64,000 nt of DNA from an uncultured Helicobacter sp. (GTDB taxonomy: Bacteria; Campylobacterota; Campylobacteria; Campylobacterales; Helicobacteraceae). The stretch spans positions 62,001-126,000 of the forward strand of contig NZ_CAJTLL010000005.1 of assembly GCF_910577135.1 (NCBI RefSeq), in the 5' to 3' direction. The notes under the pieces are model-generated. The model saw only the letters and a program-made list of their open reading frames with translations. It was not told where the DNA came from and ran no database searches. A program made the position numbers and the translations under genes. Shown one piece after another: positions 1-64,000 of the stretch (the stretch's first letter is position 1; each line of letters starts with the position of its first letter).

Positions 1-159
1 TCATAGTCTTATGTGCGGATAGAATCTTCAAGTATAGCCCTTAATATAGAGTGTTTCAAAGCGTGGATTCTATCCTAAAAAGTTAAGTTTTCTACCATAA
101 TGCAAAATATGCTATACTTTTTGCCCTAATAAAAGCCCTGCAAGACTTTAAGGAGTAAT

Positions 160-1086
160 ATGGAAATTGTCTTTGGTCCTGTTCATTCACGGCGATTTGG
201 ACGCTCACTAGGGGTTGATTTATCCCCTAAGATAAAGCAATGCAATTTTGACTGCGTGTATTGTGAGCTACAAAAGGCTAAAAGTGTAGATTCTATGGGT
301 GATGTAGTGCCTTTGCAAGAAATTATAGAATCTGTGAAAAAAGCCCTAGAGATGCATCAATGCGATGTTTTGACGCTTACTGCCAATGGAGAACCAACGC
401 TCTATCCACATCTCAAAGACTTAATTAGCAATCTTAAAAAGATAGTGCCAGATTCTATAAAATTACTCTTGCTTACTAATGGCTCGCTTCTATGGAAAGC
501 AGATATACGTGAGGCGCTTCAAGGGCTTGATATTCTTAAATTTTCTTGCGATAGCTTAGAGAAAAGGGCGTTTAAACGTATCGACCGCCCGCATTCTAGC
601 CTTTCTTTAGAAACTATCAAGGAGGGCATTGTGCGCTTTTGCGAGGAATTTAAGGGAGAGATTGTGGCTGAAGTGCTGTTCGTTAAAGGCATAAACGATA
701 GCCTTTCTCAAGCGCAAGAAATTGCCGCATTTTTAGCGAGTTTGCCACTTTGTCGTGTAGATATAGGCAGTATCGACCGCCCACCAGCTTACAAAGTAGA
801 GGCGATAAGCGATGAGAGATTAGAGACGCTTGCACAATGCTTTTATGCCTATCCGCATTTGCAAGTCAATCTCCCAAAACGCAAGGATTCAAACAATATA
901 TCATCACAACAGGCTAAATCCTACACACAAGAGCAATTACTAGGCTTAATCAAACGCAGGCCATTAAGCATAAAAGACGCACAAAATATGTTTGATTCTC
1001 AAACTTTAGCACTCTTAGATACATTATGCCAAAAAGGCGATATAAAGCAGTGTAGAGTAGGGCTTGATACTTTTTATCAAGTGTGA
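160..1086 (+). CDS. Radical SAM protein, 308 aa
   Basis: An iron-sulfur enzyme of the radical SAM superfamily. The cluster motif CX3CX2C is at C28, C32 and C35 (CNFDCVYC), preceded by a PVHSRRFGRSLG segment typical of the wyosine/MoaA-like subgroup that is conserved in Helicobacter as a stand-alone gene. The TLTANGEPTLYP segment near residue 75 matches the SAM-binding strand. The C-terminal 60 residues look like a small winged-helix extension. It starts at an ATG with an AAGGAG ribosome site 6 bases upstream and stands alone before the sodB region. The substrate cannot be read from the sequence. Confidence 0.85.
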   Translation: MEIVFGPVHSRRFGRSLGVDLSPKIKQCNFDCVYCELQKAKSVDSMGDVVPLQEIIESVKKALEMHQCDVLTLTANGEPTLYPHLKDLISNLKKIVPDSIKLLLLTNGSLLWKADIREALQGLDILKFSCDSLEKRAFKRIDRPHSSLSLETIKEGIVRFCEEFKGEIVAEVLFVKGINDSLSQAQEIAAFLASLPLCRVDIGSIDRPPAYKVEAISDERLETLAQCFYAYPHLQVNLPKRKDSNNISSQQAKSYTQEQLLGLIKRRPLSIKDAQNMFDSQTLALLDTLCQKGDIKQCRVGLDTFYQV

Positions 1087-1452
1087 GTTTAAATAGAATG
1101 ACTGGTTTTTATTAAATGTTCTCTTTGAGTAGAACTCATTTGTTTTATTTGAATCTCCATTTTTTGCATTTTTGATACAAGCTCTTTCTCAAAACTTTAC
1201 TCTTGCCTTTGTTATAAGTTTAAGAAAATAGAGTTTAAAATACCATAGAAGTGCTAGAATCTATGCCAAAATATGAGCCTTTAGAATAAAATTATCCTAA
1301 GCATATAGAAAAGATATTATCCTACCTCCGCTTTAAAATATACCTCTCACCCTCTGTAAGAGAGGAGCTTTTAATTTCTTTTTTCTTAATAAAGGCTTCC
1401 TTAAATCTATTCCTATCTCCTCTTTTATTTTTTGTAGAAGATTCGCCATTTG

Positions 1453-1474
1453 CCCCCCCCCCCCCTTTTTTTTT
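1453..1474. repeat. Homopolymer tract C13T9
   Basis: Thirteen C followed directly by nine T. A near twin (C12T9) lies in another intergenic region at 10183-10203. Long C or G tracts in Helicobacter vary in length by slippage. Here the tract is about 190 bases upstream of the sodB start and not inside a clear coding frame. Confidence 0.9.
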
Positions 1475-1603
1475 GTGGAGGAGGTGGGAGGAGACTAAAG
1501 CTTCTTTAAAAAGACAAGATAGTGCTATCACTAAGGAGAGTAGCTCTAGGCACATTTGCTACTTTTGCTTTTCAACGTATAGCAAAAAGTTAAAAAAATT
1601 GTT

Positions 1604-1609
1604 TATAAT
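1604..1609 (+). promoter_or_regulatory. sodB promoter -10 box TATAAT
   Basis: A perfect TATAAT box lies 43 bases upstream of the sodB start, in a T-rich context as is usual for the housekeeping sigma factor of Helicobacter, where -35 boxes are poorly conserved. A short hairpin-capable sequence (TTGCTTAAAAGCAA) immediately follows in the predicted leader, then an AAGGAG ribosome site. Confidence 0.65.
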
Positions 1610-1651
1610 ATGGTTGCTTAAAAGCAAACAATAAATTTTAAGGAGAAAAAA

Positions 1652-2290
1652 ATGTTTGAATTACGTAAATTGCCTTATGGCACGAACGAATTTGGAAGCT
1701 TTATTAGCGAGGAGGCATTCTCATATCACTATGGCAAACATCATCAAACCTATGTGAATAACCTCAATAATCTTATCAAAGGCACAGAGTTTGAAAATGC
1801 TGCTCTTGGCGATATTGTGTTGAAATCAAGCGGAGGGCTTTTTAATAATGCTGCTCAAGTGTATAATCACGATTTTTATTGGGACTGCATAAGCCCTAAA
1901 AGCAGTGAAGCAAGTGCAGAGCTAAGCTCGGCTATCAATGCAGAATTTGGCTCTATGGATAGCTTTAAAGAAAAGTTCCTCGCTTCTAGCACAACGCTTT
2001 TTGGCTCAGGCTGGAATTGGCTCGTGTATAACCCACAAAGTAAAAAGCTTGAAATCGTGCAAACAAGCAATGCTGCTACTCCTGTAACTGATGGCAAAGT
2101 GCCGCTTTTGGTTGTCGATGTGTGGGAACACGCTTATTATATTGACCATAGAAATGCGCGTCCTGCATATTTAGAAGCGTTTTGGAAGCATATTAATTGG
2201 GCTTTTGTCTCTTGCTCTTATGAATGGGCGCTCAAAGAGGGCATTAACTCTGCTGAATTTTATATGAACGAACTCCACCCAGTTAAATAG
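1652..2290 (+). CDS. sodB: Superoxide dismutase [Fe], 212 aa
   Basis: Converts superoxide to hydrogen peroxide and oxygen in the cytoplasm. The four metal ligands of the Fe/Mn family are visible: H26 (SYHYGKHH), H73 (NHDFYW), D156 and H160 (DVWEHAYY). Length is normal for the family. The residues around the ligands, such as FGSGWNWL, fit the iron form, as in H. pylori SodB. It is monocistronic, with its own TATAAT promoter and AAGGAG ribosome site. Confidence 0.95.
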   Translation: MFELRKLPYGTNEFGSFISEEAFSYHYGKHHQTYVNNLNNLIKGTEFENAALGDIVLKSSGGLFNNAAQVYNHDFYWDCISPKSSEASAELSSAINAEFGSMDSFKEKFLASSTTLFGSGWNWLVYNPQSKKLEIVQTSNAATPVTDGKVPLLVVDVWEHAYYIDHRNARPAYLEAFWKHINWAFVSCSYEWALKEGINSAEFYMNELHPVK

Positions 2291-2412
2291 CCTATATTTG
2301 GCACTTCCGCAGCACTCTTAAAGCAGAATCTACACAGATTTATGCAATTATGAGTGTTGCGATTTTATGCTATTATCCTACTTTATCTTTGTTTTATGTA
2401 TAAAGGGGATTT

Positions 2413-3243
2413 ATGACTTCACATTCTATTTATACTTTTATCACTCAAGCTATTAGCGAGGATTTGGGCAGGGGCGATTTGTATGCGCTTTTTGCACCCA
2501 CGAAAAAGGCTAAAGCCTATGTGTTGGCTAAAGAAGATGGCATATTCTCGGGGGAGTTGTATCTCACAGCCTTAGCGCAATATTTTCATCTCAATCTTAC
2601 CTTTTTGCGTAAAGATGGACAATCCTTTCATCAAGGGGAACATTTATGCGAGTTAGAGGGCGGTTATGTGGAGATTTTGCAATGTGAGCGTGTGCTTTTA
2701 AATATCCTCGCTCATAGTAGCGGTATAGCCACTCTCGCCCATCATTATAGCACTTTGATAAAAGATACTCCTGTGAAACTCCTTGATACACGTAAGACTC
2801 GTCCATTGCTGCGGGAGCTTGAGAAATATTCTATCCGCAATGGCGGGGCACATAATCATCGCTTTGGATTAGATACGATGTTGATGTTAAAAGATACGCA
2901 TTTAGCACATATAGCGGATTTAAAGGCGATTATTAGCAATGCAAGGGATAAACTGCCATTTATGTGTCCTATTGAAGTAGAATGCGATACATTTAATGCT
3001 GCTAAAGCAGCTATGGAAGCAGGGGTTGATGTAGTGATGTGCGATAATATGAAACTAGCACAGATTAGGGAGGTTGTCGCTTATCGTAATGTCAATGCGC
3101 CGCATATTACCCTAGAGGCGAGTGGGAATATCAATCTCAATAATATTAGAGAATACGCGCTAAGCGGCGTTAATGCCATTAGTGTAGGCTCACTCATACA
3201 TCAGGCTAAATGGCTTGATTTGAGTTTGAAAATCAAGGACTAG
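2413..3243 (+). CDS. nadC: Quinolinate phosphoribosyltransferase, 276 aa
   Basis: Makes nicotinate mononucleotide from quinolinate and PRPP in de novo NAD synthesis. Visible family signatures include the SEDLGRGDL-like N-terminus, LDTRKTRP near residue 125, the RNGGAHNHRFGLDT segment, and EVECDTF with CDN further on. It begins a tight + strand run with thiL (7 bases downstream) and rdgB. nadA, which supplies its substrate, is in the same region at 8923. Confidence 0.95.
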   Translation: MTSHSIYTFITQAISEDLGRGDLYALFAPTKKAKAYVLAKEDGIFSGELYLTALAQYFHLNLTFLRKDGQSFHQGEHLCELEGGYVEILQCERVLLNILAHSSGIATLAHHYSTLIKDTPVKLLDTRKTRPLLRELEKYSIRNGGAHNHRFGLDTMLMLKDTHLAHIADLKAIISNARDKLPFMCPIEVECDTFNAAKAAMEAGVDVVMCDNMKLAQIREVVAYRNVNAPHITLEASGNINLNNIREYALSGVNAISVGSLIHQAKWLDLSLKIKD

Positions 3244-3250
3244 ATTCATA

Positions 3251-4210
3251 ATGCAGGGCTTTGATAGGGAATCTTACTTTCTCACCTTGCTTGAAAAAGA
3301 GGGTATCACAAGGGGTGTGGGTGATGACTGCTGCATTTTAGATATACACCCCTTGCCCTCATACTTGCTCCCACATAAAGCCCATATACACAAATCCCAC
3401 ACACACACACAAACTATAAAGTCGCTTGTTGTAGGTATGGATAGTTTTTGTGAGGAGGTGCATTTTTTGCGCGATTGGTTTTCTCCTTATGAACTCGCTA
3501 CAAAGGCGTTTTTAGTCAATTATTCCGATATTATCGCTATGAATGCCACACCGCTTTATGCTGCCTTAAGCGTGGCGTTGCCAAAGGATTGGGGGAGGGC
3601 TGAAATCAAGGCATTTGTGCGAGGAATAGGTGATTTTTGCCGCAAGTATCATATATGGCTTATCGGTGGAGATACCATTAGCGCGGCAAAAATGCAAATC
3701 CACATTACACTCTTTGGCAAAGCACACAAGCACACACTTTATCGCGATAGAATAAAGCCCAAAAGCATATTATGCTACACAAATGACAGGTATCCTCAAA
3801 ATACTATCACTCAATGCTATAAAGTGCTAAAAAATCTATTAAATCTACCTAATGGTAGGATTGCTAAAGCAAAAGGGAGATTCTTATCTCCGCATATTCG
3901 CGCTCCATTTATCCGTGAATGCGCTCCATTCCTTAAGGGCGGTATGGATATATCTGATGGAATCTTAGCCGAAATCACCCGCATTTGCGCGATAAATCAT
4001 CTTTTCTTTAAGCCTTGTATGCCATTTTTTGCACCGTATTTAAAGCCATTATTGCAAAGTGGAGAATCCTATGAAATGCTTATTGCCATAGATTCTAAAG
4101 ACTTTTTAAGGCTTAAGAGAAAGGCTGCACGTCATAGAATCAAAGTGTGTAAACTTGGTACATTCACGCGGCAAAGGCAGATCCTACCATCTTTTAAGCA
4201 TTGGCATTAA
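3251..4210 (+). CDS. thiL: Thiamine-monophosphate kinase, 319 aa
   Basis: Phosphorylates thiamine monophosphate to thiamine diphosphate. The ThiL/PurM-fold signatures are present: GVGDDCC at the N-terminus, VGMDSFCEEVHFL, YSDIIAMNATP, LIGGDT, and GGMDISDGILAE in the C-terminal half. A low-complexity His/Thr insertion (HKSHTHTQ) near residue 50 replaces the usual short loop. It starts 7 bases after nadC and ends 16 bases before the rdgB start, so the three are probably co-transcribed. Confidence 0.88.
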   Translation: MQGFDRESYFLTLLEKEGITRGVGDDCCILDIHPLPSYLLPHKAHIHKSHTHTQTIKSLVVGMDSFCEEVHFLRDWFSPYELATKAFLVNYSDIIAMNATPLYAALSVALPKDWGRAEIKAFVRGIGDFCRKYHIWLIGGDTISAAKMQIHITLFGKAHKHTLYRDRIKPKSILCYTNDRYPQNTITQCYKVLKNLLNLPNGRIAKAKGRFLSPHIRAPFIRECAPFLKGGMDISDGILAEITRICAINHLFFKPCMPFFAPYLKPLLQSGESYEMLIAIDSKDFLRLKRKAARHRIKVCKLGTFTRQRQILPSFKHWH

Positions 4211-4226
4211 ATTTGAAGGAGCAGAA

Positions 4227-4922
4227 ATGACGATTATTTTAGCCACAGGTAATCAGCACAAAATCCGCGAGTTTCACGCTATGCTAGAAGGGAAAAATGC
4301 AAAAATATATACATATAGCGAGATTTTAGAACCTTTAGAGATTTTAGAAAATGGCAAGAGTTTTGCCCAAAATGCCGCGCTTAAGGCAAAAGCCATTTAT
4401 CAGGCATTATATACGCGATATACAAATGCGCCAGATTCTCTATCATTTTTAGAATCTCCTCTTGCCATTATCGCCGAGGATAGTGGGCTATGTATCCCTG
4501 CACTCAATGGAGAGCCGGGTATTTATAGTGCAAGATATGCGCGATATAGGCATTTTTCCCACACAACGCAAAATAGTGATGATAGTGAAAATCTCCAATG
4601 CCTTATAGAACAAATCAAGCCCTTTGCTCCTACATCTGCCTTTTTTGTTGCACATATTGCATTTATTTTTATCAAATCTTTGCCTCTGCCGCCATTGGCA
4701 CAATGTGAAGTGCAGCATTGTGAAGGTGTGCTATATGGCGAGGTCATAAGCGAGATAAGGGGAGATAAGGGCTTTGGCTATGATCCTATCTTTGTGCCTG
4801 ATATTGCAAATCCTCTCAAAAAGACTTTAGCAGAATTTGAAGTAAGTGCTAAAAATGCTATATCTCATCGCAAACAAGCCCTCTCTAGCTGTATCAAAAT
4901 GCTTTTTCCCACTTTGAATTAA
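4227..4922 (+). CDS. rdgB: XTP/dITP diphosphatase (RdgB/HAM1 family), 231 aa
   Basis: Hydrolyses non-canonical purine nucleoside triphosphates to the monophosphates and keeps them out of DNA. Motifs are ATGNQHKIREF at the N-terminus, AEDSGLCIPALNGEPGIYSARYA in the middle, GFGYDPIF and a closing SHR. The reading frame is open back to 4155, but the ATG at 4227 directly precedes the conserved first strand and follows GAAGGA by 6 bases, so I use it. Confidence 0.92.
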   Translation: MTIILATGNQHKIREFHAMLEGKNAKIYTYSEILEPLEILENGKSFAQNAALKAKAIYQALYTRYTNAPDSLSFLESPLAIIAEDSGLCIPALNGEPGIYSARYARYRHFSHTTQNSDDSENLQCLIEQIKPFAPTSAFFVAHIAFIFIKSLPLPPLAQCEVQHCEGVLYGEVISEIRGDKGFGYDPIFVPDIANPLKKTLAEFEVSAKNAISHRKQALSSCIKMLFPTLN

Positions 4923-4969
4923 ATTGCCCTGTGCTGATAATTTTAAGCTAAAAACAAAATTTTTTTGCT

Positions 4970-4975
4970 TATAAT
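4970..4975 (+). promoter_or_regulatory. -10 box TATAAT upstream of the OmpA-type lipoprotein gene
   Basis: A perfect TATAAT follows a T7 run and lies 39 bases upstream of the ATG at 5015. It marks the start of a new transcription unit after rdgB. Confidence 0.55.
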
Positions 4976-5014
4976 GCGCGACTTTGAAATTTTTAAATTA
5001 CAAGAAGGATTTTT

Positions 5015-5671
5015 ATGATACAAACAACGACTTCACGGATTTCTCTTACTGTGTGCGGAGCGCTCTTAATGGCAGCTTGCGCCACAAATCCTTTTACAGG
5101 TGAATCTCAAGTGAGTAGAACGGCTATTGGTGCGGGATTAGTAGGTGCAGGAATTGGTGTATTAGTAGGCAAGCAGGATAGGGCTAAAGGTGCAGCTATT
5201 GGCGCAGGAGTAGGTGCATTAGCGGGTGGTGCAGTGGGTGGCTATATGGATATACAAAACAAAAAGCTACGTGAGGAACTTCAAGGCACAGGTGTGAGCG
5301 TTACTAAAAATGGAGATGAGATTATGCTCAATATGCCCGGCGATATTGCCTTTAAATCTGGCAGTGCTGATTTAAGCGGGGATTTCTACAAGGTGCTTAA
5401 TTCTGTGGCAAAAGTGCTTAACAACTATGAAAAGACTATCGTTAGCGTAGTGGGCTATACAGACAGCACAGGCAGCGCCTCTAAGAATCTTACACTCTCT
5501 CAGCAAAGAGCGCAAAGCGTGGCTACATATCTTAAAAATCAAGGTGTTAAGACAGAGCGATTCGTGGTTGATGGGCTTGGACAGGAGAATCCTGTGGCTT
5601 CAAATACTACCGCTGAAGGCAGAGCGAAGAATCGCCGCGTAGAAATCTACCTTACAGCTATTACAAAATAA
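5015..5671 (+). CDS. OmpA-family lipoprotein with glycine-zipper segment, 218 aa
   Basis: A predicted outer-membrane lipoprotein that anchors to peptidoglycan. The signal peptide ends in a lipobox LMAAC with C22 as the lipidated residue. Residues 38-80 form a glycine-zipper stretch (repeated GAGxGxLxG). The C-terminal OmpA-like domain has the NLTLSQQRAQSVATYL helix and the GRAKNRRVEI end that contact diaminopimelate. The order matches YiaD/Pal-related proteins. It probably stabilises the envelope; the exact partner is not visible. Confidence 0.88.
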   Translation: MIQTTTSRISLTVCGALLMAACATNPFTGESQVSRTAIGAGLVGAGIGVLVGKQDRAKGAAIGAGVGALAGGAVGGYMDIQNKKLREELQGTGVSVTKNGDEIMLNMPGDIAFKSGSADLSGDFYKVLNSVAKVLNNYEKTIVSVVGYTDSTGSASKNLTLSQQRAQSVATYLKNQGVKTERFVVDGLGQENPVASNTTAEGRAKNRRVEIYLTAITK

Positions 5672-5716
5672 CTTCGATTTCCCTTGCCTCCTCTAAGGTA
5701 GGGGATCTATAAAGCA

Positions 5717-7528
5717 ATGAAATATCTACTTGCTTTTACACTCTCTCTTAGTAGTATCATAGCTATCTTGTGTGTAGGATTCTATCCACATTTGTGTGGA
5801 TTACTCTATATCGCATTTTTGGGAATCTTTATTGCCCTATACATTTATAGTTATGAAATTTTAAAGATAAAAAAACAAGCTACAATCAAGGCTTATTACA
5901 AGCTTGATTCTCTCTTATATCGTTATTTTGGACGCTTTTTTCTCACAAAAATAGTGAGCGTTTTTGTCGCTTTTACAGGGTGTGTATCCCTTTTTTTAAT
6001 GCTTGTATTTCCTAGCGGTAGCGAAATATTGATTTTTTGTCTCCTTGTACCTTGTAGCATTTATGGCTACAAAATCGTATATGCCCTCTGTAATGCTAAT
6101 CTCAATGCCGATTTTGCCCCGATATTGGCTAAAAAATATACTGCCCTTATCTGTGCCTTTCTAGCGTTTATAGGAACAATCGCCCTCAATGGCTTTGCCC
6201 CCTCTATCTCGCACATTAGTGATACGCAAAGCCACTACTACACATTAATGCACAATTATGGCATTATGCAGATGTCCTGCCGTTTATGGCAGGAGCTTTT
6301 TGGCTTTGTGTTGCTTAAAAAGGCATTGCTTGATACATTATATATTAATATCGCCGATACTTACTTGCATATCGCCCTTGATGTGTTATTTGCCTGTGGG
6401 TATTTCGCGGCATTTGCGAGTTTTGCATTACTTTGCATAGGAAGTGTATCGCCTAAAGCATCTGCCCCTAAGGATTCTGCCCTTACAAAAGAGGAATATG
6501 CTTCTACTACATTCACAGAATCTCGTTCTTTTAAACAATTCTTTACTATGGTGTTTTTTCTCATTTTTGTATATATTGCCTTTAATATCAGTATTCACCT
6601 GCAGCCATTAGCTAAGAATCAGCCCTATCCGCCGCTTTTAAGCACACAGATTTTAAAACATAATCAATCCTATATCCAAGTGAGTATGCAAGGGGTGGAT
6701 AGCCTTATACGTATGAATGATTTACCCGCATTAGAAGCAAAAATCAAAGCAAATCTCACAGATTTTGAATCTCAGCTCAATACTGATATAGAATCTATCC
6801 TCAATGAATACTTGGTCCAAAAAGAGATGATTATAGACCAGTATTCACAATGGTATTTTAGCGTTTATGGCGAATACACAAGGCTTTTTTATGCGGCTAT
6901 TGGCAAGGGTGAGGATATAGCTCAAGAGCAATTTATATTTTTACTCAAAGCTCATACACCCTATGATTTGCAAGAACATCTTAACGCCCTTTATGATAAA
7001 CATTTCCAAGCACTCAAAACGCGCCTAGAGCAGAGCTTTAGCTTTTTTAAAGTGCATAAAAATGCAAATAATATCCCTATCGCTCAAGTGCTTTCTTTTG
7101 ATGAATTTACCCAAAAGCTCAATTTGCTTAATCCTCGTGCTACTGATGGTGTAGCAGCACTTCTAAGTGCAAGTGTGGCAGGGGCGATGATACTTAAGGC
7201 TTCAGGTAAAGCCATTGCTAAGACAAGTGCAAAGGTTGTGAGTAAAAGTGTAGCGAAAAAGGGATTGGGAGGGGCGATTAGCGCAGGGGGAGGCTCACTT
7301 TTATGCGGGGGATTTGCTCCCTTATGTGCGATAGGCTTTTTTGTCGCGAGCGATTATGCGATTAATAGCGTTGATGAGGCTATTAATCAAGATGAGTTTA
7401 AAAGGGAAATGCGCGAAGGATTTAACTCTTGGGAACTTCAGCTAAAAAACAGCCTGATTAGCTATAATTCGCAACTTTCACATCAAATCTTAGAACAGCT
7501 AAGTTTAACTGATGAGATAAAGGAGTAG
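5717..7528 (+). CDS. Uncharacterised integral membrane protein, 603 aa
   Basis: I do not recognise the family. The N-terminal third has about six hydrophobic helices, including two before residue 45. A soluble, helical middle section from about residue 300 to 480 is rich in acidic and amide residues. Near the C-terminus is a Gly/Ala/Lys-rich segment, repeats of the type SAKVVSKSVAK followed by a hydrophobic Gly-rich helix, reminiscent of the membrane-inserting part of toxins or large channel proteins, but this is only a resemblance. It is followed after 5 bases by the transporter gene, so the two are probably translated from one message. Confidence 0.75.
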   Translation: MKYLLAFTLSLSSIIAILCVGFYPHLCGLLYIAFLGIFIALYIYSYEILKIKKQATIKAYYKLDSLLYRYFGRFFLTKIVSVFVAFTGCVSLFLMLVFPSGSEILIFCLLVPCSIYGYKIVYALCNANLNADFAPILAKKYTALICAFLAFIGTIALNGFAPSISHISDTQSHYYTLMHNYGIMQMSCRLWQELFGFVLLKKALLDTLYINIADTYLHIALDVLFACGYFAAFASFALLCIGSVSPKASAPKDSALTKEEYASTTFTESRSFKQFFTMVFFLIFVYIAFNISIHLQPLAKNQPYPPLLSTQILKHNQSYIQVSMQGVDSLIRMNDLPALEAKIKANLTDFESQLNTDIESILNEYLVQKEMIIDQYSQWYFSVYGEYTRLFYAAIGKGEDIAQEQFIFLLKAHTPYDLQEHLNALYDKHFQALKTRLEQSFSFFKVHKNANNIPIAQVLSFDEFTQKLNLLNPRATDGVAALLSASVAGAMILKASGKAIAKTSAKVVSKSVAKKGLGGAISAGGGSLLCGGFAPLCAIGFFVASDYAINSVDEAINQDEFKREMREGFNSWELQLKNSLISYNSQLSHQILEQLSLTDEIKE

Positions 7529-7533
7529 GCAAG

Positions 7534-8091
7534 GTGAAAGCAATGAACTTTTGGGTGTTTGCAGGTGCAGCGATACTTTTTGCTTGTATTGTTGTGTTAG
7601 CAAATTACACCGTGCAGTATCCTGTGCTTGGGACCCCTCTTACTTATGGTGCACTGACTTATCCGCTAAGCTTTTTGTTGATGGATATTTTGAGCGAAAA
7701 ATATAACAAGCCACAGGTGCTTAAAACGCTTTGGGTGGGGCTACTTCTCGCCTTTATTCCCTCGCTTTTAGCAAGTGAAGCACGTATTGCTATTGCAAGT
7801 GTGTGTGCGTTTTTTATCTCACAGAATCTTGATGTGCATCTCTTTTACTATCTTAAAAACTGCTTTCCTAGCCTTTGGTGGCTACGTAATAACGCAAGCA
7901 CAATGATTTCACAATTTATCGATACGATGATTTTCTTTCATATCGCCTTTTTATTTATTTATCCGTGGGAGCAGGTTATGGCTATGTTACTAGCTGATTT
8001 TTGCATTAAGGCATTTCTTGCTTTATGCGATACACCATTTTTCTATGTCTTTGCCATACGCAAAAGTAAGCCCAAAATCCATACTAAATAA
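7534..8091 (+). CDS. Queuosine precursor transporter, VUT/YhhQ family, 185 aa
   Basis: A small membrane protein with about six hydrophobic segments. The PLTYGALTYPLSFLLMDILSEKYNK region matches the conserved PxxxxxxD(I/V)xxExYG-like core of the YhhQ family, which imports preQ0/preQ1 for tRNA queuosine. It starts at GTG with AAGGAG 8 bases upstream. An ATG three codons later is possible but less well placed. Confidence 0.82.
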   Translation: MKAMNFWVFAGAAILFACIVVLANYTVQYPVLGTPLTYGALTYPLSFLLMDILSEKYNKPQVLKTLWVGLLLAFIPSLLASEARIAIASVCAFFISQNLDVHLFYYLKNCFPSLWWLRNNASTMISQFIDTMIFFHIAFLFIYPWEQVMAMLLADFCIKAFLALCDTPFFYVFAIRKSKPKIHTK

Positions 8092-8100
8092 GGAGCTAAG

Positions 8101-8886
8101 ATGTATTTTTCCAATAAAGTTTCGCGACTTTTTGGTCGTTTCGCCTCTTATGAGTTTTTTTCCCCATTGCAAACCTTCATTAATACCGTATATGTCAAAA
8201 TCTTTCATATTGAGCTTGATGAGTTTGCTCCTGCATCCTCTTATCCATCGCTTAATGCGCTTTTTACTCGTGCTTTGAGTGTTAAGCGAAGCATTAATCC
8301 TAATCCTATCGTGCTTATCTCTCCGTGTGATTCGCTGATTACACAAATAGGCAAAACAAGTGAAAAAAATGCCCTACAAATCAAGGGTATGGAATATTCT
8401 GTTGAAGAACTTCTAGGGCAAAAGCTTGATAGGGAGCTGCATTATATTAATTTCTACCTTTCTCCAAGGGATTATCATCGCTATCACGCCCCTTGTGATA
8501 TGGAAATTTATGAGGTGCGGTATTTTGGTGGAGAATTGCTCCCTGTAAATACGCCATCATTGCGCAAAAATCAAGATTTGTTTGTGAGAAATGAACGTGT
8601 GGTAGTAGTAGCCAAGACTTCTAGTGGCAAGTGGGTATATTTTGTCGCTATAGGTGCGCTCAATGTGGGCAGTATGGTAATGCACTTTGAAAGCAAGATT
8701 CAAAGTAATGCTAAAGCACATAATATCTGCTATACCTATCGCACACCTATTGCGATTAGAAAGGGTGAGGAGCTGGGTATGTTTAAGATGGGTTCTACTA
8801 TCGTGCTATTTATGGAACAGATGATTCCAGATATTAACATTGGACAAAAGGTGAAATTTGCCCAAGATATAGGCACATACGCATAA
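8101..8886 (+). CDS. psd: Phosphatidylserine decarboxylase proenzyme, 261 aa
   Basis: Makes phosphatidylethanolamine from phosphatidylserine at the inner membrane. The conserved FYLSPRDYHRYHAP segment is near residue 118, and the self-cleavage site is MGST with S232, which becomes the pyruvoyl group of the small subunit. The length is typical of the short bacterial form. It lies 9 bases after the transporter and 36 before nadA. A psd-nadA-nadC association is also known from H. pylori. Confidence 0.95.
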   Translation: MYFSNKVSRLFGRFASYEFFSPLQTFINTVYVKIFHIELDEFAPASSYPSLNALFTRALSVKRSINPNPIVLISPCDSLITQIGKTSEKNALQIKGMEYSVEELLGQKLDRELHYINFYLSPRDYHRYHAPCDMEIYEVRYFGGELLPVNTPSLRKNQDLFVRNERVVVVAKTSSGKWVYFVAIGALNVGSMVMHFESKIQSNAKAHNICYTYRTPIAIRKGEELGMFKMGSTIVLFMEQMIPDINIGQKVKFAQDIGTYA

Positions 8887-8922
8887 GATTCTATAAAATC
8901 ACTACATTTAAGGAAAGATAAG

Positions 8923-9936
8923 ATGTCGGCTCATATTTATAATGAAATCAAGGATTTGCTCCATAAGCTCGATGGGCTTTTGGTAGCGCATTATTATCAA
9001 AAAGATGAGATTGTAGCCCTAGCAGATTTATGCGGTGATAGCCTAGAGCTATCGCGTAAGGCAAGTATGAGTGAAAAGCCCCTTATTGTATTTTGCGGTG
9101 TGGCTTTTATGGGGCAGAGTGTAAAAGTCCTAGCTCCGCAAAAACGCGTCATAATGCCCCGTTTAGCGTGCTGCTCAATGGCAAGAATGATAGATAGCGA
9201 TTATTATGATGAGAGTATTAAAACCTTAGAATCTTATGGCATAGACAAAGATTCTATCTTTCCTATTACCTATATCAACTCAAATGCCGATGTCAAGGCG
9301 AAAGTCGCGCAAATGGGTGGGCTTGTCTGCACGAGTGCGAATGCGCAAAAGATTTTTGACTTCGCCTTGCAAAAGGGCAAAAAAATCTTTTTTCTGCCCG
9401 ATAGATGTTTAGGAGAGAATCTCGCTCGGGCAAGTGGCAAAAGCTCTGCCTTACTTGGCAGGGATAGCCAAGAGCAGATGAGGGAAGCACAAGTGATTTG
9501 CTATGATGGATTCTGCTCTGTGCATCAGCTTTTCACGCCCGATGATGTGCGATTCTACCGCAATAAGTTTGCAGATATTAAAATCGCCCTTCACCCTGAA
9601 TGCGACCCTAGTGTCGTAGAAATGGCGGATTTTGTAGGCTCGACTAGTCAAATTATCAAATATGTCCAAGATTTGCCACTAGAGCAGAGAGTAGCCGTAG
9701 GGACGGAGTTTAACCTCGTTAATCGTCTGCGCCCTAAATATAATGGCAAACAAACAACCTTTGTGCTAAGTGCGAGTAAGCCCCAATGCCCTACGATGAA
9801 TGAAACCACCTTAGAGGACATACGCGATGTGCTTTTAGCCTATGAGGATAAAAAGCCTATAAATGAGGTGTTTTTAGACAATGAGATTCAAAAATGGGCA
9901 AAAATCGCCCTAGATAGAATGCTAGAGCTATCATAG
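8923..9936 (+). CDS. nadA: Quinolinate synthase, 337 aa
   Basis: An iron-sulfur enzyme that condenses iminoaspartate with dihydroxyacetone phosphate to quinolinate. Family signatures are [25 protein letters not shown], the [13 protein letters not shown] segment, [16 protein letters not shown] and [12 protein letters not shown]. These hold the cysteines expected to bind the 4Fe-4S cluster. It provides the substrate of NadC, encoded 5.7 kb upstream. Confidence 0.96.
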
Positions 9937-10408
9937 GGCAGTGGCATTATTTTAACCCTTCTTTTATGGAGATTGCTTTAAATTTCTTTGCATAAGAGGT
10001 TATTTCTTTTCTCTCCTTGGTAGAATCTGCTTTTGCACCCCTTCAAAAGCAGGGTTTTATTCGTTTCCCACTCAATTCTTTTTTCTTTTTTTGTGGATTT
10101 GGCTCCTACTCATTCCCCCTCTCTCGCGGAAAATTACTTTATCTCTCACCCTTTTTTTGCGGAAGGTGAGCTCATCTCTTATCCCCCCCCCCCCTTTTTT
10201 TTTGGCGGTGGTAAGTATTGCAGGGGGTTAGGGGGAGGGCAAAGTTTCTATATATTATAAAAAGCCTAAAGTTAGAAAATACTTTACTTTTTGTAACTTT
10301 AATATACAAATTCGTTTTTTTAATCATAATATTAGGAATTATTACTAATAATGTAATCATTTCCTTTGAAACATCAAGGTGAAACAAAATTTTTTTAGGA
10401 GGTCTGTT
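9937..10408. other. Intergenic region with C/T tract, no convincing gene
   Basis: This is 472 bases between nadA and the small secreted peptide gene. A 75-residue frame at 10033 is Phe/Ser/Pro rich, runs through the C/T tract and has no ribosome site, so it is not called. A short inverted repeat (CTCACC with GGTGAG) flanks a T7 run at about 10145-10171, next to the C12T9 tract. Confidence 0.6.
10183..10203. repeat. Homopolymer tract C12T9
   Basis: Twelve C followed by nine T, almost identical to the tract at 1453-1474. Both are followed by a G-rich stretch. It lies about 205 bases upstream of the peptide gene at 10409. Confidence 0.9.
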
Positions 10409-10675
10409 ATGAGACAGATTTGTGCTTTATTGTTGGTGTCAGTTTTATTTGGAGCGACTAGCCTAGCGGCTGTTGAGGGTATAGCTTCCAACGCAGGGGA
10501 ATTGCAAAAAAGTGAAAAAGCTTTGCTTTTTGGTGATAATGTGCAAAATCTCAATGTAGAGACTTTGAGCGAAAAAGAAATGCAAGAAACTCAAGGTGAG
10601 TTTTGGGGTGGATTAACCGCTGGACTTATCGTTTTAGCAGTAGAAAAAATCGGCGATAAAAATGGGTGGTGGTAA
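10409..10675 (+). CDS. Small secreted peptide precursor with bacteriocin-like leader motif, 88 aa
   Basis: The ATG at 10409 is chosen over one 30 bases upstream because AGGAGG lies 6 bases before it. The protein has a clear Sec signal peptide (MRQICALLLVSVLFGATSLA). At residues 57-67 it has LSEKEMQETQG, which resembles the leaders of double-glycine class II bacteriocins (LSxxELxxIxGG). A hydrophobic Gly-rich stretch (FWGGLTAGLIVLAVEK) and a C-terminal NGWW follow. The combination of Sec signal and such a leader motif is unusual. No immunity or peptidase-transporter gene lies next to it; the next gene encodes a beta-barrel-like protein. A toxin role is only a hypothesis. Confidence 0.7.
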   Translation: MRQICALLLVSVLFGATSLAAVEGIASNAGELQKSEKALLFGDNVQNLNVETLSEKEMQETQGEFWGGLTAGLIVLAVEKIGDKNGWW

Positions 10676-10710
10676 AAACCACCCCACCTATATAAAAAGG
10701 AGGGTATCTT

Positions 10711-11346
10711 ATGTTTGCTTTCAAATCAAAATCTTTGTTTTCTTTGGGAATCTTAGCATTACTCCCTTGCCTTATCTTTGCCACGGACTGCACTGATTCA
10801 AATTGCAAAAACTTCCGCATAGGGCTTGGAGGAGCCTATCATAATCTAGATTCTAAAGATGCGCAAATAAGCAGTGTAGGAGGATATCTCGCCTTTAGTG
10901 CACGTGGCACTCTTAAGAACCGTCTTGCTTCCGAACTTGGTGGCAAAGTAGGGTTAGGCAGTGCTACAGCCTCTGGAGCTTACTTTGAATCTGATCTATA
11001 CAGCAAAAGTAATCTTTCGCTATTCACTGATTTTTATTTTAAGATTGGGGTGAATATCGCAAGTGCAAAAATGCCTTTATTTATCAATGCTGTTTATGGC
11101 TGGGATAATTTCTCTACAAATCTAAAAAGCAAGGGAATAGGGCTTTCCCGTCATTTTGCTGGAGGAGAGTTAGAGGGCTTCCTTCCTATGGGCGACACTT
11201 CAAGTATAGAATATCTCGCGGGATTTTATACCTTTTTAAATGGCGATTATGTATTTGCTAATACCAATACTGCCTCAAAGCTACGAGGGACAAACTTTAT
11301 GGCAAAAGTCAGCGTGGGCTACACAAAGGATATTAATCCGCAATAG
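10711..11346 (+). CDS. Predicted outer-membrane beta-barrel protein, 211 aa
   Basis: The signal peptide is obvious (about residues 1-26, ending LIFATD). The rest alternates polar and hydrophobic residues with many Gly, Ser and aromatic positions, as in small outer-membrane barrels, for example FRIGLGGAYHNLDSK and FMAKVSVGYTKDI. A strong AGGAGG site precedes the ATG. The end (INPQ) lacks the usual terminal aromatic residue, so the last strand may be lost by a stop or frameshift. It lies 35 bases after the small peptide gene and may be co-transcribed with it. Confidence 0.72.
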   Translation: MFAFKSKSLFSLGILALLPCLIFATDCTDSNCKNFRIGLGGAYHNLDSKDAQISSVGGYLAFSARGTLKNRLASELGGKVGLGSATASGAYFESDLYSKSNLSLFTDFYFKIGVNIASAKMPLFINAVYGWDNFSTNLKSKGIGLSRHFAGGELEGFLPMGDTSSIEYLAGFYTFLNGDYVFANTNTASKLRGTNFMAKVSVGYTKDINPQ

Positions 11347-11492
11347 GTATGCTAGAATTTGGAATCTCCCTTTAGCGTTGCCATTAAGGCACAAAATCGC
11401 TAGGCAAGTTTTGGCGATTGTGCCTGATGGGCGATACTTCACAAATGGCTAAACTCGCGCAAAGTAGAGTAGGATAGAGTAGGCAAAACAAA

Positions 11493-11786
11493 TTATAAAA
11501 TAAACCATAGACTGATTATTAAAAGTAAGCCTAACAGAAGTGCCATTACCTCACTATCTGTAATTTTTTTTCTTTTATGTTTCTTTCTCTTGTAAAAAAT
11601 GCCTTTTATTTCTGTACCTTTACTATCTACTTTAATGATTCCGTAGATATTTTTCTCCAATTTTTTATTCCTAAGTGCCCTTTTAGCTGCATTTTGAGCC
11701 TCTTTTACACTATTGAATGGAGAGCGGTTTATGATTTTTTTATTATTCGTGTTTGGGTCTATTTCTGCTAGGTAAATATTTTTCAT
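11493..11786 (-). CDS. Hypothetical basic protein with C-terminal membrane segment, 97 aa
   Basis: I do not recognise it. The first 60 residues are polar with a YLAEIDPNT start. A Lys/Arg-rich patch (YKRKKHKRKK) precedes a C-terminal hydrophobic helix (VMALLLGLLLIISLWFIL), so it is probably a tail-anchored inner-membrane protein. The ribosome site is weak. Composition and position support a real gene, but only moderately. Confidence 0.5.
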   Translation of the reverse strand: MKNIYLAEIDPNTNNKKIINRSPFNSVKEAQNAAKRALRNKKLEKNIYGIIKVDSKGTEIKGIFYKRKKHKRKKITDSEVMALLLGLLLIISLWFIL

Positions 11787-11837
11787 TATTGCATTCTTTT
11801 TGATTTGGTTTTGCTTAAATTAAGGAAATTTAAAATT

Positions 11838-12407
11838 TTAGAGATATGCTTTTAAAAGAGGTAATTGCAATTCCTCGTAGAGTTCCTTTGCCTTTGCTTT
11901 GCCACATAGCTCCTCGACAATGCTAAGGGCAAATACCCCAGCCGTAGCCGGAGCTGCTGATGTGATAATATTGCCATTTTTTACAACAGCTTTTGTGTTT
12001 TTTGTCTTACCTTGCATATTGATTTCGCTCTCACAGCCCGGATAACAAGTAAAATCCCCTTCAAGCACCCCAGCCTTATCAAGCACGATAGGGGAAGCGC
12101 AAATAGCAGCTATGAGCTTTTGCTCTTGCTTGAAAGTGGTAAGCCAGAGCTTGATAAGCTCATTACTAGCGAGATTCTGCATACCATTATAGCCTCCAGC
12201 TAAAGCAATTGCGTCAAAATCCTCCATATCAAGCTCGGGTAGGACAGAATCTGCTTCTATCACAATATGATGTGCTCCAAGTATGCGTTTATGAGAATCT
12301 AAACTTGCCATCACTACACGCACTCCAGCTCGACGCAAAATATCGACTATACTTACAAGTTCTATCTCCTCAAATCCCCTTGCAACAGGCACTAAAACAT
12401 TTTTCAC
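11838..12407 (-). CDS. DJ-1/PfpI family protein, 189 aa
   Basis: A glutamine-amidotransferase-like fold protein. The nucleophile elbow is AICASP with C103, and the acidic partner is E14 in GFEEIE. Both are typical of the DJ-1/ThiJ/YajL branch, proposed to act in oxidative or carbonyl stress. Length is normal. It is the last chromosomal gene before the integrated element; its 5' end faces the element, separated by about 150 bases. Confidence 0.88.
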   Translation of the reverse strand: MKNVLVPVARGFEEIELVSIVDILRRAGVRVVMASLDSHKRILGAHHIVIEADSVLPELDMEDFDAIALAGGYNGMQNLASNELIKLWLTTFKQEQKLIAAICASPIVLDKAGVLEGDFTCYPGCESEINMQGKTKNTKAVVKNGNIITSAAPATAGVFALSIVEELCGKAKAKELYEELQLPLLKAYL

Positions 12408-12556
12408 TTAAACACTCCTTGATGTGATTTTGTCCTTATTAAAAAACGCACAGATTCTAACATTTTTTAATGTAAGAACAGATTAGACTTAATAGATATT
12501 TTTTGATTTTGGTAAATTTTATATGCAAATGCAGTAGAAAGTAGGGCTAGTGCCTT

Positions 12557-12772
12557 TTATATAAAAGTTTGAAAAGTATAGTTTTCAGTAGAAGTTGTTT
12601 CAGTCTTTATTGCTTTAAGTGTAAATCTTTTGTGTAGTCTTAGTGCAGCCGAGGCGGTGCAAATGCCACGTAAGGTATCGATTTTAAGCATTTGTGTGTC
12701 GATTTTGTCTAAAAAGAGATGTTCATAACTTGACTTTAGAGCTTCAAAATCATATAATGCGCCCTGAAACAT
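12557..12772 (-). pseudogene. 5' part of the prophage rep gene, cut by integration (71 aa frame)
   Basis: An AAAGGA ribosome site precedes the ATG at 12772. The frame runs through the attachment core in the frame reading ENYTF and then ends four codons later in chromosomal DNA. The 3' part of rep at 22224-22843 reads through the other copy of the core in the same frame (also ENYTF). Joining the two at the core gives one continuous protein of about 272 residues, except for the A7 shift noted there. I infer that this piece is the N-terminus of the replication initiator and is inactive while the element is integrated. Confidence 0.78.
12565..12592. other. Left attachment site (dif-like)
   Basis: The inverted arms TGAAAA and TTTTCA surround the centre GTATAG (12576-12581). 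The left arm AAGTTTGAAAA belongs to the chromosome, and the right arm TTTTCAGTAGA belongs to the element and to the rep frame. The core is shared with 22827-22841. Arms of 11 bp around a 6-bp centre are the architecture of Xer/dif sites. Confidence 0.85.
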
Positions 12773-12812
12773 TGCTAATTCCTTTGTCTTTGTTTCCTGA
12801 TTTTTACCTACC

Positions 12813-12842
12813 CCTTGCAGGTTTTAACTTGCAAGGTTTTTT
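12813..12842 (+). terminator. Strong hairpin with T-run, upstream of the rep 5' part
   Basis: CCTTGCA and TGCAAGG pair as a 7-bp outer stem; a GTT/AAC inner stem brings it to about 11 bp with a two-base loop. Six T follow on the + strand. Read as RNA from the + strand it is a rho-independent terminator, although all genes around are on the minus strand. Its place just before the rep start also makes it a candidate part of the replication origin. Confidence 0.6.
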
Positions 12843-12879
12843 ATGCCTTGAATCTTACATTAAAAAACTTAAAAACCTT

Positions 12880-13170
12880 TTAAACCAAAAAAACCCCTAG
12901 TTTATCTCTTAGTTGCTGTGCCTGTGCGTTGTATTTGTTTGTCTGGGCTGGAGCCTGTGGGTAAGTAATGTGAGTAGTGTATGTGTAATACTTGCTTACT
13001 TTAATGCCCAAAAAGCGCCGCCAGTGCGTATGCTGCACCGAGTGTTTTATGTTGATTCTACTTTTCCATAGGTTGTAACTACTCATAGCCGCGTTATACG
13101 CTCTTATGTCTTTATCAATGTCAATCACCATTAAGAAAAAGCCAAAGTCGGGCGTGTGTGCGGTTTGCAT
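12880..13170 (-). CDS. Hypothetical prophage protein, 96 aa
   Basis: I do not recognise it. It is polar and rich in Tyr, Thr and His (YYTYTTHITYPQAPAQTNKY), with no signal or membrane segment. It starts 1 base after the stop of the holin-like gene, so it is the last gene of the late operon. It could be a lysis accessory or host-range protein, but nothing in the sequence shows this. Confidence 0.6.
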   Translation of the reverse strand: MQTAHTPDFGFFLMVIDIDKDIRAYNAAMSSYNLWKSRINIKHSVQHTHWRRFLGIKVSKYYTYTTHITYPQAPAQTNKYNAQAQQLRDKLGVFLV

Positions 13171-13171
13171 T

Positions 13172-13564
13172 CTATTTCTTTACTAGCTTAAAAATTTCTG
13201 CCGTTTTTTCAAACGTCTTGCCACCAAAGTAGAATCCATAAATAAGCATAGCGATAGTAGAGTATAAGTCCATTATGTGCAGTGGCACTTTATTAATGAA
13301 TGGTAGCACTATCACTATAACGGTATAGATAAGCATTATAATAGCTCGTATGTGGCGGTTAAGCCAAGAGCCGCTCTCTAAGTCTTTTTGATACCTTAGC
13401 GTGGCTTCACTCATTACCGCCTTGTCAAACTCTACCTCTAGTAAGGCAAATTCCTTTGTAATCTCACCCCTTATCATCTCTCGCTCGCTATCGCTAGGGA
13501 TTTTGCTTATTGCCCGCTCGGCGGTTTTAAAGATATTTCGAAATACTGATAATGCGCTACTCAT
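13172..13564 (-). CDS. Holin-like protein, 130 aa
   Basis: An N-terminal helical amphipathic region of about 60 residues is followed by SGSWLNRHIRAIIMLIYTV and two hydrophobic helices (about residues 72-87 and 95-115). A Trp-Arg pair entering a membrane hairpin is typical of the GTA/phage holin families. It sits immediately downstream of the lysozyme-like gene, as lysis genes usually do. It probably permeabilises the inner membrane at lysis. GGGGGCATAA precedes the ATG. Confidence 0.68.
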   Translation of the reverse strand: MSSALSVFRNIFKTAERAISKIPSDSEREMIRGEITKEFALLEVEFDKAVMSEATLRYQKDLESGSWLNRHIRAIIMLIYTVIVIVLPFINKVPLHIMDLYSTIAMLIYGFYFGGKTFEKTAEIFKLVKK

Positions 13565-13628
13565 TTATGCCCCCTTTTCTTTCTTTTGCGTGGGATATTT
13601 CGCATATACCCCCTGACACAATAGCCCT

Positions 13629-13790
13629 TTACCTTAACTCTACCCTTTTTATTAAGGGCTTTTTTAGCACTTTTTTACGCGCGTTGCGTTGCGCTTGTGC
13701 TTTCTTTGTATTCCTTACATTTTGCGCGTATTCCCGCGCCCTTTCGTGTTCCCCAAATAAAGCTAAAAACTCTTTTTCCCAATCTTGCAT
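13629..13790 (-). CDS. Small basic prophage protein, 53 aa
   Basis: Its ATG follows directly on the stop of the lysozyme-like gene. It starts MQDWEKEFLALFGEHERARE and ends in a strongly basic helix (NARKKVLKKPLIKRVELR). No family is recognised. It could be nucleic-acid binding or a membrane-surface helper of lysis. The tight spacing supports a real gene. Confidence 0.6.
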   Translation of the reverse strand: MQDWEKEFLALFGEHERAREYAQNVRNTKKAQAQRNARKKVLKKPLIKRVELR

Positions 13791-14495
13791 TTATACACCT
13801 TTACGCACGGCTTTGTATGCCATATAGATTAAAGCCACCTTCCACGCTAAAGCGAGAATCGCCCCTGTGGTAAAGACTATCCCCGCGCCCTTAAAAATCA
13901 TCTTTACGTCCTCTTTAGCTGCCCTTATGGGATTTTTGTATTCCACTATGCTGTTAAAAGCATACTTGCTTATACCTACGATGCTTAAGGCAAAGCCTTG
14001 CAAAGAGGGCATAGAATCAAACATTCTTACTAGCGCGTTTTGATTAAGTAGCTCGGCTTTAACCTGCTCCCACGATTTCCCCGCGTATCTTGGTGCGTTT
14101 GAGATATTTATCACGTCTGCTTCGCTTAATACGCGTTCATCGCTTAACGCCTCGCCCCCAGCTGTCTTTAACGCCTCACTTAGTTTGAATATTCCTAAGC
14201 TTGTAGTTAAAGACAAGAGACGAATTTTATTTAATTGCCCTTTAGATTCTGCCACTAGTAGGGCTTGCTTCATTCCTATAGAGTCAAACTGAAACGCCCC
14301 GTATCCAAACCCGCGCTTATTGTTGTAAATCGCCCTGCCATAGTTAGATTCTGTAATGGCTGTCTCTCTTAGCATAGCCCTTAAGTTATCTACATTTGCC
14401 CCCATAGCGAAGTTTTGCACCGCGTATTCTATGGCGGCGGTGAGCTCCGCGTCGCTATTAATACCGTAGCATTTAAATCTATCACTTTGACTCAT
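13791..14495 (-). CDS. Lysozyme-like virion muralytic enzyme with C-terminal membrane helix, 234 aa
   Basis: Likely cuts peptidoglycan during entry or release. The segment TAITESNYGRAI with a catalytic-type Glu, followed by RGFGYGAFQFDSIGMKQAL, has the ESxxG...GxGxxQ pattern of lysozyme-fold transglycosylases. Near the C-terminus a hydrophobic helix (GAGIVFTTGAILALAWKVALIYMAY) anchors it in a membrane, as for muralytic proteins of membrane-containing phages. I choose the ATG at 14495 because AGGAGG lies 7 bases before it. The frame is open to a GTG at 14564, which would add a 23-residue hydrophobic N-terminus; that stretch may instead be a separate membrane peptide. Confidence 0.72.
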   Translation of the reverse strand: MSQSDRFKCYGINSDAELTAAIEYAVQNFAMGANVDNLRAMLRETAITESNYGRAIYNNKRGFGYGAFQFDSIGMKQALLVAESKGQLNKIRLLSLTTSLGIFKLSEALKTAGGEALSDERVLSEADVINISNAPRYAGKSWEQVKAELLNQNALVRMFDSMPSLQGFALSIVGISKYAFNSIVEYKNPIRAAKEDVKMIFKGAGIVFTTGAILALAWKVALIYMAYKAVRKGV

Positions 14496-14567
14496 AATCA
14501 CACCTCCTGTAAATCCTAAAATTAAACATATTCCAAACATTCCAAATACCACAAAAAGCCCCACGTC

Positions 14568-14930
14568 TTAGCTCTCATAGATGATAAAGTCGGCTTGCGC
14601 TAGCCAATGCGTGCTTGAGCTTACATTTCTTCTTGTCATAAACCATATTATTAAGCCTGTATTTTCCTCTCTATCCCTGCTTATCAAATTATCCAAGATA
14701 AAATCACCGCTAAACTCTAGCGTTTCGTTTGAATCCTTAAAAGTGGCAAGGTTGTTATAGTTCGCCCCGTAAGCCGTGCCTAGGCTATAACCGCCCCTAT
14801 GTAAATAGGCGGTAAACTGGTAAAAGTCCCCTGATAAAAATTGCCCCCAGTGGAGGCTATGCGCACTTTTGCCGCCCCGCCTTTGGAATCTTGCAAGTTG
14901 GTTATATGCCCTCTGTCCATAGATAGACAT
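14568..14930 (-). CDS. Hypothetical prophage structural protein, 120 aa
   Basis: No signal peptide or membrane helix. It is rich in aromatics, Gly and Ser (LHWGQFLSGDFYQFTAYLHRGGYSLG), consistent with a beta-sheet virion protein such as a vertex or spike component. The start overlaps the previous gene by 29 bases. Assignment to the virion rests on position between membrane-protein genes and the lysozyme-like gene. Confidence 0.6.
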   Translation of the reverse strand: MSIYGQRAYNQLARFQRRGGKSAHSLHWGQFLSGDFYQFTAYLHRGGYSLGTAYGANYNNLATFKDSNETLEFSGDFILDNLISRDREENTGLIIWFMTRRNVSSSTHWLAQADFIIYES

Positions 14931-15201
14931 TTTGCACTTGTGCGGGCACGCCCTCGCGGGTATATACGTCTGTAATTCTAAAGCCCGTATTGCGATTATC
15001 TACCAAAAAGGCGTCCTTACGCTCGGGATTGAGTGAGATATACACCTTTACATCCACGGGGTAGTCAAGGAGCAAAAAATACGCGCACGCCCCTAAATTG
15101 ACTTGATTATATTCCCTATCGCAAGGCAATTCTAAACTTTGCAATGGATTTTGTTGCTTTGCAAAGCTTGTATTTTGTTTGCTAAAAAGTAAGTTACTCA
15201 T
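14902..15201 (-). CDS. Hypothetical prophage protein, 99 aa
   Basis: A soluble, beta-rich protein (VKVYISLNPERKDAFLVDNRNTGFRITDVY) without membrane segments. A GGGGCGTAA ribosome site precedes the ATG, which overlaps the stop of the upstream gene. Together with the next gene it may form a spike or penton-like pair. No family recognised. Confidence 0.6.
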   Translation of the reverse strand: MSNLLFSKQNTSFAKQQNPLQSLELPCDREYNQVNLGACAYFLLLDYPVDVKVYISLNPERKDAFLVDNRNTGFRITDVYTREGVPAQVQNVYLWTEGI

Positions 15202-15578
15202 TTACGCCCCTTTATTTTAAAAACTATAAGTAAAACTCCTAATAAAACACACCACATATAAGGCGTTTTAAACATATTACTTATTTGAATGCCTAAGCTG
15301 CAGTTGCCCTTTGTGGCTTCTATAACCGCCTCTTTATTCTGTGCGGTAATCCCTAAAATCGCGCTAAAAGCATTATTTGTAATACCACTGATAGTATTTC
15401 CTATGGCGTGTAAATCCTCTCCCATAAGCCCTAATTTCGTGCTTGTATCAAGTATCGCGCCGCTTAAGTCTAGGTTTATCCCATTATCTACATAATAGGA
15501 ATTATCCCCTATTGTAGCCGCTGAGCTGCTTTGACTGCTGTCTGTTTGACTTAAGTCTAATCCAAAATTACTTGCCAT
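15198..15578 (-). CDS. Prophage protein with C-terminal membrane helix, 126 aa
   Basis: The N-terminal 95 residues are Ser/Asp/Asn rich and helical. A single hydrophobic helix (MWCVLLGVLLIVF) and a basic end (KIKGRK) follow. This N-out, tail-anchored layout recurs in three neighbouring genes and fits proteins of an internal virion membrane. GGAGGGATTCT precedes the ATG. Confidence 0.65.
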   Translation of the reverse strand: MASNFGLDLSQTDSSQSSSAATIGDNSYYVDNGINLDLSGAILDTSTKLGLMGEDLHAIGNTISGITNNAFSAILGITAQNKEAVIEATKGNCSLGIQISNMFKTPYMWCVLLGVLLIVFKIKGRK

Positions 15579-15606
15579 AGAATCCCTCCAACATTACAAA
15601 TAATGC

Positions 15607-16029
15607 CTATTTGCGCTTACCTAACATAAGCGCTGCCATTACACCGATTAAGGCTAGAGGTATTAACGGGCTTGATAAGCCGCCCCCTTGAGATATGCCC
15701 CCGCCTATGCTATCGCTCCCGCCGCTTAAGCCTGTGGAGGCACTGCCTGCGCTGCCACTCCCTCCACCTACGCTCGCACTGAATCCTAACTCATCTCTTT
15801 GTGAGGTCGTGTTTGAGTTTGTGGCGGTATTATGCGGGCTGGTAGTAGTGCTACCGCCTCCGAAACCTCCGTTTGCCTCATTATATACGCTCCCACTGCT
15901 CCCTATGTTAAAGGTATTGCCCCCGCCAAAGAGATTTGAGAGGTTGCTCCCCGTTACCGCGCCATATGACGTGTTTTGATAGAGATTAGTTGTGTTGTTT
16001 GTAGTTTTTTTGCTTGACCACCACCCCAT
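15607..16029 (-). CDS. Gly/Ser-rich prophage protein with C-terminal membrane helix, 140 aa
   Basis: Low-complexity Gly, Ser, Thr and Asn sequence fills residues 10-115 (GFGGGSTTTS, VGGGSGSAGSAS). A hydrophobic helix (SSPLIPLALIGVMAALML) and GKRK end it. The flexible Gly-rich body on a membrane anchor suggests a virion adsorption or membrane-linking protein. No family recognised; composition alone is weak evidence. Confidence 0.62.
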   Translation of the reverse strand: MGWWSSKKTTNNTTNLYQNTSYGAVTGSNLSNLFGGGNTFNIGSSGSVYNEANGGFGGGSTTTSPHNTATNSNTTSQRDELGFSASVGGGSGSAGSASTGLSGGSDSIGGGISQGGGLSSPLIPLALIGVMAALMLGKRK

Positions 16030-16035
16030 AGTGCC

Positions 16036-16266
16036 CTACTTACGATTAAAGATAAAAAGCGCCGTGCCAATAGCAAGTATGACGCCACCAATAAGCATTA
16101 GCTTTGCATTGCTTAAGTTGATTTTGTTTTGCGTCTCGGTCGCGTGCCAGTTTGCATTAGCTTGTTGCCTTGCTATGTCGTTTGCTGTCTGGTTACTTGA
16201 GTAGCTATTGTAGATATTTACGCCCTTATCTACCAAACTACCGATAGAATCAAAATTCCAATCCAT
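16036..16266 (-). CDS. Small prophage membrane protein, 76 aa
   Basis: A helical N-terminal part (Asn/Ala/Gln rich, residues 1-50) is followed by one hydrophobic helix (AKLMLIGGVILAIGTALFIF) and NRK. It is the first gene after the capsid candidate. The layout resembles minor membrane proteins of PRD1/PM2-type virions. A GGGGGATTCT site precedes the ATG. Confidence 0.63.
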   Translation of the reverse strand: MDWNFDSIGSLVDKGVNIYNSYSSNQTANDIARQQANANWHATETQNKINLSNAKLMLIGGVILAIGTALFIFNRK

Positions 16267-16325
16267 AGAATCCCCCTTATTAGATTAACCCATTTTGCAC
16301 GGCTCTGTGTTATGCCGTGTCTTTT

Positions 16326-17534
16326 TTAGCCTTGTGCTTGTGCAGTACGGTTTGCCTCTGCTAGTGCCACTTGTTGTAAAAGCTGTGGTAAATCCTCGTA
16401 GTTTTGATATACCTCTACTAGGATTTCCTCCGTCGCACCATTAAGCACGCTTGCAAATTTATTGTTAAAGTCGATAGTCAAGCGCATTTGATTGAAACTC
16501 ATAAATACTAAAGAGTTGTTCATATCGCCAAAGTAGTTACTCGCTATATGATACACTCCATAGAATACGCCTTTACCATCTGGGCTGTCGCTTAGCTCTT
16601 TGCCAAATAGCATTTGCGAGAGGCTAAACTTTTGTAGCATTTCATTTTTAAGAATTTCTGGCGTGGTATCCACTAGGATATTATTTCCATCTGCAATTTT
16701 AATCCTGTCTATCATACCATCTAGTCGCTCGTTGGTTTGAGAGTTTCTAAATACTATGATAAAGTCCTTTATCCATAGGTTGGGGGTAAGTTCAATATAT
16801 TGCCCCTTACCGCCACCGCTAAAGCCCTTTGAGATAACCTTTTGCACATAGAGATTACCCATTTGAGACAAGAATTGTTCTTGTCTGTTTGCTTGAATCT
16901 CGCTTGTTATCCAATACTTGCTACTGCAATTGACATAGGTATTAGCAAGGGATAGAGTAGCCGCGCCCTCATTATCATCACTTGCCCCCTCTGCTCTTGC
17001 TAGCATAGATTTGAAACATACTTCTTGCGGCTCGTTCTTATAGGTAAGTTGGAAGCTATTAAAGAGCCAAGTGCAGATGTTTGTTTGTGTAGCCCCTATC
17101 TGGTCAAACATTGCAAAAGGTATAGTGATTACGAGCTTAAACTCTGCTACCCCTTGAGTTTGCCCCGCTTTTATGCTTACACTCTCTGGGATTTCCATAT
17201 ATTCAAACTTACCGCGATTTTGCAAGGTGTTAATAAATCTAAAAATAGCAAGTGAAGTAACGTTTTTTACCTCGGTGTTACCATTTAGCTTTATTTGCAC
17301 GTTGCTAAAGAGATTGTAAATGTGGTCGTCTGCATAATTGATTGTGTATGCTGTGTCGCTTGCTGGGGCAGTAGTTACCTTAGCTACGATTTGCCCTGTG
17401 ATGGTTAAAATCATTGCCAATGCGCGCTTATTGCGATACCGCCCTAAGTCTATAACCACATTTCCATTTGGTTGCCACTGCGCCCCTGTGCCGTCTGGTT
17501 CGATATTCTTACGTCCGTTAAATACGCCTGCCAT
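16326..17534 (-). CDS. Major capsid protein candidate, double jelly-roll type, 402 aa
   Basis: The start MAGVFNGR at 17534 has AAGGAGG 6 bases upstream, so 16 residues of the longer frame are dropped. The protein is almost all predicted beta-strand in two similar halves. The first half has NLFSNVQIKLNGNTEVKNVT near residue 75, matching the LFxxIxxIxLxxNG feature of PM2/PRD1-like capsid proteins. The second ends with a long aliphatic strand region (SLVFMSFNQMRLTIDFNNK) typical of the second barrel. It has no Cys-rich, coiled-coil or HK97 features and follows the ATPase gene after two membrane peptides. Structure prediction would be decisive. Confidence 0.72.
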   Translation of the reverse strand: MAGVFNGRKNIEPDGTGAQWQPNGNVVIDLGRYRNKRALAMILTITGQIVAKVTTAPASDTAYTINYADDHIYNLFSNVQIKLNGNTEVKNVTSLAIFRFINTLQNRGKFEYMEIPESVSIKAGQTQGVAEFKLVITIPFAMFDQIGATQTNICTWLFNSFQLTYKNEPQEVCFKSMLARAEGASDDNEGAATLSLANTYVNCSSKYWITSEIQANRQEQFLSQMGNLYVQKVISKGFSGGGKGQYIELTPNLWIKDFIIVFRNSQTNERLDGMIDRIKIADGNNILVDTTPEILKNEMLQKFSLSQMLFGKELSDSPDGKGVFYGVYHIASNYFGDMNNSLVFMSFNQMRLTIDFNNKFASVLNGATEEILVEVYQNYEDLPQLLQQVALAEANRTAQAQG

Positions 17535-17544
17535 AGAATCCTCC

Positions 17545-17634
17545 TTATAGATTTGGTTTTTTGAGTTTTGAGAGTTTAGCAAATACGATACTTGCTACCA
17601 ATGCCGTAACGACTGTTTCTAAAATCGCTTTCAT
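17545..17634 (-). CDS. Prophage membrane peptide, 29 aa
   Basis: An AAAGGGGGAG site lies 4 bases before the ATG. The peptide is a single hydrophobic helix (MKAILETVVTALVASIVFAK) with a basic tail (LSKLKKPNL). It stops 10 bases before the capsid start. Such short single-helix proteins are common in membrane-containing phages and are usually missed by gene callers. Confidence 0.6.
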   Translation of the reverse strand: MKAILETVVTALVASIVFAKLSKLKKPNL

Positions 17635-17647
17635 ATACTCCCCCTTT

Positions 17648-17761
17648 TAGCTAATTTGTGGAATCTTAGTCTTGATAAGATTAAACAATACGATACCGAC
17701 TACTACGCCGATAATTGCCTTTAACGTTTAGCCCCGCTTTGATTGTGAATTTTAAGCTCAT
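17648..17761 (-). pseudogene. Prophage membrane peptide, apparently frameshifted
   Basis: The ATG at 17761 overlaps the ATPase stop (ATGA), a normal coupled start, and reads MSLKFTIKAGLNVK. The frame then leaves a clear membrane helix (AIIGVVVGIVLFNLIK) that is open in another frame down to the stop at 17648. Removing one G at about 17717 joins the two into a 36-37 residue peptide. I infer a single-base insertion or a sequencing error. Confidence 0.5.
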
Positions 17762-18381
17762 TGTAGCCCCTTTTCTAGTTGATGTATTAAGGTTTGAGAT
17801 AACCTTATGCGAGTAGCCTTGTTATCCCCTAAAGCTACCCGCATAAAATCACCTCGCGGCAAGTATTGTGAATCCTCGGCGATGTCTTTATCTAACGTCT
17901 TGCGTATATACTCATAATCCGTATAACTTTTCCCTATGCGCCCTATGTAGAATACGTCCGTTTGAGACACTATCGCCTTTGGTGTATCTTGCAAACGCCT
18001 TGCCATCACGATTAAGTCTATCTCTCTATGCCGACCGTAGTTGATAAGCTTATAGAGTTCTAACTCTTTGTCTAGCATATTCTTATAGTAGAAGTCTATT
18101 TCATCTATCACTATGCAAATATTTTCCATCGTGGCTATGCTACCTAAAAGCTCCTCTAAGGCGTTAAAATCATTCAAGTAATAGATATAGCTTACCCCGC
18201 TATAAAAATCCTCTTGTAACTCGCTTTGATTGACTTTATCTCTAAAGTGTGTAGGGATAGAGTGCATAATGGGGCTTATAAAGATAACGGGCTTACTTTG
18301 TGCTAAACCTAACGCCGTGGCTAGCATAGTTTTACCGCTACCCTTATTTGCAAAGATGGTAGTAATTGTGTTTTGTTTCAA
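17758..18381 (-). CDS. Genome-packaging-type ATPase (FtsK/HerA superfamily), 207 aa
   Basis: Walker A is ANKGSGKT at residues 11-18 and Walker B is ICIVIDE at 88-94. A downstream DLIVMARRLQDTPKAIVSQTDVFYIGRI segment matches the sensor/arginine region of small viral packaging ATPases and of the related Zot proteins. It starts at TTG, overlapping the previous stop, with AAAGGGGG 10 bases upstream. It has no membrane helix, unlike most Zot proteins. Its place before the capsid gene is the order seen in PM2/PRD1-like phages, so a packaging role is the best inference. Confidence 0.75.
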   Translation of the reverse strand: MKQNTITTIFANKGSGKTMLATALGLAQSKPVIFISPIMHSIPTHFRDKVNQSELQEDFYSGVSYIYYLNDFNALEELLGSIATMENICIVIDEIDFYYKNMLDKELELYKLINYGRHREIDLIVMARRLQDTPKAIVSQTDVFYIGRIGKSYTDYEYIRKTLDKDIAEDSQYLPRGDFMRVALGDNKATRIRLSQTLIHQLEKGLQ

Positions 18382-18467
18382 AACAAGCCCCCTTTACATA
18401 TCTCTATGACAAGCAAGCTTAAGCAAAAGGCTATGCTAAAAAGTGAAACTACTTTCCAATTAATCAT
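18378..18467 (-). CDS. Prophage membrane peptide, 29 aa
   Basis: The ATG overlaps the stop of the upstream gene (ATGA) and its own stop overlaps the TTG start of the ATPase. It is one hydrophobic helix (WKVVSLFSIAFCLSLLVIEI) with a short KGGLF end. Coupling on both sides supports translation. Confidence 0.58.
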   Translation of the reverse strand: MINWKVVSLFSIAFCLSLLVIEICKGGLF

Positions 18468-19000
18468 TTAGAATCCCCCTTGTTTTGATTATCTTTACGC
18501 GGCTCTTTGTTACGCTTTAGTTTTTCAAAGCCAATTGCAGAATCTATTATCATTGCAATACTTGAGAGTATAAGCAGGATTAGCCCTACCTTGCCCCCCG
18601 CCCCTACGCTTATATACTCGGCTAGCGCGCTTTGGTTACTTTCTACCATTACCTTAATGCCCGGGTTAAGCGGTTCATTTACCCGCGCCTTTTTGAGAGC
18701 CTCGCACGTTGAGACAAAGCCTTTGACTATCTCTTTGCTGGATTCTATGGTTTTGCGGCTTAGCTCGTCTTTTTGCGGGTCGCGCTTTTCTCTTAAGATA
18801 AAGTCTAACTCTTGAGAACTTAGCCGTTCAAGTGTGCTAAGGCTTCTTTGAGAGTAGCCTAAGTCGTGGATTTTTTGCGCTTTTGCAAGGTTAGAATCCC
18901 CGCTTTTACCCCCGCTTGAATCTCCGCTCGGGATTCCGCCCGTGATACCGCTTTTAGATTCCGCTTGCGGATTCTGTGGCTTTTTGTGCGTTAGTTTCAT
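18464..19000 (-). CDS. Prophage membrane protein, 178 aa
   Basis: Residues 1-40 are Pro/Ser/Gly rich, residues 45-125 are polar and helical (YSQRSLSTLERLSSQELDFILREKRD), and a single membrane helix lies near 133-153 (GGKVGLILLILSSIAMIIDSA). A basic tail follows. AAGGAAAAGAAA precedes the ATG. No family is recognised. It may scaffold or link membrane and capsid. Confidence 0.65.
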   Translation of the reverse strand: MKLTHKKPQNPQAESKSGITGGIPSGDSSGGKSGDSNLAKAQKIHDLGYSQRSLSTLERLSSQELDFILREKRDPQKDELSRKTIESSKEIVKGFVSTCEALKKARVNEPLNPGIKVMVESNQSALAEYISVGAGGKVGLILLILSSIAMIIDSAIGFEKLKRNKEPRKDNQNKGDSK

Positions 19001-19106
19001 TTTTCTTTTCCTTGTTTAAGAGATAGAATCCATAAACTGCAATTCCTACCCCCACCATTCCCACTAAAGCTACTACACTTTGCAAAAGTGAGGGCGTCTT
19101 ATCCAT
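18954..19106 (-). CDS. Small prophage membrane protein, 50 aa
   Basis: Reads MDKTPSLLQSVVALVGMVGV followed by GIAVYGFYLL and a polar tail. A single membrane helix is evident. It overlaps the end of the 90-residue upstream gene and the start of the 178-residue downstream gene in other frames. The helix makes it more likely real than a chance frame, but there is no clear ribosome site. Confidence 0.45.
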   Translation of the reverse strand: MDKTPSLLQSVVALVGMVGVGIAVYGFYLLNKEKKNETNAQKATESASGI

Positions 19107-19345
19107 AAAATCAAGATTTTTATAGCTTCTTTGTGCGCTTTTTTATCGATTTTTTCCTGTTTGCGCCCCGCATAGAGCTTTTTTTGCAGCCTTGCTTCGA
19201 CTTGAGATTCTATTTTGTTTATAAAATCATTATCATATTGCACGGGCTCACGCGCGCTTTCTAACGGCTCCTGTGGCGTTAGAGTAATGTTTCCCTCGCT
19301 TGCTGGCTCTACGTTAGCATTTTGTGCATTTTGTGTGCTATCCAT
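19073..19345 (-). CDS. Hypothetical prophage protein, 90 aa
   Basis: The N-terminal half is acidic and polar, and residues 45-75 form a charged, possibly coiled-coil helix (FINKIESQVEARLQKKLYAG). The last dozen residues (ILILWIRRPHFCKV) differ in character and overlap the next gene. No family recognised. Confidence 0.55.
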   Translation of the reverse strand: MDSTQNAQNANVEPASEGNITLTPQEPLESAREPVQYDNDFINKIESQVEARLQKKLYAGRKQEKIDKKAHKEAIKILILWIRRPHFCKV

Positions 19346-19399
19346 TAGTAAAGCTCACTTTTTGGGATTTTGGGCGCGTTTTGTGCCTTTTTGATACTC

Positions 19400-19537
19400 T
19401 CACCCTTGAGAGAGAAAAAGCTGTGCTAATTCCTGCTTACTTTTGCGGTTTAGCTCACTGGCTTTGCGTTCATTACTTGTAAGCAATTCCACTAAATGCG
19501 CTTTAGTGTATGTGTCCATTATAGAATCTAGGTTCAT
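19400..19537 (-). CDS. Small prophage protein, 45 aa, first gene of the late operon
   Basis: Reads MNLDSIMDTYTKAHLVELLT and continues as a helical, charged protein ending FLSQG. The TYTKAHLVELLTSN and KSKQELAQLF parts look like a small helix-extended-helix (SAP/Rho-N-like) motif, which would suggest DNA binding; this is only a resemblance. It is the first gene after the 394-base spacer with a promoter, with GAGGGG upstream. Confidence 0.55.
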   Translation of the reverse strand: MNLDSIMDTYTKAHLVELLTSNERKASELNRKSKQELAQLFLSQG

Positions 19538-19931
19538 TTGTTACCCCTCGTTTTAAATTTCAAGGGGCATTCTAACGCAAAGCAAAAAGTGCCCTAAAAA
19601 GCGTCATATTGGATTATAAGCGCGATTATGTGATAATATGAGATTTTGCGTTTTTCGTGGTTTTAAGTTTGTTTGTGTATTTGTGGATTGTTTAAAAGTT
19701 CATTTTGATAAAAGCACTTAAGGGATTATTTGAGATAAACCCCTTAAGTTTAGCCTCTAAAACTTGCCTTTTAAGAGTTAAATAACAATCGCTAAAAAGT
19801 AAAATTTTAAACTCTATGTTACTTAATGACACAAATCTATTAAAATTTGCAAGGCAATGGGTATTATAAAGCCCCTATAAACATATGCTTGAATTTTGCT
19901 CTCCGTCCATTGTACGCCTCCTTTACGCGGT
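19538..19931. other. Prophage spacer with 9-bp inverted repeat (19716-19749)
   Basis: These 394 bases separate the early and late genes. ACTTAAGGG at 19716-19724 and CCCTTAAGT at 19741-19749 form a perfect 9-bp inverted repeat around 16 bases. It lacks a T-run on the minus strand, so it is not a clear terminator. Lying just downstream of the serine recombinase gene, it could be a recombination or operator site. No gene is seen here. Confidence 0.55.
19613..19618 (-). promoter_or_regulatory. Candidate promoter (-10 TATAAT) of the prophage late operon
   Basis: On the minus strand a perfect TATAAT precedes the first gene of the structural block by about 75 bases. No clear -35 is seen, as is usual in Helicobacter. 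It lies in the only long spacer of the element. Confidence 0.5.
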
Positions 19932-20499
19932 TTATGGTGTGCTCTTTTGCCCTTGTAGCCATTTGTAAAGCTTCGTGCGTGAGATTTTCATTAGCTTTGC
20001 CGTTTTAGTAATGCTACCACCGCTGGCAAAGAATGCCTCATCAAACGCCGCTTTATCTACATTGATAAACGGGCGCCCGCTTTTGAGTGTGCCCTTTGCC
20101 TTTTGTATCGCTATGCCCTCTAGTTGCCGCTCTTTGATATGCGCTAGATCCATTTGCGCCACGTATCCTAGAATGCTAATAAGCATATCCGTAACCACGC
20201 CCTTGCTGGTATCTAATCCTTGAGAGAGAAAGCGCACAATCACGCCCTTATCCTTGCAAATGTTGAGAATCTCGCATAGGTCCCTATGATTACGCGCTAA
20301 TCTATCTATGCTGTGACAAATGATAGTATCGCCCTCGCGCACATAGTCTAGCATTGCGTTAAGCTGGGGGGCGGTTTTCTGCCTTGCTACCGCTTAACTT
20401 TTCTATAAATACCTTGTTGCACTGCTCCTGTTTGATAAGCTCTAGCTGCCTTGCCTCGTTTTGTAGTATCGTGCTTACTCTTACATATGCTACTATCAT
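19932..20499 (-). pseudogene. Serine recombinase (resolvase/invertase), frameshifted
   Basis: Starting at ATG 20499 with GGAGG upstream, the frame reads MIVAYVRVST with the catalytic Ser (S9), then runs into a stop at a C6 run (G6 at 20366-20371 on the + strand). Removing one C continues straight into QLNAMLDYVREGDTII, then HSIDRLARN, the long E-helix (ILGYVAQMDLAHIKERQLEG) and a C-terminal helix-turn-helix (SITKTAKLMKISRTKLYKWL). Intact length would be about 188 residues, normal for Hin/Tn3-type recombinases. The downstream 140-residue frame alone lacks the catalytic Ser. It may be slippage-switched, inactivated or a sequencing error. Confidence 0.78.
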
Positions 20500-20821
20500 A
20501 GAATCCTCCTTACTCTACTACTATGAATCGGACGGGCTCCTAGCTCTGCGTTACTGACGCACTCATCTAAAAACGCCTCTAAATGCCCGTGCTCTAACTG
20601 CGCGCGCTCTATCTCACCCTCGGCGATGTCGAATGTTTGCGGTTCGCCCTCGTTATCGCGCTCCCATAGCAGCGCATAGAGTTTGTAATCGCATTTGATA
20701 GAATCTACATTGCTTATTTGCAAGTAAAAATCCGCCTTTATATCCTCGCGCGCCTTGTAGAGTAAAGGCTCGTGCGTGCCCGCTTGCCCTGTATGCCATT
20801 TACATATTGTGCTATGTTCAT
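20496..20821 (-). pseudogene. Hypothetical prophage gene, apparently frameshifted (about 108 aa)
   Basis: The ATG at 20821 overlaps the stop of the previous gene, with AGGAGG upstream, and reads MNIAQYVNGIQG. From about 20788 a second frame continues naturally (GQAGTHEPLLYKAREDIKAD) and stays open to the stop at 20496, which overlaps the recombinase ATG. Adding one G to the run at about 20788 fuses them. The second frame on its own could only start at a TTG (20723). The C-terminal part is acidic, ending PIHSSRVRRIL. No family recognised. Confidence 0.55.
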
Positions 20822-20940
20822 TTTAGCCCTCCTGTTATTTCTAAAAATGCCATTGTAAAGAGCATTCCTAAGATAAAGTTCAAATTGAATACATTATCTA
20901 TCCACCACCGCCAATTTTTCTTATTGTTATTCTTTTTCAT
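20818..20940 (-). CDS. Small prophage membrane protein, 40 aa
   Basis: GGAGG lies 5 bases before the ATG. The protein has a basic, Asn/Lys/Trp-rich start (MKKNNNKKNWRWWIDN) and one hydrophobic helix (FILGMLFTMAFLEI), ending GGLK. Its stop overlaps the next ATG. It is probably an inner-membrane peptide; function unknown. Confidence 0.55.
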   Translation of the reverse strand: MKKNNNKKNWRWWIDNVFNLNFILGMLFTMAFLEITGGLK

Positions 20941-21015
20941 AAAGCCTCCATTGTAAATTTATCTCTAAATTTTATCCTTTTGTAAATCAATATGCAAGCA
21001 CAACTTTTTTTTACT

Positions 21016-21174
21016 TCAAATGTTACACTTGCACGATGTACATTTAACTACACATTTATTTACACTCGGTTCCTTACGCTTTTTATGTAATGCCTTAAGT
21101 TCATTATTACGTTGTCTGCCTCTACCTCGTCGTGTTTTTTTGTAGATTTTTGCTTCTATAAAGTGATAATCCAT
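21016..21174 (-). CDS. Small basic Cys-cluster protein, 52 aa
   Basis: The ATG at 21174 is preceded by GGAG at 8 bases; an upstream in-frame ATG at 21186 lacks this. The protein is very basic (IYKKTRRGRGRQRNNELK) and ends in a four-cysteine cluster, CVVKCTSCKC, which could bind zinc. A nucleic-acid-binding regulator is the simplest guess. Confidence 0.52.
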   Translation of the reverse strand: MDYHFIEAKIYKKTRRGRGRQRNNELKALHKKRKEPSVNKCVVKCTSCKCNI

Positions 21175-21252
21175 AAAGCACTCCATATCCCGCGCGATAA
21201 GCCTACCTGTTTTTTTTTTGCTATGTGTTTATTAGCTATTGTTTGCCTCCTT

Positions 21253-21672
21253 TTATTTCAATTCTAAAGCGCTTTGCGTTTGTGCTAGCTTTTTGCGCTC
21301 TCTAAAGCGCGCTTGCCTTATGCGATTATCTATCCTTTTTTGCTGTGCCTTTTGCTCGGCTTTGTCTTTAGCCCTTGCCTCACGCGCCTTTTGGGCTTCT
21401 AACTCTTTTGCCCTTTGTGCCTTAGCTTGAAGCGCGGCGCGTATGTCCGCTTCACATCGCTTCCTTTGTGCATAGAGACGCGCGTTATACTTGCTAAAGT
21501 TGTTATTATCCCTATATGCCCTTAAGTTTCGCACGATTTCATAGATATACTGCCTTTTAGCGATATAGAGATGTGCGTTATTTTGCATTTCATAGGGGTA
21601 TTGCGTGTTTCGCTCGTTATACCATTCCTTTAATGTCTGTGTGTAAAGCTCTATGTTATTTGCTGCACTCAT
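21253..21672 (-). CDS. Hypothetical prophage protein with basic coiled coil, 139 aa
   Basis: Residues 1-70 are Tyr/Asn rich and helical (YTQTLKEWYNERNTQYPYEM). Residues 80-130 are a continuous Ala/Glu/Lys/Arg/Gln helix that looks like a coiled coil (KAREARAKDKAEQKAQQKRI). GGAGG precedes the ATG, and the start overlaps the upstream gene by 17 bases. Perhaps DNA binding or structural; no family recognised. Confidence 0.6.
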   Translation of the reverse strand: MSAANNIELYTQTLKEWYNERNTQYPYEMQNNAHLYIAKRQYIYEIVRNLRAYRDNNNFSKYNARLYAQRKRCEADIRAALQAKAQRAKELEAQKAREARAKDKAEQKAQQKRIDNRIRQARFRERKKLAQTQSALELK

Positions 21673-21949
21673 TGTTTGCCTCCTTAAATTCTGTTATGTG
21701 TGCTGCTGTGGCTGTGATTGCCTTGCCTTGCTGCTCTATGTCGGGTATTTCTATGATGTCTATATCGCATAAGCTTAAGCTAGCGGCTTTTACCAGTGCC
21801 TTAGCCTCTGAATCTGCTTTGATTATCATCACATAGAATCCTGCGTCTGTGATTTCTTGAAGGCTACAAGTTAAAGTCTCTAGTCTCTCACTCTGTGCTA
21901 ATACCTTTAAGTGGCTATTGCCAATTTTTACGATTAAGTAAAACTTCAT
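21656..21949 (-). CDS. Hypothetical prophage protein, 97 aa
   Basis: Its ATG overlaps the stop of the previous gene (ATGA). It begins MKFYLIVKIGNSHLKVLAQ and has an alternating strand-helix pattern of a small soluble alpha/beta protein. No motif is recognised. Position in the early block suggests a replication or regulatory accessory. Confidence 0.6.
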   Translation of the reverse strand: MKFYLIVKIGNSHLKVLAQSERLETLTCSLQEITDAGFYVMIIKADSEAKALVKAASLSLCDIDIIEIPDIEQQGKAITATAAHITEFKEANNECSK

Positions 21950-22170
21950 TTCAAGTCCTTTCGTGTGCTACTGCTAAGCGCTGCATAGGTAAAGAGTGTT
22001 TGCTGTGCCGCCTCTCTCTTAAGCTGTGCGAGTTCCTCTTTATCGATTATCGCATATTGATTACCCGTGGCATTGCCTACGATTTCGCTTATATACTTTA
22101 AGGGGATAAAGCCTTGCGTCCCTGTCGTGTAGCGCACTACAAGGTTAGTGTCTTTGTATGGATTGTGCAT
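21946..22170 (-). CDS. Hypothetical prophage protein, 74 aa
   Basis: AAAGGAG precedes the ATG. The protein starts MHNPYKDTNLVVRYTTGTQG and contains KYISEIVGNATGNQYAIIDK then a helical tail. It follows rep after 53 bases and is coupled to the next gene. A small regulator is possible but not shown by the sequence. Confidence 0.6.
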   Translation of the reverse strand: MHNPYKDTNLVVRYTTGTQGFIPLKYISEIVGNATGNQYAIIDKEELAQLKREAAQQTLFTYAALSSSTRKDLK

Positions 22171-22223
22171 AACTGCTCCTTTGTTTTAAGATTTCACATT
22201 CTAGTTTGTAAGGTCGCTTACCC

Positions 22224-22843
22224 TTAAGGGCTTGCTCCCTTAGCTAGAATGTGTTTTGCAAAATGTCTCATTGATACTTTTTGCTTTTTGTTGATAGAGA
22301 GATACTTAAAGAATTCTTTTGTAGAATATTTCAAGTATTGAGAGTCACGTTTAAGATTCTTAGATATTTTCTTATTATGGGGGCTTGATGGCTTACGTTT
22401 TCCTTGCTGTGTGGCTTTTGGTCGGTTTAGTGTTGTATGGTTTTTACTTAATTTTAAGGTTGCTTCATAACGTAATGTGCCATATTGTGTGGGGCATTTC
22501 ATATTCCTTTGTCTATCTTTTATCGCTTTATTATAGATGCAAAGCTGCCCCGCCTCGCCAAAGTCTAGGTAGTTTGTCCCCTTATACTGCTTTGTTTTGT
22601 GTGCTTTTTGTGTTTTTAGTAGCTGTGTGGTGTCTAAGCACACGTCCGCTTGTGTAAAATTGAAACTTTTTTTGTAAGTAAATATTTGAGTAGCTCTTTA
22701 TGCTGCTTTTGCTGTCTCTGCGTTAGCTTGTAGTTTTGTGCTAAAGCATAGATTTCAATGCTAAATCTATTTGCTTTTGGGATTTTTCGTAACTTTAATA
22801 CACCCCTCCCCACCCGAAAAACATTGAAAGTATAGTTTTCAAA
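22224..22843 (-). pseudogene. 3' part of prophage rep (rolling-circle-type initiator), with A7 frame change
   Basis: From the attachment core (ENYTF frame) the reading frame runs NVFRVGRGVLKLRKIPKANR and on to an A7 run (T7 at 22667-22673, + strand). There the frame must shift by -1, exactly at A AAA AAA G, to continue as SFNFTQADVCLDTTQ, then TNYLDFGEAGQLCIYNKAIKD and YGTLRYEATLKL to the stop at 22224. The YNKAIK followed by LRYEATLK resembles the YxK/RxE motif pair of gene II/X-type phage Rep proteins. The first part of the gene is at 12557-12772. The A7 run is either a programmed slippery site or a one-base deletion. Confidence 0.7.
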
Positions 22844-22846
22844 TTG
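22819..22846. other. Right attachment site (dif-like), 68 bp upstream of xerH
   Basis: Centre GTATAG at 22830-22835 with left arm AAACATTGAAA (element side, inside rep) and right arm TTTTCAAATTG (chromosome side). Combining the chromosomal arms of both ends gives AAGTTTGAAAA, GTATAG, TTTTCAAATTG, whose arms match as inverted repeats at 9 of 11 positions. That is what an intact difH site should look like. Element-side arms are less symmetric. Confidence 0.85.
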
Positions 22847-22913
22847 GATATTACAAAACTATGCTATGCTTACAGCTCTACATAAGGGCTTTAAAGCTCT
22901 CTAAGGTGCAATT

Positions 22914-23990
22914 ATGAAATATCCATTGCGTTATAAAGATGACTTTTCTGCAAATATGCTGTTTTGGATTACGCGCTTCATACGTTACAAGCTCACTACA
23001 TTATCCAATCATCAAGTTTATGATAAAGAGCGCATTTTAGAAGCGATAAATGCCCTAAACAACGATGAAATAAACTCTTTAGAATCTTTAGAATCCCTCT
23101 GCAAAAGCGTAAGAAAAGCAGGAATGATAGGGATTAATACCTACGCCACTCCCCTACTCAAGCTCTATACATTCCTCGCACAAAGTAATATTCACACAAT
23201 GGAAGAAATCGATGAAGAGGTGCTAAGCGATTTTTTGAGCGTGGAGACAAGCTTCCTTTCAAATGCGAGTAAAAAAAATTATAGAATTGCACTCATTGGG
23301 CTATTTGGCTATATTGATAAACAAAATGAGAACGAAGGCAAATCTTATGTGTATAACATCACACTTAAAATCGGTGCCCTACAAGGCAAAAGTGGGCAAA
23401 AGTTGCCCGCATATTTAAATCAAAATGAACTTGAGCGGTTTTTACAAGGCATTGACGAAATGCCCTTTGGCGAGAAAATCGCTGCACGCAATAAACTCAT
23501 CATCAAACTCATTGTCTATACGGGCATACGCGTGAGCGAGGCGCTCAACCTCCGCCGCAAGGATATATTCCCTATGCAAGACTGCTATCTCGTGCAGATT
23601 CGCGGCAAGGGCAATAAGCCTAGAGTAGCGATGATACGCAAAAGCCATATAGAGAATCTGCTCGGCGTATGGCTCACGCAACGTGAAGCTTTTGCCCCGC
23701 AGCACGATTTGCTCTTTTGCAATGCTAAAGGCAAGGCGCTCACACAAAGCTATATCTATAAAAATGTAGAAAATATACTGATGTCAGTGGGTCTCCGCAA
23801 GGAAAAGAATGGCGCGCATATGCTGCGACATTCTTTTGCTACACTACTCTATCAGCAAAAGCACGATTTGGTAATGGTGCAAGAAGCTCTAGGACACGCA
23901 GATTTGAATACAAGCCGTATTTACACGCATTTTGATAAAGAAAGACTGCAAGAAGTCGTCAATGCAATGGATAGTATTGGGAAATCTTAG
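22914..23990 (+). CDS. xerH: Tyrosine recombinase XerH, 358 aa
   Basis: The single-recombinase Xer of epsilonproteobacteria, which resolves chromosome dimers at difH. Catalytic residues are visible: R206 (TGIRVSEA), H302 and R305 (HMLRHSF), H328 (LGHADLNT) and Y337 (RIYTHF). The N-terminal core-binding domain and length fit XerH. The gene is chromosomal, lying just outside the right attachment site. I infer that it also integrates and excises the prophage, whose own genes include no tyrosine recombinase. Confidence 0.93.
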   Translation: MKYPLRYKDDFSANMLFWITRFIRYKLTTLSNHQVYDKERILEAINALNNDEINSLESLESLCKSVRKAGMIGINTYATPLLKLYTFLAQSNIHTMEEIDEEVLSDFLSVETSFLSNASKKNYRIALIGLFGYIDKQNENEGKSYVYNITLKIGALQGKSGQKLPAYLNQNELERFLQGIDEMPFGEKIAARNKLIIKLIVYTGIRVSEALNLRRKDIFPMQDCYLVQIRGKGNKPRVAMIRKSHIENLLGVWLTQREAFAPQHDLLFCNAKGKALTQSYIYKNVENILMSVGLRKEKNGAHMLRHSFATLLYQQKHDLVMVQEALGHADLNTSRIYTHFDKERLQEVVNAMDSIGKS

Positions 23991-24214
23991 ATTTATTATA
24001 GCTATACTATCCCGATACTTGTCACGTAGTCTTACAATCAGTGCTTACAAATGTGTTTCTACTCCTGCTTGTGCGCCCAAAAAATACACTTACAATTAAA
24101 GCTAGTGTTTTTTATTTATCATACGTACGAAGTGTTGGCTGGATTACCCCCCTCACTCCACACTTGCAAAGTGTGTTAAAGGTCTCGATTCTATAATTTT
24201 AAAGGAGAATAGCA

Positions 24215-24778
24215 ATGAATCGTATCAAAAATCAATACATAGTGCTATGTCTCATCGCTCTACTCGCACTTGGGCTATGGCTCTATAATGCCGAGCTTTA
24301 TGGCGATGTGTTCCGCCTTATGCTTATTCCACTTGGTTTGTGGTGGCTCTCACAGAAGCAATATAGACTTATGGCATACTTTGTTTGCGTTGTTGCAGTC
24401 ATTTTAGGCATAGCCTTTGTGTGTAAGCTCACATTTACATATATAGCAAGTCATTATGGAGATTTACAATCCGTGCAAGATATTATAGAAATCGCCAAAC
24501 GCCCTATTAATGGCGAGTTTAAGGGATTCCCTAGCGGACACACTACTGCCGCATTCACAGCAGCTGCATTAATGTGGTATTTTATGGGTAAGCAATGGGG
24601 CATACTCGCCTTTATTTTAGCTCTATTTGTGGGCTATTCGCGTATCATAAGCCTATGGCACACGCCCATGCAAGTATGTGCAGGAGCATTTTTAGGTTTT
24701 GTGGGGAGCTTGGCTCTTATAATGCTACTAAACAAAATTGACAAAACGTGCAAAAAAGACTATAATCCCCGCCCTTAA
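24215..24778 (+). CDS. PAP2-family membrane phosphatase, 187 aa
   Basis: An inner-membrane phosphatase acting on a lipid phosphate. Motif 2 is FPSGHTTAAF near residue 109, and motif 3 is SRIISLWHTPMQVCAG with the catalytic His. A KRP precedes motif 2 as a reduced motif 1. About five membrane helices are visible. In Helicobacter such enzymes include the lipid A phosphatases LpxE/LpxF and undecaprenyl-diphosphatases. Which one this is cannot be told. AAAGGAG precedes the ATG. Confidence 0.82.
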   Translation: MNRIKNQYIVLCLIALLALGLWLYNAELYGDVFRLMLIPLGLWWLSQKQYRLMAYFVCVVAVILGIAFVCKLTFTYIASHYGDLQSVQDIIEIAKRPINGEFKGFPSGHTTAAFTAAALMWYFMGKQWGILAFILALFVGYSRIISLWHTPMQVCAGAFLGFVGSLALIMLLNKIDKTCKKDYNPRP

Positions 24779-24795
24779 AGATTCTAAGAATCTTT
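24777..24795 (+). terminator. Hairpin at the end of the PAP2 gene
   Basis: AAAGATTC and GAATCTTT form an 8-bp stem with a three-base loop, overlapping the stop codon. The following TATAGA at 24794-24799 is placed to serve as the -10 box of ssrA. The T-run is short, so this may act more as a boundary than a strong terminator. Confidence 0.45.
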
Positions 24796-24804
24796 ATAGA
24801 ATCT

Positions 24805-25171
24805 GGGGCTGACTTGGCTTTCGACAGGAGTGGCGAGGCTTAAGTGCATGTGAGCCGGTAAGCTCTCAAACTGCCACTTTTTATTAAACGCAAACAACGC
24901 GAATTACGCTCCAGCTTACGCAAAAGTAGCGTAGGTTTATCACTCTTTAGGAGCCGATTTTAGCTTTCTTATCTAGCGAGGAGTTAGAATCGTCATCTTT
25001 GCCTAGATGCTCTTTTACCTTACCTGTGGCAAAAGAAAAGACTAAGGTTGCTTGTGGATTCTATCTTGAGGTATTGGATAGCCACAAAAAGATTGCAATG
25101 CCTACTAAGCATGTAGATTCTTAAGAAGCTCTCATTTTTGGACTGGGGTTCAACTCCCCACAGCTCCACCA
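24805..25171 (+). ncRNA. ssrA: Transfer-messenger RNA (tmRNA)
   Basis: The 5' end GGGGCTGACTTGGCTTTCGA and the 3' end with GGGGTTCAACTCCCC, CAGCTCC and ACCA form the tRNA-Ala-like part; GGGGCTG pairs with CAGCTCC with one G-U pair. The internal tag frame at 24890-24934 reads ANNANYAPAYAKVA and ends in TAG, close to the H. pylori tag. It releases stalled ribosomes and marks the unfinished protein for degradation. CCA is encoded. Confidence 0.96.
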
Positions 25172-25209
25172 TTACTTTTTCTTTTGTTTTTAAAATTTTA
25201 TGAATGCTC

Positions 25210-26340
25210 TCAATCTGCATAAAGCTGCATAGTAACGCAATGTAAGCTCCCGTGCCATAAAATCAACGAGCGGCAAGGCACACCTACTACCTTATAATGA
25301 GGCAAAGCACGTGATAGAATAGCTAGGGCTTTGCTATCGTTTTTATCATCATAGGTTGGCACAAGCAGCGCGTTATTCACAAATAAAAAATTCGCATAGC
25401 TTGATGGAAGCCTCTGCTTATGCTCATCATATATTGCTTGTGTAAAAGGCAAGGCGATAAGCTTATAAGGCTCTCCATTGGGCTGTTTAAGGGCTTTAAG
25501 CTCGGTCTCCATACATTTCAAGGCTTCAAAATGTGAATCTTCCCTATCTGCACAAGCAATATATGCGATAGTATCAGGCGTGATAAAACGCGCTAATGTA
25601 TCAATATGGCTATCGGTATCATCGCCCTCAAGATAGCCATTGTGAAGCCATAGCACCTGCTTTAATCCAAAATATGCCTTAAGCTTAGATTCTATATCGC
25701 TTTGTGCTAAATGCGGATTGCGATTAGGCTCAAGGAGGCATTGCGTATTGGTAAGCAGCACCCCTGCCCCATTACTCTCAATGCTCCCACCCTCTAGCAC
25801 CATATCAGCTTGTGTCATATATTGCGGTGTGAAGATATCTCTCACAATGCGATTATCATAATTGGCAGGATACTTTAGTCCCCAGCCATTAAACATAAAC
25901 TTGAGCATTTCGCCATTCCCTGCTTTCTCTATGCCTATACCGCCAAAATCCCTAGCCCAAGTATCATTGCTGTGGATTCTCACAATATGCAGGGTAAAAT
26001 GAGAATCTAGCATAAAATGTGGAAGAAAAGGATTAGTAATGCTTACTTGAGGCACATCATCGCGTATATGAGTACGGATATAGGCTGATATAGCGCTAGA
26101 TTCTGTATTTTTCACATTACTAGAGGGCTTAAAATAATCACACAAAAGCTCTATACCCTCATTATCGCGCACATCTATGCAGAGAATCACCGATTCAAAA
26201 CACAAAATATGCTCGATTATACGTATAAAGCACTCTCTCGCCCTATCTATATGCAAAGCCCAATCGCTATTTATATGTGGAAAAGCCATCAATATCGCCA
26301 CTTGCTCTTCCCACTCCGCCTTTAAACGCACCCTATCCAT
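25210..26340 (-). CDS. aguA: Agmatine deiminase, 376 aa
   Basis: Converts agmatine to N-carbamoylputrescine and ammonia, part of polyamine synthesis. Signature segments are NDTWARDFGGIGI, VLEGGSIESNGAGVLL, GDDTDSHIDTLARF with the catalytic His/Asp, and GSLHCVTMQ with the nucleophile C368. Length fits the bacterial family. The substrate assignment is by family resemblance; peptidyl-arginine deiminases share the fold. Confidence 0.9.
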   Translation of the reverse strand: MDRVRLKAEWEEQVAILMAFPHINSDWALHIDRARECFIRIIEHILCFESVILCIDVRDNEGIELLCDYFKPSSNVKNTESSAISAYIRTHIRDDVPQVSITNPFLPHFMLDSHFTLHIVRIHSNDTWARDFGGIGIEKAGNGEMLKFMFNGWGLKYPANYDNRIVRDIFTPQYMTQADMVLEGGSIESNGAGVLLTNTQCLLEPNRNPHLAQSDIESKLKAYFGLKQVLWLHNGYLEGDDTDSHIDTLARFITPDTIAYIACADREDSHFEALKCMETELKALKQPNGEPYKLIALPFTQAIYDEHKQRLPSSYANFLFVNNALLVPTYDDKNDSKALAILSRALPHYKVVGVPCRSLILWHGSLHCVTMQLYAD

Positions 26341-26407
26341 CGCACATATCCTTTAAACTTCTTTTGTATAATTTTGACATTTTCCATTTTAAAATGAGGT
26401 TATAGAG

Positions 26408-27532
26408 ATGATTTTAAGCATAGAATCAAGCTGTGATGATAGCTCCATTGCCCTAACACACATTGATAGCGGGATTCTCATATATCATTTGAAAATCTCA
26501 CAAGATGAAGCCCATAGCCACTATGGTGGCGTAGTGCCAGAGATTGCCTCAAGGCTGCATTGCCAAAAACTGCCCGAGATTCTAAACAAACTTGCACTTT
26601 TTGTAAATGATGATTTCTCACATATCAAAGCCATTGCAGTAACCACACGTCCGGGCTTAAGCGTAACGCTCATTGAGGGCTTAATGATGGCAAAGGCTCT
26701 CTCTCTTTCTTTGCAAGTGCCGCTTATTTGCGTGAATCACCTCAAGGGGCATATTTATTCGCTTTTTATTAGAGATACCCTACCCCACTTGCCTAAAATC
26801 CCTCCTTATGCAGAAATACAAGCCCTAACCTCTACACAAACAGATTTAGAATCTACCATCACTTCGCATTTACCACTAGGTATTTTGCTTGTATCTGGCG
26901 GACATACGCAAATCCTCTCTATGCGTGGTATTGATGTTATAAGCATTATCGCGCAAAGCCTTGATGATAGCTTTGGTGAGAGTTTTGATAAGGTAGCAAA
27001 ATATCTTGGTCTAGGCTATCCGGGTGGTCCTTTGGTAGAATCTTACGCAGCTGAATTTATGCGCTTATACCCTCACGACACACCCCATAGCTTCCCTGTG
27101 CCACTTTTGCACAATCATCAATTAGAATTTAGCTTTTCAGGACTAAAAAATGCTGTAAGAATCGCCACTCTAACCCTAGAAAAGCCTTTTTCGCAAAAGG
27201 ACATAGGGAGCATTTGTGCGGGATTCCAAAAAAGCGCGTGTGAGCATATCGTGCGTAAAGTGAGATTATTTTTTCAAAGCAATGAAGGGCGGGATTTGCC
27301 ACATTTTGCCATTGTAGGCGGTGCGAGTGCAAACACACATTTAAGAACAGCTCTTGCAGAGCTTTGCAAGGAATACAACAAACAATTACATCTAGCGCCA
27401 TTAGCATTTTGTGCCGATAATGCGGCGATGATAGGTATGGCAGCGATTTGGCAATACACAAGCAATGATTTCACACCTCTGCATGAAGCACAAATCGCTC
27501 CTAAAAGTTTGCCTAGCGATTTTTGTATCTAG
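26408..27532 (+). CDS. tsaD: tRNA N6-adenosine threonylcarbamoyltransferase TsaD, 374 aa
   Basis: Transfers the threonylcarbamoyl group to A37 of ANN-decoding tRNAs. It starts with the ASKHA-type LSIESSCDDSSIAL. Metal ligands are H111 and H115 (NHLKGHIYS). LVSGGHTQ and the long FDKVAKYLGLGYPGGP segment are diagnostic, and FSFSGLKNAV follows. A stretch of about 25 residues near 145 (ALTSTQTDLESTITS) is longer than usual. Confidence 0.95.
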   Translation: MILSIESSCDDSSIALTHIDSGILIYHLKISQDEAHSHYGGVVPEIASRLHCQKLPEILNKLALFVNDDFSHIKAIAVTTRPGLSVTLIEGLMMAKALSLSLQVPLICVNHLKGHIYSLFIRDTLPHLPKIPPYAEIQALTSTQTDLESTITSHLPLGILLVSGGHTQILSMRGIDVISIIAQSLDDSFGESFDKVAKYLGLGYPGGPLVESYAAEFMRLYPHDTPHSFPVPLLHNHQLEFSFSGLKNAVRIATLTLEKPFSQKDIGSICAGFQKSACEHIVRKVRLFFQSNEGRDLPHFAIVGGASANTHLRTALAELCKEYNKQLHLAPLAFCADNAAMIGMAAIWQYTSNDFTPLHEAQIAPKSLPSDFCI

Positions 27533-27589
27533 ACTTTGATATCTCCTCGTATTTATAAGATTCTATGCTGCGCTTCAAAGGCTTAGAAT

Positions 27590-28999
27590 CTATGAATGTT
27601 TATGAGCAAAATATGCCTTTACTATTTCTCTATCATCAAAATGTAGCTTCTGTGTGCCGATGATTTGATAGTCCTCATCGCCTTTCCCTAAAATCAGTAG
27701 TACTTCATCATTTTGCAGCTCATCTAATGCCCTGCAAATCGCATTTTTGCGCTCAACTTCTACAAATACGCGCTCCTGCCTAGTAATACCGCTCAATATA
27801 TCCTCTATAATAGATTGTGCAGATTCTGTTCGAGGATTATCACTTGTAACATATATCTTATGTGCGAACTGCTGGGCGCACTCTCCCATTTTAGGACGCT
27901 TAGTTTTATCTCTATCACCTCCTGCGCCAAATACCACTACAATTTTTTGATGTCTAAAGCTTTCAAAAATTTGACGCATACCGTCGTATGTATGAGCAAA
28001 ATCCACTATCACAAGCGGCGATGTATGCACGACCTCCATACGTCCGCTCACACCGCCAAAATGTCCCAAAGCTTGCGCGATAGATTCTAAGCCTTTAGAT
28101 GTGAGAATCTTCACCGCTCCAACAGCAGCAAGGGCATTATAAAGATTATGCTTTCCATATAAATGTGCTTCTATCGTGCTATGCTCCACATCGCCATTGT
28201 GTCCTCGCCACGAGATATGTGCGTCAATGCCATTTTCCAGCGCGTAGGCATCTACACTCAAATGCCCTTTTTTCTCAATCCCATAATAAAATGCTTTTTT
28301 ATCACTGCAATGTGCGTATGGCTCATCTGCGTTGATAAGCTTTGCCCCACTGCCCTCAAAAAAGCTATTTTTGATACGTCTATATTCCTCTATACTTTTA
28401 TGATAATCTAAATGATCGCTTGTAATATTACTAAGAATCTTCAAAGCAAACTCAAGCCCTGCGATACGTTCTTGCTCGATAGCGTGAGAGCTTACCTCCA
28501 TAATGAAAAAATCACTTTTTGCCTCTCGTGCAATACATAGATTTTCATAAAGCTCAAGCAAACTCGGCGTTGTTAGCCCCTTAGGCTTTATCATTTTATC
28601 ATTCATAAAAAAGCCCCTTGTGCCAAGCAAGGCTACTTTATATCCCAAATCAAGCAGTATGGAATAAATAATCGCCGCTGTGGTTGTCTTACCATTTGTG
28701 CCAGTAATCCCCACTATGCGCATTTGCTCCTGCATTGCATTGCCTAGAAGTATTTTTATAAGCTGGGTAGATTCTATAATATGAATCTGCCTAGATGATG
28801 TATCTTTTATAGAATCTTGTAAGCGTTCTACAAAAGTGGCATTTTGCTTACATCTCACAAGCAGGAGGGAATCTAACTCTATGGGGTGCTCATCTTGGCT
28901 TATGCTCTCTCCTTTCAAAAGAGAGGCGACAACGCGAGTATCATCAGTGATAGCAGTATAAAGCTTATCGCTATGTTTTATGGTTTTTATGATTATCAT
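27590..28999 (-). CDS. murE: UDP-MurNAc-tripeptide synthetase MurE, 469 aa
   Basis: Adds meso-diaminopimelate to UDP-MurNAc-L-Ala-D-Glu. The ATP site is GITGTNGKTTT at residues 97-107. SDNPRTE in the last third is the motif that selects diaminopimelate. AAAGGTAA precedes the ATG, which overlaps the upstream gene by 29 bases. The order nifU-like, helical-repeat protein, murE is the same as in H. pylori. Confidence 0.95.
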   Translation of the reverse strand: MIIIKTIKHSDKLYTAITDDTRVVASLLKGESISQDEHPIELDSLLLVRCKQNATFVERLQDSIKDTSSRQIHIIESTQLIKILLGNAMQEQMRIVGITGTNGKTTTAAIIYSILLDLGYKVALLGTRGFFMNDKMIKPKGLTTPSLLELYENLCIAREAKSDFFIMEVSSHAIEQERIAGLEFALKILSNITSDHLDYHKSIEEYRRIKNSFFEGSGAKLINADEPYAHCSDKKAFYYGIEKKGHLSVDAYALENGIDAHISWRGHNGDVEHSTIEAHLYGKHNLYNALAAVGAVKILTSKGLESIAQALGHFGGVSGRMEVVHTSPLVIVDFAHTYDGMRQIFESFRHQKIVVVFGAGGDRDKTKRPKMGECAQQFAHKIYVTSDNPRTESAQSIIEDILSGITRQERVFVEVERKNAICRALDELQNDEVLLILGKGDEDYQIIGTQKLHFDDREIVKAYFAHKHS

Positions 29000-29600
29000 C
29001 AGTTACCTTTTGTAAAATTTTTTCTATTTCACTATCATAAACAATATTTTTCCTTAATGATTCTATATATTCAAGCGACATATCTTGATAGCCATTTTCT
29101 ATAAGCTGATTAAGAAATTCGTAAAATTCATACTTATTAAGAAAAATAATCTTTGTGCTAAAAATCAAATCCTCAAATATCTCCTTAAAGCTTTTCTCCG
29201 CTGTTAAACGCTTAAAATCTTGATATAAAATCCCATCAATAGAATCTGCACGTAAATTCTCAATACCCTTTACTAAAGAAAAAATATCATTTGTGCTTTT
29301 GTCAAAGTTTTTAATAGCCTTTAGGATCTGTTTTCTTGCCTTGACTTTGCTTATTTCTTGTGAGAGCAGAATTTGATAGTATTCATACAAGCCAAGAGCC
29401 TGTTCTTCAAAGTCTTGTGCAATATCAGCGAGTAATATACCAATAAGTGATTCAGTATTATTAGGCTCTAAGTGGAGATTGTGAGCGAAGAGCTCAAATG
29501 CTTGTTTGTATTCCTTAGCACTAAAAAGCGCAAAGGCTCTTTTATTATTTTTGTTAATCACTTGTCTTGTGCGAGTATCTGTCAATTTTACACTTTCCAT
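28971..29600 (-). CDS. TPR-like helical protein, 209 aa
   Basis: No signal or membrane segment. The first 70 residues contain a tetratricopeptide-like pair (RAFALFSAKEYKQAFELFAH, then LEPNNTESLIGILLADIAQD). The rest is helical and charged and ends in a His/Lys-rich tail (DDNHKNHKT). It is conserved between the NifU-like gene and murE in Helicobacter, but its role is unknown. Confidence 0.75.
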   Translation of the reverse strand: MESVKLTDTRTRQVINKNNKRAFALFSAKEYKQAFELFAHNLHLEPNNTESLIGILLADIAQDFEEQALGLYEYYQILLSQEISKVKARKQILKAIKNFDKSTNDIFSLVKGIENLRADSIDGILYQDFKRLTAEKSFKEIFEDLIFSTKIIFLNKYEFYEFLNQLIENGYQDMSLEYIESLRKNIVYDSEIEKILQKVTDDNHKNHKT

Positions 29601-29606
29601 AGGAAT

Positions 29607-29879
29607 TTACCAATTAAAATGTGATTCTTCCCCGTGAGGCACATTAACAATAGCAATATCCGGGTGGATTTCCTCTTTTAAGCGATTTTCAATAGCGTAT
29701 TTAAGCGTATTTGCAGAGCTTGGGCAGCCTTTACACGCTCCCTCAAGCCGAACATATACCTTTGCATCTCTAATGCCTAGTAGAGTAATGTCTCCACCAT
29801 CAAGTGTTAGTGTTGGACGCACCTTTTGCATAACCATTTCAACGGGTATTTTCAGCTCTTCATCACTAAAGGGAAACAC
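29607..29879 (-). CDS. NifU-like (Nfu-type) iron-sulfur scaffold protein, 90 aa
   Basis: The CKGCPSS motif, with two cysteines spaced CX2C, binds a shared iron-sulfur cluster in Nfu dimers. The preceding VRPTLTLDGGDITLLGI is the family hallmark. It starts at GTG with GGGAGGT upstream. It is the short form made only of the Nfu domain and probably delivers clusters to target proteins. Confidence 0.9.
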   Translation of the reverse strand: MFPFSDEELKIPVEMVMQKVRPTLTLDGGDITLLGIRDAKVYVRLEGACKGCPSSANTLKYAIENRLKEEIHPDIAIVNVPHGEESHFNW

Positions 29880-30040
29880 GCCATTACCTCCCTAGAACTT
29901 TATATCCCCATATTTTAGCCTATTTTTTCAAATGTTATATACGAAATACACTTAAGCCTCCAAACTCGCTCTACAATGCGTATAACATAGCATATTAAGC
30001 AGCTGCAAGGCTATGGATTCTTTAGGCAGGGTAAGAAAAG

Positions 30041-30949
30041 CTACACCTTCCTTGCAACCAGCAATAATGAGCCGCCAAAAGGCATACCAAAAGGAAGTAA
30101 GGGCAATAGTGCATTTTCTAAGCGACATAGCCCAAGCAATGCACTATTTAGAATCTTAGGAGGTGGCACATCGCGCAAAGCCTCTTTAGATAGCTTTTGT
30201 GCCTTTTTAGCAGGGCTTAACAAGGCTCGTGCAAACAAAAGCGGCGTGAGCGCGACGAAGAAATATTGCGCCATCTCTATATATAAACCGCATTCTTTAA
30301 ATAGATTCATAAGCTTACCTTTGGTGTAGCGGCGTTTATGATGCACTAAGACATCGTGTGCATTCCATAGCCATTGATGTGCGGGGACACTCACGCACAA
30401 AAGGCTTTTTGCATTGTTTTTAAGCATTTTTTTCATATTTATAATGGATTCTTTGTCATTCTCGATATGCTCTATCACATCAAAGGCAAAAATACAATCA
30501 AACTCATCTTCAAAAGGCACATCAAGCAAATCCATACAAAAAAGCTTAGAAATGCCATAAGTTTTAGCATATTCCAAGCCTTGTGAGTGAATCTCACCCA
30601 ATGCCATATCCTCAAATCCTTGCGAGAGAAAATATCGCGTAACGCTCCCTGTCCCCGCTCCTACATCAAGTATATATTGCTGCTTGAAGTGTTCCTTACC
30701 ATATAAACGCACAAGCTGCTTACTCACCTGCTGGTAGATAAACTCCACCCTACTCCTATGCCAAAAATGCACCTTTTCAGCCAAATAGAGCATATCCATA
30801 CCTTCAAGTGGAAAATGCGTATTTGAATATGAAGTGTGAGGCGATATCTGGGAATTATAAGAATCTATATTGCTAAAAGAGGGATTATCTAATGGGGGGG
30901 GGGCAAAGAATACAATGCCATTTTGGATATATGAGGGCTTTATCTGCAT
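30041..30949 (-). CDS. Phase-variable class I SAM-dependent methyltransferase, 302 aa
   Basis: The start MQIKPSYI at 30949 has AAAGGAG 6 bases upstream, while the longer frame to 31039 has none. The SAM site is ILDVGAGTGSVTRYF; FDCIFAFDVIEHIEND is motif II/III of the UbiG/glycolipid-type methyltransferases. Near the C-terminus is a hydrophobic helix (YFFVALTPLLFARALL), so it may sit at the membrane. A C10 tract falls in codons 16-19 (APPPL), and in this sequence it is in frame, that is ON. Its divergent partner is a tract-bearing glycosyltransferase, so surface glycan methylation is the likely role. Confidence 0.8.
   Translation of the reverse strand: MQIKPSYIQNGIVFFAPPPLDNPSFSNIDSYNSQISPHTSYSNTHFPLEGMDMLYLAEKVHFWHRSRVEFIYQQVSKQLVRLYGKEHFKQQYILDVGAGTGSVTRYFLSQGFEDMALGEIHSQGLEYAKTYGISKLFCMDLLDVPFEDEFDCIFAFDVIEHIENDKESIINMKKMLKNNAKSLLCVSVPAHQWLWNAHDVLVHHKRRYTKGKLMNLFKECGLYIEMAQYFFVALTPLLFARALLSPAKKAQKLSKEALRDVPPPKILNSALLGLCRLENALLPLLPFGMPFGGSLLLVARKV
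30894..30903. repeat. G10 tract (C10 in the methyltransferase frame)
   Basis: A homopolymer within the first 20 codons of the methyltransferase gene. A change of one or two bases would stop translation soon after. This is the classical arrangement for translational phase variation. Confidence 0.9.
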
Positions 30950-31116
30950 AAGACTCCTTTTGTAAAAAATGAAAGATTTATGAAAATTATACCTTGAAAA
31001 ACCCACTTTACAAATGTGGAGAGAGGTATTTCCAAACAATCATTAAGGCGCGAATATAACACAAAATACAATGATAAAAGAATCTGGATTAGAATGTTGA
31101 TTGCAATATACACTAA

Positions 31117-31138
31117 AATAATAGATTATCATTCTCAA
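31117..31138 (-). promoter_or_regulatory. Fur-box-like sequence between the divergent genes
   Basis: On the minus strand the sequence GAGAATGATAATCTATTAT agrees with the classical 19-bp Fur box at 13 positions, including the unbroken AATGATAATC core. It lies about 50 bases upstream of the glycosyltransferase start. The A/T-rich background makes chance similarity possible. Confidence 0.35.
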
Positions 31139-31187
31139 TTGATATTTGTGCTACAATCATAACTTTTAACCCGCATAAAGGATTTTT

Positions 31188-32570
31188 ATGAATCGTAGCT
31201 CAAGTAATACTCATATCACAGGAGTAATCACCCTCTTTTTGCTCATTGTCTTATGGAATATTAATCGCGAATCATTTTGGGGAGATGAAGCATTTAGCGT
31301 ATATTCTATTATGGGGGGGGGGCATAGCACAAGCCTAAATACTTGGGATTTTAGGAGCTTTTGGCATAATCCTAAATGACAATCACCCTTTTTTTACAAT
31401 CTCCTTCTTAAAATCTACTCACATATCTTTGGTACTTTTGATTTTACGCTGCGCTTTTTTAGCACTTTATGGATACTTTTTGGCGCTATTACTAGCTATA
31501 TCCTCCTCTATAAACATCATCTTGAAAAACTCGCGCTCATATATTTTGTTTTATTTCTCTTTAGCTCCAAATACTATTTATTACGCACAAGAATCCCGAA
31601 ATTACGCTATGCTCCTTGCATTAGCAAGTATTTTTTGCACCCTTTTGTATTGCGTTTTTGAATCTATGTATTACAGATTAACACTCAAACGCCCTATGTA
31701 TTATTTTGTAGGTATATTGATATGCGGGGTTGCAATGGTTCTAACGCATTACTACGCATATATTTTTGTGTTTTCTACGGGTATGATTGCACTTATTCAG
31801 GCTTGGCGCACGAAGCAATATTTCATACCCCTATTTATCATTTTTACCCTTATGGGTGCGATGGGGGTTATGTGGATTGGCATTCATCACTACTATGGAG
31901 ACTTTTTACATCGTATGAATAGTGAATGGGTATATGATAAAAGTCTCTATTTTCTGCTTTTATCTATTCCACTCTCGGCATTGGGGAAGTTTGGCTGGAT
32001 TTTCGTCATACTTTTTTACGCCTTTTGTTTTAAGCAAATCCCTCTTAAAGTATATAGGCAATACGCACCTCTGCTTTATATTGTAGGCTTAGAGCTATGT
32101 ATCATCATTGCTATTTTTATGAGTATATCTCAAACGATAACAACACGCTATTTTGTGGAACTTTATCCGCTTATCTATTTATTTCTTGCAAGTATTTTGG
32201 TATACGCCTCTAGGTATGCTGTATTTTACATACCTGCCCTTACTCTTATCCTTGTAGCACATATCACAGCGCCACATATCATAAGGAGGATTTACGCGCA
32301 GCGAGTGCCTCCATCGCCACACATTTTGATTCACAAAATTGCAAACTGCCTCTCGCTTGAATAGCTTATAAGCGGTATTTACCTCAATTTGAAGCCATAG
32401 AAACACTCCTAGAACAAAAAGACTGGGACTTAATCCTTTTGTCCACACACAACAAAGATGACAAATCTTTTACCCGCATTCATAGCTTTTTAGAACAGCA
32501 TAACATCAGTACAACATACAAGATTCTTTCATTTAATGGAGCGGTCGTAGTGGTAAAAAGCAATCAATAA
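31188..32570 (+). pseudogene. Membrane glycosyltransferase (PMT/ArnT-like), frameshifted
   Basis: The gene starts after AAAGGA with MNRSSSNTHITG, a first membrane helix and GDEAFSVYSIM, the acidic motif of GT-C enzymes. It then meets a G10 tract and stops at 31379. NDNHPF and YNLLLKIYSHIFGTFDFTLR lie in two further frames separated by a T7 run. From about 31560 the frame SLAPNTIYYAQESRNYAMLL, typical of this family, is open to 32364 with seven or so membrane helices. A last part (YLPQFEAIETLLEQKDWDLI) is in another frame to 32570. So at least three or four shifts separate the pieces; no single tract length restores it. Confidence 0.72.
31313..31322. repeat. G10 tract in the glycosyltransferase pseudogene
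   Basis: The tract follows codon 42 (SIM). In all three frames beyond it a stop is met within about 20 codons, so slippage here alone cannot restore the gene in this sequence. Confidence 0.9.
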
Positions 32571-32601
32571 TCAAAACTTAGCGATGGAACTATCCTGCCT
32601 T

Positions 32602-34155
32602 TTAAAGAGGCAAGATTTGTAATATACTTTGTATCACCACAGCATTGATTAAATCAATAAAGAACGCTCCTACCAAAGGCACGACAATAAATGCCATATG
32701 ACTTGGTCCATAATGTGAAGTAACCGTCTGCATATTCACCATAGCTGTAGGTGTCGCGCCTAAGCCAAAGCCACAATGCCCCGCTGCCAATACAGCCGCG
32801 TCATAATCCCTCCCACAGAATCTAAAGGTAACAAACACGGCAAAAAGCACCATACATACTGCCTGTGCGGTCAAAATCACTATCATAGGTAATGCCAATG
32901 CCACAAGCTCCCATAGATTCAAAGTCATCATCGCAAAGGCAAGAAAAAGCGAGAGCGAGACATTCCCTAGCACAGAGACTTCCCTATCAAAGACTTGATG
33001 AATATTGAGCGCACTTAGCACATTACGCAAAATCACGCCCATAAAGAGACAATACACAAATGTAGGGAGATTAAATGAGGGAAATGCACTCTTACTATAA
33101 TCGCTAAGCAATGTCCCTATGAGGAGGCACATCGCAATGAGTGCTAAAGATTCTATAAAGCTAATGGGTGTAATAAGCCGCTCTTTATTGGGCGTCTCAA
33201 AGCCGTGAGAATCCTTGCTAATATGCTCTTTACCCGGAATCTTAAGATTATGCTTTTTAATCAAATAACGCGCAGTAGGTCCGCCTATAAGCCCTCCCAT
33301 CACAAGCCCAAAGGTCGCACACGCCATAGCCACCTCCGTAGCTGCACCAAAATTATAAGGTGGATTTTTAAATATATCTGCCCACGCTGCACCTGTGCCA
33401 TGTCCTCCACTCATCGTAATAGAACCGCCAAGCATTCCAAGCAGTGGATTTTGTCCCATTGCATAGCTCACGCCCACGCCGATGATGTTTTGCAAAAAGA
33501 GTAGTCCTACTACAACGCCTAAAAATATCACTAGCATTTTACCGCCTTTTTTTAGCGAGGCAAAATCCGCACTCAAGCCAATCGAAGAGAAAAAGGCAAG
33601 CATTAGCGGGTCTTTAAGTGAAGTATCAAACTTAAATTCAATATGCAAGAATTGATACACACAGAGGATAAAAATCGCCGCTAAGATTCCACCTACGACG
33701 GGCTCGGGAATATTGTAATCCCGTAAAACCTTTACCTTAGAGATGATATATCGCCCAGTGAGTAACACAAATACCATACATACCAGAGTGAAATAAAAAT
33801 CAAAAGAGAATGCTCCAAGACGTGCAGAATCCCCCTTGATATAAAAATGTTTAATTCCCTCATTTTCGCTCTGTGTCTCTACATATAAAAATTCTAAAAA
33901 TTCATCATTGCTTGCAAGAGCTTTAATCTTCTGCCCTCGATTAAGGGTATTGCCTAATATGCAGGATTCAAAAGGAGCACTATATACATTAGTATCATCT
34001 GCATTCACTATATAGTCATTCGCCCACGATGAGATGGGGTGCATAACTGATGAAGTAGCGTTAGTGCAAGGGCTCCCCCCACCCCATTGCGCCACCTCTG
34101 CATGAAGCGATGAAAACAAGCAAAGTGCGAGAAATAAAATGAGTTTGCCAAACAT
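32602..34155 (-). CDS. gltS: Sodium/glutamate symporter GltS with added N-terminal periplasmic domain, 517 aa
   Basis: Residues 117-517 are a GltS-type carrier with about ten membrane helices. Signatures are VVGGILAA, the re-entrant loop TMSGGHGTGAAWADIF near 250 and the related AAGHCGFGLGATPTAM near 475. It imports glutamate with sodium. Unlike ordinary GltS (about 400 residues), it begins with a signal peptide (MFGKLILFLALCLFSSLHA) and about 95 periplasmic residues containing YSAPFESCILGNTLNRGQKI and YIKGDS, which look like an SH3b-type domain. The ATG follows a weak purine-rich site. Confidence 0.88.
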   Translation of the reverse strand: MFGKLILFLALCLFSSLHAEVAQWGGGSPCTNATSSVMHPISSWANDYIVNADDTNVYSAPFESCILGNTLNRGQKIKALASNDEFLEFLYVETQSENEGIKHFYIKGDSARLGAFSFDFYFTLVCMVFVLLTGRYIISKVKVLRDYNIPEPVVGGILAAIFILCVYQFLHIEFKFDTSLKDPLMLAFFSSIGLSADFASLKKGGKMLVIFLGVVVGLLFLQNIIGVGVSYAMGQNPLLGMLGGSITMSGGHGTGAAWADIFKNPPYNFGAATEVAMACATFGLVMGGLIGGPTARYLIKKHNLKIPGKEHISKDSHGFETPNKERLITPISFIESLALIAMCLLIGTLLSDYSKSAFPSFNLPTFVYCLFMGVILRNVLSALNIHQVFDREVSVLGNVSLSLFLAFAMMTLNLWELVALALPMIVILTAQAVCMVLFAVFVTFRFCGRDYDAAVLAAGHCGFGLGATPTAMVNMQTVTSHYGPSHMAFIVVPLVGAFFIDLINAVVIQSILQILPL

Positions 34156-34354
34156 AAATTATTCCTTTATTTTGAATTTGCAAAAATTATAATTCGCATA
34201 TTTTAATCTTCACGTAATAACATTGTATAATTTCTATTTAATCATTCTTGCAGAAGACTTAAGAAAATGTAAATAAATGCTTGGGTAGAATCCACCCTCT
34301 AACAACTACTTAAGCTTCAAATGCCTGAATGATAAGGATTGCAGAGTACAGAGA

Positions 34355-34429
34355 GTTCGCGTAGCTCAGTGGTAGAGCACTACCTTGACATGGTAGGGGT
34401 CGCTGGTTCAAATCCAGTCGTGAACACCA
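34355..34429 (+). tRNA. tRNA-Val (anticodon GAC)
   Basis: A full cloverleaf: acceptor GTTCGCG paired with CGTGAAC, D-arm with AGCTCAGTGGTAGAGC, anticodon stem CTACC/GGTAG around TTGACAT, T-arm GCTGGTTCAAATCCAGT, and encoded CCA. It stands alone between gltS and lspA. Confidence 0.95.
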
Positions 34430-34521
34430 TCTAGTGCAACATATTATTGCTTTAATATAAGGTATTTATGCGTATTTTTACACTTTAATTTTTTACTTGT
34501 AGTGGATAAATATTGAGTATC

Positions 34522-35019
34522 TTAAGTCTTAGAGTGCTTCTCCCTCAACATCTGCCAGATAATCAGCACTACGCTTATATCAATCATTACATCGGCTAAA
34601 TTAAAAATCGCGAAATCAAACCAATAATGCCAATACACATAATCCACCACGCCCTCATACATAAACCTATCAAGAATATTTGAAACCCCCGCACCCACTA
34701 AGATTCCTAGTGTCACATAATGCTTTAAGAAAAAGTCGCTGCATAGTGCAAAAAGTAGCAAAAAGCACAAAAATAAAATCTGCAGATATTTTAAATACTC
34801 GCTCAAAAAACTAAACATCGAAAACGCCACACCTTTATTATATACTAACGCCCTCCCGCCTATGCTTAACACCTCGCTATCCCAAGCAAAGCCCTCAATC
34901 ATAATAATTTTCACCCATTGATCAAGAGCTATACTGAATATAAAAAGTGCGGCAAACACAAGCAAATGCCGCTTACTAAGCTGATGGATATATTGTAAAG
35001 ATAGCATTTGCTCACACAT
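34522..35019 (-). CDS. lspA: Lipoprotein signal peptidase, 165 aa
   Basis: Cleaves prolipoproteins in the inner membrane. Four membrane helices are visible. Conserved blocks are [25 protein letters not shown] with the first catalytic Asp and [12 protein letters not shown] with the second. It overlaps the end of glmM by 8 bases, the same order as in H. pylori. Confidence 0.95.
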
Positions 35020-36370
35020 TGAGTTGCTTTTGAAAAAACTCTACAAGCATTTTAACCTGCCTCTCGACTATTTTAGAATCCTTACCCTCGACCAAGATTC
35101 TAAGCTTATTTTCCGTGCCAGAGTAGCGCACTAAGTGACGATTGCCACTTTGAGTAATAGAATCTAGCTTCTCTTGCAGCCCCTTAATATTTTCAAGGGG
35201 CTTTTTATGCGCTACTTTGAGGTTAAAAAGCTCACTTGGGTAGAGCTCAAAAGGATTAAGCACATCTTTTGAGCTTTGCTTACTTTGTAACAAAAGAGCT
35301 AAAACTTGCAAGGCACTCACCAAGCCATCGCCTGTTTTAGCATAATCGCTAAAAATGATATGTCCGCTATTTTCCCCACCAAAATTGAGGTTATGCTCTT
35401 GCATCATATCCCACACATATTTATCACCAACATTACAGCGATACAGGCTTATTTTATGCGATTTGAGAAACTCCTCAAGTGCCAGATTACTCATCAGTGT
35501 CGCCACAATGGCATTATTTTTTAATACACCCATTTGCTTTTGATAAAGCGCAAGTGCACCGATAAGCTTATCGCCATTGACGATATTGCCCTCGCTATCC
35601 ACCACAACAAGCCTATCCGCATCGCCATCAAGGGCAAAACCCACATCAGCGCGATATGTCCGCACCTTTTGCGCTAAATCCTCTGGGTGCATAGCCCCGC
35701 ACTGCTTATTGATATTGAATCCATCGGGTTCGTCATTAATCGCAATCACATCAGCCCCAAGCTCACTAAGCACGATAGGGGCGACCCGATACGCCGCGCC
35801 ATTGGCACAATCGCACACAATTCTAAGCCCTCTTAACGTAAGGTGTTTGGGAAATGAATTTTTAATATGCACAATATAGCGCCCCACGACATCATCGATA
35901 CGTTTTGAGCTACCAATCTCCTGTCCGCTTTTGAGTGCAGCTTGTAGGGCGGCATTATCGTGGTAGTAAGATTCTATACTCTCCTCCTCTTGCGGGGCAA
36001 GTTTGTAGCCGCAATGATTGAAGAATTTAATGCCATTGTCATCATAGGGATTATGACTAGCACTAATCATCACTCCTGCATCGCAGCGCATATCTTCAGT
36101 GAGGAAAGCCACTGCAGGAGTAGGCATAGGACCAATTTGTATCACATCATAGCCCACAGAAGTAAGGCTTGAGACAAGTGCATTTTCTATCATATAGCCG
36201 CTGCGGCGTGTATCTTTACCTACTAGAATCTTATTTGTAAGGGAATGTTGGCGGAAGTGTATCCCCGCACTCGCACCTAGGGCAATCACACTTGAAGGCG
36301 TGATAACTTCTCCGGCTCGTCCTCTCACGCCATCAGTGCCAAAAAGCTTTATATCCTTCGAGTTCATCAT
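35012..36370 (-). CDS. glmM: Phosphoglucosamine mutase, 452 aa
   Basis: Interconverts glucosamine-6-phosphate and glucosamine-1-phosphate for peptidoglycan and LPS. The N-terminus reads [12 protein letters not shown]; the phosphoserine is S105 in ISASHNP; the metal loop is DGDADR, and the sugar-binding GGENSGH and the final [11 protein letters not shown] are present. AAGGAGAT precedes two tandem ATG codons; I use the first. It is divergent from rpsT. Confidence 0.95.
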
Positions 36371-36454
36371 ATCTCCTTAATGGCTTTAAACTGCATTTAA
36401 TCAAACTTTTGGCACAATTTTGCCTTAATTTTTTTTAAAAAGGACTAATAGGAA

Positions 36455-36727
36455 ATGGCAAATCATAAATCCGCACAAAAACGCATTCGACAGACAAAAA
36501 CACGAACCGAGCGTAATCGATACTACAAAACGCGCATTAAAAATATTGTCCGTAATCTTAGAGAAGCAGTAGTAAATAAAGACCTTGCAAAAGCGCAAGA
36601 AGCCTTTAAAATTGCCAATAAAGAGCTACACAAATATGTAAGTAAGGGCATTTTAACAAAAAATACAGCCGCAAGAAAAGTATCGCGCCTCAATGCAAGT
36701 GTGAAAAAACTCGCACAATCTGCCTAA
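36455..36727 (+). CDS. rpsT: 30S ribosomal protein S20, 90 aa
   Basis: A basic helical protein that binds the 5' domain of 16S r[23 protein letters not shown] and the [20 protein letters not shown] segment are diagnostic. Length is normal. It is followed after 24 bases by prfA, an order conserved in Helicobacter. Confidence 0.97.
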
Positions 36728-36751
36728 TCACCATTTTTACAAAGGCTTGAA

Positions 36752-37816
36752 ATGCTTGTCGATAAGCTTAAGCCCATTGTGGCGCATTATGATGAGATTT
36801 CAAACCTCCTTACTTTAGAATCCACTCTCTCTAACATCCAGCAATTAACACAACTTAGCAAAGAACAAAGCGATATAGAATCTATCGTGCAAAAGGCTAG
36901 AGCATATTTTGCCACACTTGAGGGCATTGCTGAAAATAAGACATTACTAGAGGATAAGGAGCTAGGTGAGCTTGCCAAAGAAGAGCTCAAAGATTTAGAA
37001 TCTCAAAAAATCATATTAGAGGAGGAAATTAAGATTCTCCTTATCCCTAAAGATCCTAATGATGGTAAAAATATTTATCTTGAAATCCGCGCTGGGACAG
37101 GCGGTGATGAGGCGGGAATCTTTGTAGGAGACTTGTTTAAGGCGTATTGCCGCTATGCGGATTTGCAAAAATGGAAAGTGGAGATAATGAGCGCGAGTGA
37201 AAATAATGTGGGTGGCTATAAGGAGGTGATTGCACTTATCAAAGGTAATGGCGCATACTCGCGGCTCAAATATGAGGGCGGCACTCATCGAGTGCAGCGT
37301 GTCCCCGAGACAGAATCTCAAGGGCGGATTCACACTTCTGCCATCACCGTGGCGATTATGCCTGAGGTTGATGATGTAAGCGTCGATATTAATCCAAATG
37401 ATTTGAAAATCGAAGTTTTCCGCAGCGGCGGGCACGGAGGGCAAAGTGTCAATACAACTGATTCTGCAGTGAGGATTACCCATATCCCTACAGGCATTAG
37501 CGTATCAATGCAAGATGAAAAATCTCAACATAAAAATAAAGACAAGGCACTAAAGATTCTCAAAGCGAGGCTGTATGAAGCCGAGATTGAAGCCCAAAAT
37601 GCCCAAAATAAAGAGGTACGCAAAACACAAGTAGGGAGTGGCGATAGAAGTGAACGAATCCGCACTTATAACTATCCGCAAAATCGCCTTACAGACCATC
37701 GCATCGGCTTAACGCTTTATAGCCTTGAAGAGATTATGCTAGGTGGGCTGCTTGATGAGATTATAAATCCCCTTATCGCCCACGCCCAAAGTCAAGCAAT
37801 GGGAACGACTGAATAA
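36752..37816 (+). CDS. prfA: Peptide chain release factor 1, 354 aa
   Basis: Recognises UAA and UAG stop codons. The GGQ catalytic tripeptide is at 229-231 ([10 protein letters not shown]), and the codon-recognition PxT motif is PET at 185-187. RAGTGGDEA is also typical. Its stop TAATG overlaps the ATG of the fucosyltransferase fragment. Confidence 0.97.
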
Positions 37817-37959
37817 TGCCACAAAAGCCGACAAAAAAGGTGTATTTTTGCGATGGGGCGGTGGAAGGGAAGATTCTAGAAATCCTCCGCAAACATTATA
37901 AGCTCATCTTTACCGACAAAAATCCTGATTATATCTCTTATTCTGTGATGGGAGATAAT

Positions 37960-38297
37960 GTAACCCCTCGCGTAAAATCAAAGTCATTTTGCGTTTGAAA
38001 TCAAAGTGAGGGATTTTACTTTGATTTCAAACATTAAATTTAAGTAAATTTAATAATCCCCAGCAGTAAAACTAGCCCTTTAAGCCTCTTATCCCCAACC
38101 TTTAAAAAAGCTCTATAATCTCTCTTAAGTTCTCTTGCCTTATCTTATCTCCCAGCCATTAGCCCCATCATATACTACTCATTCAAATTTGAGCGCACTT
38201 TGATTTTTCAAATATCCCTCATTCTCTCGCACTTTGCTTTATTTGCTTAGCTTCTCTCTCACTTTGATTCCTGACAAAACTATACAGATAAGATATT
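37960..38297. mobile_element. Repeat-rich insertion of about 340 bp inside the fucosyltransferase gene
   Basis: Borders are set by where the protein similarity stops and resumes, so they are approximate. The motif AAATCAAAGT occurs at 37975 and 37998 and its complement at 38018, 38197 and (one base shorter) 38261. At 37993-38032 two of them form a perfect 15-bp inverted repeat (GTTTGAAATCAAAGT) with a 10-base loop. No protein is encoded. It could be a small non-autonomous element or a recombinational insertion of intergenic DNA. Confidence 0.5.
37993..38032. repeat. Perfect 15-bp inverted repeat
   Basis: GTTTGAAATCAAAGT at 37993-38007 and its exact complement at 38018-38032 with the loop GAGGGATTTT. 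No T-run follows. It lies at the left end of the insertion in the fucosyltransferase gene. Confidence 0.9.
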
Positions 38298-39181
38298 GAA
38301 TATGATGGGATTAGAATCTTTTCCTGTGGGGAGAATGTTCGGGCGGATTTTAATTTTTGTGATTATGCGATTGGATATGATTATATGGAGTTTGAGGATA
38401 GATATATGCGCTATCCGCTCTACTTGCATTATAAAGGAGTCATGGAAAAAGCTATGAGCAAACATCAAAGCATCACTCCGCAGTTACTCAAGGAGAAAAC
38501 GCGATTTTGCACCTTTGTAGTGAGTAATGGCAAGGCAGATGAGCTACGGGCGCAGTTTTTTGACTATCTTTCTCAATATGATCATATAGATAGCGGTGGA
38601 GGCTATAAAAATAATATTGGCAAACGCGTAGCAGATAAATATGCCTTTCTCAAAACAGGCAAATTCAACATCACCTTTGAAAATTCAAGCACAAATGGCT
38701 ATACGACAGAAAAGTTGATTGAGGCACTCGCCGCCCAAAGCATACCTATCTATTGGGGTGATGAAAGAGTGAGCTTGCCTTTAGAATCAAGCGGGGGTGG
38801 GGTGAATGCAAAGGCTTTTATCCATTGCCGCTCACATACAGATTTCGCAGCAGTGTTAGAGCAGATTAAATATCTTAATAAAAATGATGAAGCCTACCTT
38901 GCTATGCTTTCCCAGCCTAGTTTTCTAAATAGCAATCACCAAGAAATTTTTGACAAAAAGCTTGAAGACTTTTTGCTTCATATTTTTAATCAACCTTTAG
39001 AAAAGGCTTATCGCAGAGGCTTTGGGCAATGGCGATGTAACCTAGAGAGACGTTATAAAAAAATTCAAAGAGCACGTAGATTAGCTAATAACTTTGCTCA
39101 TATCTTTCAAAAGCCTATTCGAGCAATAAAATCTACCTTTCGCAAGATTCTATTGCCCTTAAAGTAAATCAAAATGAGTAA

Positions 39182-39216
39182 TAATGGATAGCCTATTATA
39201 AAAAAGCTATCCATTA
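39182..39216. terminator. Bidirectional terminator hairpin
   Basis: TAATGGATAGC and GCTATCCATTA form an 11-bp stem with a 13-base A-rich loop. It sits between two convergent genes, the fucosyltransferase fragment and the TraF-like gene. Confidence 0.6.
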
Positions 39217-39223
39217 TCAAGGC

Positions 39224-40405
39224 TTAGAAATTCAAACCACCACCAATTTTAATAGCTACATAATTAGGGATAGCCACGCCTCCCATATCTGTCTTGCCTG
39301 TGGAGTATGACAGAGCAATACCAATCAAACCTAAACCAAATCCACCACTAAAGGTTAAACCATTATCTAAGCCAAAATCCTTTGCTATACCTAGATTTAA
39401 ATCCACATTTTCAAATCTTGTGCTGTGGAATCTCATCCCACCACCAACAACTTGAGAATGCACGGTCTTGGAAGCAAGAGGAAGCAACTTATTTGATGTC
39501 AAATCTGCATCGAAGGTAAATGTCAGCCAATCTAATGGGTCAAGCGACATACCCAAACGCACTTGAGGATTAAGGGAAATTTTTTCATTTGTGCTAACAC
39601 CATTGCTAATATGTTTCATCGTAAAGCTTGGTGCATTGAGATTTTTAACAACCAATCCTATGCCTAAACGATTATTTATAATGTTAGGACTATAGTATGC
39701 GCCCAAATCTAGCCCAACATTAAAGCTTGAAGCTGCATTTTCTACTGAAAGTGTATCTTTGATAAGATCAGTTATATTCCCATTAAGATCCATACTATGC
39801 CTTCCACCAGCGCCAAACATAAACTTCACACTCGCACCCATGCTTATCTCTCCCGCAGATGTGCTAAAACGATATGCATAACCAATAGGTAGCTCATCAA
39901 TAGCTAACAAGTGTGCATCAAACCCAGCATTGTCTGTTACATCATTAAGATTAGTGGAATTATCGGGTATATTTCCCCAACCACTCAAAGAAGTATAAAT
40001 ATTTTTAAAATAACCAATGCTTAGATTATGTCCTTGCGATATAGGTAGCAATTGAAATACGATACCACTTTGAAAGGTAAGATTAGCACCTCGATTTAGT
40101 GCCTCATTCAAAGATTGAGTATTCTTAATTGTATCTTGTTCCAAAATGGAGTCGTCAAACATCGTGAAAAGCCCACTATCCATAAGTGTTGCACCCACAT
40201 TCCAACCAACTTTAGCGTGTTTTGCAGGTTCTGCTGCAAGTAATGCAGGATTATAATATAAACCCCATTGTGTTTGCTTCAGAGCCACACCAGCGCCACC
40301 CAAAGCGGCAGAGCGAATCCCCTGCCCTCCAAACTCCACAGCACAACTCAATAAAGGTGCAAGCAACATTGTGCCCGAACCTATTTTCTTATAAACTCTA
40401 TTCAT
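39224..40405 (-). CDS. TraF-like outer-membrane protein, 393 aa
   Basis: Resembles the family annotated as conjugal transfer protein TraF in epsilonproteobacteria, which has a FadL/PorV-like barrel and no link to conjugation here. The N-terminus has a signal peptide, followed by EFGGQGIRSAALGGAGVALKQTQWGLYYNPALLA, a signature of that family (positions about 23-57). The end (NYVAIKIGGGLNF) is a beta-strand with a terminal Phe, as for outer-membrane barrels. TAAGGAGAC precedes the ATG. Function unknown. Confidence 0.8.
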   Translation of the reverse strand: MNRVYKKIGSGTMLLAPLLSCAVEFGGQGIRSAALGGAGVALKQTQWGLYYNPALLAAEPAKHAKVGWNVGATLMDSGLFTMFDDSILEQDTIKNTQSLNEALNRGANLTFQSGIVFQLLPISQGHNLSIGYFKNIYTSLSGWGNIPDNSTNLNDVTDNAGFDAHLLAIDELPIGYAYRFSTSAGEISMGASVKFMFGAGGRHSMDLNGNITDLIKDTLSVENAASSFNVGLDLGAYYSPNIINNRLGIGLVVKNLNAPSFTMKHISNGVSTNEKISLNPQVRLGMSLDPLDWLTFTFDADLTSNKLLPLASKTVHSQVVGGGMRFHSTRFENVDLNLGIAKDFGLDNGLTFSGGFGLGLIGIALSYSTGKTDMGGVAIPNYVAIKIGGGLNF

Positions 40406-40479
40406 AGCGTCTCCTTATTACTTAATGTTAATGGATTCTCCTAATTTTACATAAAATCTATATGTAAAGCAATAAATTT

Positions 40480-42855
40480 CTACTGGCAATTCACACATTC
40501 TACACTTCTATCCATAATCTGCTCTTCTGCTTCTGGGCTTTGAGAGCGCAGATAATAGGTGCTTTTTAAGCCTAATTTCCACGCAAGCATATAAACATCA
40601 TTGAGCATTTTACCACTTGCCTTATCAAGCCGCACAAAAATATTTGTGCTTTGCCCCTGATCAATCCATTTTTGTCGCACAGCAGCAGCCTTAATAAGCA
40701 ATGTTTGGTCAATATCATAAGCAGACACATAATAATTCCACGTATCCAAATTAAGATGTGGCACAACTGTGGGAATAAGCCCGCTTAAATTTTCTTCATA
40801 CCATTTTTTGCGATAAATAGGTTCAATAGTTTGTGTTGTCCCTACTAAAATGCTGATGGAACTTGTAGGGGCGATTGCCATTAAATAGCCATTGCGCATA
40901 CCTTGTGTTTTTACCTTTGCTCTTAGAGATTCCCAATCGCATTGTTGTGAGAAAAGCCCTCCTCTATCAACAAGCTTTAGCGCTTCTTTATTAGCTAAAT
41001 CAATAGGAAAAACTCCCTTGCTCCAATTACTCCCTTCAAACTGCGGATATATGCCTTTTTCTTGAGCCAAATCTGCGCTTGAATTGATTGCATAGAAACT
41101 AACAATTTCCATTACTTCATCAATTTTAGCTAAATGCTCTTCGCTTCCCCATTCAATTCCAGCTCGTGCTAACATCTCTGCTTCACCCATTACACCAAGC
41201 CCAATAGCACGATTACGCATATTAGTAACCTTTACCTTACGATTGGGATAGAAATTCAAATCAATTACATTATCAAGCATTCTAATGGCAATAGGCAGCA
41301 CACGCTCAATATCCTCTTTAGCGTGGATTTTGCTTAAATTAATACTTGCTAGATTACACACAGCTGTATCACCTCCTTGCGCAATACGAGAGGTAATAAA
41401 TACCTTTTTGCCATTAACAGAATCTATACTTGTAAGCTTATTTGCTCTTTTTGAAATGCCACTATCAACCTGTATCTTTTCTTGTTCATCATAGATACTC
41501 TTGCTTCCATCTTCAAACTCCACTTCCACCACGTAATGATTAGGATTAGTATTTTGAAAAATCTCCGTACAAAGATTGCTACTTCTAATAATACCAACAT
41601 GCGCATTAGGATTCGCACGATTAGCATTATCTTTAAAGCACAAAAATGGCAAACCAGATTCAAAATAATTAGTAAGAATCTTCTTCCATAAATCTTTAGC
41701 TAAAACACAGGTTTTTAGTATTGAATCTGATTGCTCGTATTCGATATATTTAGCCTCAAATGCCTCTCCGTAGAGTTCTGTGAGTTCAGGACATTGATAG
41801 GGGTCAAAAAGTGTCCAAAACTCATTTGCCTCAACGCGTTTCATAAATAAGTCACAAATCCACACAGCAGGGAACAGATCGTGTGTTCGCCTACGTTCTT
41901 CACCGCTATTTTTACGTAAATCAATAAAATCATTAATATCATTATGCCATATCTCTAAATACGTAGCAATAGCCCCCTTGCGTGTGCCTAGCTGATCCAC
42001 AGCAATAGCCACATCATTGGCAATTTTTAAAAACGGCACAACACCACCTGCTGCATTTTTATGCCCATCAATATAGCTTCCTAGCCCTCTCACACGGCTA
42101 AAATCCCAGCCAATCCCTCCACCATACTTGCTTAAAAGTGCCATTTCCTTATACGCATCAAAAATACCCTCAATATTATCAGGTGTGCTTCCCACAAAGC
42201 AAGAGCTCAACTGATGTCGCGTAGTACGTGCATTTGCTAAAGTGGGAGTAGCACAAATGACCTCAAAAGAGGAAATCATATCGTAGAATTTCACTGCCCA
42301 CGCATTACAATCAGTCTCATTTTGCGCTAAAAACATAGCAATCGCCATAAACATATGCTGAGGTAACTCAATGGGGTGGTTATTTGCATCTTTAAGCAAA
42401 TATCTATCATAAAGTGTCTTGATACCTAAATAATTAAATTGCAAGTCGCGCTCGGGCTTAATATGAGAATCCAAAAATGCTAAATCATATTTTTCTTTAA
42501 TTCCGCATATGAGCTTACCCTCTTTTTCACCTTGTATAAAGTAATCTTCAAGCTTCTTGTATCCCGTCCAACCCGTTACTTTATGATACAAATCATACAA
42601 AAATAATCGTGCCGCGACAAAAGTCCAATTAGGTGTATCTACATCGATTTTATCCACAGCTGTTTTAATCAATGTCTGCTGAATTTCTTCAGTGGTGATT
42701 TTATCCTTAAACAAAATCTTTGCATCAACCTCTAGCTCACTTTGGCTTACGCCCTCTAAGCCCTCTACTGCCGCGTGAGTATGCTTTTGTATCTTTGAAA
42801 TATCAAGTGGCTCAATGCGCCCATTTCTTTTAGTAACTGTGATTGTATCTAGCAT
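40480..42855 (-). CDS. nrdA: Ribonucleoside-diphosphate reductase alpha subunit, 791 aa
   Basis: Class I reductase large subunit making deoxyribonucleotides. It has an N-terminal ATP cone (TVTKRNGRIEPLDISKIQKH), the active-site region with SSCFVGSTPDNIEGIF and NLCTEIFQNTN, AVCNLASINLSK, and the radical-transfer tyrosines near the end. The C-terminal redox pair is CVNC. Its small subunit is not in this window, as in H. pylori where nrdA and nrdB are apart. Confidence 0.96.
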   Translation of the reverse strand: MLDTITVTKRNGRIEPLDISKIQKHTHAAVEGLEGVSQSELEVDAKILFKDKITTEEIQQTLIKTAVDKIDVDTPNWTFVAARLFLYDLYHKVTGWTGYKKLEDYFIQGEKEGKLICGIKEKYDLAFLDSHIKPERDLQFNYLGIKTLYDRYLLKDANNHPIELPQHMFMAIAMFLAQNETDCNAWAVKFYDMISSFEVICATPTLANARTTRHQLSSCFVGSTPDNIEGIFDAYKEMALLSKYGGGIGWDFSRVRGLGSYIDGHKNAAGGVVPFLKIANDVAIAVDQLGTRKGAIATYLEIWHNDINDFIDLRKNSGEERRRTHDLFPAVWICDLFMKRVEANEFWTLFDPYQCPELTELYGEAFEAKYIEYEQSDSILKTCVLAKDLWKKILTNYFESGLPFLCFKDNANRANPNAHVGIIRSSNLCTEIFQNTNPNHYVVEVEFEDGSKSIYDEQEKIQVDSGISKRANKLTSIDSVNGKKVFITSRIAQGGDTAVCNLASINLSKIHAKEDIERVLPIAIRMLDNVIDLNFYPNRKVKVTNMRNRAIGLGVMGEAEMLARAGIEWGSEEHLAKIDEVMEIVSFYAINSSADLAQEKGIYPQFEGSNWSKGVFPIDLANKEALKLVDRGGLFSQQCDWESLRAKVKTQGMRNGYLMAIAPTSSISILVGTTQTIEPIYRKKWYEENLSGLIPTVVPHLNLDTWNYYVSAYDIDQTLLIKAAAVRQKWIDQGQSTNIFVRLDKASGKMLNDVYMLAWKLGLKSTYYLRSQSPEAEEQIMDRSVECVNCQ

Positions 42856-42869
42856 TTATCCCTCCATTT

Positions 42870-43493
42870 TTACTTATATTGCACAAACTCATCTATTCCG
42901 ATTCGAAAACGTTGCTGCTGTTCTTTTCCTCTATATCCAAAGCACACTATAAGACTTACTTGTTCTTTAAAGGTATCCAAACCATAAAGCTCTTCAACCT
43001 TATTTTTCTCAAAACCCTCAATATAGCAAGTATCGATATTAAGATAACTGGCATACGCTACCATATAAGTAGCTGTAATATAAGCCTGCAATGCACTCCA
43101 ATACGCAATTTTCTCATCGACAAACCCACGAGATTTGAGATAGTCTCCCAATCGCTTAGAAAAAGTCTCGTACTTACTCAAATCTATCTTACGCCTTAAA
43201 GCATTTTGTTTAGCGTATTCACTTGGCGGCACTAAATCATTTTGCAAACTCTTAAATACCACTACTTCACTCGCAGTAGTGATTTGTGGCTGGTCCCAAC
43301 ACAAAGGACGCAACGCCTCTTTTGCCGCTTCACTACGCACTACAATAAGCCTTGTAGGCTCCATACCAAAGGAGCTAGGAGCCATTCGCCCTACTTCTAA
43401 TATCTCATCAAATTGTTCTTGAGGAATTTTCTTTTTGTCATCAAAAAGTTTACACGCGTGGCGAAAATAAATAGATTCTAAAAAATGATTCAT
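42870..43493 (-). CDS. NAD(P)H nitroreductase family protein, 207 aa
   Basis: An FMN-binding oxidoreductase of the NfsB/FrxA/RdxA group. The start MNHFLESIYF at 43493 has GGGAG upstream; 13 extra residues of the longer frame are dropped. RHACKLFDDKKKI and EVGRMAPSSFGMEP are the FMN-binding blocks; the C-terminal FGYRGKEQQQRFR also fits. It lies 14 bases from the nrdA start side. Whether it corresponds to RdxA or FrxA, which activate metronidazole in H. pylori, cannot be decided by eye. Confidence 0.85.
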   Translation of the reverse strand: MNHFLESIYFRHACKLFDDKKKIPQEQFDEILEVGRMAPSSFGMEPTRLIVVRSEAAKEALRPLCWDQPQITTASEVVVFKSLQNDLVPPSEYAKQNALRRKIDLSKYETFSKRLGDYLKSRGFVDEKIAYWSALQAYITATYMVAYASYLNIDTCYIEGFEKNKVEELYGLDTFKEQVSLIVCFGYRGKEQQQRFRIGIDEFVQYK

Positions 43494-43572
43494 AATATGC
43501 TCCCTTGTTCTTTTGAAAGAAATATGTTTCAAGGAGAGCTACTCCTTGAAAAAGGAATATCGACTTTTTGAT

Positions 43573-45372
43573 TTATTTTTTTGATCTTTTCCTCATATTT
43601 GGTTCTAAAATTTTCTTGCGAATTCGAATATTTTGGGGCGTTACTTCTAAAATCTCATCATCTTCTATCCATTCTAGTGCCCTCTCTAACGTTAAATCTC
43701 GCGGTGGCACAAGCTTAATCGCCTCATCAGCCCCGCTGCTGCGCATATTTGTGAGATGTTTTGCCTTAATGGGATTAACATCTAAATCATTATCCCTGCT
43801 ATGCTCCCCGATAACCATTCCCACATAAACTTTGGTTTGCGGCGTGATGAAAAGCACTCCTCGCTCTTGGATATTAAAAAGTGAAAATCCTGTCGCTTCG
43901 CCATTTTCCATACTTACAAGCGCACCATTCTTACGAGATTCTACATTGCCACTAAAAGCGCGGAAATCTAAAAAGCTATGATTCATCACACCCTCACCCT
44001 TTGTATCTGTTAAAAACTCGCTACGATAACCAATCAGCCCACGCGCGGGAATCTCAAATTCAAGCCTTGTATAGCCATCATTCATAGGATTCATCGCTTT
44101 CATCTCTGCCTTTCTGCGCCCTAACCGCTCAATAATTGCCCCGCTAAAGTCTTGCGGCGTATCAATGACTAAATGCTCGAAAGGTTCACATTTCACGCCA
44201 TCAATATCTTTGATAATTACTTCAGGGCGCGAGATACTAAACTCAAAGCCCTCACGTCGCAAATTCTCCGCCAAAATAGTGATTTGTAGCTCCCCGCGCC
44301 CACTCACGCGGAATTTCCCTTCCCCCATCTCCTCGCAACGCATAGCGATATTAGTTTGCATTTCCTTAAGTAGTCTATCTTTGAGCTTATTTGCCGTTAC
44401 GTGCTTACCCTCTAGCCCGGCTAATGGGCTATCATTAACCGCAAAATATACACTCATTGTTGGCTCTTCAAGGTGCATAGGATCAAGGGGCATAGGATTA
44501 CTAGGATCAACAATAGAATCCCCCACATCAATGGCATTGAATCCCGCAATCGCCACAATGTCCCCAGCCTGTGCAGATTCTATCTCTGTGCGCGCTAAGC
44601 CTAAGAATCCTATGAGCTTGGTAATGCGCCCTGTCTCTTTCTCGCCATCACTTTTTGCAAGCATTACATTTTCATTCTTTTTTACACGTCCATTAAACAC
44701 CCTCGCAATGCCAATTTTGCCCACATAGTTATCATAATCAAGTGTGAAAATCTGCATTTGCAGCGGACTTTCACTATTGCCGCTAGGCGCAGGGACATAT
44801 TCTAAAATCGCCTCAAAAAGCGGCTGCAAATCTTTCTTTTCATCATTTAAATCTTTTATCGCATAGCCATCTCGTGCAGCAGCGTAAATCACGGGAAAAT
44901 CAAGCTGAAAATCACTCGCTTCCATTGCTACAAATAAATCAAAGACTTCATCTACTACCCTATCTGGCTCGGCAGCAGGTTTGTCAATCTTATTTACTAC
45001 GACAATGGGGCGGATTCCAAAGCTTAGAGCCTTTTTGACGACAAATTTTGTCTGCGGCATTACGCCCTCTTGCGCATCTACAAGCAATAGCACACCATCG
45101 ACCATTTTTAGCACCCGCTCGACCTCTCCGCCAAAGTCCGCGTGTCCGGGCGTGTCTATGATATTGATTTTTGTGCCTTTGTAGTTGATAGCGGTATTTT
45201 TAGAGAGTATCGTAATACCTCGCTCTTTTTCTAAATCATTGCTATCCATTACACGCTCATCAATTTGCTCCCTCTCGCTAAAAGTACCTGATTGCGTGAG
45301 TAAACCATCTACAAGCGTTGTTTTGCCATGATCTACGTGGGCTATAACTGCGATATTTCGTATGTTTTGCAT
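43573..45372 (-). CDS. typA: Ribosome-associated GTPase TypA/BipA, 599 aa
   Basis: A translational GTPase related to EF-G. G1 is [10 protein letters not shown]3 is [16 protein letters not shown] and G4 is VVNKIDKP. The C-terminal domain has [14 protein letters not shown], diagnostic for BipA. I take MQNIRN at 45372 as the start because the G1 motif is then at the usual distance; the frame is open 25 codons further. It is involved in ribosome assembly and stress adaptation in other bacteria. Confidence 0.95.
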
Positions 45373-45535
45373 AGGATTTCTACTTTCAAAATGGAGATTA
45401 AAAGCGGGATTATAGCAAAAAATATGTCTCCAACAATAAATAGGCACATTTCACTTAAATCAAATCTACACTGAATATAAAACTCTCTCATTCAAGTGAT
45501 TTGAAACATAAAGCATTAATCTCCAATAAGCAAAG

Positions 45536-46060
45536 CTACCACTCCTCCCCAATGCCTAGCATAATGCACTTGTCAAATCGCGGCAATACACAATAAGCAA
45601 AGATTTCCTTCCCTATACCAAAAGATTCTATATCTGTCAAATACCGCCCATCAAAATTGAGATAAAAGCTCATTTTGTCATCTAGATTCATTTTTGCCCC
45701 TATGCCTACACCGCCCAAATGGCTATACTTAATAAATTCAGCTATATACGCCCTTATAAGCACTATCCACTCCCGCATAGTTTCTTTATCTACCTGTTTC
45801 AAACCGCGATACACGCTATATTCAATAATGGGACGTGAGGAATAAAAGGGATAGTTTTTTTCTAAAGATTGCTTCCGTACCACCTCGACATAATCGCGCA
45901 GTATGGGAGCATCTTGCTCTAAATAGTAGCTACCATCTTTAGGAAATCTAAAAGGATTAGGAGGCTCATTGACCACAGCATTACCTCCTGCATAGCACAT
46001 AGCACAACCCAAGCTCCACATAAAGCCACAAATGCACAGGCGGCTTAGGATTCTATACAT
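45536..46060 (-). CDS. Hypothetical secreted protein, 174 aa
   Basis: A signal peptide ([24 protein letters not shown]) is followed by a soluble part with [20 protein letters not shown] and a Gly-containing central segment ([20 protein letters not shown]). No family recognised. It overlaps the end of purL by 8 bases, so it is probably in the same transcript. Confidence 0.72.
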
Positions 46061-48293
46061 CTTGATTAATCATTGCTTCAAAGCTTGTGAAGTATAACTC
46101 ACTGATTTCTTGTAAAGAGAGGTTTATCTCATCACAGCAGAAATGGTCTCCGCCAACGCAGCCAATCTCGTGTAGAGGTATTTTATGCTTCTTTGCCATT
46201 TGTGTAAGCAGAGCGAGATTCTCAACTGCAATTTCCACGATAATACAGCTTTGAGATGGTGCAAAAAGCACTTGTGATGGCAAACTCGTATGCACATTAC
46301 AGCCCATAGGCCTATGCTCTCCATTGCCTAATGCCATTTGCGCTAAAGTAATGGCTAAGCCCCCCTCACCTATATCTTTTGCCGCTTTGAGAATCTCCAA
46401 ACTCACCGCCTCTAACATAAGATTCCACAATGCTGATTCCTTATCTAAATCAATGCTTGGGATACAGCCATAAATGCGCCCCTCACAAAGCTTTTGTGCC
46501 AAAGAGCCTCCAAATTCCGCTTTTGCCTCCCCTAGTAGCACGATCACATTACCTTGTGCTTGAAAAGATGAGGGGATTACCCTCGAGACATCATCTATTA
46601 GCCCCACACTCACAATGCTTGGCGTAGGATAAATATCTATGCCATCGCTTTGATTATATAAAGACACATTACCGCTTACCACAGGGGTATTAAGTGCCTT
46701 ACACGCTTCTTTAATGCCCTCACATACTTCTTTAAACGCCCACATCACTTCAGGATTCTGCGGTGAGCCAAAGTTAAGGCAATCGCTGATTGCTAAAGGT
46801 TTTGCACCATTAACAATAGAATTGCGTCCAGAGGTAGCCACGGCGATTTTCGCGCCGTTTTTTGGATTAAGATAACAATATCGCATATTGCAATCCACAC
46901 TCATACTTATGCCTACTTTGCTATTCTTGATGCGTATCATACTCGCATCGCCACTTCCTGCGGAAGTAATAGTATTACTCTGCACACTGCTATCATATTG
47001 GCTATATACCCATTTTTTATTAGCGATTTCCACACTGCCAAGCAACATAAGGAAAATCTCTTGTGTATTTAAATGTGTCTCAAGGTGATTTGCCTTGTGT
47101 GTTTGAGGTGGCTTTGCCCTCACAGGCATATCAAGCACAGGCATATTCTCGTTTAGCTCAGCGATAGGAATCTCCGCACATTTCTCCCCCTCCCAAAATA
47201 ATTCCATAATGCCACTTTTTGTAACCTCTCCAATAATCGCCGCGTCAATCTCCCATTTTTCAAATATGCTCAGCACTCGCTCCTCACAGCCTTTTTTCGC
47301 ACAGATGAGCATTCTCTCTTGGGATTCACTCAGCATTAACTCATAAGGATTCATACCTGCTTCACGCATAGGCACTTTATCAAGATGAAGTATCATACCG
47401 CTTCTGCTACGTCCTGCCATTTCAAAGCTAGAGCTTGTAAGCCCCGCTGCGCCCATATCCTGAATCCCCACGATTAAATCCTGTTTAAAAAGCTCCAAAC
47501 ACGCTTCAAGCAAAAGCTTTTCTGCAAATGGGTCTCCCACCTGCACGGCTGAACGCATAGCCTTTGCTTGAGAGCTAAAGCTATTAGAGCTCATCACTGC
47601 GCCGCCTAGCCCATCTCTGCCGGTTTTACTCCCTACATAAATGACAGGATTCCCCACACCCTCTGCTCGTCCGTAGAAAATCTCATTTTTCTTTGCCAAG
47701 CCTAAACAAAAGGCATTAACCAAAATATTGCCATTATAGCAAGATTCAAAGCTCATCTCCCCACCGATAGTAGGCACACCCATACAATTCCCATAGCTAC
47801 CTATGCCTTCTACCACGCCACGCAGTAAATAACGATGTTTGCGCCCTAGTGCGCCATTGTCATTAATATCGCCAAATCGTATGGAGTTTAGAGAAGCCAC
47901 AGGACGCGCGCCCATAGTGAAAATATCGCGCATTATGCCCCCTACTCCCGTAGCTGCCCCCGCGTGAGGCTCGATAAAGCTTGGGTGATTGTGAGATTCT
48001 ATCTTAAACACGGCACAGAGGTTATTACCTATATCTATTATACCGGCATTTTCCCCCGGTCCTTGTACCACCCAAGGCGCAGATGTAGGGAATCCTTGCA
48101 AATATTTCTTGCTTGATTTATAGCTGCAATGCTCACTCCACATCGCCGAAAAAATACCCAATTCAATGAGATTAGGAGGGCGTTTAAGAATTTTCACAAT
48201 CGCTTCATAATCACTCTGTGTGAGCTTGTGTGCTTTAAGTGCTTCATCAATATCTTTGATTTCACCAAGAATATGTGTAATATCTACCGCCAT
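46053..48293 (-). CDS. purL: Phosphoribosylformylglycinamidine synthase, 746 aa
   Basis: The ATP-dependent subunit (small PurL) that makes FGAM in purine synthesis with PurQ and PurS. Blocks are [31 protein letters not shown] with the catalytic His, [20 protein letters not shown], and a second half with SGNVSLYNQ and [22 protein letters not shown] precedes the ATG. Confidence 0.96.
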
Positions 48294-48512
48294 TATTACC
48301 TCTTTTTACTGATTTGACTTTTAATTTAATTACTGCTTTGAAATTTTGAAATAAAGCAGGTTTGGGAAAACGCGGATTCTATCACAAGTTACCCTTTTTT
48401 TTGCTTTACACAAAAAGAAGCAACGAAGTTTATTATTTTAAGTTTGCGATAAACTTTGATTAACTACAATGTGCGCTTTAATACAACTATAAAATGAGGA
48501 GAAAGCGCGGAT

Positions 48513-50939
48513 ATGAAATATATCAAGTTTTTCAAGGAACTCAACAATAAAGATGTGCCTATTGTCGGTGGTAAAAATGCAAGTATTGGCGAGATGTTTC
48601 AAGAGCTTGTAAGTGAAGGGATTAAAGTCCCCAATGGATTTGCAATCACAAGCGATGCGTATTGGTATTTGCTTGATTCTGGCGGCATTAGAGAGAAAAT
48701 CGTAGAGTTACTTGATGGCGTTGATGTAACCGAAATCGATGTGCTTAAAACCCGATCAAAAAAAATCCGCGAACTCATCTTTGGGACACCATTCCCCGCA
48801 GATTTGCGTGAAGAGATTTTTAAAGCCTATGAAATACTTAGTGCGGAATATGGTATGAAAGATGCCGATGTGGCTGTGCGGAGTTCCGCTACTGCAGAGG
48901 ATTTACCCGATGCAAGTTTTGCCGGACAGCAAGATACATACTTAAGCATTAAGGGCAAAACGGAGTTAATCCATTATGTAAAATCCTGCCTTGCCTCACT
49001 CTTTACCGATAGAGCCGTGAGCTATCGTGCTTCAAGAGGATTTGACCACTTTAAGGTCGCACTTTCCGTGGGAGTACAGAAGATGGTGCGCGCAGATAAG
49101 GGTAGCGCGGGAGTGATGTTTAGTATCGATACAGAAACAGGTTTTAAAGACGCGGTATTCATTACTTCAAGCTGGGGACTTGGGGAAAATGTCGTAGGAG
49201 GGACGGTGAATCCAGATGAATTTTATGTATTTAAACCTACTCTCAAAGAGGGCAAACGTCCTATTATCAAGCGACAGCTAGGGTATAAACATCAAAAAAT
49301 GGTATATGCCCCACGCGGAAGCGAACACCCTACAAAAAATATCAAAACCACGCAACGTGAGATGAAAAGTTTTTCTATCACTGATGCAGATATTCTTACT
49401 CTTGCGCGTTACGCGATAAAAATCGAGGAACACTACACTAAAGAAGCCGGAGAGTATCGCCCTATGGATATGGAATGGGCAAAAGATGGTGATAGCGGGG
49501 AGATTTACATCGTCCAAGCTCGTCCTGAAACCGTGCAAAGCCAAAAAAACAAAAAAGGTGATGGGCAAAGGCTTGAAAAATTTAAATTTGTGAATCCTGA
49601 AATCAAAAAAGAAATAATCCTTACAGGCAAAGCTATCGGTGGAAAGATAGGTTCGGGCAAGGTGCGGATTATTAATGATATAGAGCATATGGATAGCTTT
49701 AAGGAAGGGGAGATTCTCGTAACGGATAATACTGACCCAGATTGGGAACCCGCGATGAAAAAAGCAGCAGCGGTAATTACTAATCGTGGCGGACGCACCT
49801 GCCACGCAGCAATTGTCGCTAGGGAAATCGGCGTCCCTGCTATTGTCGGGGCTATTGGTGCGACAGATAGACTTTATAGTGGTATGGAAGTAACCGTCTC
49901 TTGTGCCGAAGGCGAGGAAGGCTATATCTATGATGGAATCCACGAATATGAGATTGAAAGCATTGAATTAAGCAATCTAGGGAATCCTAAAACAAAAATC
50001 TATATGAATGTGGGAAATCCCGAAAAAGCCTTTAGTTTCTCACAGATTCCCAGTCACGGAGTGGGTTTAGCGCGTATGGAGCTTATCGTGCTCAATCAAA
50101 TCAAAGCTCACCCCCTTGCCTTGCTTGATATTCAAAATGGTAATGCAAAGGGACTAAAAGAACGCGCAGAGATTGAGAAGATTATGTCCGGTTATGAAAA
50201 CCCTAAAGACTTTTTTACTAAAAAAATCGCTGAAGGTATTGGTATGATTTGCTCTGCTTTCTATCCTAATCCCGTGATTGTCCGCACGAGCGATTTTAAA
50301 TCAAATGAATATCGCGGAATGCTAGGCGGCACAGGATATGAGTCACATGAGGAAAATCCTATGCTAGGCTATCGAGGTGCGAGCAGGTATTATTCCGAAC
50401 AGTATCGCACGGCATTTGAGTGGGAATGTCAGGCTTTAGCAATGGTGCGCGATGAGATGGGGCTTACCAATATGAAAGTGATGATTCCATTCCTACGCAC
50501 ACCTGAGGAAGGTAAAAAGGTGCTTGAGATTATGCGCCGCAATGGCTTGGAGGGTGGTAAAAATGGTTTAGAAATTTATGTGATGTGTGAATTGCCTGTA
50601 AATGTGATTTTAGCCGATGAGTTTTTGAGTATGTTTGATGGATTCTCCATTGGCTCAAACGACTTGACACAGCTTACTTTGGGTGTAGATAGAGATGGAC
50701 AGCTTGTAAGCCACGTCTTTGATGAACGTAATCCTGCTATGTTTGTAATGTTTAAGAAAGCCATTGAAGCTTGTAAGCGCCTTAATAAATATTGCGGTAT
50801 ATGCGGACAAGCCCCAAGCGATTATCCAGAAGTAACTGAATTTTTAGTGAAAGAGGGCATTAGCTCTATTTCTCTTAATCCCGATTCGGTAATCGCCACT
50901 TGGCAAAAAGTCGTAGAGGTAGAAAAAACGCTAAAATAA
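48513..50939 (+). CDS. ppsA: Phosphoenolpyruvate synthase, 808 aa
   Basis: Makes PEP from pyruvate and ATP with release of AMP and phosphate for gluconeogenesis. The N-terminal nucleotide domain ([32 protein letters not shown]), the swivelling His domain ([13 protein letters not shown], phospho-accepting H431) and the C-terminal PEP domain ([27 protein letters not shown]) are all intact. It stands alone, divergent from purL. Confidence 0.96.
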
Positions 50940-50943
50940 CTTC

Positions 50944-50963
50944 TAGAGGCTTTTAAGCCTCTA
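50944..50963 (+). terminator. Terminator-type hairpin after ppsA
   Basis: TAGAGGCTT and AAGCCTCTA form a perfect 9-bp stem with a two-base loop, 5 bases after the ppsA stop. The T-rich tail is interrupted but becomes ATATTTTT further on. Confidence 0.65.
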
Positions 50964-51094
50964 TCTTCTCATTATATTTTTAAATCTTTCAAGTATTTAT
51001 ACCTTACAAGGATACTTTATTCCTGCATTTGCCCACCCCGTTTGAAAGATATGCCTTCCCTCCCTCATAGGCAAAGAAAGTTCTTTATATAGTT

Positions 51095-51116
51095 CCCCCT
51101 TTAAAAAAAGGGGGGC
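51095..51116. repeat. C5T3A7G6 inverted repeat
   Basis: CCCCCTTT followed by A7 and G6 gives an 8-bp perfect inverted repeat (CCCCCTTT with AAAGGGGG) around four A. It lies in the 285-base spacer between ppsA and the small zinc-ribbon gene, which otherwise shows nothing. It may be a bidirectional terminator. Confidence 0.5.
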
Positions 51117-51224
51117 ATCCTTGAAACAGAGGGGGATATAAAATCTGTAAGCAGAAACCAAATATATAAACAAAGAAATATAAGACTACGGGCGATATTA
51201 GCTACAATAGAGTAGCTTAATATG

Positions 51225-51416
51225 TTAGTGAATCTGCGCTGCCTTGCGGATTCTATATGCTTTTGAGCGGCATGCACTCGAGCAAGTCTTCGCACTTTTG
51301 CTCCCAATAAAAGGCTTGTGGCATACTTCACAATCCTTTTTTGTTTTATCTAAACTTTTGAGTAAGCTCACAACTTCGCTATGAGACAGCGTATGTTTAC
51401 AATAAGGACATTCCAT
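51225..51416 (-). CDS. Small Cys-rich (zinc-ribbon-like) protein, 63 aa
   Basis: GGAGG precedes the ATG at a good distance. MECPYCKHTL gives one CX2C; CEVCHKPFIG and CSSACRSKAYRIRKAA give further pairs. The CxxCxxxF...CSxxCRxxAYRxR pattern resembles the zinc knuckle with basic tail found in small DNA- or RNA-binding proteins. Function unknown. Confidence 0.65.
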   Translation of the reverse strand: MECPYCKHTLSHSEVVSLLKSLDKTKKDCEVCHKPFIGSKSAKTCSSACRSKAYRIRKAAQIH

Positions 51417-51505
51417 ATCGAACTCCTCCCTTAAGAAATGGCTTTGTTTTATGCTGATTCTAGCAAAATAATATTATGAATTATCAAATTTCATCACATT
51501 TTAGA

Positions 51506-51542
51506 AAGTGTATTGCTACATTTTATAAAATGTGATACACTT
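51506..51542. promoter_or_regulatory. Operator-like dyad upstream of the TonB-dependent receptor
   Basis: AAGTGTA (51506-51512) and TACACTT (51536-51542) are inverted around the 14-base perfect palindrome CATTTTATAAAATG (51519-51532). The ribosome-binding region starts about 20 bases later. An additional AATAATATTAT lies at about 51468-51478. Fur or NikR control is plausible for a metal receptor, but the sequence is not an obvious match to either consensus. Confidence 0.5.
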
Positions 51543-51574
51543 CAAACTTTATTTTTTGCATAAAGGTTTTTGCA

Positions 51575-53644
51575 ATGATACGTTCTCCTATATTTCCAAA
51601 CATATCTCTTTGCACTACATATTTGCTTTTAGGAGTTAGCGGACTTTTTGGAGAGGAAGTTTCCAGTGCGAAGCTCTCTCCTCTTGTCTCTGTGGCTCAC
51701 CCTATAAGTAATGCCAACATAAGTATCATAGATGATGCTTTCATCGCTAATACTCAAGCACAAAATTTGCGTGAGATTTTCAACAAAAATGCCGAGATTC
51801 AAGTTGGAGGAAGCACACAAATCGCGCAAAAGCTCTACATACGCGGTTTTGAGGATAGAATGTATCGCGTCCGCCTTAATGGTATCACACAATCAGGGAA
51901 TCTCTTCCACCATCAAGGCAACTTAGTGCTTGACTCATTTTTGATAAAAGATATTGAGATAGAAAAAGGACTTGCTAAGGCAGAGGATGGCGCAGGGGCA
52001 TTAGCCGGTGGGATTAATATCACTACCAAAAATGCCTTTGACATACTGCAGAATCGCGATTATGGGGCGCATTTCGTACTCAGCGGACAAAGCAATAAAG
52101 GCGTGAATACCTCCCTTGCTGCCTATGGTAAATTCTCAAAGAATCTCGGGCTACTCGCTGCCTATAGCTTTGATAACATACCTTATTACCGCGATGGCAA
52201 TGGTGATAAAGTCCTCTCCTCTAAAACCCAAACACAGAACGCAAGTTTCACGCTTACCTTTCTCCCTGCAAAAAATCACAGCATAAACGTGCATTATCAC
52301 TTTAATCACATCACTTCAGTCGCACCCTATGCCGCAAATGTCATCACTAGCACAACACCAGAGCTTTTTAATAATACTCTCAACGCCCACAATGCAGCAT
52401 TGCGCTATGATTATAGTGCAAATGATAGCTTTATGTTATCGTGGAATAACTATTTCTCACACAAATCTCTTAAACTCTCCCCCACAGATGTAAATCATAG
52501 CGATATTACAACCACACACGACCCAGAAGGAGCTATGGACTTAAGTCTTATGAATCTTGGGAGTGATTTAGGTTTCAAACATTACTTTGGCGCTTCAGGG
52601 CATTTGTTTAAATATGGACTTAATTACCAACTCATCGCTACAAAGGCTTATGACCTTGACGCTCATAGCCTCGCACACGGGAATCTAGGACATGAATTAG
52701 GCGCGATATATGGAGGATACCTAGGCGCGAGTTTCAATCTACTTGATAGCCTTAGCTTTGATTTAGGCTCACGATATGACTACTTTACATACCGCGATAA
52801 ATTTAATGCCACGCATTATACGCAAGGATTTAGTCCCTATGCTTCCTTGCTTTATGTACCCATCGATGATTTAAGCTTCAAGCTTACTGCAAATTATAAC
52901 ACACGCGGGGCTATACCACTTGATGCCTCACTACTTAGCAATTCTCACGCTTATATCCGCTCCTTACGTCCGGAGGGTATGTATAATGCGGAATTAGACA
53001 TAGATTATGACAATAGTGTTTTTAGTGCCTATATAGGTGTGTATTATCAATATTTAAAAAACTTTATCAATAGCTACACAAATGCAGGAGAGGAGCATAA
53101 TCATAACAGTAACGCAGATGACCATAACCACGAGGATATGTATAGGCAAAATATGGCAAATGGCATACAATTTGTAGGATATGAGGCAAATGTAGGGCTA
53201 GACTTTGATTTTATAGATGCGCATATCGGTATCGCACAGCATTTCCCCACATATAAAAATCATTTTATCACCGACACCTTTGAACTTGGCGCATTGAGCG
53301 GACAAAGCTATTATTTAAGCGTAGGTTTGCGTCCTTTTAGTGCCTTACCGCAATTTCAAATGCTCTATCTTGGACGTTTTGTAGAATCTATGAGCTATCA
53401 AGGCTATAATTTGTATTATGATACCTTAGAATCTGTAAGCAAAAAGGGCTATGATGTGCATAATATTTATCTCACTTATGATGTAAAGTCTTATCTTAGT
53501 CTGCATCTAGCATTTTTAAATATCACAAACAAAACGTATGCAAATCCATATAGCCCACTTAAAGAGCTATTTGCACGAGGTAGTGGCACAGCACTTTATG
53601 AGCCGGGCTTTAATGTCAAGGCACAAATCGCATTTTTCTTTTAA
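51575..53644 (+). CDS. TonB-dependent outer-membrane receptor with His-rich segment, 689 aa
   Basis: The signal peptide ends near residue 26. The plug domain has QKLYIRGFEDRMYRVRLNGI and the GALAGGINITTKNAFD block. The barrel ends in a strand finishing AQIAFFF with a terminal Phe. A segment at about residues 505-520 contains HNHNSNADDHNH, probably an extracellular loop able to bind nickel, zinc or copper. It imports a metal or metal complex using TonB energy. H. pylori has nickel receptors of this family (FrpB4), so nickel is a reasonable guess. It is monocistronic. Confidence 0.88.
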   Translation: MIRSPIFPNISLCTTYLLLGVSGLFGEEVSSAKLSPLVSVAHPISNANISIIDDAFIANTQAQNLREIFNKNAEIQVGGSTQIAQKLYIRGFEDRMYRVRLNGITQSGNLFHHQGNLVLDSFLIKDIEIEKGLAKAEDGAGALAGGINITTKNAFDILQNRDYGAHFVLSGQSNKGVNTSLAAYGKFSKNLGLLAAYSFDNIPYYRDGNGDKVLSSKTQTQNASFTLTFLPAKNHSINVHYHFNHITSVAPYAANVITSTTPELFNNTLNAHNAALRYDYSANDSFMLSWNNYFSHKSLKLSPTDVNHSDITTTHDPEGAMDLSLMNLGSDLGFKHYFGASGHLFKYGLNYQLIATKAYDLDAHSLAHGNLGHELGAIYGGYLGASFNLLDSLSFDLGSRYDYFTYRDKFNATHYTQGFSPYASLLYVPIDDLSFKLTANYNTRGAIPLDASLLSNSHAYIRSLRPEGMYNAELDIDYDNSVFSAYIGVYYQYLKNFINSYTNAGEEHNHNSNADDHNHEDMYRQNMANGIQFVGYEANVGLDFDFIDAHIGIAQHFPTYKNHFITDTFELGALSGQSYYLSVGLRPFSALPQFQMLYLGRFVESMSYQGYNLYYDTLESVSKKGYDVHNIYLTYDVKSYLSLHLAFLNITNKTYANPYSPLKELFARGSGTALYEPGFNVKAQIAFFF

Positions 53645-53700
53645 GAAAGCAAGAAACTTTTGATATAATCGGCTTTATCCAATACACAAAGGAGCATACA

Positions 53701-54219
53701 ATGGATTTAAATAAAATATCTGCGGGTGAAAACCCTAATAAAGTCAATGCGATTATTGAAATTCCTTATGGTTCAAATATTAAATATGAAGTTGATAAGG
53801 AAAGCGGCTTGGTTGTCGTAGATAGAGTGATGTATGGCGCGATATTTTATCCTGCAAACTATGGCTTCGTGCCAAACACACTTGCTGATGATGGCGACCC
53901 AGCAGACATTCTCGTGCTCAATACTTATCCATTACAAGCGGGAAGTATGATTGCCACTCGACTCATTGGTGTGCTAGTAATGGAAGATGAAAGCGGAATG
54001 GATGAAAAGCTCATCGCCGTGCCTGTCTCTAAAATCGACCCCTCATTTGATAAGGTTCAATCCCTAGCAGACCTGCCGCAAATTACATTGGATAGAATCA
54101 AAAATTTCTTTGAGACATACAAAACCCTAGAACCAAACAAGTGGGTAAAAGTCAAAGAATATAAAGACGTGGCCGCTGCCACTGCCATTTTAGAAAAAGC
54201 CATTAAAGCGTATAAATGA
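53701..54219 (+). CDS. ppa: Inorganic pyrophosphatase, 172 aa
   Basis: Hydrolyses pyrophosphate in the cytoplasm. IEIPYGSNIKYEVDKESG, YPANYGFVPNT and the metal-binding GDPADILVL block are diagnostic of family I. AAGGAG precedes the ATG. Length is normal. Confidence 0.97.
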   Translation: MDLNKISAGENPNKVNAIIEIPYGSNIKYEVDKESGLVVVDRVMYGAIFYPANYGFVPNTLADDGDPADILVLNTYPLQAGSMIATRLIGVLVMEDESGMDEKLIAVPVSKIDPSFDKVQSLADLPQITLDRIKNFFETYKTLEPNKWVKVKEYKDVAAATAILEKAIKAYK

Positions 54220-54765
54220 GTTGATGCAGTTGTGCTAGATACACCGCATAAACTTATAATTTTACAAAACCCACCTTTTAGCATTTACTCTACTGAATAA
54301 ATCTAATATTTCCTACCAAAATATACAGGATTATCTGCCCAAGGGGCTATTAGGATAATCTACTCCCGGTAGGGTGCCACTCTTTTAAGAATCTTTGCAT
54401 CGCTTGGCACAAGATTTTTCTCAAATACGACACTTCTCATACTGGAGAAAAAGCAGATTTTTAGCAATATATGCCTCCATAATGCTTATGCTTGAAAAGG
54501 CGTATGGATAGGCATATAATGCTCTTTTAGCTTCTCTAGCATCGTTAAACACCTTTTTAGTAACTCAAAAAATATTTGGAATTGATATAGGCTACCATTT
54601 GAGCCGATATAAGCGTGTTTAACAGAGACTTTATACTCTCCACTTCATTATAGTCTTGTGAATCTTGATATGTAGTTTAAGTGTGTAAAAATAGTGGAGC
54701 ATCTTCATTTTTGCTCCTTGTGTTTTGCCACTTATCATAGCAGCATATATACAATGAGCAAAAAC
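54220..54765. pseudogene. 546-base region, possibly gene remnants on the minus strand
   Basis: No intact gene is present. On the minus strand there are short stretches with protein-like composition in changing frames, for example EHYMPIHTPFQA and VVFEKNLVPSDAKILK, separated by stops. AAGGAG and an ATG at about 54714 look like an old start. I cannot name the ancestor. It may instead be ordinary spacer DNA. Confidence 0.3.
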
Positions 54766-55471
54766 CTACAGATAGCTTCTTGCCCCTCTGTATGCCTTGC
54801 CCCAATAGCTAGAATCTAGCCGTGCCTTGCTCACTACCTTACCCCTACTTGGTGCGTGGATAAACTCATTATTGCCAATATAAATACCTACGTGATTAAT
54901 TTTCTTACCCTTATCCGTAATGAAAAATACCAAATCCCCTTTCTGCAGCTTAGCTTTGCTCACAGAATCCCCCTCATTATATTGCTCATAGGACGCACGA
55001 GGGAGTGAAATACCATTAAGGAGATAAACCGCGCGGGTTAGCCCACTGCAGTCAAAGCCAGATTCTGTTGTGCCACCCCATTTGTATGGCACACCCATAT
55101 ATTGATGTGCGCTTTTGACAATATCCTCCCTCACATCACTTGCTTTTTGCTTTGATGAGCTTTTTTTATTGATAGCATATTTCTGTGGCGAGATGATGAA
55201 ATATGCTCCAATAAGCCCATTTTTATAGTGTTTCTGTACTTTTAATTTCATAGCTTTGATAATTCCCAAAACGCACTTTATACGTATCTGATTCTTTAAA
55301 CAAAAACGCATCAAGCCCCTTGCTATTAAGTGTATCAACAAACTTCCCTGCATTTTCTATATTACTAAAGCTCCCTACTTGCACACTATACCCAAGAGAC
55401 TTTTGCGTATTGAGATGAGCGCAGCCCGAAAACAGAAAGATTCCAAATAAACACCAATATATAATTCTCAC
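54766..55471 (-). pseudogene. SPOR-domain plus NlpC/P60 lipoprotein, frameshifted
   Basis: A GTG at 55471 with GAGGA upstream starts a lipoprotein with lipobox LFSGC, then a SPOR domain (YSVQVGSFSNIENAGKFVDT, YKVRFGNYQSYE). The frame stops at 55223. In another frame KNGLIGAYFIISPQ, the normal end of a SPOR domain, continues into an NlpC/P60 peptidase with the catalytic FDCSGL and HVGIYIG to the stop at 54766. A one-base insertion or two-base loss near 55225-55235 separates them. Intact, it would be a peptidoglycan hydrolase of about 230 residues that binds denuded glycan. It may be broken or a sequence error. Confidence 0.7.
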
Positions 55472-55500
55472 TCTATATTCCTCAATGCTTTTAAAATATC

Positions 55501-56196
55501 TCAAAAAAATTCAGGACTCAAGAATCTTAAGCCCACAGATACCCAACTTCCTCCACCGCTAAAGGCATTGCCATAAGTGCTATCAAGCTGGATTTTATCT
55601 TGCAAGAGCCATATCCGCACACCCACTTGAAATTTTGTTTTCTCAAATCGCTCATAAAGGGCTTCTCCCAAAAGCCATAGTCGCTGTGTAATCTGCTGCT
55701 CTAAGCCCAACCCAGCATAAAAAATATGCGGTTCATCGTTTCTACGCTGAAGCTTGTAGCCAAGATTAGAATGCAAAAGAAGCTTATTGTCAAAAAATAC
55801 CATACTTGCGGGTATATAGAGATAATAATCATTGCTATATTTTGAATATAAAAAATTATACGCATTGCCCAAGGCTATGCCATAGCTATAACCTTGCGTT
55901 TCTAAGTCACTAAATACTCTCTTTGCGCTAAATATGAACTGCTGTGCCCTAAATGACTCTTTTGCTTGATTAGCAGGTAGATTACTCATCATTGCACCCA
56001 TACTGATTTCAATATCTAAGAAGAGATTACAACCGGGTATGACATAGTATTCACCAATTTTTCCATCATATATGCCCCAAGTTTCTAACTGACACGAATG
56101 CCTATCTACCACACGCGCATCATCGGTAATCATAGGACGTGCAGCATATAGTGCAGCATAAGCAAAAAGCAGCATAAGGCAGATTCTATACATCAT
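55501..56196 (-). CDS. Predicted outer-membrane protein, 231 aa
   Basis: I start at the tandem ATG at 56196, just after the phoH stop, because a signal peptide (MMYRICLMLLFAYAALYAAR) begins there; the frame is open 26 codons further. The rest alternates as a beta-barrel with many aromatics (YYLYIPASMVFFDNKLLLHS) and ends in GLRFLSPEFF with a terminal Phe. The PMITDDARVVDRHSCQLETW region resembles transporter-like barrel proteins of unknown function. It is probably co-transcribed with phoH. Confidence 0.7.
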   Translation of the reverse strand: MMYRICLMLLFAYAALYAARPMITDDARVVDRHSCQLETWGIYDGKIGEYYVIPGCNLFLDIEISMGAMMSNLPANQAKESFRAQQFIFSAKRVFSDLETQGYSYGIALGNAYNFLYSKYSNDYYLYIPASMVFFDNKLLLHSNLGYKLQRRNDEPHIFYAGLGLEQQITQRLWLLGEALYERFEKTKFQVGVRIWLLQDKIQLDSTYGNAFSGGGSWVSVGLRFLSPEFF

Positions 56197-56197
56197 C

Positions 56198-57631
56198 TTA
56201 AAAATGTTCCCCAAACCAACTTGCCACATTGCTACGTATGGTTTGACGTAATTGAATCCCCGCAACGAAATCATCTTTTAGCGCCTTGCTTAAAAGGCTT
56301 AAAGCCCCATTGCGAAACTTGCTTAAATAGGGGTGGTCTATCTGCGCCCAATCCCCTAAAAACACAATCTTACTCCCCTCCCCTATACGTGTGCCTATAA
56401 GCTTAATAGTTGCATTTGAGGCATTTTGCACTTCATCAAAAATCACAAATTTATTGCCTATGCTAATGCCTCGCGCGTGAGCGATATCAACCACTTCTAT
56501 TTTATGCTTTTGCAGGAAATATTCCGTCGCATCCTGCTTTTGTATGCCATTGACCTCACCACGATACTCGATACGTTTAGCAAGGCTCTGCTCTTGGAGT
56601 TTGTCAATAGTAAAATTTATCGCACCATAAAGTGGATACATAAAATAGGCAAGCTTTTGATTTTCATCACCCTTACGATAGCCCAGCTCGGCTTCTTTGT
56701 CATTAGCTGTAATCGTGTTTCTCATATAAATAATACCATCAACCACATTATTTTTGACTAGAGTAATCCCCGCTTGGAGTGCAATAAGTGTTTTGCCACT
56801 GCCTGTTGAGCCTGTGGCGATGGTAAGGTTATTTTGCGGGTGGGTAAGCAGGGCATAGAGCATTTTTTGCTCTAAATTAATAGGCATAATGTAGGGCTGA
56901 TAATTTTTAAGAATCTCATCAAGATTTAGTTCTTCAAAGCCCTCGCCTACCTTTAGTCCAAAGGTCTTTTTACCCGTTTTATAGAGTGCGCTATCGGTAT
57001 TATCCATTTCATTAACTTGTATCAAGCTCCATTGTGTAAGCTCTCTAAAGTTTTTTTCATCTTTTAAAAGTGTGAGCGGCTTGTCTTTATGCCATTCAAA
57101 CAAAGCCCAAAAATCAATATCATTAGGATTCTCTACCCTATCGCGAAAAAGCGATTGCGCAGGAATTCCTTGCGTTTGTGCGCGGATTTTAAGCGAAATA
57201 TCATTGGTTAAAAGCACTAAATGATAATCCCTAGCAATCTCTATGAGCTTAGAATCGTTATAGCTATGCTCTTGTGGTGTAAGGCTGTATTGAGGGCGAT
57301 AGATGAGCGTAAGCGGGATATTCGTATGGTCAAAGCGGAAATAAAGCGTTTGGACAAAGTCATTATGCTGAGCCAGATTCTGTGCTGTGTGTTGTGTATG
57401 TGTGCTCTTATTGTGCGAATCTAATGTATTAATATTATCACTATTAATGCAACGGAAAAACTCACGCGCAAAAAAGCCCGTTTCATTCTGTAAATCCTTT
57501 TTCTTATCAAGCTCTTCAATCACCACTTCGGAGATAAAAAGCATATTTTGAGAATCCTGCCATAGATAAATGATATTTTGTGTATCATCAAGAATAATAG
57601 AAGTGTCAAGTAGATAATGTTTGCCGTGCAA
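56198..57631 (-). CDS. PIN domain plus PhoH-like ATPase, 477 aa
   Basis: The N-terminal PIN domain starts YLLDTSIILDD and has the acidic DKKKDLQNETG and LLTNDISLKIRA blocks of a nuclease. The C-terminal PhoH domain has Walker A GSTGSGKT, YMRNTI, and Walker B FVIFDEVQNAS. Such fusions are RNA helicase-nucleases in other bacteria. It starts at TTG with GGGGAG upstream. Confidence 0.88.
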   Translation of the reverse strand: MHGKHYLLDTSIILDDTQNIIYLWQDSQNMLFISEVVIEELDKKKDLQNETGFFAREFFRCINSDNINTLDSHNKSTHTQHTAQNLAQHNDFVQTLYFRFDHTNIPLTLIYRPQYSLTPQEHSYNDSKLIEIARDYHLVLLTNDISLKIRAQTQGIPAQSLFRDRVENPNDIDFWALFEWHKDKPLTLLKDEKNFRELTQWSLIQVNEMDNTDSALYKTGKKTFGLKVGEGFEELNLDEILKNYQPYIMPINLEQKMLYALLTHPQNNLTIATGSTGSGKTLIALQAGITLVKNNVVDGIIYMRNTITANDKEAELGYRKGDENQKLAYFMYPLYGAINFTIDKLQEQSLAKRIEYRGEVNGIQKQDATEYFLQKHKIEVVDIAHARGISIGNKFVIFDEVQNASNATIKLIGTRIGEGSKIVFLGDWAQIDHPYLSKFRNGALSLLSKALKDDFVAGIQLRQTIRSNVASWFGEHF

Positions 57632-57856
57632 ATCACTCCCCTTAATAAATATAGGGAAATTGTATCATATTATGTAAAAAATAAGAGTGTGTAATGAAGC
57701 TTTCTCATTCTGTCTTAATGTGCAAAAGTATATGAATATTTTAGCACTGCCAAACTCAATCCCAAAAAAGGCTAAATGGAACCAAAGACACACTGCTTGT
57801 TCCTTGTAAAAAAAGACTATTAGCGGTCTAAACAAGTGGACAAGAGTAAAGCAAAT

Positions 57857-58351
57857 CTAAAGAACCCCTCCGCCATTAACGCTATCGACAAACTTCATTG
57901 TATTAACCACTGAATCTATCAATCCTTTCATTTCTTTGCTGTGATTATCATTTACTGCGATTTTATCAAATTCATCAAAGCTTAACTTTGTGGCATTCTT
58001 TTTTAAATATTCCATAGCTACTTGTTCATTGCTACTGATTAAACCTTTTTTTCTTAACGTAGAGGCAAGATTCTCAAATGATGTTTTATCATTGAATCCT
58101 CCCTGCAGCTCACCACCAATCTCACGTGCTTTTTGAAGTTCTGCTGATGGAGAAAATTTGTCTTCAATACGTTTTGCAACATCTGCATATTGGAGAGAGT
58201 GCATACTTTTATCTTGACTATGAATGCTATCCACACCTTTGAGGTGCTGCTCGCTCTCTTTAGATTGAATATTTTGCGGCTGATTGGGAGCATTATAAAT
58301 ATTAGCAAGCAGTCCCTGTACACCACTATGATTGATTTTTGTAATATCCAC
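57857..58351 (-). CDS. Hypothetical helical protein, 164 aa
   Basis: It starts at GTG with GGAGGTG upstream. There is no signal or membrane segment. The first 60 residues are Gln/Ser/His rich and probably disordered. The remainder is helical (FENLASTLRKKGLISSNEQV, FDEFDKIAVNDNHSKEMKGL). No family recognised; the composition resembles secreted or flagellar-associated small proteins of this group, but this is weak. Confidence 0.65.
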   Translation of the reverse strand: MDITKINHSGVQGLLANIYNAPNQPQNIQSKESEQHLKGVDSIHSQDKSMHSLQYADVAKRIEDKFSPSAELQKAREIGGELQGGFNDKTSFENLASTLRKKGLISSNEQVAMEYLKKNATKLSFDEFDKIAVNDNHSKEMKGLIDSVVNTMKFVDSVNGGGVL

Positions 58352-58465
58352 TTGACACCTCCATAAATAATAATGGACTTAAAGCAAATAGTATTCCTAA
58401 AAATCCCAACCCTTGAATACCTTATTTTCTCTTTGTATATTGGGCTGCGACTGAATCGTATCTTG

Positions 58466-59287
58466 TTAATTTGAATCTTGAGTGCTATTCAATGCTTGAT
58501 TTAAGAGTATTTGATAAGCCTTATCAATCTCTTTAATACGTGTGAGCGAAGTATCACGGAATGTTTTATTAATATTTTTATTATCAAAAATATTTTGCTT
58601 GGCGTCTTTAATAAGGCGATGATAGATTGTCTCAAGTTCCTCTTTGCTAGGAATCTCTGTAATGCCAAAAAGATTCTTTGCATCTTTTTCATTCATACTG
58701 ACTTCTTGTATATATACCTGTTCAAATTGCTCAAAAAGTGCATTAAAATCTTCATTGGCAATCTCAAATAACGCGGCAATATCAATAATACAATCTTTCT
58801 CACTCTCTTCCAAAACACCATCAGCATATGCCAGAACAAATAAAAATTCCACTACCTTCAGACGTTTTTTATACTCACCTTTTGTGAGTGTTACATATTC
58901 TTCACATAGCTCTTCAAGGGATATGGATGGATTTTCTTGTTCCATAAGAATCGTCTTCAACTCATCTTTGGATAATTTAGGGTTTTTAGATTCTATTGCC
59001 ATATCTGTGAGCATTTCATCAAGGAGTTGCTCTTGTAATGAGCATACCTTTTTATCACTCCACACTAAATATCCCAAGATTGCAGCTAAAACACCAAATT
59101 CACTTGACTTCACTTTGTCCGCTTGAGCCATCTCCTCATAAGGGTTTTGAAAATCTATAGGTGCAGCATCTGTGCGATTTGTATAGTGTTGCTGATTGGG
59201 CTGAAGAGGGTTTTTAAGATATTCTTGCAACGTATTGTAGAGAAAATATACCACTACTCCAGCTATAAGTAAGAGTACGATTTCCAT
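58466..59287 (-). CDS. Membrane-anchored TerB-like protein with degenerate J-like C-terminus, 273 aa
   Basis: One N-terminal membrane helix (MEIVLLLIAGVVVYFLY), then a TerB/DjlA-type helical domain at about residues 65-195 (VLAAILGYLVWSDKKVCSLQ, FVLAYADGVLEESEKDCIID). The last 70 residues have the helix pattern of a DnaJ domain (YHRLIKDAKQ, then LTRIKEIDKAYQILLNQ), but the HPD tripeptide is replaced by a KQNIFDN stretch. DjlA-like architecture without a working J motif suggests it does not stimulate DnaK. Confidence 0.75.
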   Translation of the reverse strand: MEIVLLLIAGVVVYFLYNTLQEYLKNPLQPNQQHYTNRTDAAPIDFQNPYEEMAQADKVKSSEFGVLAAILGYLVWSDKKVCSLQEQLLDEMLTDMAIESKNPKLSKDELKTILMEQENPSISLEELCEEYVTLTKGEYKKRLKVVEFLFVLAYADGVLEESEKDCIIDIAALFEIANEDFNALFEQFEQVYIQEVSMNEKDAKNLFGITEIPSKEELETIYHRLIKDAKQNIFDNKNINKTFRDTSLTRIKEIDKAYQILLNQALNSTQDSN

Positions 59288-59338
59288 TGTATATATGTCC
59301 TTTTTGTGATTTTGGGTGCGATTGTAGCAAAAATTACT

Positions 59339-59647
59339 TTAGTGTTTGTTAATACGCTTTTCAAACTCTTTTTTCAAACGCTCTTCTTGCTCCCTTGCGC
59401 TTTTTTTAAGCCGCTTTACTTCCTCCATACGCTCACTCTCAAGTGCAAGCTTACGCTCTTTGCTATCTCGAATTTTTTGCATAAATGCTTCGCGTCTTTT
59501 AGGATCTTGATACCGAATAGGCTTCATAAAAAGCACACCCAAAATAATAAAGAAGAATACTAATCCCATAGCCGCATCTTCACCACCAAAATGATACCAA
59601 GTCGCTCCAATAATTGCAGCAAGAATAATTTTCCAAAATGCTCGCAT
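59339..59647 (-). CDS. Small membrane protein with charged coiled coil, 102 aa
   Basis: Two hydrophobic helices (WKIILAAIIGATWYHF and MGLVFFFIILGVLFM) are followed by about 50 highly charged helical residues (RREAFMQKIRDSKERKLALE). It overlaps by one base with the next gene upstream. Function unknown. Confidence 0.68.
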   Translation of the reverse strand: MRAFWKIILAAIIGATWYHFGGEDAAMGLVFFFIILGVLFMKPIRYQDPKRREAFMQKIRDSKERKLALESERMEEVKRLKKSAREQEERLKKEFEKRINKH

Positions 59648-60480
59648 TAAAATATCTCTACTTTCTGTTTATGGTGTGTAAAGCCAAGTTTCTTTTTATC
59701 TTTTTCTCCAAATGCCAAAAGCAATACTTGAGGTAAAAAGAGAATGGGCAAGGCGATATCATCGCGATTATAAGCTTTACAAAGCTGTGCGCGATGAGAA
59801 TCTAGCATATCAAATTGACTCAAAGAATATGAGAGTATAAAATCTACCCCCAAATCCGCTATATCAAAAAAATATTTCCCAGTATTATAATATGCGCTTT
59901 GCGGATTATTTGCCAATAAATGTGCATAATATTGATTGACAAATGGTAACTCAACAGCTTTTAAACCAATTTGCTCGTAGATTCTATAATTTGTGCTTTT
60001 AGGCAAATGCCCATAATATGCCCCTCGTATCATTGCAAACAAGTAGGAATGAAATTGTTTTTGAACTAAAGGTGTTATATCAAGGCTATTAAGCAAATCA
60101 GGCAAATAGCTCATCTGCACCTTACTATCATAGAGAAGATTAAAACGATGAAGATATTGTGTCTCTATTTCGCGCATAAGGGAAGTGTGAGATTCTATAA
60201 GTGTTTTTGCATAAAAGGCATTCGCATAGGCATCTTCCTCTAAAAAAACAAGCGTAGCATTTGCTGCATTTGCCAAAGCCAAATTATAAGCAACATTACG
60301 CAACAAATCATCTTTTTGCACTAGCCTAGCCCAATACCCGCCACAATCAGCCAAACCAACAGAAGATACAACATCAGCAGAAAGTAACTCTAAGTCCAAG
60401 TATGCAAAAAGCATTTTTGTGCTAGAGATTAAGCTTTGAGCATTCGTGTTGTAATATTTATCATATATCATATACTTCAT
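59647..60480 (-). CDS. HdrB/CCG-like protein of epsilonproteobacteria, 277 aa
   Basis: A soluble protein with an alpha/beta layout similar to the HdrB C-terminal (cysteine-rich, heterodisulfide reductase) family, for example an N-terminal tyrosine-rich DKYYNTNAQSL and a central domain (ALANAANATLVFLEEDAYAN). The canonical CCG repeats are not present: only two cysteines are seen in the whole protein (C46 and C238). It lies 2 bases after the 224-residue gene, and the pair is conserved in Helicobacter and Campylobacter. Role unknown. Confidence 0.6.
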   Translation of the reverse strand: MKYMIYDKYYNTNAQSLISSTKMLFAYLDLELLSADVVSSVGLADCGGYWARLVQKDDLLRNVAYNLALANAANATLVFLEEDAYANAFYAKTLIESHTSLMREIETQYLHRFNLLYDSKVQMSYLPDLLNSLDITPLVQKQFHSYLFAMIRGAYYGHLPKSTNYRIYEQIGLKAVELPFVNQYYAHLLANNPQSAYYNTGKYFFDIADLGVDFILSYSLSQFDMLDSHRAQLCKAYNRDDIALPILFLPQVLLLAFGEKDKKKLGFTHHKQKVEIF

Positions 60481-60482
60481 AT

Positions 60483-61157
60483 TTATCCTTTACGTTGTGG
60501 CTTTAGCGTAGCTAGAAGCTGCCATTGCCTAGAATCATAGCTAAGTACAACATCACGTATAAAATCCCACATCTCCTCATCAAGTGCAGTAGCACGGGGA
60601 TAAACCATATCTGCAAGACTTACAAAGTTTAAAATACCTTTCCTAGGTTCAATAAGCCATTGCATAATTTCTCTAATCTTTTCAGGGTGGCGAGAAATAA
60701 GCCATTTAAGATAGAGAAAAAATCCATCGCCCAGATAGTGTTCATCACTCATCGGGGTGATAAGATTTAGCATAAGATACTTACCCAACTCATTTTTTTC
60801 GTCTATATTTAAAAAATCAGCCCATTGAAAAAAGCCTTCATACTTTTTCCATAATGCCTCTTTATTGAGCAATAAATCCTTAGTAGCATAATATATACTT
60901 AAAGGTTCAATCTGCCACTCTCTGCCAAATCGCTGCACAAGTTCGATAATAGGAAGATTCTCAAAAATAGCAATACCATTAATACGTAATGCGAGATATT
61001 TTTCATCATAGCCATAATTGTCAAGTTCATTTTGTAGCAAAATCAGCGTATCAATAAGTGTTTGCTCCTGCGTGAAGGAAAAAGTGCATTTATTGTAATA
61101 TGGTAGATAATCTACTCCTGCTTCAAATCTAAAGACCTCAATATTTACTTTATCCAT
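60483..61157 (-). CDS. Uncharacterised protein with SdhB-like N-terminus, 224 aa
   Basis: AAGGAG precedes the ATG. The beginning (VNIEVFRFEAGVDYLPYYNK) resembles the ferredoxin-like N-terminal part of fumarate/succinate reductase iron-sulfur subunits, but there is no cysteine cluster. The remainder is helical with many aromatic residues. It forms a two-gene unit with the HdrB-like protein. This matches a domain-of-unknown-function family I associate with epsilonproteobacteria. Confidence 0.6.
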   Translation of the reverse strand: MDKVNIEVFRFEAGVDYLPYYNKCTFSFTQEQTLIDTLILLQNELDNYGYDEKYLALRINGIAIFENLPIIELVQRFGREWQIEPLSIYYATKDLLLNKEALWKKYEGFFQWADFLNIDEKNELGKYLMLNLITPMSDEHYLGDGFFLYLKWLISRHPEKIREIMQWLIEPRKGILNFVSLADMVYPRATALDEEMWDFIRDVVLSYDSRQWQLLATLKPQRKG

Positions 61158-61243
61158 TCACAACTCCTTGCCTTTAAGCTTAATCCTCTTAAATTGCAAA
61201 GAATCTTAGCATACTTCATCTGCATACTCTCTTAAAAGGTTAA

Positions 61244-61735
61244 TTATTTTTTGAAAAATTTACTATTTTCGGGATTTGATGTAAAGGCAAGTTTTGAATG
61301 CTCTAAGCCCTCTTCTTGAATAGAAGCGATATGTTCTAGCTCCTCATTAGAAAGGTTATGAAAGCAAGGGTGGCTTACATTTGTAAATAATAGAATCTCA
61401 CGTAGCAAGTCATTATCGTGTAAGAGAATCTGCACAATACCCTCATAGTCAATATCTACAAATGCACCAATATTTTCATTCCCAAAACCCGCTTCAAAAC
61501 TCATACCCTTATGCTTTAACTCAATGCTCTCAAACGTATAACCCGCCAAGACAAAAAGCGTAATATCAGTAAATGTATCGCTAATATGCCGAGGGAGGGG
61601 GGGTGTAAAATGCGTATATTTCATATCACATAGAATATTAAAGTTTATCCTCTCTTTAAGTAAAAAATCTAATATATCTCTTGTATGAGAAAGCATAATT
61701 CTCTTAAATACCGGAGAAAATAGAATCTTGTGCAT
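61244..61735 (-). CDS. Hypothetical protein, 163 aa
   Basis: The ATG at 61735 has AAGGAG at 7 bases and overlaps the end of pepF by 32 bases. The protein is soluble, with a first helical region (SHTRDILDFLLKERINFNIL), a Pro-rich turn coded by a C7 run (TPPLPR; G7 at 61598-61604 on the + strand) and an acidic C-terminal half. No family recognised. Confidence 0.65.
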   Translation of the reverse strand: MHKILFSPVFKRIMLSHTRDILDFLLKERINFNILCDMKYTHFTPPLPRHISDTFTDITLFVLAGYTFESIELKHKGMSFEAGFGNENIGAFVDIDYEGIVQILLHDNDLLREILLFTNVSHPCFHNLSNEELEHIASIQEEGLEHSKLAFTSNPENSKFFKK

Positions 61736-63536
61736 TCACTAACTCCTTAAATTCTTCAAGCATTTTTTGCACTTCACCCATACCAATGAGCCAAAACTTA
61801 TCGCTCTCTAGATTTAATCCAAACGCACTAACAAGCTCCTTAGGGCTTTTGCTTCCCCCGAGTGAAAGGAATTGCGTATATTTTTGAATAAACTTTTCCC
61901 TGCTTTGAGGTGTTTGCTGTGATTTATATAAGCCAAAAAGTGCCAAAACAAGCAGCTGTCCATAGCTATACGCATAGCAATAAAAAGGTGAATGCACGAA
62001 ATGCGGGATATAGCACCACCAGCCATCATAATTTTTGCTTAATTTGAGGCTGCTCCCAAACATCCGTTCATTTTCCTCACGCCATATTTCATCGAAATTT
62101 TCAGGCTTTAGCTCATCGCCTTGAGCGTGGATTCTGCGTTCAAAATGCGTCATCACCACTTGACGAAAAAGTGTAGAAAAAATATCCTCTAGTTTTCCTG
62201 CATACAGAGGGATAAGATCCTCTTTACTAAGAGTATTCTTTAGCGTGTCAAAAAGTAACATTTCGGCAAATACAGAGGCGGTTTCAGCAGTGGTAAGAGG
62301 TGTATCCATATTGAGATAGCCTTGCGTTTTAGATAATTCTTGATGCACCATATGCCCGAATTCGTGGGCGATTGTAAATACATCTCGCCGTGAATTTGTG
62401 TAATTAAGCAACACATAAGGATGTGCACTAGGCACACTTCCGTGGCTAAATGCCCCCCCTCGCTTATGTGGTGCAGGGTGAGAATCTACCCAACCCTTGT
62501 TTAATGCCTTCAATGCAATATCCTTAAAAGTTTTGCTAAAGTGCCCAAAGGATTTTAAAACAAGCTTTAAGGCTTCATCATAGGGTAAATTACAGGCATT
62601 GCTTTCAAGTGGGGCATAGCGGTCATAATCTTTCAATGCCTTTAAGCCAAGTAGCTTTGCCTTTATTTGATAATATTCCCCTACAAAGCCATAATGTGCG
62701 CTTACCACATCTATGAGCTTATCTACACTCTTTTGTGTCGCGGCATTTGAGATATGGCGGAAAGATTCGGGGAGCTTGTATCCACGCAAATGCGTCATAA
62801 TATGCAAATCTTTGCGCACCATATTCAGTATATAGGCTAGGAGATGGCGAGATTGTTTAAGCTTTTGTGTAAAGATTTTTTGTGCTTCTTTACGCACCGC
62901 GCGTTTGGGATGATGGAGGAGGCTTAAAATCTCCTCTTCACTTATTTTTGCTTTTTTTGCTCTTTTATCTTGCTTGGATTCCATTTTAGAATCTGCTTTT
63001 TTTCTATCCATTTTGGGAGATTTAAATTGGAGATTAGCTAAATGTTCATCAAAAAGCCGTGAAAATGCTCCTACCCCCACAGGTGAAGTCGCTAAAAGTA
63101 TTTTCTCTTCAGCTAAAGAAAGCTGATAGCTATCTTGCTCGATAAGCTTTTGCAAAAAATACTTATATTGTGGCACATTTGCAATAATCTCCTTTTGTTT
63201 TTGAGCGGGTAATTTACAAAATTCTAGCTCGAAAAACAGCACAAGATTCTGTGCCTGTGTAGTTTGCATTTCATACTTAGCATACATATCCCCTTGCGTT
63301 GTATCCTTTGCAAAACGCAAAAACACATACGTCATCACACGCCCAAAGCCTTCTAAAATCTCCTCATATTGCTTGATGACCTCACAAAACAAAGTAGGTT
63401 CGATGCTTTCAAGCTGCTGTTCATATTGCTTAGCAAACTGCTTTGCCTTGCGCGTATTTGCCACCATAAAACGTTCCATTTGCTCTTCACTCTTAAAAAG
63501 CGCGTTTAAATCCCACTGGCTAGATTCTCTATTCAT
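61704..63536 (-). CDS. pepF: Oligoendopeptidase F, 610 aa
   Basis: A cytoplasmic zinc metallopeptidase of family M3 that cuts short peptides. The zinc motif is HEFGH at 391-395 inside FTIAHEFGHMVHQE. A downstream Glu ligand lies in TTAETASVFAEML. A Lys-rich stretch (DRKKADSKMESKQDKRAKKA) near residue 185 is an insertion absent from most family members. Length is otherwise normal. Confidence 0.94.
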   Translation of the reverse strand: MNRESSQWDLNALFKSEEQMERFMVANTRKAKQFAKQYEQQLESIEPTLFCEVIKQYEEILEGFGRVMTYVFLRFAKDTTQGDMYAKYEMQTTQAQNLVLFFELEFCKLPAQKQKEIIANVPQYKYFLQKLIEQDSYQLSLAEEKILLATSPVGVGAFSRLFDEHLANLQFKSPKMDRKKADSKMESKQDKRAKKAKISEEEILSLLHHPKRAVRKEAQKIFTQKLKQSRHLLAYILNMVRKDLHIMTHLRGYKLPESFRHISNAATQKSVDKLIDVVSAHYGFVGEYYQIKAKLLGLKALKDYDRYAPLESNACNLPYDEALKLVLKSFGHFSKTFKDIALKALNKGWVDSHPAPHKRGGAFSHGSVPSAHPYVLLNYTNSRRDVFTIAHEFGHMVHQELSKTQGYLNMDTPLTTAETASVFAEMLLFDTLKNTLSKEDLIPLYAGKLEDIFSTLFRQVVMTHFERRIHAQGDELKPENFDEIWREENERMFGSSLKLSKNYDGWWCYIPHFVHSPFYCYAYSYGQLLVLALFGLYKSQQTPQSREKFIQKYTQFLSLGGSKSPKELVSAFGLNLESDKFWLIGMGEVQKMLEEFKELVNAQDSIFSGI

Positions 63537-63557
63537 TGTTGCTCCTTTTTTGGCTCT

Positions 63558-64000
63558 TTAAATTTTCATCTCCGCTTCCTCATCTTCTTGCACCAAAGTA
63601 AGCGCCTTAAGGAAGCTAATATTATCCATTTGCATTCCTGAAGTCATATTCTTAAGCGTGAGGGTTTTTGAGTTAAATTCACTCTCGCCAATCACCATCA
63701 CAAATTCGTGTCCCTTTGTATTTGCATATCCAAATTGTTTTTTAAGCTTACTCACTTCCGGATAGACCTCGATAGACACCTTTGAGCGGCGGAAAGATTC
63801 TGCAAGGGTATGGGCGTATCCAAAATATGCCATATCCATACATACGATGAGTGCACGGGCTGAAGTTGCCTTTTTATCAAGCAACTCTAACTCCTCTAAT
63901 GCCGCTAAAAGCCTATCTATGCCGATACTTGCTCCCACACCACTCATTTTTTCCTTAGAAAATGTGCGCGTAAGATTATCATAACGCCCACCAGAGCATA
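63558..64000 (-). CDS. hisS: Histidyl-tRNA synthetase, C-terminal part (cut by window edge)
   Basis: The frame is open to the window edge. [18 protein letters not shown] leads into [20 protein letters not shown], the motif 3 region of class II HisRS. The remaining 115 residues are the anticodon-binding domain. It charges tRNA-His. The 5' part lies beyond base 64000. Confidence 0.95.

What the first reader, a model, noticed from the sequence alone, without database searches (positions are those of the whole stretch)
12573..22841. Compact tailless-phage-like prophage with a double jelly-roll capsid candidate in a Helicobacter chromosome
Seen: about 10.25 kb, almost all genes on one strand, an FtsK/HerA-type ATPase directly before a 402-residue all-beta protein with an LFSNVQIKLNG feature, at least eight small single-helix membrane proteins, a membrane-anchored lysozyme-like protein, a holin-like protein and a rolling-circle-type Rep; no terminase, portal or tail gene. 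Established: PM2 (Corticoviridae) has a circular dsDNA genome of about 10 kb, a double jelly-roll capsid protein, an internal membrane, a packaging ATPase and a rolling-circle Rep. Inference: this is a PM2/PRD1-like prophage. I do not recall a described one of this gene set in Helicobacter.
Basis: partly seen in the sequence, partly recalled or inferred. Interest (0 to 1): 0.95.

Follow-up and report, generated by a model that had tools for sequence, protein, structure and literature searches.

The report
Tailless-virus prophages hidden at Helicobacter dif
This Helicobacter chromosome holds a partly broken 10-kb element, likely the genome of a tailless, PM2-like virus, inserted at the site where the cell normally resolves chromosome dimers; related elements sit at the same kind of site in other bacteria of the same phylum, so such viruses likely use the host's own Xer enzyme to come and go.

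Summary
The observation largely holds: one strand, 10.25 kb, ATPase then capsid candidate, many small membrane proteins. The left copy matches the XerH site difH at 18 of 19 positions; the right one (13 of 19) lies 72 bp before xerH. Four sibling genomes show the empty site.

The ATPase profile matches the STIV packaging NTPase (1e-15) and the PM2 P9 family, not Zot. The capsid protein has no direct database hit. Profiles link it to ~318-residue proteins at the same place in other Campylobacterota elements (E 1.5e-11), which match PM2 coat protein P2; one sister element carries a full P2.

All 8 elements with both flanks in hand lie between dif-type repeats. In the window and its nearest relative the att site appears to split one gene, likely the replication initiator. 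A rolling-circle Rep is not supported. The window copy is defective. Double jelly-roll prophages at dif are known in Vibrio and Flavobacterium; I found no report of them in Campylobacterota, at difH, or with such a split gene.

The parts
12568..12594 (-). left att site, difH-type (18 of 19 consensus positions; shared core 12576-12587)
   Evidence: difH consensus from PMC2731167
12557..12772 (-). 71-aa ORF reading into the left att: likely N-terminal piece of the att-split gene (putative replication initiator)
   Evidence: 50% identity over 48 residues to the single 245-aa gene of element L037, E 2e-6; codon phase at the core equals that of the right piece
12880..13170 (-). 96-aa protein, unknown
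   Evidence: open in both copies
13172..13564 (-). holin-like membrane protein, 130 aa
   Evidence: PHROG 3427 holin 6.4e-11; same family in L043
13629..13790 (-). 53-aa protein, unknown
   Evidence: open
13791..14564 (-). lysozyme-like protein with N-terminal membrane segment, here lacking its C-terminal part and fused to the next membrane protein
   Evidence: G001: separate 195-aa and 136-aa ORFs; PHROG 3108 (unknown function) 7.7e-20; window matches residues 1-122 only; conserved E-T-x-x-x-E motif in 7 elements
14568..15201 (-). spike-position gene, broken (299 aa in G001; residues 119-206 unmatched here)
   Evidence: position only, no family match
15198..15578 (-). 126-aa membrane protein
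   Evidence: hydrophobic segment
15607..16029 (-). glycine-rich membrane protein, 140 aa
16036..16266 (-). 76-aa single-helix membrane protein
16326..17534 (-). major capsid protein, likely double jelly-roll (PM2 P2-related), 402 aa
   Evidence: 15 homologues; profile match to A3 MCPs 1.5e-11, which match PM2 P2; no direct Pfam hit; structure not modelled
17545..17634 (-). 29-aa membrane peptide between ATPase and MCP (position of PM2 P7)
17758..18381 (-). P9/B204-type packaging ATPase, 207 aa
   Evidence: PDB 4kfr 1.3e-8, 1e-15 with wider profile; PHROG 2666 1.3e-15
18464..19000 (-). 178-aa protein with C-terminal membrane segment, before the ATPase as in the sister elements
18954..19345 (-). 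130-aa membrane protein, interrupted here
19932..20499 (-). serine resolvase/invertase-like gene, interrupted here (191 aa in G001)
   Evidence: Pfam Resolvase 1e-19 and 2.3e-7 for the two pieces
21253..21672 (-). 139-aa basic protein, unknown
22224..22813 (-). C-terminal piece of the att-split gene (196 aa in G001; interrupted once more here)
   Evidence: 31% identity over 134 residues between the G001 piece and the L037 gene, E 1e-12
22826..22846 (-). right att site (core 22830-22841; difH score 13 of 19)
22914..23990 (+). host XerH recombinase, not part of the element
   Evidence: tyrosine-recombinase models XerC, XerD, XerS matched below their cut-offs, as fits XerH; beside dif in 8 of 8 sibling loci

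Best explanation
The region is a defective prophage, likely of a tailless, membrane-containing virus with a predicted double jelly-roll capsid and a P9/B204-type packaging ATPase, sitting at the chromosome's difH site next to xerH, where the host XerH recombinase likely inserted it. Shown: difH-type core at both ends (strong left, weak right); empty dif-xerH sites in siblings; dif-type repeats at the ends of all 8 related elements with both flanks in hand; ATPase family; same gene order; damage to this copy. Inferred: the host XerH, activated at division by FtsK, swaps the element's dif-like site with the chromosomal one. In the circle the gene split by the att site would be whole and, as likely initiator, start replication. 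Capsids with an inner membrane would then be built from the MCP, spike and small membrane proteins, filled by the ATPase and released by the holin and lysozyme-like protein. Integration would thus itself switch replication off.
For: Capsid: 15 homologues. A1 vs A3 E 1.5e-11 against a best of 0.0015 in 100 column shuffles. A3 vs 7 PM2-type MCPs E 4.7e-6 against a best of 0.015 in 100 shuffles and 0.039 in 82 other ORFs. L042's MCP passes the Pfam P2_C cut-off (28.5 vs 25 bits). The L041 element carries a full P2 (P2_N 1.1e-30, P2_C 4.8e-25; PDB 9t9v 1.8e-25, 2vvf 6.3e-10). ATPase; sister ATPases find tectivirus phiG2 and STIV2 by tblastn. Integration. The site lies about 0.52 of the genome from dnaA in G001, as a terminus should. 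Split gene. The longest contig of a metagenome cluster is 9.3-10.5 kb, the size of a free genome, for 5 of 15 MCP clusters and 9 of 23 ATPase clusters.
Against: No structure model (six refusals). The window's own MCP has no Pfam, NCBIfam, PDB or significant PHROG match, and its profile A1 alone does not match PM2 MCPs (E 0.13). L041's P2 alone matches neither A1 nor A3 (0.13, 0.16), and adding it to the PM2 profile did not strengthen the link (1e-5 for A3, 0.0012 for the pooled set). No match to FLiP or phiCjT23 MCPs. The window ATPase itself finds no phage record by tblastn. The right att is a poor difH (13 of 19). The split gene has no family match; the homologue search found only two proteins, of 196 and 198 aa, both beginning at the right-hand piece, which also fits a gene that simply starts there. 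This copy is broken, and no particle, circle or recombination was observed. L037 has no good difH-like site (best 12 of 14 core positions).
Confidence: 0.85

Rival explanations
1. A single-stranded DNA virus of the FLiP/phiCjT23 kind, which also sits at dif, with a capsid and Rep of that group.
For: phiCjT23-like prophages in Flavobacterium carry dif sites at both ends and have DJR capsids (PMC9719478, passages); similar size.
Against: FLiP-group genomes lack a packaging ATPase (PMC5894146, passages), whereas this family was found by its ATPase; no MCP match to FLiP or phiCjT23; no Rep match.
Confidence: 0.05
2. A filamentous (Zot/pI-bearing) prophage or its relic, as commonly found at dif.
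For: Several filamentous phages integrate at dif (PMC5357621, passages); small genome.
Against: No Zot family among the ATPase hits; best matches are STIV B204 and PM2 P9.
Confidence: 0.02
3. An integrative element or satellite that uses XerH but makes no virion of its own, the 402-residue protein serving another purpose.
For: No virion seen; the copy is broken; many proteins have no family match.
Against: Gene order kept over several families of Campylobacterota with ATPase, MCP and lysozyme-like genes, and a bona fide PM2 P2 in the L041 element.
Confidence: 0.07

Closest known systems
Corticovirus PM2 and PM2-like prophages (Corticoviridae; AF155037)
   Same: About 10 kb; P9-type ATPase, then a small membrane peptide, then the MCP, then small proteins; P2-related capsid through sister elements.
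   Different: MCP 402 aa against 269 and not directly matched; no P12-type Rep; host phylum; XerH/difH site.
Vibrio phage NO16 and tailless Vibrio prophages
   Same: Double jelly-roll temperate viruses (NO16 10.6 kb), some inserted at dif, thought to use host XerCD (PMC9966536, PMC11630473; passages).
   Different: XerCD and classical dif; here difH beside xerH in 6 of 8 elements. The passages read mention no att-split replication gene.
FLiP / phiCjT23 (Finnlakeviridae and kin)
   Same: Small circular-genome DJR viruses; phiCjT23-like prophages flanked by dif.
   Different: ssDNA; the FLiP group lacks an ATPase; unrelated MCP by profile.
Tectiviruses (Lysinibacillus phage phiG2) and STIV
   Same: ATPase - small ORF - next protein of MCP size in phiG2; ATPase homology; N-terminal MCP profile match to phiG2 2.3e-4 against a best of 0.018 in 60 shuffles.
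   Different: phiG2 is 13.8 kb, linear and polymerase-bearing; STIV is archaeal.
IMEX (elements exploiting Xer), e.g. CTXphi-type and the gonococcal island
   Same: dif-like att sites; host recombinase used, no own tyrosine integrase seen here (PMC5357621, passages).
   Different: The examples in the passages read are in Vibrio, Neisseria and Enterobacter; none is a difH/XerH element.

Membership tests
Corticoviridae / PM2 group | Double jelly-roll MCP of the P2 type | tested here: inconclusive
   No direct Pfam P2 hit for the window MCP; linked in two profile steps; full P2 only in sister element L041
Corticoviridae / PM2 group | P9-type packaging ATPase | tested here: met
   PHROG 2666 1.3e-15, the same family that PM2 P9 hits at 2.6e-50; hhalign 2.7e-14 to PM2-group ATPases
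Corticoviridae / PM2 group | Gene order ATPase - small membrane peptide - MCP | tested here: met
Corticoviridae / PM2 group | P12-type rolling-circle Rep | tested here: not met
   hhalign no match, no better than shuffles
Corticoviridae / PM2 group | Icosahedral particle with inner membrane and circular dsDNA | not testable with these tools
   needs particles
Double jelly-roll viruses (Varidnaviria) | Two jelly rolls in the predicted MCP fold | not testable with these tools
Double jelly-roll viruses (Varidnaviria) | A32/B204/P9-type packaging ATPase | tested here: met
   PDB 4kfr/4r2h STIV B204, 1e-15 and 8e-15; next are HerA chains at 4e-6
Finnlakeviridae (FLiP group) | FLiP-type MCP and no packaging ATPase | tested here: not met
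Filamentous phages (Zot/pI) | Zot-type ATPase | tested here: not met
   no Zot model among hits
IMEX (Xer-exploiting elements) | dif-type att sites at both ends in the terminus, no own tyrosine integrase | tested here: met
   (right att weak, 13 of 19); no tyrosine integrase recognised in the element's ORFs; a serine resolvase-like gene is present in the window, G001 and L037
IMEX (Xer-exploiting elements) | Integration and excision by host Xer shown | not testable with these tools
   needs a recombination assay

The most novel reading that the evidence does not exclude
A family of Campylobacterota tailless viruses lives by hijacking the single-recombinase XerH/difH system (and classical dif in kin that have it). 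In its Helicobacter branch the attachment site lies inside the replication gene, so integration itself cuts replication off and XerH excision, tied to FtsK and cell division, switches it back on: an integration-dependent replication switch with no repressor needed.
Probability: 0.5. Interest if true: 0.85.

Novelty: new variant of a known kind. Interest (0 to 1): 0.72.

Why it matters
It would add a tailless-virus lineage to a phylum that includes Helicobacter and Campylobacter. A recent survey of Helicobacter prophages curated on genes such as integrase, portal and terminase and classed delimited regions under 20 kb as incomplete (PMC11840440, passages), so such elements would be missed or set aside. 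It would make the single-recombinase XerH system a virus entry point and offers a simple, testable lysogeny switch: a gene split by the attachment site. It also puts PM2-type MCPs and a much diverged MCP into one set of gene orders.

Tried and rejected
Direct family searches for the window MCP (Pfam, PHROGs, NCBIfam, PDB) gave nothing significant (2 of 16 A1 members touch Pfam Capsid_N at best 0.022). Relatives of the window MCP or ATPase were absent from viral contigs, GTDB contigs, phage records and, for the ATPase, plasmids; the element's DNA had no near match in phages or plasmids. Wider ATPase scans of viral contigs gave one weak locus, L050. Two scans with single sister MCPs found nothing, nor did one sister MCP in phage records. 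FLiP and phiCjT23 as the closest kin: rejected. Zot: rejected. Rolling-circle Rep: tested by hhalign, no match. The serine resolvase as integrase: set aside, because elements in which I saw no such gene have the same dif-type ends. Weak ATPase hits were dropped from my counts as unrelated: G091 and G258, 16 of 24 genomes (E 3e-9 to 7e-4, mostly within long ORFs), and G050 and G031.
Full report
Observation. The ORFs described are there. Short repeats are common by chance here (one search lists at least 60 families of 16 bases or more), so the repeat alone proves little. What counts is that the left copy matches the published difH consensus (PMC2731167; passages; see also PMC3325230) at 18 of 19 positions, against a next best of 15 in the whole 64 kb. 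The right copy scores 13 of 19 and lies 72 bp upstream of xerH (22914-23990).

The site. Ten same-genus genomes besides G001 were scanned for the motif. In 8 of them the exact dif motif was found, and in 8 of these 8 loci dif lies shortly before xerH. In 4 of the 8 the gene that flanks the element on the other side here (11838-12407) is present too, so the site is empty. G008 had no match and G002 no exact one. In the nearest genome held, G001, dnaA is at 1,145,124 and the element at 50.7-61.3 kb of 2,090,509 bp, about half a genome away, as expected for the terminus.

The nearest copy. G001 carries the same element, 96-99% identical in the aligned pieces. Its genes are mostly whole. Against it, 9 of the 24 genes checked are interrupted or shortened in the window: the right piece of the split gene, the 82-, 103-, 64- and 130-aa genes, the resolvase, a 37-aa membrane ORF, the spike-position gene (residues 119-206 unmatched) and the lysozyme-like gene. 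The MCP, the ATPase, the holin-like gene and the 178-, 76-, 126-, 96- and 53-aa genes are open. The window copy is therefore defective.

Relatives. The MCP has 15 homologues in 5.8 billion proteins and occurs in 1 of 99 relatives' genomes, G001. The ATPase profiles found 12 of 397 genomes of the phylum, 24 of 398 of the order at any strength (8 strong and full-length) and 5 of 121 of the family (3 strong). Reading the loci shows one gene order: membrane protein, ~190-aa protein with a C-terminal membrane segment, ATPase, MCP, small and glycine-rich proteins, spike-position gene, lysozyme-like protein. The first gene differs: in L040 and L038 it has an HTH_36 domain (4.5e-10, 2.6e-11), L040 also a RepL match (1.8e-4).

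Dif in all. Over I count 12 genomes with convincing hits. Both flanks are in hand in 8 (G001, G375, G095, G293, G397, G531, G229, G225), and all 8 lie between dif-type repeats, 9.2-10.6 kb apart. One copy is weaker in several: 15 of 19 in G531, under 16 in G375 (shared stretch 14 bp), 13 in the window. Six lie beside xerH at difH (in G095 and G293 xerH was recognised by eye). Two (G229, G225) have a 22-bp repeat that resembles classical dif by eye. The other four could not be judged: G368, G516 and G265 are cut or fragmentary, and G045 (L037) is a 9,219-bp contig without a good difH-like site; its two ends both lie in the same short repeat, which fits a circle broken by assembly (by eye; one search found no exact end overlap).

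ATPase. Profile A2 matches STIV packaging NTPase B204 at 1.3e-8, the wider profile A4 at 1e-15, ahead of HerA chains at 4e-6. PM2 P9 itself falls in PHROG 2666 (2.6e-50), the family that the window ATPase hits at 1.3e-15; the label 'terminase' is therefore misleading. hhalign to PM2-group ATPases gives 2.7e-14 and to a tectivirus ATPase 3.9e-10. No Zot family appears among its hits.

Capsid. The window MCP family (A1) matches the ~318-residue MCPs of sister elements (A3) at E 1.5e-11, robust to leaving out any one member (3e-13 to 4e-8) against a best of 0.0015 in 100 shuffles. A3 matches seven PM2-type MCPs at 4.7e-6 against a best of 0.015 in 100 shuffles and 0.039 among 82 other ORFs. Without the two members that hit Pfam P2_C it still gives 4e-5. 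L042's MCP passes the P2_C cut-off; L040's is just below (23.5 against 25 bits). The L041 element, with the same ATPase family, carries a full P2. Against this: A1 alone does not match PM2 (0.13), single PM2-type sequences match A3 only weakly (best 0.0019), a plain PM2 HMM reaches the sister MCPs at 0.017 at best, and a PM2 profile with L041 added is no better. Two jelly rolls in the 402-residue protein are thus likely but not modelled.

The split gene. A 71-aa ORF reads into the left att, and a 196-aa ORF (in G001) reads out of the right one, on the same strand. They match different parts of one 245-aa gene of L037: residues 8-52 (50%, E 2e-6) and 80-206 (31%, E 1e-12). The two ORFs have the same codon phase at the shared core. 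In the circle the gene would therefore likely be continuous. Against this, a homologue search with the 196-aa piece found only two proteins, 196 and 198 aa, beginning at the same place; they may be integrated copies too, or the gene may simply start there. It has no family match; calling it the replication initiator rests on its position. A parallel, recalled and not read here, is mycobacteriophages whose attachment site lies inside the repressor gene.

Print. No paper in the held library joins 'double jelly-roll' with Campylobacterota (0) or corticovir- and prophage with Sulfurimonas (0). One joins it with Helicobacter and prophage, a review seen only in the listing. Searches showed no such element by title and abstract start; most lists were capped (20 of 26, 8 of 8, 20 of 116, 10 of 496, 15 of 396). 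The 2018 survey of DJR viruses has no occurrence of Helicobacter, Campylobacter, Sulfurimonas or Arcobacter in its main text; its extra files, and older work on PM2-like prophages that it cites, were not seen. The library holds open-licence papers only.

Noticed in passing
L041 (G225), 4513-10838: A Campylobacterota element with the same ATPase family but a true PM2 P2 capsid protein (Pfam P2_N 1.1e-30), which suggests capsid-gene exchange within the group.
   Followed up: partly
L045 (G375 contig 52), 4932-6422: An ATPase fragment of this family lies next to what looks like a repeat array (a repeated WNRHKGCIEI reading), perhaps CRISPR beside a prophage remnant.
   Followed up: no
L037 (G045 contig 33), ends and 540-720: Short tandem repeats occur at both contig ends and inside; the contig may be a free circular virus genome or phage-plasmid.
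   Followed up: partly
L050, 1660-3487: An IMG/VR contig with a B204-like ATPase followed by a 320-aa protein that matches the pooled MCP profile at 3.1e-5; it may be an STIV-like virus.
   Followed up: partly
window 19932-20499: A serine resolvase/invertase-like gene is carried by the window and G001 elements and L037, but was not seen in the other sister elements read; its role is unclear.
   Followed up: no
window 24805-25171: The tmRNA gene lies shortly downstream of xerH (tag ANNANYAPAYAKVA).
   Followed up: no
PHROG 28223: An uncharacterised phage family of 337 positions matches the sister MCPs (L040 6.6e-13, L042 4.9e-13) and may be a double jelly-roll capsid family; tblastn with L042's MCP found no phage record.
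   Followed up: partly
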